In this document: positions 1-36,867 of the stretch, in pieces
Position numbering within the stretch: position 1 is the first letter of the stretch
Layout: every line of letters starts with the position of its first letter
Assembly (NCBI GenBank): GCA_000687695.1
Contig: JHWZ01000019.1
Coordinates: 1-36,867, forward strand
Length of the DNA: 36,867 nt
Reading direction: 5' to 3'
Source: Lachnospiraceae bacterium P6B14
Lineage (GTDB): Bacteria; Bacillota; Clostridia; Lachnospirales; Lachnospiraceae
Notes under the pieces: model-generated
What the model was told of the DNA's origin: nothing
What the model saw: only the letters and a program-made list of their open reading frames with translations
The model's database searches: none
Made by a program: the position numbers and the translations under genes

Positions 1-64
1 CAAATCTATGTGTCAATCCTGTATTCTCACTGCATTTCGACGTGAGCGAAAAGCAAAGAGAAGT

Positions 65-1087
65 TTACGCCGGAATCTCCGTTACTGCTACGCCTGTCAG
101 CGTTTCTGCGACGCTTACAGTCGCTTGCGGAACCTTTTCAACGATAATTGCTGCTGTCGAATTACCGGTAAGCGAGGTATTAGACGTTTTGAGTGCTCTC
201 ACTTTGGATACGGTAGATCCGAAGTTCGCATCAACAGAAACGTTTGCACCTATCGCGGATATTTCGATCAATCCGATCTTTGACGAATCCGCAGTGGCCT
301 TAATATCTGCCGGTGCTATATCCTTAACAAAAATATTGGATACAGATCCGATAACCTCTATGGTTTGAACTCCGGTGGAAACCGAGCCGGAAAGAGTTAT
401 ACTGTTTACACTATATCCCGCATTTACTACAAGCTTAAGTGCTGCAGTAGACTCGAGCGTAAAGGAGTTTCCACTAGCCTGTTCGTCCCACTTTTCATCC
501 TTCATCGCTTTGATCGTTATAGAGCTAAATGTCGCGTGGTTTACAATCTTAGCATTTGGAGCATTTATAACAAGATTTACTTTTGAGTAAGATGCCTTAG
601 GTATCTCAAAAGAGCCTTCCTCAGGTGAATTCAGAGTGACAGATCCACCATTCTTCTGCATTGACTCGAGCGCTCCGTTTAACTCACTAAATGACGTGAT
701 AGATATACTTGTGGTCTTAACTTTTTTTACGGTCACCTTTGTCTTTAGTTTGAAATTCTTTATGGTTTTTCCCTTTCTGGCACGTACGGTTGTTGTTATG
801 GTGCAGCTTCCTTTCTCTCTACCGGTGATCACAACACGACTGTTAACGTTCTTTACAGAAGCAACTATCGAATTAGATGATTTTGGCTTAATTCTGGTAA
901 TAACGTATCCATTCGCGTTGACTTCAAGGGTTTTGGGTGTTCCTATCTCTACGGTAGCTTTTTTTGCAATCGTTGGCTTGGATGCTGCCAAGCTAGGATG
1001 TTGCGTGGTAGATGCCAGTGGAGCTATCCCCAACATGGCAATGAGGCAACAACAAGCACAACGAATTCTTGTATTTTTAATATTCAT
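65..1087 (-). CDS. Secreted protein with Ig-like N-terminal module (340 aa)
   Basis: Predicted exported protein of unknown function. The N-terminus (start MNIKNTRIR) has basic residues, then a Cys/Leu/Ala hydrophobic stretch ending near ASTTQ, which fits a signal peptide. Residues ~35-130 form a Lys/Thr/Val-rich module (IVASVKNVNSRVVITGREKG, then TVTVKK) resembling bacterial Ig-like (Big_2) domains and like the start of the 803-aa neighbour. The rest is rich in Ser, Val, Ala and Ile with no recognised motif and could be a beta-rich adhesin-like region. I chose ATG 1087 because AGGAGA lies about 9 nt upstream; an ATG three codons earlier sits directly on that site. It lies 69 bp downstream of the 803-aa gene, beyond a terminator, so it may be expressed by read-through. 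Confidence 0.75.
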   Translation of the reverse strand: MNIKNTRIRCACCCLIAMLGIAPLASTTQHPSLAASKPTIAKKATVEIGTPKTLEVNANGYVITRIKPKSSNSIVASVKNVNSRVVITGREKGSCTITTTVRARKGKTIKNFKLKTKVTVKKVKTTSISITSFSELNGALESMQKNGGSVTLNSPEEGSFEIPKASYSKVNLVINAPNAKIVNHATFSSITIKAMKDEKWDEQASGNSFTLESTAALKLVVNAGYSVNSITLSGSVSTGVQTIEVIGSVSNIFVKDIAPADIKATADSSKIGLIEISAIGANVSVDANFGSTVSKVRALKTSNTSLTGNSTAAIIVEKVPQATVSVAETLTGVAVTEIPA

Positions 1088-1114
1088 TTTGATCATTCTC
1101 CTAGTCAAAAAAAT

Positions 1115-1139
1115 GGGAGACAACACATGGTTGTCTCCC
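1115..1139 (-). terminator. Intrinsic terminator between the two surface-protein genes
   Basis: A perfect 10-bp stem, GGGAGACAAC with GTTGTCTCCC, and a 5-nt loop. On the minus strand it is followed by ATTTTTTTGAC. It lies just after the stop of the 803-aa gene and before the start of the 340-aa gene, so it should end or attenuate transcription between them. Confidence 0.85.
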
Positions 1140-1156
1140 AAATAGTCAGTTAAAAA

Positions 1157-3568
1157 TTATGCTGCAGCAATTGTAAGTGTACCGAACGGATCGGTAGTAT
1201 TTGTCCATCCCTTAGCTGCGTCTATTGCCGTCGGAACAGAAGCCTTAAATGTAAACTTCATTCCGCCTGCGGTAGCAGTGTACTCTTTGCCGGTTACAGC
1301 AGAATGAGCGTCAACTGCGATATAAGTTCCACCAGCAGCACCAGCAACGATTCTGAGAGTAACCTCTGTGTTGTCGCCCTCACCATCAGCTGCTTTCTTG
1401 AGTGTATACTCTTTTGCAATCGAAGCGCGGGTTGCACTAATAGCGATAGCGTTGGTATACTGATCTTTTACAACAAGCGTATCTACTGCCTGACTCGCCG
1501 GTGCAGAGAAACTCGGGTCAATCAATGTATCTGTTGTAGATGAAAGTGTATAATACCAGAAGCCAGTAGTAGTTGTTGTTTTAATGTTGGTGTAGTTCAC
1601 AGCGCTCTTAAGCTCGAACTTAGTTATCTTCTGCTGAAGCACACCGTCGCTCTTCTTAACCATACCAAAGTTGTTCATATCCTTCGGTACGATGATCACG
1701 CCGTAAGTATTTGCTTTATCAACCTGTGCAGGAGTCTGATTTCCTTCAGGAAGAAGAACCTTCTCAAAAGCACCCTCGATGGTAGCCTTCTCACTGTTCT
1801 TTGCGATCTCCACAGACTTAACGCTTCCCGGATTTGCAGGATCAAAGCTCTCGATGTTATCAGCGGCCGTTTTTCCTGTGTTGTTATCCTTGTCGTATGA
1901 ACCTGTGATAAAGTATACAGTTGCATCTGCACGAACGTTACTGAACTCAAGTGTAAGGTTCTTCGGATCTGTAGCAGGCTCCATCTTCGTGATACCGCCT
2001 ACGACATCAGCGTTTGTGCTTGCAGCCTTAGAAGTAAGGGGAACATCAGCTGCACCATAGATATCCTTCTTAAACTTAGCTGTTGCGATATAGTTGCTCT
2101 TTCCGTTGAATGTTGCAGGAGCTGCAGCACTATCAGCTTTTGCATCAGTCTTGATAACACCCTTAACTACGTTAGTCGCAAGCACTTCTTTTGTTGCGCT
2201 CTTATCTGATACAGCGCTTGAAGTATCTGCATATACTGTTACATTATCGATTCCAAGATCTCCAATCGCATTTCCTGCATCTGCAAAAGCACCAAGCCAC
2301 TCTAATTTCTTTCCATCAGCGTCAACAAAGTCAACCTTGACCGGCATATCCTTTGAAATCGGCTCGATTGAAAGAGCTGCAGGAGCAGTAACATAAGGAG
2401 CTGTTGCTGCATTTGTGATGTTAGGTGTTGCAGAATCCTGATCATCATCGATTACGTTTGTCTGATCAAACAGAGCAACGTATGATGATCCACGCTTGAA
2501 TCCGCCTGCATTATCTACAACGAAGAAACGATATGTAACTGAACCATCGGTATTCTTAACCTTGTTGATTCCAGTATTTGCTACAGCCTTTGTGTTAGCA
2601 CCTACAGGAGCATTTGCCTTTGTAGTACGCACATCTGCATAGAGCGCATGGTTTGTGAATTTCACAGTTGATGCAGCATATAATGGTCTAGCAGGGTTTA
2701 CGTTGGTATTATCCGGATTTCCCTTTACTACTTCCTTCTGTGCAACAACTGTTTTGTTTGAGATCTTACCATCCTTCTCCGAGAAGAACTTGAATGTACC
2801 GGCATAGTCCTTGCTAAGTGTAACCTCTACGATAGACTGACCGTCCTTGTCATCGAAGTCGATGTTTGAATCCTCATAATCATCAACGATTGAGAAACCA
2901 CTAACAGTTGCGCGGGTCTCTTTGTCTGAGATTGTGAGTGTATCTGACTCGTATGTGGTACCACCTGTTGTTACAACACGTGCACGGAGAACACCAGCTT
3001 TCTTTGCTTCGTAAGTTGAATCTGATTTTGTAAGACCCGGAGTATCCTCAAGCGCTTCATCCAAATACCAGTAAATAGTCTGAATCGATCCGGTCTGACC
3101 TGTGATCTTAACCTGGATAGTGTCGCCGATAGCTGCGGTTCCATCTGTCTGAAGTCCGTCAAGGTCAACGAGCTTAAGTGACTGTGTAACTACCTTTCCG
3201 TCATCATCTGTTGTAGCCTTAGCAACTTTAACTGTGATGTTTTTCTTGAGTGTCTTCTTGCCATACTTGATTGTTACAACTACCTTTGTCTTACCAGCTT
3301 TCTTACCGGTAATCTTGACAGCCTTCTTACCAACTGCTTTTGCTGTCGCAATAGCCTTGTTCTTTGACTTTACAGTCAGCTTCTTAACAAGCTTAGCGTT
3401 TTTGATTCCAACCTTTACTGATTTCTTAACCTTTACTGAAACAGATGTCTTCTTCAGTGAAGGTTTTGCTGCCGCAGAAGCGTCAGTGCTAACGGTTGCC
3501 ACTGAGAATGCCATAGCGAGTGAAAGTGCTACAGCAGCCGCCTTGCGGAGTGTACGTGACTTAGTCAT
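1157..3568 (-). CDS. Large secreted surface protein, lysine-rich Ig-like N-terminal domain (803 aa)
   Basis: Exported protein with a clear signal peptide (MTKSRTLRKAAAVALSLAMA, cleavage probably after ASAA near residue 33). Residues ~35-115 are a very Lys/Val-rich repeat-like module (KKTSVSVKVKKSVKVGIKNA, then GKKAGKTKVVVTIKYGKK) of the bacterial Ig-like type. The remaining ~690 residues are Asp/Thr/Ala-rich with no catalytic motif recognised, as in structural or S-layer-like proteins. The start ATG has AAGGAGGA about 9 nt upstream. Expression is probably high: a consensus promoter (TTGACA-17-TATAAT) and a ~510-nt structured leader precede it, and a strong terminator follows. A role as a main surface protein is inferred from this layout, not from homology. 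Confidence 0.85.
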   Translation of the reverse strand: MTKSRTLRKAAAVALSLAMAFSVATVSTDASAAAKPSLKKTSVSVKVKKSVKVGIKNAKLVKKLTVKSKNKAIATAKAVGKKAVKITGKKAGKTKVVVTIKYGKKTLKKNITVKVAKATTDDDGKVVTQSLKLVDLDGLQTDGTAAIGDTIQVKITGQTGSIQTIYWYLDEALEDTPGLTKSDSTYEAKKAGVLRARVVTTGGTTYESDTLTISDKETRATVSGFSIVDDYEDSNIDFDDKDGQSIVEVTLSKDYAGTFKFFSEKDGKISNKTVVAQKEVVKGNPDNTNVNPARPLYAASTVKFTNHALYADVRTTKANAPVGANTKAVANTGINKVKNTDGSVTYRFFVVDNAGGFKRGSSYVALFDQTNVIDDDQDSATPNITNAATAPYVTAPAALSIEPISKDMPVKVDFVDADGKKLEWLGAFADAGNAIGDLGIDNVTVYADTSSAVSDKSATKEVLATNVVKGVIKTDAKADSAAAPATFNGKSNYIATAKFKKDIYGAADVPLTSKAASTNADVVGGITKMEPATDPKNLTLEFSNVRADATVYFITGSYDKDNNTGKTAADNIESFDPANPGSVKSVEIAKNSEKATIEGAFEKVLLPEGNQTPAQVDKANTYGVIIVPKDMNNFGMVKKSDGVLQQKITKFELKSAVNYTNIKTTTTTGFWYYTLSSTTDTLIDPSFSAPASQAVDTLVVKDQYTNAIAISATRASIAKEYTLKKAADGEGDNTEVTLRIVAGAAGGTYIAVDAHSAVTGKEYTATAGGMKFTFKASVPTAIDAAKGWTNTTDPFGTLTIAAA

Positions 3569-4080
3569 TGTACATCTTCCTCCTTTTTTGTTTTTTCATA
3601 CCTTGTGCCACGATAGGCCCACGTGTCGCCAACCGGTGACACCGAGATATGGATCGTTAGGTTTCCATAATCCCAGCCAAAGGATTAAATCGAGCTACTC
3701 TTCAGCTGTAGAATCGAATTGATTCTTACTGTGTTTCGCTGTCCTTAATCATCGGACCTGAATTATAGAGTTGCTTTGGAGTTGACCACTCTCCCGCCAA
3801 ATCCTAAAGCACACCTCCAAGTAGGTTGTCCGTTCTGAGAGGTCCTCTGCCTGAGAACGTCATAACCGACCCCTTGCCAGTCGTGCTGCGAAGCAAAATG
3901 TCCGATCCTGGACATTCGCTTTAGGAGCGACGTTTTTACTCTCCGGTCTTTCTTCTGATCTGCGATAGCATCTTCGGTCCGTCCTTTGAGTAAAGGTCCA
4001 TCTGTGTAAACACAGAAGCCCGAAACCGCAACATCTTGTGCCGCTGAGTCTCGGTTTAGCATCGGTACTTACCAATACCA
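3569..4080 (-). ncRNA. Long structured 5' leader RNA of the 803-aa surface protein
   Basis: About 510 nt lie between the promoter and the start codon with no convincing ORF. Hairpins include AATGTCC/GGACATT near 3897-3917, GTTCT/AGAAC near 3830-3858, TAATCC/GGATTA near 3666-3687 and GTGTC/GACAC near 3626-3645. No known class was recognised: GEMM (c-di-GMP-I), T-box and FMN motifs were looked for by eye and not found. It could be an mRNA-stabilising leader, a regulatory leader or an independent RNA. The class is unknown. Confidence 0.5.
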
Positions 4081-4086
4081 AACTAC

Positions 4087-4115
4087 ATTATATACGAAGA
4101 GGATTGGTTTGTCAA
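4087..4115 (-). promoter_or_regulatory. Consensus sigma-A promoter for the surface-protein transcript
   Basis: On the minus strand, TTGACA (4115-4110), a 17-nt spacer and TATAAT (4092-4087). Transcription should start near 4080, giving a leader of about 510 nt. Confidence 0.9.
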
Positions 4116-4390
4116 TGAATTTTTGTACTTTCCATATATAATAGGAAGAAACTACGAAAATCCATCTCCCGATGTTAAGTTTTGTCGCCAGGACATGCTT
4201 TTTCTCATCCTGACGATGATGATTCTATCAGAGAAATTTGTCATACAGGTGGCACAATTGGTCCAAAATTTTGTAAATTTAGGTTTTTTTTGCATTTTTT
4301 ACGATTTTTGGTGCTTTTCAGCAGGATTATTTTTGATTTTTGGGATGTTTTGTCGGATTTCAAGCCTGTTTATATGGAAAGATCAAATTT
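4116..4390. other. AT-rich intergenic stretch with no convincing gene
   Basis: A 90-codon open frame runs on the plus strand from 4123, but it has no ribosome binding site and an unusual Phe-rich composition. I see no promoter or RNA element other than the edges of the flanking features. Confidence 0.5.
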
Positions 4391-4426
4391 AAAAGCCGAG
4401 GCGCTGGTGTGCCCCGGGCTTCCTTA
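4391..4426 (-). repeat. Island palindrome copy 1 (terminator-like)
   Basis: A degenerate copy of the GCCGGGGCGC palindrome, ten bases past the 3' end of the HEPN gene. On the minus strand the stem is followed by CTTTTAAATTT, so it can act as an intrinsic terminator. It is the least perfect of the eight copies. Confidence 0.75.
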
Positions 4427-4435
4427 TATTGCTAC

Positions 4436-4822
4436 TTATTGCAAATTGGTTTTTGCCCAGGACAAAAACTCTCCTGCATATTCAATCGCCTTTACAGCAT
4501 GATGTTCCTCCAAGAATAATTCTTGAGGATACCTGGGCGCAATACCATAGGGAGTGAGAACATCTCCATAATCATAGTACTTTTCATCAATCGTAATATT
4601 ATTCTTAATCTGATTAAGCAAAAACGATATGTCGTGAAGTTTTGGCATGCCTCCGGGAGAACCCAAGTGAACAATCACTGATTTTACTGCCTTCTCAGCA
4701 CATTGTTGACAATGAAAGCATATTATTTCTATAGGCTTGGGATAGTAGGTCTCATATAGGTGTTTTGCTACGCCATAGTCGTTTTCCGCAAACTCTAACC
4801 ATTCACTAGCTTCATTTTCCAT
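4436..4822 (-). CDS. HEPN-domain protein of a HEPN/MNT toxin-antitoxin pair (128 aa)
   Basis: A small helical HEPN (PF05168-like) protein. Recognisable parts are WLEFAENDYGVAKHL at the N-terminus, the conserved HCQQCAEKAVKSVI helix, HDISFLL in the middle and a RYPQELFLEE segment near residue 100. The compact Rx4-6H RNase motif of HepT-type toxins is not evident, so RNase activity is uncertain. The start at 4822 overlaps the end of the MNT gene by 11 nt, giving translational coupling. By family knowledge the HEPN protein is the toxin or partner and the MNT protein its nucleotidyltransferase antitoxin. The module ends at palindrome copy 1. Confidence 0.85.
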   Translation of the reverse strand: MENEASEWLEFAENDYGVAKHLYETYYPKPIEIICFHCQQCAEKAVKSVIVHLGSPGGMPKLHDISFLLNQIKNNITIDEKYYDYGDVLTPYGIAPRYPQELFLEEHHAVKAIEYAGEFLSWAKTNLQ

Positions 4823-5129
4823 ATAGCAACACCCCATTGGTAAATACTTCGTTTTCTATTGTAGGTCGAGACTTGCGTTCTTCAAAACGCGAATCTGTTC
4901 CTACAACTATGTCTACAGGTCTCTTTTTTACATGGCGTATGGATCGATAGGCATTAGCAGATGCTTCAGCCAGATCCTTTGTCGAATCATTTAGAACAAT
5001 ATAAAAATCATAATCACTTTCATCTGTGTTGGTTCCAGCCGCAAAAGAGCCAAACAAATAGATCCGGACAGGTGACAATGCCTTTACAAATAGCTCTTTG
5101 ATCTCCTCAATCATCTCCATCTCTGCCAT
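4812..5129 (-). CDS. MNT-type nucleotidyltransferase, partner of the HEPN protein (105 aa)
   Basis: A minimal nucleotidyltransferase domain: RIYLFGSFAAGTNTDESDYD near residue 25 gives the GSxxxG and DxD active-site signature, and a further acidic residue lies in VDIVVGTD. In MntA/HepT systems this enzyme adds AMP to the HEPN toxin and neutralises it. Two starts are possible: ATG 5135 lies directly on the GGAGGG site, and ATG 5129 has 6-nt spacing, so the latter is preferred. It is the first gene of a two-gene operon with an extended -10 promoter at 5172-5199. Confidence 0.85.
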   Translation of the reverse strand: MAEMEMIEEIKELFVKALSPVRIYLFGSFAAGTNTDESDYDFYIVLNDSTKDLAEASANAYRSIRHVKKRPVDIVVGTDSRFEERKSRPTIENEVFTNGVLLYGK

Positions 5130-5171
5130 GCTCATCCCTCCACCACATGCTCTGGCACTATCTTCACGTTT

Positions 5172-5199
5172 ATTATAACATGCTCTTGACAGAATTCAA
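5172..5199 (-). promoter_or_regulatory. Promoter of the MNT-HEPN operon
   Basis: On the minus strand, TTGAAT (5199-5194), a 16-nt spacer and TATAAT (5177-5172) preceded by TG, an extended -10. About 60-120 bp around it recurs at 7925-8050. Confidence 0.75.
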
Positions 5200-5262
5200 G
5201 CAAAATCAGCTTTCTACATTTGTATCGTGCCGACATAGGCTAAGATATTTGCTTGCATACCC

Positions 5263-5302
5263 CTATGAAAGCCGGGGCGCCGGCGCGCCCCGGCTTCCTT
5301 TT
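5263..5302 (-). repeat. Island palindrome copy 2 (terminator-like)
   Basis: GCCGGGGCGC and GCGCCCCGGC form a near-perfect stem, with GAAA before it and TTCCTTTT after it on the plus strand. It lies 3' of the Rpn remnant and upstream of the MNT-HEPN promoter. Confidence 0.85.
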
Positions 5303-5343
5303 CATGTAGATATTCGTTCTTTCTTGCGGATCATCTATGCTTG

Positions 5344-5631
5344 TTACACTTTTTGAGGCATCAAAAGCTCTTTTACATATTCTGAAGTGACATCATATTT
5401 CTCCATTATTCGATCCATGATATCTTTTTCCGTTTTCCCCTCATCCTTCATGTACTCCATAGCACCTATAATCCGTTCTTTTTTTACTCTTTTTTCCATC
5501 GCAAGGCACATATCGATCCCTCCTTCCTGTTCTTCATACTCCAACTGCAGGTTTGCCACATTATTCAGAAAAACCGCAGTTTCTCGGTCTATCTTCTCCC
5601 ATATAAATCCCTTTCTTCCCCTGTGATTATG
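5344..5631 (-). pseudogene. C-terminal remnant of an Rpn/PD-(D/E)XK-family putative transposase
   Basis: An open frame of 95 codons without a proper start. It reads WEKIDRETAVFLNNVANL, then EEQEGGIDMCLAMEKRVKKE, then a charged helical tail ending EYVKELLMPQKV. This matches the C-terminal part of Rpn-type PD-(D/E)XK nuclease/transposase proteins; the N-terminal nuclease core is absent. A stop codon lies just upstream of the open frame. An ATG at 5559 could yield 71 residues, but it lies mid-domain and lacks a Shine-Dalgarno site. Probably a non-functional 5'-truncated gene trapped between two palindromes. Confidence 0.6.
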
Positions 5632-5679
5632 TTACCACAGAATCAGCGTTTTTTCAAGTTTTTTCATCCACTGTAACTC

Positions 5680-5847
5680 TTATATATAATCATATGCCAT
5701 CGGTATCGGCTTGTCAAGGGAATTCTTTTCGACGATGTTATATGTTTGCCTCGGCTCCAAAGCATTCACAATTGCCTTATTCACGGAGTAATGCAGTTCT
5801 ACTAGCGTATTATCCAATGTCAAGTTAGGATCTTTGCCCCTATCTCG
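5680..5847 (-). pseudogene. Unidentified coding remnant
   Basis: An open frame of about 55 codons with no start and plausible protein-like composition (NTLVELHYSVNKAIVNALEP, then ending PIPMAYDYI). It runs from palindrome copy 3 to a stop at 5680. The family was not recognised. It may be the tail of a gene cut off by the palindrome, or chance. Confidence 0.3.
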
Positions 5848-5886
5848 CTATGAAAGCCGGGGTGCAAAGCGCCCCGGCTTCCTTTT
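5844..5886 (-). repeat. Island palindrome copy 3 (terminator-like)
   Basis: GCCGGGGTGC and GCGCCCCGGC stem with a CAAA loop and CTATGAAA before it. It lies 30 bp past the stop of AbiEii-1, so it fits as its terminator. Confidence 0.85.
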
Positions 5887-5916
5887 ATCCACGTTTTCGT
5901 GGTGTCGGAATAAAAA

Positions 5917-6744
5917 CTATCGCTTTGTATTGCTTATATTATGTAGTTTACCTAAACAGATTTGTATTTGCTCAAATGCATCCAACGCCTTAACTCCAAG
6001 CCAATTATCTCGTCTGTCAGACTCAACGGTTCTTCTAAAATCCTTATTATCGAAAACCTTTTTGACTCTTTTTCTAACATCATCCATATCGTTCTCAAAC
6101 ATTTCAGTGTCATCGAGAATATATGTTCGTACACATTTCAGGAGTTTATCTTCGTCGACATAATCTGCCAAATAACATAGATCAAAAACATCCTTTACTC
6201 GTCCCGAAAAAGTACCAAATTTTATGAGTGCGCGAAGTTTTTCTGCAAAAATCTGTTCCCTTGAGTTCATAAGCAAGCTAACACCTTCATCATCATGGCA
6301 CACATCAAAACAGAATTCATCCTGCTCAATCTGAGTATTCTTATGCACACCCAGATCCATCTTGCTCTTATAGCTGTGCCCCTTATTATCCTTTATTACC
6401 ACCCATATGCGTTTTCCACGGTATTCCTGCTGCGATAATTCCTCAACAGAACCGGAAATTCGAATCTTAACCCCTTCCAGACAGTTCAGCTTTTTTATGA
6501 ATTCTCGGATAGAATCTTCATCGATTGAATACTTGATAAAATCAAAGTCCATATCTCTGGTAGCACGCCTAACATCTCCTGTGATACTTCGCATAACCAC
6601 TCCGCCTTTGATCGTCACATTTCGACTCATCGTACTCTCGGAGATTGCTTTCAGAACGATATCCTGACATACTCTGGCTTCAGCCAGCAGTTCACTGTAC
6701 CCCTCTTTCATGTATTCATATACCATTTTTTCAAGATCCACCAT
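5917..6744 (-). CDS. AbiEii-type nucleotidyltransferase toxin, module AbiE-1 (275 aa)
   Basis: Toxin of a type IV toxin-antitoxin / phage abortive infection AbiE pair. Motifs in order: IKGGVVMRSITG with RRATRDMDFDF (residues ~45-70, the nucleotidyltransferase GG...DxD core), SKMDLGVH (~128), and REQIFAEKLRALIKFG followed by RVKDVFDLCYL (~160-190), a strongly conserved AbiEii signature. Length is normal for short AbiEii proteins. The start overlaps the antitoxin stop by one base (TGATG), so translation is coupled. A paralogue lies at 8692-9495 in the opposite orientation, sharing most motif residues. The exact target RNA or nucleotide donor cannot be read from sequence. Confidence 0.92.
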   Translation of the reverse strand: MVDLEKMVYEYMKEGYSELLAEARVCQDIVLKAISESTMSRNVTIKGGVVMRSITGDVRRATRDMDFDFIKYSIDEDSIREFIKKLNCLEGVKIRISGSVEELSQQEYRGKRIWVVIKDNKGHSYKSKMDLGVHKNTQIEQDEFCFDVCHDDEGVSLLMNSREQIFAEKLRALIKFGTFSGRVKDVFDLCYLADYVDEDKLLKCVRTYILDDTEMFENDMDDVRKRVKKVFDNKDFRRTVESDRRDNWLGVKALDAFEQIQICLGKLHNISNTKR

Positions 6745-7283
6745 CAGTACACCTCCGTTCTAAGCGTACGTATTATCATGTCGCTCTTTGGCATCCGTTC
6801 AGCATAATCACGAATACTCTCCGTATTCAATCGAGAAAGCTGCCTTCGATAATTCCCGAGAATCTCCTTATAATAATTAAACGAAAGCTTACTCTTGTAA
6901 CGGACAAGCTCGATCAGCATTCTCTCACGGTCAAAGATCAAAAGATCATAATCTTTGTACTCCATCGTTGTTGTGCCTATCTCTAAGAGCTCTTCTCTCA
7001 TGAAATACTGTTTCACACGCGAATCCGCTATCGGCGTTGCAGATCTTTTGGTTGCCATGGTGCATAAATCAGGCACCTCGTCAGTCATACCATACAAATA
7101 AAAGGCGGTATCCATCGTAATGACGGCCCTTGGGTACTTATACGACAACAAAGCCAACTCCGGAACATGCTCCTGCTCCGAATATATTCCTTTATCTACT
7201 CGAAACAGCTCTCCGGCATCTATTCTTTTTTGAATGAAATAATCAGATCCATACTTCCTGATACACTCTGCACGTGATATCAT
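6744..7283 (-). CDS. AbiEi-type antitoxin and autoregulator, module AbiE-1 (179 aa)
   Basis: Antitoxin with an N-terminal winged-helix region: RAECIRKYGSDYFIQKRIDA then LFRVDKGIYS, typical of AbiEi antitoxins. AFYLYGMTDEVPD and DRERMLIELVRYKSKL are shared with the paralogue at 8150-8692. Of two ATGs, 7283 has 8-nt spacing from AAGGAG, while 7289 has only 2 nt, so 7283 is preferred. Known AbiEi proteins repress their own promoter by binding inverted repeats. Here the inverted repeat AACCTATGCA/TGCATAGGTT lies between the -10 box and the start codon, a likely operator. Confidence 0.9.
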   Translation of the reverse strand: MISRAECIRKYGSDYFIQKRIDAGELFRVDKGIYSEQEHVPELALLSYKYPRAVITMDTAFYLYGMTDEVPDLCTMATKRSATPIADSRVKQYFMREELLEIGTTTMEYKDYDLLIFDRERMLIELVRYKSKLSFNYYKEILGNYRRQLSRLNTESIRDYAERMPKSDMIIRTLRTEVY

Positions 7284-7304
7284 ATACATATCTCCTTTTT
7301 GATT

Positions 7305-7373
7305 AACCTATGCATTTTTAAGGGTTTTGCATAGGTTTATTCAAATTATAGCAAATACTGCTTAAAATGTCAA
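7305..7373 (-). promoter_or_regulatory. AbiE-1 promoter and inverted-repeat operator
   Basis: On the minus strand, TTGACA (7373-7368), a 17-nt spacer and TATAAT (7350-7345), then the inverted repeat AACCTATGCA (7305-7314) / TGCATAGGTT (7328-7337) just downstream of the start site. The position suits AbiEi autorepression. The same inverted repeat recurs at 9605-9637. Confidence 0.85.
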
Positions 7374-7387
7374 GATAATTACTCGAA

Positions 7388-7430
7388 TATCGCTATAAAC
7401 GCCGGGGCGCAAAGCGCCCTGGCTTCCTTT
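7388..7430 (-). repeat. Island palindrome copy 4
   Basis: GCCGGGGCGC-AAA-GCGCCCTGGC, with ATATCGCTATAAAC before it. It lies between the AbiE-1 promoter and the type I toxin locus, so unlike most copies it is not next to a protein-gene stop; it could end RNAs entering from the type I locus. Confidence 0.8.
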
Positions 7431-7472
7431 AACACGATATCATATTCTTTATATTCCATTGACATTTTTCTA

Positions 7473-7501
7473 TTGACGAACATATGTTCGTGTGATATAA
7501 T
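7473..7501 (+). promoter_or_regulatory. Promoter of the candidate type I toxin mRNA
   Basis: TTGACG (7473-7478), a 17-nt spacer and TATAAT (7496-7501). The predicted start site (~7508) coincides with the first base of the inverted repeat that pairs with 7770-7793. Confidence 0.75.
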
Positions 7502-7588
7502 TATTATAGCCACTGATAAGCGAAAAGGCGGTTACCTTCAACGTATGAATACTCATGCGAACTTCCTGCATCCGAGGAGGTGGTGCCT

Positions 7589-7621
7589 ATGGGGATAGTA
7601 CTAAGAAGGGAGAAAACGTGA
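7589..7621 (+). CDS. Ten-codon leader ORF upstream of the type I toxin
   Basis: MGIVLRREKT followed by TGA. It has the best ribosome binding site of the locus (GAGGAGG, ~8 nt before ATG). Its stop TGA (7619-7621) overlaps the GTG at 7618, so it could couple translation to the toxin frame. No known leader-peptide family was recognised. Confidence 0.4.
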   Translation: MGIVLRREKT

Positions 7622-7745
7622 TCTTTTGATTGTCGTAATAGGTGCCATAGCATCGATGGTTAGCGCGGTTGCCGCTGTAATCCGGCTGATCTATGACATA
7701 CTAAATGACAAAAAAGAAGAAAGCAATCCGCCCGACCAAGGATAG
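7618..7745 (+). pseudogene. Small hydrophobic type I toxin-like peptide, apparently frameshifted
   Basis: From TTG 7626 the frame encodes LIVVIGAIASMVSAVAAVIR followed by a charged tail ending PPDQG: one membrane helix plus a Lys/Glu-rich tail, as in small holin-like or TxpA-type toxins. The best-placed start is GTG 7618, about 6 nt after GGGAG, but it hits TGA after three codons. Adding one T to the TTTT run (7624-7627) would fuse it in frame to give MIFLIVVIGA. So either the gene carries a one-base deletion, translation starts at TTG, or slippage on the T run controls it. The C-terminal codons lie inside the terminator hairpin, usual for such toxins. Confidence 0.55.
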
Positions 7746-7804
7746 GATTGCTTTCTTAGTTCCTATGACAAGGTAACCGCCTTTATCAGTGGCTACTTTC
7801 ATAT
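7705..7804 (-). ncRNA. Candidate antisense antitoxin RNA
   Basis: Expected from the perfect minus-strand promoter at 7811-7839, starting near 7804. It would cover the 3' part of the toxin RNA and end at the hairpin AAGAAAGCAATCC/GGATTGCTTTCTT (7717-7757), which on this strand is followed by CTTTTTTGTC. The product would be about 95-100 nt and overlap the toxin's last codons and 3' region, as RatA does for TxpA. Confidence 0.6.
7717..7757. terminator. Terminator hairpin in the type I locus
   Basis: Perfect 13-bp stem, AAGAAAGCAATCC (7717-7729) with GGATTGCTTTCTT (7745-7757). The T-rich tail is on the minus strand (CTTTTTTG), so it best suits the antisense RNA; plus-strand RNA may read on to 7793. 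Confidence 0.8.
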
Positions 7805-7810
7805 ATGATT

Positions 7811-7839
7811 ATAACTCTGTTTTTCCGTTTTGTCAATGA
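7811..7839 (-). promoter_or_regulatory. Promoter of the antisense RNA
   Basis: On the minus strand, TTGACA (7839-7834), a 17-nt spacer and TATAAT (7816-7811): a full-consensus promoter, stronger than the toxin promoter, as expected for an unstable antitoxin RNA made in excess. Confidence 0.8.
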
Positions 7840-7894
7840 AAAACCTATCAAAGAATGTTACCATTCTGCATAGGATACGGAATATCAACATTCT

Positions 7895-8050
7895 CAGCGT
7901 ATTCATGGCTTCATTTTCCATACGTGTCCCTCCACCACATGCTCTGGCACTATCGTCACATTTATTATAACATGCTCTTGACACATTTCAAGAAAAACCA
8001 TACTTCTACACCTGTATCATAACGCCGCAAACAAGAGTATTCGCCAAAAT
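7895..8050 (-). pseudogene. Remnant of a second MNT-HEPN module (promoter joined to HEPN start)
   Basis: The stretch TCCCTCCACCACATGCTCTG and the following ATTATAACATGCTCTTGACA repeat the promoter and leader of the MNT-HEPN operon (5137-5192) with few differences. Next to it the minus strand reads ATGGAAAATGAAGC (MENEA), the first codons of the HEPN gene, instead of the MNT start. This fits an internal deletion of a whole MNT gene followed by loss of most of the HEPN gene. The 60-codon open frame here is not a functional gene. Confidence 0.6.
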
Positions 8051-8055
8051 ACAGC

Positions 8056-8128
8056 TTGACTTATACTAGTTTTAACGATATAATTCAAGTAAATATACAC
8101 ACGATCTCCAATCGTGTGTATATTTACT
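8056..8128 (+). promoter_or_regulatory. AbiE-2 promoter and 18-bp inverted-repeat operator
   Basis: TTGACT (8056-8061), 17-nt spacer, TATAAT (8079-8084), then a perfect 18-bp inverted repeat (8088-8105 and 8111-8128) around CTCCA. It covers the expected transcription start, the right place for AbiEi repression. The sequence is unrelated to the AbiE-1 operator. Confidence 0.85.
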
Positions 8129-8149
8129 CAAAACGGAGGAGGTGGAATC

Positions 8150-8692
8150 ATGTTACTTTCCTATCAGGAATGTATTGAAAAGTTCGGAAACGACTACAAA
8201 CTAAAGAAAGAACTTAGTAGCGGAAATCTCTTCGTGAAAGAAAAGGGGATTTATTCTACCAAACGCAATGCTTCTGAGATAGATATAATCATGCAAAGAT
8301 ACCCAAAGGCTGTCTGTACCGGTCAAAGCGCTTTTTATTACCATTCCCTGACAGATATGATTCCTGATCACTATTTCCTTGCCACCAGGCGGACAGATAC
8401 AAGGATTAACGACCCTCGAATCATACAGTCTTTTATGAAAGACTCATTGTTTGAACCCGGCATCACCGAAATATTCTTTAATGGTTCCACCATCCGAATA
8501 TACGATCGAGAGCGCATGCTGATTGAGCTAATGCGGTTTAAAGCCAAAACCCCTATGGATTACTACAAAGAGATTATTCAGAACTACCGAAAACTGTCAT
8601 TCGAACTGGACTTCAACCTGGTAGAAGACTATGCGGATATGTTCAAAAACGGGGCAAAACTTATGAACAAGATACAGATGGAGGTGCTGTAA
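8150..8692 (+). CDS. AbiEi-type antitoxin, module AbiE-2 (180 aa)
   Basis: Paralogue of the antitoxin at 6744-7283: YQECIEKFGNDYKLKKELSS, then LFVKEKGIYSTKRN in the winged-helix part, and DRERMLIELMRFKAKTPMDY towards the C-terminus. The start is ATG 8150, with GGAGGAGG about 8 nt upstream; a longer in-frame ATG at 8114 lies inside the operator and is rejected. Its stop overlaps the toxin start (TAATG). Its operator differs from that of AbiE-1, so the two antitoxins probably do not cross-regulate. Confidence 0.9.
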   Translation: MLLSYQECIEKFGNDYKLKKELSSGNLFVKEKGIYSTKRNASEIDIIMQRYPKAVCTGQSAFYYHSLTDMIPDHYFLATRRTDTRINDPRIIQSFMKDSLFEPGITEIFFNGSTIRIYDRERMLIELMRFKAKTPMDYYKEIIQNYRKLSFELDFNLVEDYADMFKNGAKLMNKIQMEVL

Positions 8693-9495
8693 TGAACCTG
8701 TATGAAGAAATTGAAAAGATTAAATCATCCGGCTATTCCGAACAGAACGCGCAATTAAAGCTAGGGCAGGATATTATATTAAAAGCCATTGCAGACAGCG
8801 GCATGGCAAAAAACACAACAATAAAAGGCGGCGTTGTCATGCGGAGCATTTCAGGAAATGCCCGCCGCGCCACACAAGATTTCGACCTTGATTTCATCAG
8901 GAACTCCATTTCTGACGATTCCATACAAAGATTTGTAGAAACACTCAATTGTATTGAAGGCCTGACATTAAAGCTCGAGGGTAGAATTATCGATCTCAAT
9001 CATCAAGATTATAAAGGAAAACGAATCCATATTTCAGTCGCCGACACCGAAGGTACGGCCATTTCCCTTAAAATGGATATTGGTGTTCACAGCGATCTTT
9101 CTATCGAACAGGAAGAATATGCCTTTGATGTTGATTTTCAGGATGATGCTGTGACTCTACTGATAAACTCACCTGCTCAGATGATTGCTGAAAAACTTAA
9201 GTCAATGGTTAGATTCGGAAGCCGTAACACACGGTATAAGGATGTGTTCGATATATGCTATCTCAGCGAACGAGCAAACATGGATCAGCTCAAGGATTGT
9301 ATCCAAAAATACATATTTAACGATGTTACACTTAAAAATGTGTCTGACATGACTGCCATCATTAAAAGGATTGAACGTATGTTTACTAATGCTGATTACA
9401 AAAACGAACTACGAAGATCCAACAAAAACTGGCTTGGTCTTTCAATCGATGAGGTTCTTGAAAAGGATCTGGAATACATTAAGAGCATACGATAG
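8692..9495 (+). CDS. AbiEii-type nucleotidyltransferase toxin, module AbiE-2 (267 aa)
   Basis: Type IV toxin. Motifs: TTIKGGVVMRSISG and RRATQDFDLDF (residues ~40-68), SLKMDIGVH (~125), and PAQMIAEKLKSMVRFG with RYKDVFDICYL (~160-187). All active-site positions seen in the AbiE-1 toxin are present, so both look intact. This is the only protein-coding module of the island on the plus strand; it converges on the Fic remnant, with palindrome copy 5 between them. Confidence 0.92.
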   Translation: MNLYEEIEKIKSSGYSEQNAQLKLGQDIILKAIADSGMAKNTTIKGGVVMRSISGNARRATQDFDLDFIRNSISDDSIQRFVETLNCIEGLTLKLEGRIIDLNHQDYKGKRIHISVADTEGTAISLKMDIGVHSDLSIEQEEYAFDVDFQDDAVTLLINSPAQMIAEKLKSMVRFGSRNTRYKDVFDICYLSERANMDQLKDCIQKYIFNDVTLKNVSDMTAIIKRIERMFTNADYKNELRRSNKNWLGLSIDEVLEKDLEYIKSIR

Positions 9496-9555
9496 ATGCG
9501 GATTTATTAGATTCTACACTCGTATCGCATTATCATGATCAAAACAATCATTCAC

Positions 9556-9600
9556 ATATTGCAATAAAAGCCGGGGCGTTGGCGCGCCCCGGCTTCCTTT
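9556..9600. repeat. Island palindrome copy 5 (bidirectional terminator-like)
   Basis: GCCGGGGCG-TTGG-CGCCCCGGC preceded by CACATATTGCAATAAAA and followed by TTCCTTT. It lies between the convergent AbiE-2 and Fic genes, so it may serve both. Confidence 0.85.
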
Positions 9601-9604
9601 GAAT

Positions 9605-9637
9605 AACCTATGCATTTTTAAGAGTTTTGCATAGGTT
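9605..9637. repeat. Second copy of the AbiE-1 operator at the fic 3' end
   Basis: AACCTATGCA (9605-9614) / TGCATAGGTT (9628-9637), the same inverted repeat as 7305-7337. Similarity continues for about 25 bp into the fic coding end (CAAATACTGCTT). Confidence 0.85.
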
Positions 9638-10248
9638 TATTCAATTTTTTCAAATACTGCTTTTCGGATCGCTTTTTCCTTATCCCTTGAAAACTCGCTG
9701 ATTCGATAGTACCTTATCCTCTCCTTCACGATGATAGGTTCTACAAAACCGTTTTTCGCCAAGCTCGAAAGTCTGTTTATCACGGTTTTATTGGTTACAC
9801 TCAGTTTTCTGCTCACCTCGATCGGCGTAAAACTGTTATTGTAGTTGTCAAGCAGAAACAAAAGCAATTCCATCTCTTTTCCCTTAAGATGCGAAAGACC
9901 GCTTTTCACTGCATCTTTTCCGGATCCTGACGATAGTTCGCGTGCCTTACTTGAATACAGCAGGACCATCCTCAGAAAATAGTTTATCCAGATTTCGGAA
10001 CGAGGCGGATCATTTCTACCTGAGTAGTATAGCGCAGGAAGGCCCATTTGAATCGATTCATAGTATTCGTCAGTATCATAAGCAAAGTACTCTTCGAGTG
10101 ATCCGATGCCATTAAACCCGTAACCATTGGTATCCATTATATATCCCGACATCAATCGGGCTGTCCTGCCATTTCCATCTTCAAACGGATGGATGGTGAC
10201 CAGCTGATAATGAACAACCGCTGCCACGATAAGAGGATGAATTTCCAT
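9637..10248 (-). pseudogene. 5'-truncated Fic-domain protein gene
   Basis: The C-terminal ~200 residues of a Fic/DOC-family AMP-transferase. The catalytic loop HPFEDGNGRTAR is intact near residue 20, followed by the Fic helices and a winged-helix tail (FTPIEVSRKLSVTNKTVINR). The family usually has 150-190 residues before this loop, including inhibitory and substrate-binding parts; here there is nothing. The ATG lacks a ribosome binding site and follows an 11-bp direct repeat (TATTTTTTCAC). It is probably dead, though a short product would still carry the catalytic loop. Its last codons overlap the copied AbiE operator. Confidence 0.75.
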
Positions 10249-10294
10249 TATTTTTTCACTATTTTTTCACTATTTATTTTCAGAGTTCTTTCAC

Positions 10295-10338
10295 ATATCG
10301 CCATAAAAGCCGGGGCGCAGAGCGCCCCGGCTTCCTTA
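10295..10338 (-). repeat. Island palindrome copy 6 (terminator-like)
   Basis: GCCGGGGCGC-AGA-GCGCCCCGGC, preceded by TTTCACATATCGCCATAAAA. This longer flank is shared with copy 7. It lies 19 bp past the stop of the AAA ATPase gene. Confidence 0.9.
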
Positions 10339-10356
10339 TACAAAGCTTTCCTTTTT

Positions 10357-11388
10357 CTAATAGTTTTCCAAAACATACTGTTCAAATAGCGGCAGGGCAA
10401 ATCTCAGAGTGCCATATTCCGAGCCATCCACTAACCCTTTCCTTATCAGCCTTTTTCTGTAGGGATTAAACGAGTTAGTCTCCATATTTAGGTAATCTCT
10501 TATTGTTTTTACCCGATCATCCTGCACAGATGCCATTCCATATAATACTCTTTTGTCCTCATGAGAAAGCTCCATCCAGATCTTATCGTACACGTAGTCA
10601 TCCAAGTACTGCTTGAACTCAGGCATAGCCCTCTCTACATCCCCCTCATATTTCCACACAAAATGTCCCAAAACCTGAAACGCAAACGAATAACCCTTGG
10701 TTCTTTTTGCAAGATCCAACGCTTTTTCTCTGTCCAGGTTTAACACATTTTGATAATTATCCGTCATTACTCCGATATTCAGAGGTGCTAGCTCCACCTT
10801 TGGCGCTCTATACAAAAAAGTCATAGAATCCTGATTTTCCAGCTTACTAATATTGTCGTATAATCCCGTCATCAACAAAAAGATCGGGAGTTCATCACGG
10901 ATCATAATCTGGAAAGACGAAGCAAATACACGCATATTTTGGGTACCTGTCACCTCGTCAATCGTTACGAGAAGTCTTTTTTTGTGTTTTTTAAGATTTT
11001 CCAGCATTCTTGTGATCGCGACTTCAACATCTGTGATCTGCCTGCTTCCGGCTATATCGACACCTATACCAAAGAAAGACAGGTTAATCTTTGCCTCTTT
11101 AAAGATGCTACCAAGATCCTTTCTGTTGTATAGCTTAGACATCAAGCTTTCCAAAAGATCCTTCTCCGGGTTCAAAGAAATCACGATCCATTCATCGTTC
11201 TTTTGCAATGATTGGGCAACTTCCGTCATAAATACTGTCTTCCCGCTCCCTCTCACCCCTGTGATCACAAATATCTGCTGTGACAGATCGGGATCTTCAA
11301 AGTTCTCCAATATCATATTCAACTGTGTGGTTCTTATTATGTTTTGTTTTGGCTTCTTTCCAAAACCGATAGTATATGGATTGATCAT
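10357..11388 (-). CDS. AAA-family ATP-binding protein with C-terminal winged helix (343 aa)
   Basis: P-loop ATPase of the AAA_16 / archaeal-ATPase type. Walker A is GVRGSGKT near residue 46, Walker B RLLVTIDEV near 140, and a sensor-like LLMTGLYDN follows near 175. The C-terminal part (RDYLNMETNSFNPYRKRLIR, then LRFALPLFEQYV) looks like a winged-helix DNA-binding segment. Such proteins are common next to mobile elements and in defence islands, but their roles are mostly unknown. ATG 11388 has CGGAG about 7 nt upstream. It follows the recombinase gene, with tandem repeats between and overlapping them. Confidence 0.8.
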   Translation of the reverse strand: MINPYTIGFGKKPKQNIIRTTQLNMILENFEDPDLSQQIFVITGVRGSGKTVFMTEVAQSLQKNDEWIVISLNPEKDLLESLMSKLYNRKDLGSIFKEAKINLSFFGIGVDIAGSRQITDVEVAITRMLENLKKHKKRLLVTIDEVTGTQNMRVFASSFQIMIRDELPIFLLMTGLYDNISKLENQDSMTFLYRAPKVELAPLNIGVMTDNYQNVLNLDREKALDLAKRTKGYSFAFQVLGHFVWKYEGDVERAMPEFKQYLDDYVYDKIWMELSHEDKRVLYGMASVQDDRVKTIRDYLNMETNSFNPYRKRLIRKGLVDGSEYGTLRFALPLFEQYVLENY

Positions 11389-11410
11389 ATGCACTCTCCG
11401 TTCTGTTTTT

Positions 11411-11489
11411 TACTACTTTTTACTGGTTTTGAAAATTTTTACTACTTTTTACTGGTTTTGATTTATTTTACTACTTTTTACTGGTTTTG
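11411..11489. repeat. Three 21-bp direct repeats at 29-bp spacing over the recombinase stop codon
   Basis: TACTACTTTTTACTGGTTTTG occurs at 11411, 11440 and 11469. The third copy encodes the end of the recombinase (DKTSKK and its TAG stop). The copies are identical while the 8-bp spacers differ. They may be recombinase or ATPase binding sites or a slippage product. Confidence 0.85.
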
Positions 11490-12409
11490 TCAATCTCATC
11501 CAGCAGATTCACTATATCCTCCTGTCTTGACGGGAACATATGAGAATAGGTGTTCAGCGTAATGCTCGGTCTGCTATGGCCAAGCCTGTGAGATACCTCC
11601 AGGGCGCCAAAACCCTTGTTGATCAGCAGCGATGCTGCCGAGTGCCGTAATCCATGTACATTGATATCCCTCACTCCCGCGATCTTTGCGTACTTATGGA
11701 TCCTGTAGTACAGCCAATCTATGTCCACGGGAAATACTCTTCGCCATTCGTCCGTAGATTTCTGGTTTTTTATGTGCTCCTTCAGCTCCTTTACCAGGCA
11801 ATCCGGGATCAGTATCGTACGGTTCGAGGAGTTGGTCTTTGGTTCCCAAATATACTTTTTCCCTCTTATCTTTTGAAAAGTCTTGTTTATGGTTATCTCC
11901 CTTCTGTCGAGATCGATGTCCTCCGGGGTGAGCGCCAGCATCTCTCCTGCTCGGATCCCCGTCCAAAACAAAGTCTCAAAACATATGTAAGCTAACGGTT
12001 CTACTTTTGTAGCATCTCTAAATGCAAAGTATTCCTCCGGCGTCCAGTACTTGGAGCTGCGATTCTTTACGCTCCCCATGCTTCGCACACGGGTACATGG
12101 ATTCACCGGTAGGTCACATAACTCCTTCACATACTCCATGAATGCGGACAGCTGTGCATTCATGTAATGAAGATACGATGAAGAGTAGCCAAACTCAGCA
12201 GAAGACTGCTCGACCTGCCATTGTTTGATGACATTCGGTGTGATATCACATATTCTCATCTTACCGAAAAACGGTAGGATCTTGTTTTCAAATACATTTT
12301 GCTTCATCCTTAGTGTGGACATCTTGCATCTGAGCCTGATATCATTCATATAGATTTCATAGAAGTATTCAAATGTCCCTTTATCATTCGCATTGTTTTC
12401 TACTGTCAT
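11471..12409 (-). CDS. Tyrosine recombinase / integrase (312 aa)
   Basis: Site-specific recombinase with an N-terminal core-binding domain (FEYFYEIYMNDIRLRCKMST onward) and a C-terminal catalytic domain. Catalytic residues seen: Arg in TGIRAGEML (~148), HGLRHSAASLL (His-x-x-Arg, ~250), HRLGHS (~275) and Tyr in TLNTYSHMF (~288), so the active site is complete. At 312 residues it lacks the arm-binding N-terminal domain of many phage and Tn916-type integrases. The start ATG has GGAGGG about 8 nt upstream. It is the only recombinase in the island and the likely source of mobility, though no attachment site was identified. Confidence 0.9.
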   Translation of the reverse strand: MTVENNANDKGTFEYFYEIYMNDIRLRCKMSTLRMKQNVFENKILPFFGKMRICDITPNVIKQWQVEQSSAEFGYSSSYLHYMNAQLSAFMEYVKELCDLPVNPCTRVRSMGSVKNRSSKYWTPEEYFAFRDATKVEPLAYICFETLFWTGIRAGEMLALTPEDIDLDRREITINKTFQKIRGKKYIWEPKTNSSNRTILIPDCLVKELKEHIKNQKSTDEWRRVFPVDIDWLYYRIHKYAKIAGVRDINVHGLRHSAASLLINKGFGALEVSHRLGHSRPSITLNTYSHMFPSRQEDIVNLLDEIDKTSKK

Positions 12410-12462
12410 ACCTGCATCCCTCCATTTATGACAATTCCAGTATCGGATTTCCCTTCATTTTA

Positions 12463-12618
12463 TTAATCAACATATGCATCCCTGCTTTCACGTGAGGTGA
12501 AATTTTTGCACCTCACCAAATCATTGACCTCTTCTCTAGTCAGTTGAAACATAAACTCATCACCCTCAAAGCGATCTGCATTGTTTTTCACCTGACGATT
12601 GAATTTCTTAGTCTCATA
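12463..12618 (-). pseudogene. ORF6N-domain (phage regulator) remnant
   Basis: A 51-codon open frame without a start codon reads YETKKFNRQVKNNADRF, then FMFQLTREEVNDLVRCKNFT. This matches the ORF6N domain of phage and mobile-element regulators (typically ETKxLNxxVKRNxxRFPxDFMFQLT). Both ends of the domain are missing. It is evidence that phage-like DNA once lay beside the recombinase. Confidence 0.65.
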
Positions 12619-12830
12619 TCATATCCCTCCTTAGTGTTTCGGTAGTCAATAAATACCAAAACCAAGAGGAAATGTCAAATCATCTACACGAGTAGAGCAT
12701 AGAGGTCTCTTGTGCAAAATTAACAAAGTAGAGGATTGTAGTCCGACGCATCACGCCCTAAATTTTGTCTAAACGACAGAACCCTCTATCTAAAATTTGT
12801 TGAAGATTCACAAAGATTGGTTTTTTTCAC
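12619..12830. other. Intergenic stretch with no recognised feature
   Basis: No ORF with a ribosome binding site and no clear promoter or RNA. Probably decayed mobile DNA between the ORF6N remnant and palindrome copy 7. Confidence 0.4.
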
Positions 12831-12875
12831 ATATCGCCATAAAAGCCGGGGCGCAGAGTGCCCCGGCTTCCTTTT
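12831..12875 (-). repeat. Island palindrome copy 7 (terminator-like)
   Basis: GCCGGGGCGC-AGA-GTGCCCCGGC with the TTTCACATATCGCCATAAAA flank of copy 6. It lies 25 bp past the hipA-like stop. Confidence 0.9.
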
Positions 12876-12899
12876 CTCCGTTTTCTCATGGATTCAGCA

Positions 12900-14027
12900 T
12901 TACAGATATCGACTCAGCGATCGTGTCCCTTCTCGAATCTCATTTAATATCCCTATACATAACGGTTTTGGCATGCCGGCATCTGTGCCGGCTTTAATCA
13001 GGTCCTCATCTGAGATGTTTTTTCCTTTTCCGCAAACGGACGTGGTCTGTTCTCCCCAATACGTGGTGCTAAACGTCAGATCATATGCCGGAGCCAATCT
13101 CCACCCCTTATCCTCCATATAGAGCAAAGAGAAGTTCTTGGCATGATCATCCAGATTGTGGGTGAGAACGTTAAAACACATAACCCGATACATCTGCTCC
13201 ACATCATCTGAGTTATCTCTCGTCAGCATACGGATAACCTTAAAGTATGTGCCGTAATCACAGGATGGCGCTCGAAAATCGGCCTCAAGCAGCCCGGCAA
13301 AAGTCAAACTGAATATCTTTTCTCCACCTCGGCGATCAAACCTGGCAGTTTTAAAGTAGCCTTCGCAAACAGATGAATCAATAAGCTCCGTCTCAGTCAT
13401 TATTATCCCGCAGCTTTTAGCGCATACCGAATAATCGTATTCTCTTTTGCCACAGATACTCGGATCCACACCCGCAGGAAACTTGACAATCCAATCCTTA
13501 CCGTTTTCCTTTATCAGCACCTTCGGCCTCGTTCCTCCGCTGGAACCTCCCAGTCGATATAGCATATCCAGTTGATCAGTCTCAGCTGATGCCAGTACTT
13601 TTTCGCATTCTCCGGCGATCTGATCATAATCTAAACCCACGGATTCCACACTAAAGTCCGACTCTTTAGCAGGATAATACTCAAGCGCGCCCATTCCGGA
13701 TTTGCCGGTATACGCCAATCTGTCCAATGATGAAACATCACCGGCTGCTATTCCCATTGCGCTCAAACGACGGTTCAGCAGCAGTTCGCCCCAGCTGTCC
13801 GGAAGGCTGTCAGCAAACACTCCAAACAGTCCGTTAAAACGATCCCTGCATTTTTCGGGAGGAACAAACACGTTACTGTTTAACGGCAGAGATAACGGGC
13901 TGATTGCGAAACCATTTCGGATCCAATCATCATCATACTGAAATGCAATCATATGATCTGTTGTTTCTGCCAGGTATCCAACCCGACTTCCATGGTAATA
14001 AACTTCCAGTTTCCTAGTCTCGGTCAT
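12900..14027 (-). CDS. HipA-family serine/threonine kinase toxin (375 aa)
   Basis: Toxin of a type II HipBA pair; HipA kinases phosphorylate aminoacyl-tRNA synthetases in studied cases. Motifs: the N-terminal HipA_N domain (LEVYYHGSRVGYLAE, then PLSLPLNSNVF), the Gly-rich loop RLGGSSGGTRPKVLI (~185-200) holding the regulatory serine, the catalytic loop HNLDDHAKNFSLL (~300) with catalytic Asp and Asn, and LAPAYDLTFST (~325) as the metal-binding Asp. All appear intact. Length is at the short end of the family. It overlaps the antitoxin by 14 nt, and its ribosome binding site GGAGGT lies within the antitoxin gene. Confidence 0.9.
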   Translation of the reverse strand: MTETRKLEVYYHGSRVGYLAETTDHMIAFQYDDDWIRNGFAISPLSLPLNSNVFVPPEKCRDRFNGLFGVFADSLPDSWGELLLNRRLSAMGIAAGDVSSLDRLAYTGKSGMGALEYYPAKESDFSVESVGLDYDQIAGECEKVLASAETDQLDMLYRLGGSSGGTRPKVLIKENGKDWIVKFPAGVDPSICGKREYDYSVCAKSCGIIMTETELIDSSVCEGYFKTARFDRRGGEKIFSLTFAGLLEADFRAPSCDYGTYFKVIRMLTRDNSDDVEQMYRVMCFNVLTHNLDDHAKNFSLLYMEDKGWRLAPAYDLTFSTTYWGEQTTSVCGKGKNISDEDLIKAGTDAGMPKPLCIGILNEIREGTRSLSRYL

Positions 14028-14298
14028 TTAAAACCTCCTCTATACTCGAATACACCGGGCGTGTGAACAACTCCCTGATCTCATCGACCACTCCCAGTTC
14101 CATGGAAAGCTTAATAAAGGACTCTAAAGAAATCAGTCCGGTTTGTTCAAACCGGCATAAGGACGCGTAGCTTACGTTACTTCTGGAAGCCAGCTGGCGT
14201 TGTGTGATTTTCCTTCTCTTTCTAATTCTTTTCATCCGTGTAGCGAGTTCCTGCGCTACATCGGATGGTGTATATAACATATGATCATAGTTCTCCAT
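14014..14298 (-). CDS. HipB-like XRE antitoxin (94 aa)
   Basis: A helix-turn-helix protein: RMKRIRKRRKITQRQLASRS then NVSYASLCRFEQTGLISLES, a typical XRE/Cro fold at residues ~18-65. It should neutralise the downstream HipA-like kinase and repress the operon. The promoter region holds two copies of TACTAATATATTAGC-type palindromes, one over the -10 box and one upstream of the -35, matching HipB-style cooperative repression. GGAGGTGCCCT precedes the ATG. Confidence 0.9.
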   Translation of the reverse strand: MENYDHMLYTPSDVAQELATRMKRIRKRRKITQRQLASRSNVSYASLCRFEQTGLISLESFIKLSMELGVVDEIRELFTRPVYSSIEEVLNDRD

Positions 14299-14311
14299 AG
14301 GGCACCTCCGT

Positions 14312-14368
14312 TACTAACATATTAGCACTTTTTTACGTTTCCGTCAAGTTATTGCTAATATATTAGTA
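14312..14368 (-). promoter_or_regulatory. hipBA promoter with two operators
   Basis: On the minus strand, TTGACG (14347-14342), a 17-nt spacer and TAATAT (14324-14319). Palindromes at 14312-14326 (TACTAACATATTAGC) and 14354-14368 (GCTAATATATTAGTA) lie 42 bp apart, one over the -10 and one upstream of the -35. Confidence 0.85.
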
Positions 14369-14404
14369 TTAACAGGCCGGTCTTATCAATCGTAAAAAGT
14401 GCGG

Positions 14405-14450
14405 TATATCACCATAAAAGCCGGGACGCAGAGCGCCCCGGCCTCCTTTT
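14405..14450 (-). repeat. Island palindrome copy 8
   Basis: GCCGGGACGC-AGA-GCGCCCCGGC, preceded by ATATCACCATAAAA. It is the last copy; none was seen further right in the window. It lies about 145 bp past the transglutaminase stop, with a tandem repeat between. Confidence 0.85.
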
Positions 14451-14476
14451 CATATCTTTTTTATACCCCTTTACAC

Positions 14477-14590
14477 TTTTCGGAACGAACTTTTCCGTTT
14501 TGTCACATTTTTCGGAACGAACTTTTCCGTTTTGTTACATTTTTCGGAACGAACTTTTTCGATTTATTACATTTTTCGGAACGAACTTTG
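14477..14590. repeat. 32-bp tandem repeat, four copies
   Basis: CGGAACGAACTTTTCCGTTT and following bases recur with an exact 32-bp period at 14481, 14513, 14545 and 14577 (the last partial). There are no unique spacers, so it is not a CRISPR. Each unit contains CGGAA...TTCCG, which can form a small hairpin. Confidence 0.9.
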
Positions 14591-14594
14591 GCCT

Positions 14595-16208
14595 TCACAC
14601 ACTTTTCACCTTGCTCCACGTGCCGTATTTCATCAGGTATTCATCCTGCTTGTTTATACCGCGGACGCGTACGTAGTACTTCACTCCCTTTGTCAGGCCG
14701 GTCAGGCTGGCGGTGAGTCCCCGGATGGTTTTCTTCCTATTATTATAGGAGAAGTCCGGATCGGTCGAATACTGGATCTGATAACTGCCGGTGGCACCCA
14801 CGGATCGTTTTGTCACGGTCACACGTATACTTTTGGCGGAACTCTTCACAACTTTAACTGTAGGCTTGGTCGGCACCGCGAGATCAACCTTGATAGTGTT
14901 TTCTGTGCCGTTCAGTTCCTCATAATCCGCATACGGAGTAGATGCCACGGCACATACATTCCATGTGCCATACTCGTTATAATACAGGGTCTTACCGAAG
15001 TAGTACAGACCGCTGCACTCCACATTTGATTTGATATTTTCCATCACATGGCTCTCCGGATCATAGGTGAAGATTCCATCCGTACCACCGATGTAGACTA
15101 CTCCGTCGAGCACCGCCACACACCTCATGTAATCCTCCGGGACAGCTTCCTCAATGTCCGCTTTTTTGGACACCCCATCCCAACGGTATAAAATCCCGCC
15201 GTCGGCATAGAACCAAATCCCACTTTTGTAGCAAACGGGGTGACAAAGCTTATCCGACTTTGGTAGAGTGGTAAAAGCGTTCTCTGCTTTGCTTGTTATC
15301 TTCTTATATCTGTAGTTTATGAAGTCCTCAACCGAATGCAACGTCTTAAATGAGCTCAGTTTTACGAGGAAGTTCTCATGAAGCACGTAATCAAGCTCAT
15401 TTCCGCTCGGATCGTCCCATGTTGCGTCAATACAGGTCCATTTTCCGTCGAGCTTGACCACATTCCACTCATGGTTCTCGCTGGTGAGGATATAGCAGGT
15501 GAACCCGAGATCTCTCATAAGGTTGTTAAGGACTGCCGCATACGACTGGCACACCACTTTTCCCGTAGTACTCATGAAATACGGAACATATATGCTTTTG
15601 TCGCTCATGTTCTTTGCGTAGTTTGCCTGCTGAATCATCGTGTCATGCAGGTACAAAAGGATCTCGATATCGCTCATATCCTCCGCCTGCATAGGCACTC
15701 TCTCGACATCCGCGAGAAACGATTTAAACTTGTTTATCGCCGCTGCCTGCTTTTTCTTCGCCACAACCGAGTGGACACTGAACTCTCCCGTGTATCTGTT
15801 CCAGATAATCGACGTGGACATCGTACAGAAGTTCGGATTCGATGCGATGAGTTCGTAGAGATAACCGAGCATCTTGTCAACATCCACATCCCCCATCTTC
15901 GCCGGGTCCAGATAGAATGTTATCTTCGTTTTGTAATCGGGATCAGTCGACTTGGTCATCTTCGCTTTTTTTCCGTTGCTTCCCGAAAAATACGCTCTCA
16001 GCTGCATGTTCATCTCAGCCTCTATGTAATCAGACAGCTCAGAGGTGTACTCATCCTCCTGATAGCTAGCCCTGGCTGCCTTGGCCTGTTTCACGGCATC
16101 TGTCCCCGGCATTATTCCCGCTGCCGACTGCAGGCCCAGCGCGACTACGATCGCACCTGCCGCAATATATCTTTTTATGTGATTTCTATGTTTTTTTTCC
16201 GGTGTCAT
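14595..16208 (-). CDS. Secreted transglutaminase-like protein with C-terminal Fn3 domain (537 aa)
   Basis: Exported protein with a Lys/Arg-rich start, a hydrophobic segment (YIAAGAIVVALGLQSAAGI) and a probable signal peptide. A papain-like transglutaminase core has Cys in GKVVCQSYAAVL (~220), His in TSENHEWNVV (~246) and Asp in CIDATWDD (~261), a complete triad. Residues ~310-430 contain repeated WDG/YYFG-type segments that may form a beta-propeller-like region. The last ~90 residues (VPTKPTVKVVKSSAKSIRVT to VKYYVRVRGINK) are a fibronectin type III domain. ATG 16208 is chosen because of AAGGAG 7 nt upstream. It is divergent from the LCP-like gene. Probably acts at the cell wall as a protease or crosslinker; the substrate is unknown. 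Confidence 0.85.
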   Translation of the reverse strand: MTPEKKHRNHIKRYIAAGAIVVALGLQSAAGIMPGTDAVKQAKAARASYQEDEYTSELSDYIEAEMNMQLRAYFSGSNGKKAKMTKSTDPDYKTKITFYLDPAKMGDVDVDKMLGYLYELIASNPNFCTMSTSIIWNRYTGEFSVHSVVAKKKQAAAINKFKSFLADVERVPMQAEDMSDIEILLYLHDTMIQQANYAKNMSDKSIYVPYFMSTTGKVVCQSYAAVLNNLMRDLGFTCYILTSENHEWNVVKLDGKWTCIDATWDDPSGNELDYVLHENFLVKLSSFKTLHSVEDFINYRYKKITSKAENAFTTLPKSDKLCHPVCYKSGIWFYADGGILYRWDGVSKKADIEEAVPEDYMRCVAVLDGVVYIGGTDGIFTYDPESHVMENIKSNVECSGLYYFGKTLYYNEYGTWNVCAVASTPYADYEELNGTENTIKVDLAVPTKPTVKVVKSSAKSIRVTVTKRSVGATGSYQIQYSTDPDFSYNNRKKTIRGLTASLTGLTKGVKYYVRVRGINKQDEYLMKYGTWSKVKSV

Positions 16209-16307
16209 ATCAAATCTCCTTCTCCTAATCCATCGCCTTCCGTTCACAAAAAGGCTAAATAAGAATCCGTGTTTCTTATTATATGTGTGTTGTATGGCAT
16301 TTTTTTG

Positions 16308-16336
16308 TTGCAAAATGCGAGTTTTTGTGGTATGGT
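16308..16336 (+). promoter_or_regulatory. Promoter of the LCP/LytR_C-like gene
   Basis: TTGCAA (16308-16313), a 17-nt spacer and TATGGT (16331-16336) with TGG before it. Moderate match, about 40 bp before the start codon. Confidence 0.5.
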
Positions 16337-16378
16337 ATTTTCGTGTGCGCAACTATGCGCTCATCATGGAGGATTAAC

Positions 16379-17512
16379 ATGAACAAACCCAGTGTAGCAA
16401 AGATCATTGTCATATATTTCTTCAAGACCATCGGCATTATGGCGCTTTTGGTCGGCGTTGGCCTGCTCAGCTACTACCTTACGATGCTGTATTACAAGCA
16501 GACTGACCGCGAAGAGCGCGCTACGACCTACCAGCACGTGATCGATATCAACGCCGGCACGGAGTCATCAAACCTCATCCTGTCGTACAACGAGGACGAC
16601 AGCAAGGTTAACGCGATGATCCTGGAGCTTTTTGATCAGGATTCCAAAAATCTCACCTTAGTCACCATCCCGGCGAACACGCATGTCGAGCTCTCTCAGG
16701 CGACATATCAGGAGATGACAAAGGTCAATCAGAACATCCCGCAGAGCGTCAAGCTGTCTGACGTGCCCGGATACTTTATGGGCGACGTGGCATATGAGTT
16801 TGCCGTGATGGCGCTCCAGGACGTACTGCCTGTGGATATCGGATATTTCACCGCGATCCCGAAAACAAAGTTCGATATGTACTACGAGCTGGGCACCAAA
16901 AAGGACAAATGCTACTCTCCGACTGATGCCTATATCTCCAGCATGAAAAAGTGCACAAATAAAAATGACATGGACGACATGCTGAAGGATCTTTTTGACG
17001 AGCAGATCTCTGACCTGACTCTGTCACAGAAGCTCGGCTACTCCGAGGCCCTGTCAAAGGTCAACTGGGATCTCGTACATATCTATGTACTGAAGGGTTC
17101 TGATGACGGAACAAGCTTTACCGTGAACACGAAAAAGAGCAAGAAGCTCATTAATGATATCTGGGAGTCACCTGCCTACACCACGGCTCAGTACGAGTCT
17201 ACCGCAGGCAAGGAAGCCGAGGCATCCTCAGATGACCAGAACATAGAGATCCTGAACGGATCCGCTATAGACGGCCTCGCTTCGAAATATCAGAAGATGA
17301 TGCAGGAGGATCACCTCTCTGTCGTTAATATAGGAAACTATACGGGTATGAAACAGCAGACGACCACTATCTATGCCAGAGATGTCAAGTGGGCGAAAAA
17401 GAAGCTGCGCAAGTATTTCCCGAAGCCGAAGGCAGTAAAGGTGGAGACTTCCGCCGACCTTGAGGAAGGTATCGACGTCGAGATCATCCTCGGTGTGGAT
17501 GCGGATATTTAG
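16379..17512 (+). CDS. Membrane-anchored LCP-like protein with LytR_C domain (377 aa)
   Basis: One N-terminal membrane helix (IIVIYFFKTIGIMALLVGVG region, residues ~8-35), the rest outside the cell. Residues ~55-230 resemble a LytR-CpsA-Psr domain (NLTLVTIPANTHVEL, DVAYEFAVMALQDVLPVDIG), but the SIPRD-type arginine-aspartate motif is replaced by TIPAN, so phosphotransferase activity is doubtful. Residues ~285-375 (IEILNGSAIDGLASKYQKMM) match the LytR_C domain. ATG 16379 has GGAGGA 5 nt upstream. Probably a cell-envelope factor. Codon use is like its neighbours. Confidence 0.75.
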   Translation: MNKPSVAKIIVIYFFKTIGIMALLVGVGLLSYYLTMLYYKQTDREERATTYQHVIDINAGTESSNLILSYNEDDSKVNAMILELFDQDSKNLTLVTIPANTHVELSQATYQEMTKVNQNIPQSVKLSDVPGYFMGDVAYEFAVMALQDVLPVDIGYFTAIPKTKFDMYYELGTKKDKCYSPTDAYISSMKKCTNKNDMDDMLKDLFDEQISDLTLSQKLGYSEALSKVNWDLVHIYVLKGSDDGTSFTVNTKKSKKLINDIWESPAYTTAQYESTAGKEAEASSDDQNIEILNGSAIDGLASKYQKMMQEDHLSVVNIGNYTGMKQQTTTIYARDVKWAKKKLRKYFPKPKAVKVETSADLEEGIDVEIILGVDADI

Positions 17513-17616
17513 AGATCGCGCCTTCTTGTGCATTTTTACCAAAAGTGTCTTGATATTTTTATAAATAATGGATATGGCGTTTTAGCGGGATATAGTGTAT
17601 ACTATCGTATAGTGAG

Positions 17617-17653
17617 CGCGATAAGGCACGAGTCGACACGTTGAGCTCGTGCC
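17617..17653 (+). repeat. GCGATAAGGCACGAG intergenic element, copy 1 with hairpin
   Basis: GCGATAAGGCACGAG, with GGCACGAG (17625-17632) pairing with CTCGTGCC (17646-17653). It lies in the leader region of ugpC, 44 bp before its start codon. Related copies follow the stops at 18809 and 20072. Confidence 0.7.
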
Positions 17654-17696
17654 GAATAGCTAATGAACTTGATATTTTTTTAGGAGGATTATAACT

Positions 17697-18809
17697 ATGG
17701 CAAGTTTATCACTGAAGAACATCAACAAGAAGTATCCGAACGGATTCCACGCTGTAAAGGACTTCAACCTTGAGATCGAGGACAAGGAGTTCATCATCTT
17801 CGTAGGACCGTCGGGTTGTGGTAAGTCTACCACACTTCGTATGATCGCAGGTCTCGAGGAGATCTCAACCGGTGAGCTTTGGATCGGTGACAAGATGGTC
17901 AACGATGTTGAGCCGAAGGACCGTGACATCGCAATGGTGTTCCAGAACTACGCTCTTTATCCGCATATGTCCGTATATGACAACATGGCTTTCGGACTTA
18001 AGCTGAGAAAGACACCAAAGGATCAGATCGATCGTCTCGTTCACGAGGCTGCAAAGATCCTCGATATCGAGCACCTGCTCGACCGCAAGCCGAAGGCTCT
18101 TTCAGGTGGTCAGAGACAGCGTGTCGCTATGGGACGTGCTATCGTGCGTGATCCTAAGGTATTCCTTATGGACGAGCCTCTTTCAAACCTGGATGCAAAG
18201 CTTCGTGTACAGATGCGTATCGAGATCTCAAAGCTTCATCAGAGACTTGAGACAACAATCATCTACGTAACACATGACCAGACAGAGGCCCTGACACTCG
18301 GTACCCGTATCGTAGTTATGAAGGACGGTGTCATCCAGCAGGTAGACACACCGCTCGACCTCTACATGAAGCCGAACAACCTGTTCGTAGCAGGCTTCAT
18401 CGGTTCACCGCAGATGAACTTCATCGAGGCACGCGTGGTTTCATCGGGCTCAGATGTACTTCTGATGTTCGGTTCAAACTCCATCAAGCTTCCTGATGAG
18501 AAGGGACGCAAGCTTATCGATGGTGGTTACGAGGATAAGAACATTATCTTCGGTATCCGTCCGGAGGATATCAAGGATGATCCAGCGTTCATCGCTCAGT
18601 CACCTGATACCTGCCTTGACGCTACCGTAAAGGTTTACGAGATGCTCGGTGCTGAAGTATTCCTGTACTTCCAGGTTGATACATACGACATCACGGTTCG
18701 TGTTGATCCGCGTACAGCTGCTCGTACAGGCGATACAGTCAAGATCGCACTTGACGCAAACAAGATTCATCTCTTTGACAAAGACACAGAGGAGACTATT
18801 TCAAACTGA
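17697..18809 (+). CDS. ugpC: UgpC/MsmX-family ABC transporter ATPase (370 aa)
   Basis: ATP-binding subunit for carbohydrate ABC importers. Walker A GPSGCGKST (~37), Q-loop VFQNYALYPHM (~82), signature LSGGQRQRVAMGRA (~135), Walker B VFLMDEPLSNLD (~155) and the His switch YVTHDQTEA (~192); the C-terminal ~130 residues form the MOP/TOBE regulatory domain. It stands alone with no permease or binding-protein gene nearby, like the shared ATPases of Firmicutes that serve several sugar importers. The codon choice looks tuned for high expression. TAGGAGG lies about 9 nt before the start. The exact transported sugar cannot be read here. Confidence 0.93.
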   Translation: MASLSLKNINKKYPNGFHAVKDFNLEIEDKEFIIFVGPSGCGKSTTLRMIAGLEEISTGELWIGDKMVNDVEPKDRDIAMVFQNYALYPHMSVYDNMAFGLKLRKTPKDQIDRLVHEAAKILDIEHLLDRKPKALSGGQRQRVAMGRAIVRDPKVFLMDEPLSNLDAKLRVQMRIEISKLHQRLETTIIYVTHDQTEALTLGTRIVVMKDGVIQQVDTPLDLYMKPNNLFVAGFIGSPQMNFIEARVVSSGSDVLLMFGSNSIKLPDEKGRKLIDGGYEDKNIIFGIRPEDIKDDPAFIAQSPDTCLDATVKVYEMLGAEVFLYFQVDTYDITVRVDPRTAARTGDTVKIALDANKIHLFDKDTEETISN

Positions 18810-18960
18810 CGCGATAAGGCGCGAGAATGACCGAAGTGTATATGACACGCGTGCTTGCACGTAGGGGCATATACACAAGGGCATTTGAACCCAACGCGAC
18901 ACGAGAACCCGCAGGGTTCGAGTCGACGCGGTGGGCTCGAGCCGTAGACACGCGAGCTTA
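18810..18960 (+). repeat. GCGATAAGGC intergenic element, copy 2, with several hairpins
   Basis: Begins 1 bp after the ugpC stop with CGCGATAAGGCGCGAG. It contains GTGTATATG/CATATACAC enclosing CGTGCTTGCACG, and GAACCCGCAGGGTTC. No ORF. It looks like a compound REP-type or 3'-UTR element. Confidence 0.65.
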
Positions 18961-18985
18961 CATCCTTCCTGTGATATTGTGTAGG

Positions 18986-19015
18986 GCCCCCCATAGAAAA
19001 ACTATGGGGGGCTTT
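18986..19015 (+). terminator. Intrinsic terminator downstream of ugpC
   Basis: GCCCCCCATAG / CTATGGGGGGC, an 11-bp perfect stem with an AAAAA loop, followed by TTTAAG. It separates ugpC from the DUF4846 gene. Confidence 0.9.
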
Positions 19016-19040
19016 AAGCACTATTAGCAACGAGGTAACC

Positions 19041-20072
19041 ATGACAGAGAAAAAAGCGATCGGCGCAGCCTGCGCCCTCGGAGCGGTGATTCTTCTTTTG
19101 ATGATCATCATAATCAGGCCGTTTTCGAGATTTGAAGAACAATATCCCATGGCAGATGCCTCCGGAGTTTCCGGCGGCTCGGTTTCGGGTGCAGGCATGT
19201 CCGTGAACGCCGACGCAGATTCACCCGGTGATACGGTCGCAGACGTAACCAATCCTTCATCCGGCGATAATGCCTCTTCCACTCCGGCTACGAGTGACTC
19301 GGTTACAGGCATCCCTCTGGTGCATGCTTCCGGAAACACTTTGGAATCAAGGGTCGATGTACCCGCCGGATTTACGCGGACTACCGAGGATGAAGGCAGT
19401 CTCGGAGCATTTTTACGCGGATACAAGTTAAAAAAGGACGGCTCGCCGGTTCACCTATACAACAAGGAGCTGAAATCCGACCAGAACGCTCACGTGGCGG
19501 TGTTCGCTCTCCCTCTTGAGAAAGAGGACCTGCAACAATGCGCCGATTCGGTCATGAGGGTCTATGCCGAGTATTTCCGCTCACAGAGCGAGGAGTCGCG
19601 GATAAGCTTCACTCTGTCGGATGGTTTCAAGGCGAGTTATCAGCGCTGGCGCGAGGGAATGCGCATCATAGAGAGCGGGGATTCCTTTGAGTACGTGGAC
19701 CGCGCTGAGTTCGACGGATCGGACGCCACCTATAAAAAGTTCATGAGGATCGTGTTCGCGTACGCCGGGACCTATTCTCTCGAGACGGATTCGAAAAAGG
19801 TCAAGAAGCTGAGCAGTATCAAGATCGGTGATATTTTTCTGCAGGCGGGCTCACCGGGTCATGTCGTGATGGTCGTGGATACGTGCGAGGACGAATCCGG
19901 GCGCAAGGCATTTTTGCTGGCGCAGGGATATATGCCGGCGCAGCAGTTCCACCTTTTAAAAAATCCCGCGCACGACGACGATCCATGGTACTATGTTGAT
20001 GAAGTGAGCTTTCCGTTCAAAACACCTGAGTACACGTTTGACAAGATGTGTCTGAGGCGCCCGATGTACTGA
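19041..20072 (+). CDS. DUF4846 family membrane-anchored protein (343 aa)
   Basis: One N-terminal membrane helix (AACALGAVILLLMIIIIRP), then a Ser/Gly/Asp-rich linker (~35-100), then a DUF4846 domain. It contains GFTRTTEDEGSLGAFLRGYK, LQQCADSVMRVYAEYFRS and FKASYQRWREGMRI, followed by GDIFLQAGSPGHVVMVVD near residue 275, all recurring in that family. Function is unknown; the GHVVMV segment resembles NlpC/P60-like or papain-like folds, but I cannot assign a catalytic set. The ribosome binding site is weak (GAGGT). It is followed by a repeat element and ribD. Confidence 0.75.
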   Translation: MTEKKAIGAACALGAVILLLMIIIIRPFSRFEEQYPMADASGVSGGSVSGAGMSVNADADSPGDTVADVTNPSSGDNASSTPATSDSVTGIPLVHASGNTLESRVDVPAGFTRTTEDEGSLGAFLRGYKLKKDGSPVHLYNKELKSDQNAHVAVFALPLEKEDLQQCADSVMRVYAEYFRSQSEESRISFTLSDGFKASYQRWREGMRIIESGDSFEYVDRAEFDGSDATYKKFMRIVFAYAGTYSLETDSKKVKKLSSIKIGDIFLQAGSPGHVVMVVDTCEDESGRKAFLLAQGYMPAQQFHLLKNPAHDDDPWYYVDEVSFPFKTPEYTFDKMCLRRPMY

Positions 20073-20150
20073 CGCGTATAAGGCACGAGCCTGTACGCAG
20101 GACGTGTACGGCGCATGCTTGCATGCAGACGCGATGTGCACGAGCCTGTT
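20072..20150 (+). repeat. GCGATAAGGC-type intergenic element, copy 3
   Basis: Starts at the DUF4846 stop with CGCGTATAAGGCACGAG and contains GTAC/GTAC and GCATGCTTGCATGC hairpins, echoing CGTGCTTGCACG of copy 2. It fills the gap before ribD. Confidence 0.6.
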
Positions 20151-20167
20151 CAAAAGAAAGGAACCAT

Positions 20168-21469
20168 ATGAGAAACGATGATTTCATGAAACGTGCCATA
20201 GAGCTTGCCCGTAGGGGTACCGGACTCGTGAATCCGAACCCTTTGGTAGGTTGCGTCATCGTGAAGAACGGCCGCATTGTGGCCGAGGGATATCACGAGC
20301 GTTATGGCGGTTTTCATGCGGAGCGAAACGCTCTTCTCTCATGCGACGAGGACGTGCACGGCGCCGAGATGTACGTAACTCTCGAGCCCTGCTGCCACAC
20401 CGGCAAGACTCCTCCGTGCACGGATATAATCATCGAACGTGGTATCGGAAAGGTCTATGTGGGTTCCGACGACCCCAATCCTTTAGTTGCCGGTCACGGG
20501 ATCGAGCTTCTCAGAGAGTCCGGGATCGAGGTCGAGACGCATGTACTCAAGGATGAGTGCGATGCGCTGAACGAGATATTTTTTTACTATATTAAGACAA
20601 AAATGCCCTTCGTTGCGATGAAATACGCGATGAGTTTAGACGGAAAGATCGCTGTTTATGCTGCCGCCAAACACACTACGGCGATGGATGAGCTCGACAG
20701 TGTTTCCACGCGTCGCAGGATGCGCAGGGCTGATGATATGTTCAAAACCGAGCGGATAGAGATAACAGGTCCGGAGGCAAACGCGCACGTTCATTCCCTT
20801 CGTAAAAAATACCGCGCAATCCTCGTGGGTGTTGGCACTGTGATCACCGATGATCCGATGCTTAACTACAGGGGTGTCGATGCAAAAAGTGCAGGGTCTG
20901 ATGACGCAGGCGGTACATCCGACCTGTTTTTACATCCGGGCTACGACCCGATCCGAATCATACTTGACTCACACTTACGTATCCCTCTCACGTCAAAGAT
21001 CGTAAAAACCGCATCCACGGTCCCAACGGTCATCGCGTGCTGTGAGGATGCTTTTGAGATTGATTCCGACACATCCGTTGCCGAGACCACGATGTCCATG
21101 GCAACGAAAAAAAGACTGCTCACGGAGGCAGGCGCAAGGGTTATCATCCTCCCTGCCGAAAGGCCCATAGACGATGACGACTCCGTGATCCTTTCCAGAA
21201 AAACAGACTGCAAGGTCAGCCTCGAGGCTCTTTTTAAAAAGCTCGGCGAGAGCGGTATCGACAGTGTCCTGGTCGAGGGCGGATCAAAGATCCACTCTTC
21301 GCTTTTTTCGCGCCCGGAGCTCGTAAACCGCGTATATACGTATATCTCACCCAAGCTCATAGGAAAAGGGTTACCTCCGATTAACTCGGAAGCAACCCCG
21401 TTTGAACTGATTGATACAAAACTTATGATCCTCGGCAAGGATCTCTGCCTCACCGGTAGAGTGAAATAA
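20168..21469 (+). CDS. ribD: Bifunctional riboflavin deaminase/reductase RibD (433 aa)
   Basis: Catalyses deamination and then side-chain reduction of the pyrimidine intermediate in riboflavin synthesis. The N-terminal deaminase has the zinc site HAERNAL (~50) and EPCCHTGKTPPC (~75-86). The reductase part starts at KYAMSLDGKIA (~155) and includes ILVGVGTVITDDPMLN (~220) and VLVEGGSKIHSSLF (~375). At 433 residues it is ~60-70 longer than most RibD proteins; extra segments lie after DGKIA (AAAKHTTAMDELDSVS and on) and after NYRGVDAK. ATG 20168 follows AGAAAGGA. The other rib genes lie ~1.4 kb to the right on the opposite strand. Confidence 0.93.
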   Translation: MRNDDFMKRAIELARRGTGLVNPNPLVGCVIVKNGRIVAEGYHERYGGFHAERNALLSCDEDVHGAEMYVTLEPCCHTGKTPPCTDIIIERGIGKVYVGSDDPNPLVAGHGIELLRESGIEVETHVLKDECDALNEIFFYYIKTKMPFVAMKYAMSLDGKIAVYAAAKHTTAMDELDSVSTRRRMRRADDMFKTERIEITGPEANAHVHSLRKKYRAILVGVGTVITDDPMLNYRGVDAKSAGSDDAGGTSDLFLHPGYDPIRIILDSHLRIPLTSKIVKTASTVPTVIACCEDAFEIDSDTSVAETTMSMATKKRLLTEAGARVIILPAERPIDDDDSVILSRKTDCKVSLEALFKKLGESGIDSVLVEGGSKIHSSLFSRPELVNRVYTYISPKLIGKGLPPINSEATPFELIDTKLMILGKDLCLTGRVK

Positions 21470-21481
21470 TCTTACCCTGCT

Positions 21482-21901
21482 TTATTTCAACTCAGATGTA
21501 CAATGCGGACATCTCGTAGCCTTGATCGAGATCTGACTCTGGCAGTACGGACAGGTCTTCTCTGTCGGATCCGCTGCCTCTTCTTTTTTCCCGCGATTTC
21601 TGATCGCATTGATCCCCTTTATAATAAGGAATATCACGAATGCCATCAGCAGGAAATTGATGATCGCCATGATGAAGCTTCCGTAGCGGAGCACCAGATT
21701 TCCGTCAAACAGCGTTACCGAAAGGTTGCTGAAGTTGGCCTGCAGCACGAGTCCGAGGATCGGCGAGAGGATGTCCTCCACCAGTGAGTTCACGATAGCC
21801 TGGAATGCGGCACCGATGATAACGCCGACTGCCAGATCCATTACGCTTCCTCTGAGCGCAAACTCCTTAAATTCCGCGATAAATCCTTTTTTCTTTTCCA
21901 T
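21482..21901 (-). CDS. mscL: Large-conductance mechanosensitive channel MscL with zinc-ribbon tail (139 aa)
   Basis: Osmotic safety-valve channel. The N-terminal FIAEFKEFALRGSVMDLAVG and VIIGAAFQAIVNSLVEDILSP mark TM1, and FIMAIINFLLMAFVIFLIIK is TM2. The C-terminus carries CPYCQSQISIKATRCPHC, a four-cysteine zinc ribbon that classical MscL lacks but some Firmicute homologues have. ATG 21901 has AAAGGA upstream; an earlier in-frame ATG at 21940 lacks one. It is convergent with ribD, with only 12 bp between the stops. Confidence 0.95.
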   Translation of the reverse strand: MEKKKGFIAEFKEFALRGSVMDLAVGVIIGAAFQAIVNSLVEDILSPILGLVLQANFSNLSVTLFDGNLVLRYGSFIMAIINFLLMAFVIFLIIKGINAIRNRGKKEEAADPTEKTCPYCQSQISIKATRCPHCTSELK

Positions 21902-21982
21902 ATCGATCCATCCTTTCACTTTTTTTGCGGTCTCCCGCACCTGTTATTTTATCAATTATTTTAAAAAAAGTAAAGACACAAG

Positions 21983-22011
21983 TTGAAGAATCATTTATTA
22001 TGTGGTATAAT
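21983..22011 (+). promoter_or_regulatory. Promoter of the 227-aa membrane protein gene
   Basis: TTGAAG (21983-21988), a 17-nt spacer and TATAAT (22006-22011), about 65 bp before the start codon. Confidence 0.75.
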
Positions 22012-22076
22012 AGTTTCTGTTGAATCTTTCGCATGCATCCAGCATGTAGACTATGATTTGAGAGGAGAGCAGTTTT

Positions 22077-22760
22077 ATGGATGAAATACGTATTCAAAAT
22101 CCGATCTTTCTGAAAGCACTGCGAGCAGTTTTGATCGCGACAGTCATCATCACGGCTTATGACACAGGCCAGGCTGTGATCGCATTTGTACGTCGCATCT
22201 CACATCCGGATATGGATGTTTTGCTCGTATTTTTGTGGCTTTTGGCAGATCCTTTGATGCTCGTCGCTGCATTTTGCCTTTTCTACGCATACAAAAGGTT
22301 GCTCGAGGGCGCGACGGTATCTCTCCCTGTGACCATCGGCTTCGGCTCTTTGATCCTGGGATCAGTTGCAAACCTTATTTCAAAAGGAACCACGATCAAT
22401 AACCGTGGTGCAGAGGTTGACAACCCGCTTTACGGCATCAGTCTCGTGATCCTTTACTGTTTGATATTGGTTTGCTATATCATTATCTTTTTGTACTATC
22501 AGAAGATAGGACCGAGGGTGCTCGCTCTGTTCGCAGGCGGCATGGGCGTTCTGTGCGGAGCCTACCTGTTTTTGAACGGTATCATCATCGTTATCAATGA
22601 GCCGAACCAGTTTATCGGTTATTTCTTCTCGACATATGTGAGCACGTTTGTCATAGCGGCGTCGTCGATGCTGTTTTTGCTCACCACGGATTTCGGTCCG
22701 ATGATCGAGGATGCCACACCGAAATCACCATCTGATACGGATACAGACGGTATCGACTGA
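22077..22760 (+). CDS. Multi-pass membrane protein, unknown function (227 aa)
   Basis: About six membrane helices, e.g. VLIATVIITAYDTGQAVIAF, VLLVFLWLLADPLMLVAAFC, YGISLVILYCLILVCYIIIF and FSTYVSTFVIAASSMLFLLT, with a short acidic cytoplasmic tail. I do not recognise a family with confidence; it has the general look of small DUF-type integral membrane proteins in Clostridia. It is a single-gene unit with its own promoter and a strong hairpin terminator. GAGAGGAG precedes the start. Confidence 0.75.
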   Translation: MDEIRIQNPIFLKALRAVLIATVIITAYDTGQAVIAFVRRISHPDMDVLLVFLWLLADPLMLVAAFCLFYAYKRLLEGATVSLPVTIGFGSLILGSVANLISKGTTINNRGAEVDNPLYGISLVILYCLILVCYIIIFLYYQKIGPRVLALFAGGMGVLCGAYLFLNGIIIVINEPNQFIGYFFSTYVSTFVIAASSMLFLLTTDFGPMIEDATPKSPSDTDTDGID

Positions 22761-22800
22761 TACGATGTGAGATGTCCGTATTTTGATCTGATAATTAATT

Positions 22801-22829
22801 ACAGCTGAGCTATTGATTAGCTCAGCTGT
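22801..22829. terminator. Bidirectional terminator between the membrane protein gene and ribH
   Basis: ACAGCTGAGCTA (22801-22812) pairs perfectly with TAGCTCAGCTGT (22818-22829) and is followed by TTATATTT on the plus strand. It separates two convergent genes. Confidence 0.85.
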
Positions 22830-22835
22830 TTATAT

Positions 22836-23300
22836 TTAGCTCAGTTGTTTATTTAATGAAACCATTTCTATTGCAGATACTGCAGCGTCATAACCTTTGT
22901 TTCCTGCCTTCGTTCCTGCACGCTCGATAGCCTGCTCGATGGTATCTGTCGTGAGTACTCCGAAGATGGTCGGTACTCCGGTATCCATTCCCACGGCAGC
23001 TACACCCTTGCTGACCTCAGCACATACGAAATCGTAGTGTGATGTTGAGCCCTTGATGACTGCACCGAGGCAGATAACTGCATCGTACATTCCGGATGAG
23101 GCCATTTTTTTGGCAACGCCGGGGATCTCAAATGAACCCGGCACCCACGCGAGTTCGATATCGTCACCGTTTACTCCGTGACGTACAAGTCCGTCCTCAC
23201 ATCCGGATACGAGCTTGCTTACGATGAACTCGTTGAATCTGGCTGCCACGATACCGATCTTCATTCCGTTACCGATAAGCTTTCCTTCGATTACTTTCAT
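22836..23300 (-). CDS. ribH: 6,7-dimethyl-8-ribityllumazine synthase RibH (154 aa)
   Basis: Condenses the pyrimidine from the RibD route with the 4-carbon unit made by RibB. Family residues: [16 protein letters not shown] (~20), [15 protein letters not shown] (~55), [20 protein letters not shown] (~80-100) with the catalytic His, and [17 protein letters not shown] (~113). Length is typical. AAGGAGGAAG precedes the start. It is last in the ribE-ribBA-ribH order on the minus strand, 85 bp after ribBA. Confidence 0.96.
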
Positions 23301-23385
23301 TATTTCTTCCTCCTTGTTTAGTTAACTGAACATCCTAACCTATATGTAGTCTGTTAACGAGAATCTGCTTTATTCCTAAGCATGA

Positions 23386-24624
23386 CTACCTATAATCTGT
23401 CAGGTGCGCCATTTTCTCCTGCTTTGTTTTCAGATATTTATAGTCTTCAGGCTGCGGCGCGATCTGGATCGGTACACGCTCCTCGATCGTGATTCCGTAA
23501 CCCGAAAGTCCTGCGATCTTTTTCGGATTATTGGTAAGGAGCCTGAGTCTCTTTGCTCCGAGATCGTAAAGGATCTGGGCTCCTATTCCGTATTCTCTTA
23601 GGTCAGGCGGGAAGCCGAGTTTTATATTTGCCTCGACGGTGTCGTATCCCTCCTCCTGAAGTTCATAGGCTTTGAGCTTGTTCAGAAGGCCGATACCGCG
23701 TCCCTCCTGGCGCATGTAAAGAAGGACTCCTCTGCCTTCCTCTGCTATCATTCGCATCGCGTTTTCAAGCTGCTCGCCGCAGTCGCATCTCTTTGATCCG
23801 AATACGTCTCCTGTCAGGCACTCCGAGTGCACTCTGCACAGAACAGGGTTTCCGTCTGATACATCACCCATGGTGAGAGCTACGTGATGCTCGCCGTTCG
23901 TGATATTTTTGTAACCGCGTATCGTGAACTCTCCGTATTTGGTCGGGAGTTTGGCTTCTGCCTCGCGGCTGACAAGCGTTTCCGTCTCTAAGCGTTTGCG
24001 GATCAGGTCCTCGATGGTGACGACGATGATCCCGTGTTTTTTTGCAAAGTCGTAGAGCTCCGGCGTGCGCATCATCGTGCCGTCCTCGCGCATGATCTCG
24101 CAGCACAGGCCGCATTCCTTTAGGCCTGCGAGTCGCATCAGATCGACTGTCGCCTCTGTGTGTCCGGCTCTTTTTAATACGCCGCCCTCTCTGGCTTCGA
24201 GCGGGAACATATGCCCCGGACGTCTGAAGTCCTCGGGTCTCGCGCCGTCCTCGACACATTTCATGGCGGTGAGTGATCTCTCGACTGCCGAGATTCCGGT
24301 CGTGGTATCGATGTGGTCGATGGATACGGTGAACGCCGTCGAATGGTTATCCGTGTTGTTTTCGACCATCTGCTCCAGTCCGAGTTTTTTTGTCATGTCA
24401 GCGCTCATCGGCATACATATGAGGCCCTTTGCCTCGCTCGCCATGAGGTTGACGTTTTCGGTCGTAGCATGCTCGGCCGCACAGATGAGGTCGCCTTCGT
24501 TTTCTCTGTCGGGGTCATCTATGACAAGGATGACCTTTCCGTTTTTTAATTCTTCTAATGCCTGATCGATTGTTGCGAGTGCCGATCCTCCCGATGCACT
24601 CTGAGCTTTTGTTTCTGGTTGCAT
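23386..24624 (-). CDS. ribBA: Bifunctional DHBP synthase / GTP cyclohydrolase II RibBA (412 aa)
   Basis: Supplies both riboflavin precursors. The N-terminal DHBP synthase domain has [19 protein letters not shown] (~35) and [16 protein letters not shown] (~150). The C-terminal GTP cyclohydrolase II domain has the zinc site [15 protein letters not shown] (~270-285), RQEGRGIGL and [12 protein letters not shown]. All main residues are intact. ATG 24624 has AGGAG 6-7 nt upstream; an in-frame ATG at 24693 lies within a few bases of ribE and has no ribosome site. It follows ribE by 77 bp. Confidence 0.96.
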
Positions 24625-24701
24625 TTTTTTCTCCTGTATTATTGGATAGTCATGCCGATTTGAGCTTGGTGCCGTATGCGGCGTACATAACATTTTTATT
24701 A

Positions 24702-25451
24702 TCAGAAGCCGTTCTGAATAAGGAACTCTTTTGCTTTGTCATAGTCGCCGGAGAGCGCGCCGGGCGTACTCTCCTTCTCTGCAGTCCCGATGATCGCCGG
24801 ATTCATTCCACTACCCATGAGCTTCTCAACATACTTTCCTATTATATCAGTTTCTAAGTTGACTATGTCCCCCGTCTTTTTACCTGATAATGTTGTGTTC
24901 GAGATGGTGTGCGGGATGATCGACACAGTGAACGTTTCTTTACTTACGCTCGCTACCGTCAGGCTGATGCCGTCGATGGCGATGGAGCCTTTTTCTACTA
25001 TATAACGCATGGCATCCGCGCCGGCGTTCCTCATAGCATTCCCAGTCGACTTGTCCGTGCCGTCATGTGCACCTGCGTTCGGCTGTATCTCGTAAACGAC
25101 CGCCATCTCTTTATTCTCGATACTCTTTATCGTGCCCGTGCAGTCTACGTGACCTGCCACGATGTGTCCTCCGAATCTCCCGTCGGCGCTCATCGCACGC
25201 TCTAAGTTTACCGGGCTCCCGCTCTTCAGGCTCGCTAACGATGTGCGCGATACGGTCTCGTCCATCACATCTGCCTCGAAGCCGTCCTTATCGACTCTCG
25301 TCGCGGTCAGGCACACGCCGTTCACTGCGATGCTGTCACCGACCTTCGTTCCCTCGGTGACATTTTTACAGCTCACCCTCAGGCGGGCCGAAGCAGAGCC
25401 ACGGCTGATCCTGTCTATTTTTCCAACTTCTTCTATGATTCCGGTAAACAT
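24702..25451 (-). CDS. ribE: Riboflavin synthase alpha chain RibE (249 aa)
   Basis: Dismutates two lumazines to riboflavin. [12 protein letters not shown] is the conserved N-terminus; two lumazine-binding domains follow, with GVCLTA and [13 protein letters not shown] in the first and [20 protein letters not shown] in the second. At 249 residues it is longer than the usual ~205-215: a Gly/Ala/Asn-rich insert ([20 protein letters not shown], residues ~112-131) sits where the second domain begins. Start ATG 25451 has GGAGG 5 nt upstream. It is the first gene of the ribE-ribBA-ribH unit. No FMN riboswitch motif was seen upstream. Confidence 0.94.
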
Positions 25452-25509
25452 CTTTTCCTCCACATACCACTATGCGTAATGGCACGCGCTGATCTATATG
25501 CCGTGGGCC

Positions 25510-25625
25510 TGTTACGGGCGGTGTGATCGCTCCGGGCGGTGACCCTGTTGCGCGATCGTTGCTCGCTCCGGGCGGCAGACCGCAGGCTGGCTGTGTGCTC
25601 GCTCCGTACGGCGGGCCGGCGGCTC
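25510..25625. repeat. GC-rich irregular repeats upstream of ribE
   Basis: GCTCGCTCCGGGCGG and variants (GATCGCTCCGGGCGGTG, GCTCGCTCCGTACGGCGG) occur three times within 120 bp at roughly 40-bp intervals. There is no good ORF. It fills the gap between the 85-aa gene and ribE. Confidence 0.6.
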
Positions 25626-25630
25626 GCTTG

Positions 25631-25888
25631 TTATCTTGATAGTTTAAGCTTTGACATGGGCACCAGATAAGTCGGCTTCTGCAGATCCATGGCGGTGAAT
25701 ATCTCGTCGAGCACCTGAGCACAATCGCTCTCTTTGTCGCTGGCGAACAGCGTATAATGGTGCTCCTCCGTGGATACGATAACCTTATATGTAGTCTTCG
25801 CCCCGTTGCCGGCAGCTCTTTTTACTGATATACGTCTGGCTCTGTCAGTGTTGATCAGGTTATTCTCAAACGGTACCTTTACCCACAT
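25631..25888 (-). CDS. Small conserved-looking hypothetical protein (85 aa)
   Basis: Begins MWVKVPFENNLINTDRARRI and has regular alternating hydrophobic stretches (TTYKVIVSTEEHHYTLFAS) and a helical end (CAQVLDEIFTAMDL), consistent with a small folded domain. GAGGAGG lies 8 nt before the start. No family was recognised. It is upstream of, and in the same direction as, ribE but separated by 179 bp of GC-rich repeat. Confidence 0.6.
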   Translation of the reverse strand: MWVKVPFENNLINTDRARRISVKRAAGNGAKTTYKVIVSTEEHHYTLFASDKESDCAQVLDEIFTAMDLQKPTYLVPMSKLKLSR

Positions 25889-26038
25889 CTCTGACGCCTC
25901 CTCTCATGATCTGTTACGTAAAAAGCTCCTGAAGCTCTTCTACAAACATACATTTTAACATAAACTTAGCAGTTTCGCAATCTTTTTCTCGTCTGCGGGA
26001 TATATTACATCCGGATCACAAAACATCCCAGAAAAGCA

Positions 26039-26096
26039 TTGACATAGTCGTACGACTATATTATACTTATTGTATAACAATATGGTCGTACGGCTA
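26039..26096 (+). promoter_or_regulatory. Promoter and two palindromic operators of the HipB-like gene
   Basis: TTGACA (26039-26044), 17-nt spacer, TATACT (26062-26067). TAGTCGTACGACTA (26045-26058) lies between the two boxes and TGGTCGTACGGCTA (26083-26096) lies 38 bp further on. Autorepression is expected. Confidence 0.85.
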
Positions 26097-26117
26097 TTTT
26101 TGAAAGGTGATAAGTAT

Positions 26118-26342
26118 ATGAAAATATCAGATATGTCTTCTTTTGGCCGGGAAATCAAGCATAGACGTAAAGAACTTGGATACACTCAGGCATATGTATC
26201 CGAGTGCAGTGGTTTGTCGGCAAGTTTTCTATCAAATCTTGAAAATGGGAAAGAAACCGTAGAGATGGGTAAAGCATTAAAAGTTGTTCAACTTCTGGGG
26301 ATGGATTTGATCATAAGCATAAGAGGAGAAAACGATGAGTGA
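26118..26342 (+). CDS. HipB-like XRE regulator (74 aa)
   Basis: Helix-turn-helix: FGREIKHRRKELGYTQAYVS, then GLSASFLSNLENGKETVEMG, ending MGKALKVVQLLGMDLIISIR, the usual HipB-type antitoxin end. ATG 26118 has AAAGGTG upstream; an earlier ATG at 26070 lies inside the promoter. The operators at 26045 and 26083 fit its own repression. Its toxin partner is reduced to a 39-codon stump overlapping its 3' end by 8 nt, so it may now work only as a repressor. Confidence 0.8.
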   Translation: MKISDMSSFGREIKHRRKELGYTQAYVSECSGLSASFLSNLENGKETVEMGKALKVVQLLGMDLIISIRGENDE

Positions 26343-26454
26343 AAAAACTGTTTGGTTAGAGGTCAATGGTTTCTCAGTTTTGGTTGGCCGCATCTGTGGC
26401 GATTATGCTTCGGATGCTTCTTTTTCCTATGCCGAAGAATACCTGGACGTCTGA
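26335..26454 (+). pseudogene. HipA N-terminal stump (39 codons)
   Basis: MSEKTVWLEVNGFSVLVGRI then SYAEEYLDV and a stop. This is the start of a HipA_N domain (short beta strands and an FxYxxxYL motif) but lacks the entire kinase. It ends 14 bp before the EAL-protein start, as though the rest of hipA was deleted or replaced. Confidence 0.65.
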
Positions 26455-26467
26455 AAGGGGCTGTCAT

Positions 26468-28564
26468 ATGTTTATCAATAAACTGAATCAGTTATATAAA
26501 CCGAAAAGAATTCTGTATTATATCGACGCCTCTGCCGATGATATAGAGAAGTTTTGTCACGGTAATATCCCGGATGAAGTGGCGAAATACACGAATGATT
26601 TTGGAACGTATGACAGCCCCGGTGTATTTTTCATAAAAGAACTCGGGACGGAAGTTATCGGGATCGAGTATAAGGACGGTGGATCCGGTGGTACAGGCGC
26701 TGCAGGCGTGAGTGGCACGGCAGGTGGTGGATCCGCTGCCGGTGAGTCCGGTGGTACAGGCGCTGCAGGCGTGAGTGGCACGACAGGTGGTGGATCCGCT
26801 GCCGGTGAAATCGACTACCCGCAGGGGCTCTCTTCTATCGTGCTCGACGGGGCATTTTTCTACTCGATTGAAATAGATAACGAGGTCGAGATCAGCGACC
26901 ACAACATACGCAAGCTTTTTAAAAAGATGGCTGCGGATGATGACGCGCACAGGATCTACTCGGATTTTTCGATCAAGGCTGATCCGGATGTGATCAGCAT
27001 GTTCGCATCCGAGAAGAAGCTTCGCCTGCTTTATGAGTGCAGGCTGGATCGTGATGGTGCGCTCCCCGTGATCAATGATGATTCGGCAGCGCTCTCTCAT
27101 GATCAGATGTATAAGGCGGCATTTTTTGATCCGATCACAAACCATTACAATTGGAATCATCTGCTCGCATTCATCGAGATGCCGATGGATTTCGGTATCA
27201 CTGATTTTGCTTTTGTTCATTTTGACATCAAGGAGTTCAGGGTGATCAACGAGGTTTACGGACACGTGGCAGCAAATCAGGTTTTGAAAAACGTCGTAAG
27301 CGCGATGAACGAGGCTGATTTTGTTTATGCATCCGCCAGATGTCACAACGACAATTTTGCCATGATGATCCGCGATATGCCTGAGGATGAGACTTTGGCG
27401 AAGCTTGCGATTTTTTTTGAGAAGCTATCTCACCTTGAGGTCGATACTAACTATGAGATTCTCTATAGATGCGGGGTTGTCCCGATGCAGTGGACGATGT
27501 TATATGGCAACCGCGTGGCTGATGCCGCGAAGCTTGCGCAGTCGATGGGGACGCATCAGGATCGCACGGATATCGTTATGTATACGGATCAGATGCACGA
27601 GGACATCCAGTGGGGAAACTATATCAAGGCTTATGTGGACACGGCGATCGAAAAGGATGAGTTTGTCGTGTATCTGCAGCCGAAGTTTGATATAACGGGT
27701 GGCACCGGGGATGAGCGTGGCGCCGGGGCTGAGAGTGGCGCTGGAGCTGAGAGTGGCGCTGGGGCTGAGATTGGCGCTGGGGCTGTGAGTGGCGCTGGAG
27801 CTGAGCGTGGTGCCGGGGCTGTGAGTGGCGCTGGAGCTGAGCGTGGTGCCGGGGCTGTGAGTGGCGCTGGGGCTGAGAGTGGCGCGCGGATAAAAGGAGC
27901 CGAGGCGCTGATTCGATGGAATTACCGGGGACGGGAGTTTTTGGCGCCGTACAGGTTCATACCATTTTTCGAGAAGGACGGATCTATCGGAAAGATAGAC
28001 GATATCGTACTTGATAAGGTTTGTGCCGCATTTAAAAGATGGAAAGCCGAGGGGAAACCGCTATATCCTATTTCAGTGAACCTCTCTCGCTCACGTCTGT
28101 ATGACAAAAGACTTATCGATCACCTGACTTCGATAGTCGACAAATACAGCGTCGATCATTCGCTGATAGATTTCGAGTTGACGGAAAGTGCTTCTTATGA
28201 TGACCAGGATCAGATGCTCAGAGTACTTAACGACCTTCGCGACAGAGGATTCAGAATTTCGATGGATGACTTCGGAACCGGATACTCGTCATTGTCGCTA
28301 CTTACGGAAATGCCTCTGGACACACTGAAGATTGATAAAAGCTTCGTTGATCATATAGGAACTGAGGACGAGAGACAGAAGGATCTCGTAGTGATCCGGC
28401 ACATCATCGCTTTGGCGAAAGAGCTTGATTTCCGATGCCTCGCCGAAGGTGCCGAGGAGGCTTCCCAGGTTAACCGCCTGAGAGAGCTCGGATGCGAGAT
28501 CGTACAGGGTTACTATTTCAGTAAGCCCATAGCGATGGCTGAATACGAGGAGAAATACCTGTAG
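26468..28564 (+). CDS. Degenerate GGDEF plus EAL protein, likely c-di-GMP phosphodiesterase (698 aa)
   Basis: N-terminal ~190 residues unknown, then a GGDEF-like domain (~215-360) whose signature reads CHNDN rather than GGDEF, so no cyclase activity is expected. The EAL domain (~400-698) has YLQPKFDI, GAEALIRW (the EAL motif), ELTES, MDDFGTGYSS and LKIDKSF, so phosphodiesterase residues are intact. Two in-frame repeats interrupt it: two 21-residue units after GIEYKDGG (~73-114) and about nine GAGAES-type units (~418-473) inside the EAL domain just before KGAEALIRW. ATG 26468 has GAAAGGGG upstream. Probably lowers c-di-GMP. Confidence 0.9.
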   Translation: MFINKLNQLYKPKRILYYIDASADDIEKFCHGNIPDEVAKYTNDFGTYDSPGVFFIKELGTEVIGIEYKDGGSGGTGAAGVSGTAGGGSAAGESGGTGAAGVSGTTGGGSAAGEIDYPQGLSSIVLDGAFFYSIEIDNEVEISDHNIRKLFKKMAADDDAHRIYSDFSIKADPDVISMFASEKKLRLLYECRLDRDGALPVINDDSAALSHDQMYKAAFFDPITNHYNWNHLLAFIEMPMDFGITDFAFVHFDIKEFRVINEVYGHVAANQVLKNVVSAMNEADFVYASARCHNDNFAMMIRDMPEDETLAKLAIFFEKLSHLEVDTNYEILYRCGVVPMQWTMLYGNRVADAAKLAQSMGTHQDRTDIVMYTDQMHEDIQWGNYIKAYVDTAIEKDEFVVYLQPKFDITGGTGDERGAGAESGAGAESGAGAEIGAGAVSGAGAERGAGAVSGAGAERGAGAVSGAGAESGARIKGAEALIRWNYRGREFLAPYRFIPFFEKDGSIGKIDDIVLDKVCAAFKRWKAEGKPLYPISVNLSRSRLYDKRLIDHLTSIVDKYSVDHSLIDFELTESASYDDQDQMLRVLNDLRDRGFRISMDDFGTGYSSLSLLTEMPLDTLKIDKSFVDHIGTEDERQKDLVVIRHIIALAKELDFRCLAEGAEEASQVNRLRELGCEIVQGYYFSKPIAMAEYEEKYL
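26684..26809 (+). repeat. In-frame 63-bp tandem repeat (two copies)
   Basis: Two nearly identical 63-bp units (21 codons, starting SGGTGAAGVSG) beginning at 26684 and 26747, differing at very few bases. They sit in a loop of the unknown N-terminal domain of the EAL protein. Confidence 0.92.
27719..27886 (+). repeat. In-frame 18-bp minisatellite (about nine copies) inside the EAL domain
   Basis: Repeated GCGCTGGGGCTGAGAGTG-type units encode GAGAES and variants (GAGAVS, GAGAER). Some variants alternate at 36 bp. The period is a multiple of three, so copy-number changes keep the frame. Confidence 0.92.
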
Positions 28565-28569
28565 GAACG

Positions 28570-29155
28570 CCGCGCTGCTCCGGATAACTTTTCCCTGCCC
28601 TATCGGGCAGGAGGTCGGAAGCAGAGGCCGGAAGCAGAGGCCATTCCTACTTTTTTGGCTTTTCTGCCCGTTTAGTCGGAAAAGCTTCTCCCTGCCCTGT
28701 CACCTTCTACCCCATCGCTTCCTGCCACAGGGCGCGCGGGAGGCTGGAAGCAGAGTTCGTTCCTACTTTTTTAGTTTTTTCGCTCATTTAGTCAGAAAAG
28801 TTTCTCCCTGCCCTGTTGGGCAGGAGGCCGGAAGCAAAGGCCGTTCCGACTTTTTTGGTTTTTCTGCCCGTTTAGTCGGAAAAGTTTCTCCCTGCCCTGT
28901 CGGGCAGGAGGCCGGAAGCAGAGGCCGTTCCGACTTTTTTAGGTTTTTTGCTCGTTTAGTCGGAACAAATTCTTCTTCTCGGCTGCTACGGACTGGAAGC
29001 GGAGTAGGTATCGGAGAAAAAGTTCCGACTTTTTTGACGATTTTACTCGTTTAGTCGGAAGCGCTTCTGCTTCCAACCAAATCCATCTCAAGCAAAACGC
29101 AAAAAGTTCCGACTAAATCACTCAAAATCACGATTTAGTCGGAACCGACACTGTT
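28570..29155. repeat. Hairpin array A (about six TTCCGAC...GTCGGAA units)
   Basis: A non-coding array of units with GTTCCGACTTTTTT...TTTAGTCGGAA hairpins near 28645, 28760, 28842, 28926, 29022 and 29106. Spacers alternate between CCTGCCCTGTCGGGCAGG-type and CTTCTCGGCTGCTACGGACT-type segments. The minus strand gives stems with long A/T loops. The whole is an inverted copy of the array at 32590-33120. Confidence 0.9.
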
Positions 29156-29186
29156 TCCACTCCCACGCGGCAGGTCACACCGCTGC

Positions 29187-29344
29187 TTCCTCTTGTCTGC
29201 CAAACGCCGACTTCGTACACGCACCGAAGCCTACGCCAACATTTCCTCTTGTCTGCCAGACGCCGACCTCGTACACGCACCGAAGCCTACGCCAACATTT
29301 CCTCTTGTCTGCCAGACGCCGGCCTCGTACACGCACCGAAGCCG
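29187..29344. repeat. 56-bp tandem repeat, three copies
   Basis: Units starting TTCCTCTTGTCTGCC at 29187, 29243 and 29299 (exact 56-bp period), the last ending near 29344. Open frames across it are repeat artefacts without ribosome sites. Confidence 0.9.
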
Positions 29345-29500
29345 GCACCCAGCGCTCTTTCCTTCTCCTGAGGAACCTATCCGGAAAACAACCACCCACC
29401 CGGTATCGGTTCCTTTCATGACATATCATAACAACTTCCATTGTCAAAATCGGCTCACTAATTCGACACAAATATGAAAGTTTCATGATAAAAATATGGC

Positions 29501-29521
29501 CGGAAAGCATCTTGCTTTCCG
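29501..29521 (-). terminator. Probable terminator of the DUF362 gene
   Basis: CGGAAAGCA / TGCTTTCCG, a 9-bp stem with a 3-nt loop. On the minus strand it is followed by GCCATATTTTTATC, about 80 bp after the DUF362 stop. Confidence 0.65.
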
Positions 29522-29600
29522 ACCGTACATAAACAATTCTTCTGCAGCATCCATGTATTCCCTTTATAAACAAAACAAGTCTTGTGAAACACCCCTGATA

Positions 29601-30740
29601 TCAGATCCTTTTCAATTCGTATTCTCTGGTTCCCAGGCCGATCTTCTCTGCATGCGACAGGCAGGACTCCCATTCCGTATCAGGATGTATCATATGGAAA
29701 TGATCATGAGTTTCTGCTTCATGCGGGTTTTCTTTGACATGATCATCGAGGATACTCCCATCGATAACAGGCATCTTGTTACAAAGATCCGCGCAAGCCT
29801 GATCAAGTGCCACAGGATCAAACGAAGCCAGCATCCCGACATCCGGAATAACCGGGATATCGTTCTCGGCGTGACAGTCGCAGTCAGGCGACACATCGCA
29901 GATAAGTGAAATATGGAAACATGGTCTGTCCTTGCACACGGCAAGACTGTACTCAGCCATCCTATAATTCAGTTTCGCTATCGAATCGTCGAAGCTTGCA
30001 CTGATGGCATCCTTCGGACATACGGCAAGACACCTTCCACAGCCAACACAAATATCATGATTTATGCGTGCCTTTTTCCCTTCGCCGGATACGTATTCGC
30101 GGATGTCAGGAGCTCCATGCGCACAGATCCTGTCACACGCACCGCATCCGATACACAACTCCTCATCCACAGTCGGTTTGCCATCGCAGTGCTGTTCCAT
30201 TTTTCCGGCCCTCGAGCCGGAGCCCATACCGATGTTTTTGATAGCACCGCCGAACCCGGCCATCTCATGTCCCTTGAAATGATTCAGCGAGATAAAAATG
30301 TCCGCATCCATGATGGCGTGACCGATCTTCGCTTCTTTGACATACTCGCCATCGAGCTTAACCAGTGTCTCATCCGTGCCCTTCAGTCCATCAGCGATGA
30401 TCACGTGACATCCTGTCTGCAGCGGTGAGAATCCGTTCAGATAGGCGGTCTCGAGGTGATCGAGAGCATTTTTTCGACTGCCGACATAGAGGGTGTTACA
30501 GTCTGTCAAAAATGGCTTGCCACCGAGTTCCTTCACATAATCCGCTACAACCCTGGCGTAGTTCGGACGTAGGAATGCCAGATTTCCAAGCTCGCCGAAA
30601 TGGATCTTTATGGCAGTGTACTTGTCCGAAAAGTCGATGTTTTCGAAGCCGGCGGTCTTGATCAGACGATGTAGTTTCTGCGGCAGGTTCTCACTCATTG
30701 TTGTTTTAAACGTGGTGAAAAACACTTCTGATTTGCCCAT
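29601..30740 (-). CDS. DUF362 protein with two 4Fe-4S ferredoxin clusters (379 aa)
   Basis: The N-terminal two thirds are DUF362: AIKIHFGELGNLAFLRPNYA, PFLTDCNTLY, ISLNHFKGHEMAGFGGAIKN and IGMGSGSRAGK. Residues ~193-245 hold two ferredoxin motifs, CIGCGACDRICAHGAP and CVGCGRCLAVCPKDA; the first is CxxCxxxCxxxG and lacks the usual Pro, the second is canonical. It is expected to be a cytoplasmic iron-sulphur electron carrier or assembly protein; the substrate is unknown. GGAGGTAAA precedes the start. The 186-aa gene upstream, with a 40-bp gap, probably forms an operon with it. Confidence 0.9.
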   Translation of the reverse strand: MGKSEVFFTTFKTTMSENLPQKLHRLIKTAGFENIDFSDKYTAIKIHFGELGNLAFLRPNYARVVADYVKELGGKPFLTDCNTLYVGSRKNALDHLETAYLNGFSPLQTGCHVIIADGLKGTDETLVKLDGEYVKEAKIGHAIMDADIFISLNHFKGHEMAGFGGAIKNIGMGSGSRAGKMEQHCDGKPTVDEELCIGCGACDRICAHGAPDIREYVSGEGKKARINHDICVGCGRCLAVCPKDAISASFDDSIAKLNYRMAEYSLAVCKDRPCFHISLICDVSPDCDCHAENDIPVIPDVGMLASFDPVALDQACADLCNKMPVIDGSILDDHVKENPHEAETHDHFHMIHPDTEWESCLSHAEKIGLGTREYELKRI

Positions 30741-30780
30741 TTTACCTCCATTCCCAAGTGCATTCGGTGCACTTGCCGCT

Positions 30781-31341
30781 TCAGTTGGTTTGATCCATAG
30801 TTTCCTGACTTACATATAAACCGGACTCCGACCAGATGCTCATTATCTCACGTATCGCAAGGTTGCAAATATGATAGACCGTTTTATCCGGCCAGGGCAG
30901 CCCTTCTATATAATCGCGTTTTCTGCTGTCCAGCGCGGTGATCATTTTTTGATAAAGTGCTGGATCATGTGCTTTTATTATGCCGATATCGAGTTTAACA
31001 TAAGATGCAGTTCTGTTGGGATTGTTTTCGGTTAATGCTATACTAGTATCTATTTCCACCCGACGAAAGCTTCGTTTCCCATACTTACCGATATCCATCA
31101 CGTAATCGTATCTTGGTTCATTTGCTTTATCCGGGGGATTCAGTCTGATCATGCCCGTTTCGATATAGAATTCCCATACAGTCTCGGCTATTTTTTCTAA
31201 GGAAACCGGATAGTCCGTTGCTGCTTTTATCTGCTTAACACTGTAGCCTTCATCGGCCATGTGACATATCAGATCCTTGTTCGCCATCCCAAAAGTAAAA
31301 TTTGATAAAGCGCTGTCGAAAGCGCTGGGGTTTTCCTGCAT
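30781..31341 (-). CDS. Unrecognised protein, possible helical regulator-like N-terminus (186 aa)
   Basis: I do not recognise a family. Residues ~25-60 (DLICHMADEGYSVKQIKAAT, then SLEKIAETVW) look like a helical DNA-binding-type segment, followed by a mixed middle (NEPRYDYVMDIGKYGKRSFR) and a helical C-terminus. It is cytoplasmic, with no signal peptide or membrane segment. It lies directly before DUF362 in the same direction, so the two may work together. No strong Shine-Dalgarno site was identified, so the start is provisional. Confidence 0.65.
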   Translation of the reverse strand: MQENPSAFDSALSNFTFGMANKDLICHMADEGYSVKQIKAATDYPVSLEKIAETVWEFYIETGMIRLNPPDKANEPRYDYVMDIGKYGKRSFRRVEIDTSIALTENNPNRTASYVKLDIGIIKAHDPALYQKMITALDSRKRDYIEGLPWPDKTVYHICNLAIREIMSIWSESGLYVSQETMDQTN

Positions 31342-31421
31342 AAGTGCTCCTACTGTTTTTGTGAATACAATTGCCTCTTTCCTAATTATATCAGTTGGAT
31401 TATTTCAAAACAAGATTTTTC

Positions 31422-31450
31422 TTGATTTTTTTCAGCTGCAGTATTATAAT
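31422..31450 (+). promoter_or_regulatory. Promoter of the nuclease-like gene
   Basis: TTGATT (31422-31427), 17-nt spacer, TATAAT (31445-31450). It leaves an AT-rich leader of about 265 nt before the start at 31721; the 31342-31720 gap otherwise holds no clear gene. Confidence 0.6.
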
Positions 31451-31720
31451 CAGCTTATATCTGGACTATCCTAATCAGAATCATTTTTAATTCTATTAGA
31501 ATCTTCTTTCTGTAATTAAGGAAAGCCGTAATTATGTTTCTTTTGGGTATTTTTTGACAGTGTGGATTGAACGATGACAGTTCTGTCGGTTTGTTTTTGT
31601 TACTCTTTTTTACCCCATTGTAGTTTGTTAACTGTTGAACTGTTGGAGTATTTGGTTTCGTTTTGGGAACCTTAATACTTCGATTAATTCTACCCAAATT
31701 CAGAAAAGGAGGAAATAAAA

Positions 31721-32554
31721 ATGGTCTATACCAAGGAATCAATTCGAAATGAACTGAAGGAGTTGAATAGTATCAAACAAACTCTTCGCTCAGCTGAAAG
31801 AGCGGAGTTTAAAAACAGAAAAAAACTTGAAACAAATGGATATGCTTCCGCTCGCCTAGTGACAGAAGAAAAGAATAATCACTATTCGTATTATGCAGTC
31901 AAACCTGATGGCACTCGTATTTATTTAAAAAAGAAAGACGACTATAGCATTATACACAGCCTTGCACAACGGGACTATAATTCAAAACTACAACGCAGGA
32001 TCGACGAAAGAATAAAGCGACTGGAAAAACTGGAAAAAATATGTCCCCAGAATGAAGTATGGGGGTTTTATAACTCCTTACATCCCGCAAGAAAAGAAGT
32101 TGTTTCTCCTATTATTGAATCAGATGAAGATTATGCCAAAGCTTGGAGTGAAAAGAGTTACTTATCAAATGATTTTGATCTTCCCCAACAAACTATAGAT
32201 ACTATAACAAAAAACGGAGAAATAGTGCGCTCAAAATCGGAAAAGATTCTGGCAGATATGTTCTTTGACAACGGTGTTCCATACAGATATGAACCGGAAC
32301 TTGTACTTGAATCGGGTCACAGGATCTTTCCTGATTTTGTATGTCTTAACAAACATAACCGGAAAGAGTTTGTTTGGGAACACTTCGGCATGATGGATAA
32401 CCTTGAATACATAAGCCGTAACATTCCAAAACTGAGAGAATATGAGCAAAGCGGGTATTTGTTGGGAGCAAACCTTATTATTTCATATGAGACCATGGTT
32501 GTAGGATTATCAACTATGGTGATACAGAGTTATATTGATCAATATCTCTTATAA
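31721..32554 (+). CDS. PD-(D/E)XK nuclease-like protein (277 aa)
   Basis: A long charged helical N-terminus (ESIRNELKELNSIKQTLRSA; RIDERIKRLEKLEKI, coiled-coil-like, to ~110), then a restriction-nuclease-like core: VRSKSEKILADMFFDNGV (~165-185), YRYEPELVLES, FPDFVCLN (~205, the conserved Asp) and EFVWEHFGMMDNLEYI (~220). The WEHFGMMD run recurs in uncharacterised Firmicute proteins with this fold. AAAGGAGGAAATAAAA precedes the start. The gene is clearly more AT-rich than its neighbours, which suggests transfer. Thirty-odd bases past its stop begins hairpin array B, whose first hairpin (GTTCCGACTAAATC/GATTTAGTCGGAAC then TTTTT) is a fine terminator for it. Confidence 0.75.
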   Translation: MVYTKESIRNELKELNSIKQTLRSAERAEFKNRKKLETNGYASARLVTEEKNNHYSYYAVKPDGTRIYLKKKDDYSIIHSLAQRDYNSKLQRRIDERIKRLEKLEKICPQNEVWGFYNSLHPARKEVVSPIIESDEDYAKAWSEKSYLSNDFDLPQQTIDTITKNGEIVRSKSEKILADMFFDNGVPYRYEPELVLESGHRIFPDFVCLNKHNRKEFVWEHFGMMDNLEYISRNIPKLREYEQSGYLLGANLIISYETMVVGLSTMVIQSYIDQYLL

Positions 32555-32589
32555 TGTGGTGTTAAGGTCTGATAAATGGGAGCGGAATA

Positions 32590-33120
32590 AGAGCGGAAAC
32601 AGTGTCGGTTCCGACTAAATCGTGATTTTGAGTGATTTAGTCGGAACTTTTTGCGTTTTGCTTGAGATGGATTTTGTTGGAAGCAGAAGCGCTTCCGACT
32701 AAACGGGCAAAATCGTCAAAAAAGTCGGAACTTTTTCTCCAATACAGACTCCGCTTCCAGTCCGTAGCAGCCGAGAAAAAGAATTTGTTCCGACTAAACG
32801 AGCAAAAAACCCAAAAAAGTCGGAACCGCCTCTGCTTCCAGCCTCCTGCCCGACAGGGCAGGGAGAAACTTTTCCGACTAAACGGGCAAAATCGTCAAAA
32901 AAGTCGGAACTTTTTCTCCGATACCTACTCCGCTTCCAGTCCGTAGCAGCCGAGAAGAAGAATTTGTTCCGACTAAATGAGCGAAAAAACCAAAAAAGTC
33001 GGAACGAACTCTGCTTCCAGCCTCCCGTGTGCCCTGAGGCAGGAAGCGATGGGGTAGAGGGTGACAGGGCAGGGAGAAACTTTTCCGACTAAACGAGCTA
33101 AATAACTAAAAAAGTAGGAA
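32590..33120. repeat. Hairpin array B, inverted copy of array A
   Basis: Six GTTCCGACTAAA...AAAAAGTCGGAAC-type hairpins near 32605, 32692, 32788, 32872, 32966 and 33088. Spacer types match array A read on the other strand (e.g. GCTTGAGATGGATTTTGTTG at 32659, the reverse complement of bases near 29075-29094). The first unit doubles as a terminator for the nuclease-like gene. A further hairpin CGCCGGTAC/GTACCGGCG lies at 33121-33141. Confidence 0.92.
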
Positions 33121-33250
33121 CGCCGGTACATCGTACCGGCGCTCCGATCCTTCCGCTATACGGAAACCTAATCAATTCCACTACACAACAAACCAATTCT
33201 TCCCACCACTCGGAAACCAAGTCTGTTTCACTCTACAGCAAATCTATAAT

Positions 33251-33448
33251 CTATTCATCTTCCCAGAACAATTCATCAAGCGTCTTTCCGAGCGCCTTGC
33301 AGATCGCGATACACAGATTTATGGTCGGGTTATAGTCTCCCTTTTCTATTGCGCTTATCGTCTGGCGGGAAACTCCGCACGCTGCAGCGAGCTGCTCCTG
33401 GGAGAGATCCTTTCCAGCACGCGCTGCTTTAAGTTTCAAGTTTTTCAT
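33251..33448 (-). CDS. Small XRE-family transcriptional regulator (65 aa)
   Basis: A stand-alone helix-turn-helix protein: LKAARAGKDLSQEQLAAACG, then VSRQTISAIEKGDYNPTINL, ending ALGKTLDELFWEDE, the common single-domain XRE type. It follows the membrane protein gene in the same direction, 110 bp apart, with a 26-bp tandem repeat between. Such XRE/membrane-protein pairs are frequent in Firmicutes, and the regulator often controls the pair. Confidence 0.9.
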   Translation of the reverse strand: MKNLKLKAARAGKDLSQEQLAAACGVSRQTISAIEKGDYNPTINLCIAICKALGKTLDELFWEDE

Positions 33449-33493
33449 GTATTACCACCTCGCTTCACTTTTTCCTGTATTTCTTGGCAGGCT

Positions 33494-33545
33494 GCGCCAC
33501 GCATCTCCTCCCCATACACGCGCCACGCATCTCCTCCCCATACAG
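33494..33545. repeat. 26-bp tandem repeat, two copies
   Basis: GCGCCACGCATCTCCTCCCC plus ATACAC occurs at 33494 and 33520. On the minus strand each carries GGGGAGGAGATGCGTGG, a ribosome-site-like stretch between the two genes, but far from the regulator's start codon (~46 bp). Confidence 0.85.
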
Positions 33546-33558
33546 GATCCCACAGAGA

Positions 33559-34080
33559 TTACTCCGCATCCTCTTTCTTATCAATGCACTTTTTGATCGC
33601 CATCTCGATACATAAGATGATAAACATCACGCCAACTTCCAGATTGATAAATGTCGGATACACTTCACCGTTCTGGATAAAACCATTCCTTACTATCGGC
33701 ATGATACCACATACAAGATTGATTACCGAAACAATACCCATAACGACCATAAAACGGGCAAAATTGTTATTCATAGCCATATAGCCATCATTAAAAATAG
33801 CATGAGATATCTGAACAATTATACCGACAAATAATGGAAGGAAAAATGCATTCATACCCAACATTTTAATGATATCCATGTTCTCGACACCGACTAATAG
33901 CATGATAACATTCGCTATTGCCATACCCCAGAAGCCGTACATATACGACCTTCCGCGTACTAACTGCTGCCTCTCGTCATACTCTGATTTCACCTTTTTG
34001 TCGCGATTGATATACTTCATAACGAATACTACAATTATCAATCCGACCATGATTCCAATTGCTAAACCTGCTGATTTCAT
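33559..34080 (-). CDS. Four- to five-helix membrane protein (173 aa)
   Basis: Membrane helices near GLAIGIMVGLIIVVFVMKYI, MAIANVIMLLVGV, AFFLPLFVGIIVQIS, FMVVMGIVSVINLVCGIMPI and EVGVMFIILCIEMAI; the segment VKSEYDERQQLVRGRSYMYG is a conserved-looking cytoplasmic loop seen in uncharacterised Firmicute proteins paired with XRE regulators. ATG 34080 has AAAGGAGG upstream; an in-frame ATG at 34149 lies inside the duplicated leader. It is transcribed from the promoter at 34359 through a ~270-nt leader with two related hairpins, then the XRE gene. Confidence 0.75.
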   Translation of the reverse strand: MKSAGLAIGIMVGLIIVVFVMKYINRDKKVKSEYDERQQLVRGRSYMYGFWGMAIANVIMLLVGVENMDIIKMLGMNAFFLPLFVGIIVQISHAIFNDGYMAMNNNFARFMVVMGIVSVINLVCGIMPIVRNGFIQNGEVYPTFINLEVGVMFIILCIEMAIKKCIDKKEDAE

Positions 34081-34086
34081 TTTATA

Positions 34087-34308
34087 CCTCCTTTTCTGAG
34101 CACTATGTGCGAAGAGCGCCCATGAGAAATTCGCAACGCGATTTCTCATGTGGCATCATGGGTGTTTGAGCTCTGCTCAAACACCCGGGTGAAAATAAAG
34201 CTCATCAGAGTTTATTTTCACCTTATCCTCCTTTTCTGAACACTTTGTGTGAGGTGCCCATGAGAAACTCGCAACGCGATTTCTCATGTGGCATCATGGA
34301 TGTTTGAG
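34087..34308 (-). repeat. Duplicated hairpin leader (two ~80-bp copies)
   Basis: CCTCCTTTTCTGAGCACT... at 34087-34170 recurs at 34227-34308. Each has a hairpin around ATGAGAAA...TTTCTCAT, and each brings a GGAGG site on the minus strand. Between them are hairpins GTGTTTGAG/CTCAAACAC and GGTGAAAATAAA/TTTATTTTCACC. A 14-codon frame starts at GTG just after the upstream GGAGG (VKINSDELYFHPGV). Confidence 0.85.
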
Positions 34309-34358
34309 TCTGTAAGGATTCAACGCTTCCGGATAGCCTTGTCGTCCTTACATGTCAT

Positions 34359-34387
34359 ACTATACATCATAGTTTACTCTTTGTCAA
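34359..34387 (-). promoter_or_regulatory. Promoter of the membrane protein-XRE unit
   Basis: On the minus strand, TTGACA (34387-34382), 17-nt spacer, TATAGT (34364-34359). Confidence 0.8.
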
Positions 34388-34496
34388 GTATATTTTACAT
34401 TTTTCTATAAAAATTTTTTTAGGCCGTCCCGCACATACGCAGAACGGCCTATTATCTATACTTTAGGAAGCCTACATCCAAGCATGTCCACTCCCA

Positions 34497-34615
34497 GCGC
34501 GCAGGTCACACACCCGAAACGTATCTACACACCTGCTCGGTCCACCACCCGGGAGATCTCCCTCCGCGCGCAGTTCACACACCCGAGGCGTGTCCACACC
34601 CCTGCTCGGCCCACT
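34497..34615. repeat. Imperfect direct repeat, two copies at 69-bp spacing
   Basis: GCGCGCAGGTCACACACCCG (34497) and GCGCGCAGTTCACACACCCG (34566), each followed by a CTGCTCGG segment. A related CACGCGGCAGGTCACAC lies near 29164. There is no ORF with a ribosome site. Confidence 0.7.
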
Positions 34616-34638
34616 CCCCGCGCGGTCCTAAACTATCT

Positions 34639-35463
34639 TTACCTCACATTCATTTTCTTCTTCATCACAGTATGACATACTATGTAGTAAGCTACTCCCA
34701 GCACGATCTCCAGCGCGCTTACCGCGAACATCATTCCCATTGTGGGTAATCCGTTGAAACTAATATTCGCTGCTGTAACCTTTCCAATCACTATACTTTT
34801 CTCGCCTGAGAGGATAAACGGCATGAACACAGCCATACTTATAAACTGCGAGATCATGTAAACAACCAGATACATCGCGATACTCATAATCACACGGTGC
34901 TCATTGAACAGCTGTCCCAGACATATCGCCAGGAAAAATGTCAGCGTTCCCGCGATCGATGATATAAGTATCATCACTGCCAGGTGTACGAAAAACAAAA
35001 ATACCGAACCATACTCTGCAGCAACGATCGGAGCGACCTTGCAGATAGTATCAAATACTCTCTGAGGGATACTGCTTCCCTGAATACAAAGTGTGATAAA
35101 TATCGAAAGAAGCACCACGCCTACCGAAAGGAACTCCCAAATCACACTGACAAAAAGCTTCGATATAAGTATGTCTTTGGTCTTTACCGGAAGGCAGAAC
35201 GTCAGGTACGCCTCCGATGTCGCAACCGTTTTATAAAACCTGATAATTACATATATAAATGATGCAAAGCACAAACCTATAAGCATGACCACATAGAAAA
35301 ATACGCTGGTCCCCGATATAAGTCCGCCTATGACCGACTCCCTGCCGCCCGAGATCTTGAAGATCAGTGACAGGATCGGCGTGAGTGCGATCGTGATAAG
35401 AAACATCGGCAAGTACAGTCTTCCTGTAGCCTTAAACTCGTGTTTTATCATTTTACCTAACAT
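34639..35463 (-). CDS. ABC-2-type transporter permease (274 aa)
   Basis: Six membrane helices, e.g. LYLPMFLITIALTPILSLIF, VFFYVVMLIGLCFASFIYVI, VIWEFLSVGVVLLSIFITLC, AVMILISSIAGTLTFFLAIC and AMYLVVYMISQFISMAVFM. It is the membrane half of the GntR-ATPase-permease operon and overlaps the ATPase stop by 7 nt. The start MLGKMIKHEFKATGR has GGAGGT 6 nt upstream. By analogy to YtrA-type operons it may respond to cell-wall stress or antibiotics; the substrate is unknown. Confidence 0.85.
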   Translation of the reverse strand: MLGKMIKHEFKATGRLYLPMFLITIALTPILSLIFKISGGRESVIGGLISGTSVFFYVVMLIGLCFASFIYVIIRFYKTVATSEAYLTFCLPVKTKDILISKLFVSVIWEFLSVGVVLLSIFITLCIQGSSIPQRVFDTICKVAPIVAAEYGSVFLFFVHLAVMILISSIAGTLTFFLAICLGQLFNEHRVIMSIAMYLVVYMISQFISMAVFMPFILSGEKSIVIGKVTAANISFNGLPTMGMMFAVSALEIVLGVAYYIVCHTVMKKKMNVR

Positions 35464-36152
35464 GCGAACACCTCCCTGAAAAGCTCGTCAACCGACTTTC
35501 CTTCTTTCTCTCGGATATCATCAACAGATGAATGAAGCTTCACTTCCCCCTTCTGAAGGAAGATCGCCTCGTCGAGAACATTCTCAACATCCGCGATCAG
35601 ATGCGTCGAGATGAGCACTGATGCATTCTCATTGTAGTTTCCGATTATGGTACGCAGGATATAATCACGCGTTGCCGGATCAACTCCTCCGATGGGCTCG
35701 TCGAGGATATAAAGTTTCGCCTCGCGGCTCATCGCACTGATCAGCTGCACCTTCTCGAGAGTTCCCTTCGACATCTTTTTCAGCTGCATATCCTCGGGGA
35801 TGTCGAGATTCTTAAGCATCTCGCGTGCCTTGTTACGGTTGAAATCCTCGTAAAAATCTTCAAAGAGATCAAATGTATCCTTTACCTTCATCCATGTTGG
35901 AAAGAATGTGGTGTCCGGCAAAAATGACACGCACTCTTTGCTTTTTACTCCGGGCTCAGATCCGTCTATACGCACGCTTCCCGATGTCGGTGTCAAAAGT
36001 CCTGCAATTATTTTAAGTAGTGTTGTTTTTCCCGAGCCGTTCGGTCCGAGCAGTCCTATGACCTTCCCGGACTCCAGTGTCAGATTGACATTATTAAGAG
36101 CAGGGTATTTGCCATAGCTCTTGCTAAGTGAATCCGTCTGTAATATAGTCAT
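35457..36152 (-). CDS. ABC transporter ATPase of a YtrA-type operon (231 aa)
   Basis: Walker A GLLGPNGSGKTTLLKI (~33), signature region KKMSKGTLEKVQLISAMS (~125; SKGTLEK rather than SGGQ), Walker B AKLYILDEPIGGVDP (~145) and the His switch VLISTHLIADVE (~175), all as in drug or antibiotic-efflux ATPases of the ABC-2 type. It overlaps the GntR gene by 4 nt (ATGA) and the permease gene by 7 nt, so translation of all three is coupled. Confidence 0.92.
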   Translation of the reverse strand: MTILQTDSLSKSYGKYPALNNVNLTLESGKVIGLLGPNGSGKTTLLKIIAGLLTPTSGSVRIDGSEPGVKSKECVSFLPDTTFFPTWMKVKDTFDLFEDFYEDFNRNKAREMLKNLDIPEDMQLKKMSKGTLEKVQLISAMSREAKLYILDEPIGGVDPATRDYILRTIIGNYNENASVLISTHLIADVENVLDEAIFLQKGEVKLHSSVDDIREKEGKSVDELFREVFAC

Positions 36153-36532
36153 GGTTTTTCTCCTTTCTCATCCGGAAGTTTAACTCCCTTTATGAATTCC
36201 TGTATCCCATCATCATCGTATCCGAGTTCCTTCATCGATCTGTAAAATCTTTCGTATTCCTCGGTTGCTATCTGCTCTTTCATCGTTTGTATCAGCACCT
36301 CCTCCGTGGTGACAGTCCGCCCCGCTGTCCTGCTGGTGATCAGCAGGCCGTCCGCCTCAAGAGCGGATAGGGCTCTCTGCATCGTGTTCGGATTGACCGC
36401 TGCCTCGAGCGCCAGATCCCTGACTGACGGAAATCTGTCACCGGGACTGTACTTACCTGAGGCGATCTGTCTTTTGATACGATCGACCAACTGCAGATAA
36501 ATCGGTCGCTCGCTCGACATATTCCATGGCAT
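36149..36532 (-). CDS. YtrA-subfamily GntR transcriptional regulator (127 aa)
   Basis: N-terminal GntR winged helix: PIYLQLVDRIKRQIASGKYS, PGDRFPSVRDLALEAAVNPN, TMQRALSALEADGLLITSRT, then a short helical dimerisation tail (EEYERFYRSMKELGYDDDGI). The absence of a large ligand domain is typical of YtrA types, which regulate the ABC operon that follows. ATG 36532 has AGGAG 7 nt upstream; earlier in-frame non-ATG codons are unlikely. A minus-strand TATAAT lies at 36550-36545; its -35 is unclear. Confidence 0.9.
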   Translation of the reverse strand: MPWNMSSERPIYLQLVDRIKRQIASGKYSPGDRFPSVRDLALEAAVNPNTMQRALSALEADGLLITSRTAGRTVTTEEVLIQTMKEQIATEEYERFYRSMKELGYDDDGIQEFIKGVKLPDEKGEKP

Positions 36533-36596
36533 AAGCAATCTCCTCGTATTATATAGTAGTAGTGTTTAGAGACCCTCTCCAAGGTCTTTATCACTT

Positions 36597-36800
36597 CCTC
36601 ATACCCCTTTACCTTTGGATAGGTATGAGGTATGATGTTGGAGATGCTGTGGATTGGTTTTTGTCTCCTACCGCATAGACGGTTACAGAAAGGCTCCAAC
36701 CACAGCCTCTTTGTTACAATGTTAATCAGTTAGATACCGCATGACGGTTTATGTAGAACGAGGTTACACGGACAGAGAGCCCTGTGGATCTTACAGCATC
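36597..36800 (+). ncRNA. Candidate IS110 bridge RNA region
   Basis: A stem-loop CCTCATACC (36597-36605) / GGTATGAGG (36622-36630). Then a long stem GCTGTGG-A-TTGG (36646-36657) / CCAA-CCACAGC (36696-36706) closing a loop with CTACCGCATAGACGGTTACA, then a second loop region with ATACCGCATGACGGTTTATG (36734-36753). Two loops upstream of an IS110 transposase match the target-binding and donor-binding loops of bridge RNAs. The shared ACCGCAT...GACGGTT core of both loops is what guides around a common core would give. RNA ends are not defined. Confidence 0.6.
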
Positions 36801-36830
36801 AAATACTACTTTCAAAGGAGGATCATAATT

Positions 36831-36867
36831 ATGATCTACGTAGGTATCGATGTCGCAAAGGATAAGC
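36831..36867 (+). CDS. IS110-family transposase, first 12 codons (partial)
   Basis: MIYVGIDVAKDK with AAAGGAGG about 10 nt upstream. The GIDVAK motif holds the first Asp of the DEDD RuvC-like catalytic domain. The remainder lies outside the window, so intactness is unknown. Confidence 0.8.
   Translation, partial: MIYVGIDVAKDK

Follow-up and report, generated by a model that had tools for sequence, protein, structure and literature searches.

Inverted palindrome arrays around a PD-(D/E)XK-like nuclease gene in Lachnospiraceae as candidate parts of a REPtron-like repeat system

The window analyzed here is a stretch of 36,867 nucleotides from Lachnospiraceae bacterium P6B14 (GCA_000687695.1; JHWZ01000019.1, positions 1–36,867), part of a genome we call G000. 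It contains two inverted hairpin arrays that enclose a DUF362 gene, a gene of unassigned family (gene X) and a nuclease-like gene. The enclosed nuclease probably has these arrays as its cognate DNA sites; enzyme and arrays would jointly form a two-part repeat system, REPtron-like in arrangement but built on an unrelated enzyme. We infer that this system involves cleavage and nuclease-driven copying of the arrays. More tentatively, and in our judgment a little short of an even bet, it may exemplify a new class of self-spreading repeat, in which every PD-(D/E)XK-type member recognizes, on duplex DNA, a helically phased palindromic array of its own, spreads copies over the chromosome via break repair, and retargets by evolving a small N-terminal β-sheet. 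Such a class would probably comprise hundreds of naturally different nuclease–target pairs in Lachnospiraceae and Treponema.

The two arrays (28644–29144 and 32609–33120; Table 1) hold six hairpins apiece, each of the form TTCCGACT-N22-AGTCGGAA. Their arms at 28843–29162 and 32591–32910 are 95% complementary over 320 nt, with a gap of 3428 nt, and the full array A matches the reverse complement of array B at 89% of 535 columns. Two types of spacer are seen in the sequence. The initial annotation, which had described inverted copies of a six-hairpin set with two spacer types, is thus borne out. Unit-to-unit spacings in both arrays are 84, 95 and 116. The word GTTCCGAC occurs 16 times in the window versus 1.08 expected, a count matched in 0 of 100 shuffles. 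Of these copies, 14 are in the arrays. The innermost hairpin of array A has its partner at 32608–32647 in array B, which begins ∼35 bp past the nuclease stop codon.

Table 1. Positions of arrays, repeats and genes of the enclosed segment within the window
Feature	Position	Strand	Description
Array A	28570..29165	+	six units, starts 28644, 28760, 28844, 28928, 29023, 29107
Innermost hairpin of array A	29106..29145	.	perfect 12-bp stem GTTCCGACTAAA/TTTAGTCGGAAC
Three 56-bp tandem repeats	29187..29354	+	between array A and DUF362
DUF362 / 4Fe-4S gene	29601..30740	-	Pfam E 4e-52; passenger in segment
Gene X	30781..31341	-	186 aa; no family match
Nuclease-like gene	31721..32554	+	277 aa; predicted PD-(D/E)XK-like domain at the C terminus
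Array B, inverted copy of A	32590..33122	-	six units, starts 32609, 32693, 32788, 32872, 32967, 33083

The enclosed genes also turned out as first described, namely DUF362 (by Pfam), an unmatched gene and a PD-(D/E)XK-like nuclease. Gene X had no match in Pfam, PHROGs, PADLOC or NCBIfam, and was matched in 7 of 39 same-genus genomes searched. Three lines support assigning the 277-aa protein as PD-(D/E)XK-like: a confident AlphaFold2 model (mean pLDDT 94), weak Foldseek matches and, in the C-terminal part, a match to PDC-S68, a candidate defence protein of PADLOC. The model predicts an N-terminal helix, three strands within residues 45–69, a long helix at 75–107 and a C-terminal PD-(D/E)XK-like domain. 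Residues K172, E174, D205, E220 and H221 are invariant across 73 aligned sequences; the lysine of the classical E-x-K motif is, we presume, absent from its usual place (WEHFG). For the whole model, the first Foldseek matches include Bax1, DrdV and an R2 retrotransposon protein, all weak, the best being Bax1 (6p4w, E 0.0012). DUF790 is a sub-threshold Pfam match to the C-terminal part (E 0.066). In contrast to Bax1/DUF790 and related nucleases, the window segment has no helicase gene, its protein carries a helix–sheet–helix N-terminal part, and arrays are present. A fold search with that N-terminal part alone gave no convincing match; profile searching against PDB sequences yielded only two matches above E 0.2.

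The PDC-S68 match raises the question of defence. An anti-phage or other defence system in which the nuclease is tied to the array would suit this match (E 2e-23), the patchy and multicopy distribution of the family (see below) and the several toxin–antitoxin-type genes of the window. Yet the match, in the C-terminal domain, is limited to residues 162–275, aligned to the end of a ∼1,220-position model, and a defence role leaves the dispersed solo arrays without function. We consider it quite improbable.

For the hairpin, 61 genomes (37 same-genus, 24 from other families) were searched, allowing at most one mismatch. Within the genus, the hairpin is abundant only where the cognate nuclease is present. 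Copies numbered 34 in G000, 19 in G002 and 10 in G022, and these are the three genomes that carry the window nuclease (100, 65 and 100% identical, respectively). One further genome, G007, had one copy with one mismatch; the remaining 33 of 37 same-genus genomes and all 24 from other families had none. Six further genomes of the 61 have family members only at 40% identity or below. A reversed-pattern control gave 0 hits in 60 of the 61 genomes and 1 in G027. All 10 copies in G022 are on a contig that is probably mis-binned (see below), so independent support within the genus comes from G000 and G002.

In G000 and G002, the hairpins form mostly dispersed four-hairpin elements of ∼0.3 kb. The 34 strict units of G000, which has one nuclease gene, all fall within 7 stretches, the window included, and the 19 of G002 within 8. 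The initial annotation had contrasted its proposals with a unit scattered genome-wide as simple terminators. Copies elsewhere in G000 do exist, but most are ordered elements of four hairpins linked to the nuclease, and one is a lone hairpin (L235). In a genome of another genus, G283, 57 cognate palindromes lie at 15 loci, and 8 other genomes of its family have 0 copies. Dispersed arrays are mostly intergenic: 3 of the 18 in G000/G002 and 1 of the 15 in G283 overlap a possible ORF of at least 100 aa, whereas the rest (15/18 and 14/15) are free of such ORFs beyond a 60-bp overlap. Spacings mostly follow whole helical turns (see below), and others exist (122 and 132 in G002). Half-sites are more conserved than spacers, partly by construction since units were found through their half-sites. 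The outer words of the elements are inverted (GGAAGCAG...CTGCTTCC in G000, TGGnACC...GGTnCCA in G002); because the same outer words recur between units, these element ends are provisional. Short, non-coding and dispersed, with inverted outer words, the elements resemble MITEs, from which they differ in having ordered internal half-sites and no known transposase.

The nuclease family is large, patchy and multicopy, with at least 8 copies in 13 of 76 positive genomes. Periodicity of k-mers was detected within 900 bp upstream of 87 of 139 members (52 had none at the threshold used), versus 21/142 regions downstream of members, 23/448 upstream of other ORFs, and 2/57 and 2/69 distant stretches. 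Similarly, 101 of 145 members (90 upstream, 11 downstream) had an inverted half-site motif scoring at least 12; the maximum in 25 base shuffles was 7.1, and simple repeats account for a few of the high scores. In most arrays, the repeated word is the array's own inverted half-site, in alternating orientation. They mostly lie directly upstream of the nuclease gene, sometimes downstream, or distant on both sides as in the window, where the nuclease has no array directly upstream. Array periods cluster at multiples of ∼10.5 bp (n = 87, R 0.73), and they do so among members of <50% mutual identity (n = 55, R 0.75 at 10.5 bp; maximum of a jittered null, 0.40 in 20,000). The jittered null was adopted because a comparison of TRF-derived periods, with 10 control arrays in range (R 0.49 at 10.5 bp), gave no clean control. 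This periodicity suggests binding to duplex DNA.

These features bear on whether the arrays are redundant transcription terminators, as had been suggested. The region 28500–33300 has 12 terminator-like sites versus 4.3 (sd 2.1) in shuffles, five of them in the arrays or at an array edge, and five T directly follow 5 of the 12 window units, in one direction. The other 7 units lack such a T-run, however, and each hairpin has a 22-base central loop between its 8-base arms. Moreover, arrays are upstream of genes in most relatives, and a terminator needs neither helical spacing, nor a locus-specific word, nor a nuclease. Given the spacing, the upstream position and the link to the nuclease, termination as the main role is unsupported, and we judge it very improbable.

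Evidence for rearrangement came from contig C91 of G022 (locus L054, 6675 bp), where the flanks are those of the window but the segment between them runs the other way. At the three other loci compared, G022 is only 67–77% identical to G000, and a gene X of its own lies on a different contig; C91 is therefore probably mis-binned. Accordingly, we dropped the idea of G022 as a sister species with an inverted segment and kept C91 as a contig of a G000-like strain. Both L054 arrays are closer to array A of the window (94–95%) than to array B (88–89%), the pattern expected of gene conversion. The inverted segment is probably a by-product of recombination between the arms.

Inversion, one of the original proposals, thus stands as an event, though one seen in a single, probably mis-binned draft contig and with nothing indicating switch function. 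A DNA switch with the arrays as arms for the 3.4-kb segment would account for the two orientations, for the length and likeness of the arms, and for a second case in G000, where inverted arrays surround a PHP-domain gene. But many arrays are solitary, a Pfam scan of the three enclosed genes found no recombinase, transposase or helicase gene, and no switched promoter was identified. The window does contain a phage-integrase-type gene (11471–12409), 16 kb from the segment and with no sign of a link. We regard such a switch as improbable.

Comparison of G000 and G002 speaks to mobility. One G002 element (L227, C60) is absent from the orthologous site in G000 (C17), with the flanks 944 versus 121 bp apart. 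The flanking intergenic DNA is too diverged to place the junction or a target-site duplication. Four further loci gave no second case: at L049/L226 an array is at the same place in both species, pointing to age rather than recent movement; L050 met a contig end in G002; L052 had broken synteny; and L228 had one flank only. In G002, the array–DUF362–X–nuclease–array unit has different immediate neighbors. The earlier notion of a mobile unit is therefore upheld in part, by the dispersed arrays, the empty site and these different neighbors; against it, the genes flanking the window unit (EAL, HTH and hypothetical) are also found within 6 kb of the unit in G002.

At the level of sequence comparison, the half-site co-varies with the N-terminal β-sheet of the nuclease. 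For pairs at 45–80% full-length identity (205 pairs, 81 loci), motif similarity was 2.48 versus 1.95 permuted (0/2000), with label permutation removing phylogeny only in part. At matched overall identity, pairs sharing a half-site showed excess identity (0.050; null sd 0.010; 0/2000) at residues 45–75 only, and none in the nuclease domain. Overall, motif similarity and protein identity are weakly correlated by rank (Spearman 0.09 and 0.03). Similar motifs were found in 44% of 25 pairs with nuclease-domain identity of at least 80%, in 10% of 142 pairs at 60–80%, and in ∼1% below 60%.

This co-variation would also fit arrays that are operators, with the nuclease-fold protein acting mainly as a regulator that represses its own gene via the upstream array and controls genes near dispersed arrays. 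The promoter region of most family members holds an array, and cooperative repressor binding would suit the helical spacing and inverted half-sites. In G283, 8 of 15 arrays lie between co-directional genes, hence upstream of one, but 6 lie between convergent ORFs and just 1 is divergent. Furthermore, the invariant E174, D205 and E220 would be superfluous for a pure regulator, and the inverted duplicates, like the one site with presence/absence, speak for movement. Arrays serving mainly as operators are thus unlikely in our view; autoregulation may well coexist with the nuclease–array system.

That system, our preferred reading, most resembles REPtrons (TnpA-REP/RAYT, REP/BIME). One account (PMC8266576) describes an enzyme gene with adjacent palindromes and many cognate palindromes in intergenic DNA in both orientations; it ties repeat abundance to the enzyme, states that enzyme and repeat co-evolved, and gives tnpA-REP as mostly single copy. 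The window system likewise has an enzyme beside palindromes, dispersed cognate copies, abundance linked to the enzyme, and half-sites that co-vary with it. The differences are several. The REPtron enzyme is an HuH/Y1 tyrosine transposase, whereas the window enzyme is PD-(D/E)XK-like by its model and conserved residues and has no transposase among its Pfam matches. The GTAG/CTAC tag of REPtrons was found within 12 nt of 0/37 units in G000, 0/36 in G002 and 4/66 in G283. The repeats here are multi-unit arrays whose half-sites keep helical register, which points to duplex DNA more than to a folded single strand, and the nuclease genes are often multiple, in contrast to tnpA-REP.

We propose that the N-terminal part of the nuclease would mediate binding to an array on duplex DNA, with the protein assembled as an ordered multimer, and that its catalytic domain would cut in or near the array or target sites. 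Repair of the break, templated by an existing array, could then carry arrays to new sites, lengthen them and keep copies alike. Where two inverted copies surround a segment, ordinary homologous recombination could flip it, as in L054. If this is correct, the REP/RAYT arrangement has a second, unrelated counterpart among common bacteria of gut and rumen, and the mutual upkeep of enzyme and chromosomal repeat becomes open to testing. The family would also provide numerous naturally matched pairs, each of a small DNA-reading domain with its target sequence, that could serve to derive a recognition code. The arrangement is apparently undescribed so far: the open-access literature searched gave no description of the nuclease–array pairing, although one may be in print.

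Several other origins were rejected. A CRISPR-like guide array does not fit, as the units of an array share a single word that alternates in orientation, with no differing spacers. An RNA family was discarded because the only Rfam match in 26000–34500 is outside the arrays and below the gathering score (24.8 of 51 bits). For a phage or plasmid origin, 72,556 plasmid and 50,697 phage records yielded 3 partial nuclease matches each, none covering 80% of the protein, and array A had no match among the plasmid records. Gene names at window 8692–9495, at L055 5059–5985 and for other neighbors outside the domain scans are presumed assignments made from the sequence. Finally, sequence related to the 56-bp tandem repeats flanks the G002 unit on both sides, as an inverted pair.

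The inverted arrays that the initial annotation had described, of about six hairpins each, are borne out (see table). Their arms show 95% complementarity across 320 nt and are separated by 3428 nt, and a longer alignment of A and B gives 89% over 535 columns. Hairpin spacing in both is 84, 95 or 116 bp, and the core-word count of the window was matched by 0 of 100 shuffles. Enclosed are DUF362, gene X and a gene for a 277-aa nuclease-like protein. A 56-bp tandem repeat (three copies) adjoins array A; in G002, a same-genus genome, its kin form an inverted pair outside the arrays (L055, 6789–6848 and 10974–11033), with one inverted element enclosing the other. Farther away lies a stretch rich in toxin–antitoxin genes by Pfam name (4436–14027), including what we take to be a second AbiEii-like gene (8692–9495).

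Features of the window
Feature	Position	Description
HEPN and nucleotidyltransferase	4436–5135	Pfam
AbiEii	5917–6744	Pfam
Fic	9637–10248	Pfam
Phage integrase	11471–12409	Pfam
HipA	12900–14027	Pfam
GAESGAGAE-type low-complexity repeat	27699–27889	within GGDEF/EAL gene; many offset matches to L054, a contig of same-genus genome G022
Array A	28570–29165	six hairpins TTCCGACT-N22-AGTCGGAA
56-bp tandem repeat	29187–29354	adjoins array A
Array B	32590–33122	six hairpins TTCCGACT-N22-AGTCGGAA; inverted relative to array A

The nuclease matched no Pfam family at its cut-off, and at E 0.1 every family matched at most 2 of 73 relatives. An AlphaFold2 model from a 73-sequence alignment (mean pLDDT 94) predicts an N-terminal helix (residues 2–38), three strands (45–69), a long helix (75–107) and a C-terminal domain; invariant residues include K172, E174, D205, E220 and H221. 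Bax1, DrdV and an R2 retrotransposon protein were among the first Foldseek matches, all at E 0.0012 or worse. Relatives are encoded in at least 566 stretches of the genome collection. Of 294 genomes sampled from the order, 76 encode a family member, and 13 have at least eight copies. Among the best 80 of the at least 566 loci, names are mostly Lachnospiraceae, Butyrivibrio or Pseudobutyrivibrio, with nine Treponema or Spirochaetaceae and one Fibrobacter.

Arrays accompany many members. When the best 80 of the at least 566 loci were divided into 250-bp bins, tandem repeats made up 14–33% of the three bins preceding the nuclease gene, 7.5% of the bin just downstream and never more than 4.4% of the remaining ones. 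Among 145 non-identical members, periodicity was seen in 87 of 139 usable upstream regions (it is absent in the other 52) versus 21 of 142 downstream; for the other ORFs at the best 80 loci with 150 aa or more, the figure was 23 of 448 upstream regions. Inverted half-sites scored 12 or more in 101 of the 145 (90 upstream, 11 downstream; a few are simple repeats), and the top score in 25 base shuffles was 7.1. Usually a single word, such as AGATAGTAAG, CCCACTTAAC or GTACCCCG, recurs in alternating orientation. The window nuclease belongs to the minority whose arrays stand elsewhere than upstream.

Related proteins have related half-sites. Mean half-site similarity was 2.33, 3.02 and 4.62 for pairs with 45–60%, 60–80% and >80% full-length identity (161, 44 and 11 pairs), compared with ∼1.94 under label permutation (0/2000 in each case), a null that leaves phylogeny partly in the result. 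Across all pairs, rank correlations of motif with protein were weak (0.09 and 0.03), and just 10% of 142 pairs at 60–80% nuclease-domain identity had similar motifs. When pairs were matched for overall identity (20–60%), those sharing half-sites showed excess identity only in residues 45–75, the sheet (0.050, null sd 0.010, 0/2000), in segments chosen during an exploratory run in which this effect was first seen. No excess was found in residues 1–44, 76–110 (524/2000) or 111–160, or in the nuclease domain (1351/2000).

Array periods are mostly 51–55, 60–64, 71–75, 83–86, 94 and 104–107. For 55 members with mutual identity below 50%, vector strength at 10.5 bp was 0.75, versus at most 0.40 in 20,000 jittered sets. 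Spacings in elements of G002 and G000, the window's own genome, are mostly 74/75, 84–86, 95, 105, 115/116, 125/126 and 136, with 122 and 132 as misfits. This mostly helical register suggests a protein on one face of duplex DNA. The safest statement, from sequence comparison, is that the arrays are probably the cognate sites of the enclosed nuclease.

The evidence as a whole is comparative, and most of the genomes behind it are drafts. Allowing one mismatch, the hairpin occurs 34 times in G000, 19 in G002, 10 in G022 and once in G007, and is absent from the remaining 33 of 37 same-genus genomes and from 24 genomes of other families. There is a single nuclease gene in G000. The initial annotation had proposed a genome-wide search for the hairpin unit; in G000 one single hairpin was found (L235), but the other units lie in arrays, in the window and five further stretches. 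G002's 19 units fall within eight stretches. Across both genomes, 13 of 16 arrays or hairpins outside the window have four units, and 15 of 18 arrays avoid overlaps of >60 bp with ORFs of at least 100 aa. One G000 stretch (L050, 5303–7006) repeats the plan of the window, with inverted four-hairpin arrays around a PHP-domain gene (Pfam E 7e-13). One G002 element is absent at the orthologous G000 position, the sole empty site found; another position is filled in both. A different dispersed repeat of ∼100 bp, unrelated to the hairpin word (L050, 5071–5218; L227, 42–187), has ∼25 matches in each genome.

Arrays might spread if the nuclease cuts and the break is then repaired from an array copy. 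Such a mechanism would account for their dispersal, for tandem growth and inverted duplicates, and for how alike the arrays of one genome are. An upstream array may also serve as an operator. The architecture matches that of the REPtron, a TnpA-REP/RAYT transposase with dispersed cognate palindromes (PMC8266576); the enzyme is unrelated to that transposase, and the repeats differ in geometry.

The proposal of a mobile unit is upheld in part. The order array–DUF362–X–nuclease–array recurs in G002 (nuclease 65% identical, spacers mostly unalignable) beside different immediate neighbors, one MutS-like, and one array site is empty; yet the EAL, HTH and hypothetical genes that flank the unit in the window are no more than 6 kb away from it in G002 too. 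Gene X occurs at four further loci (L244, L245, L246, L248), with neither DUF362 nor the nuclease found within ∼1.5 kb on each side. As for the suggested inversion, contig L054 carries the segment in opposite orientation between flanks as in the window, with array A-like sequence in both arrays. But this is one contig, 90–96% identical to the window while the rest of G022 is much more distant, and so is probably mis-binned from a G000-like strain; recent transfer is the alternative. If the arrays are cognate, spreading sites, segment inversion would then require no dedicated function.

A second lineage, G283, is a single-contig genome from another genus of the family with three nucleases. The word of one nuclease forms 57 palindromes, all within 15 loci, and a search of eight further genomes from the family gave no such palindrome; a reversed-pattern control gave one match, in genome G280. 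Spacing is 71–72 bp. Fourteen of the 15 loci overlap no ORF of at least 100 aa, and neighboring ORFs are convergent at 6, co-directional at 8 and divergent at 1. At one locus (L262, 2100–2230), a second short palindromic array with a different word, ATTACGGA...TCCGTAA, adjoins the cognate array and is perhaps the site of another nuclease.
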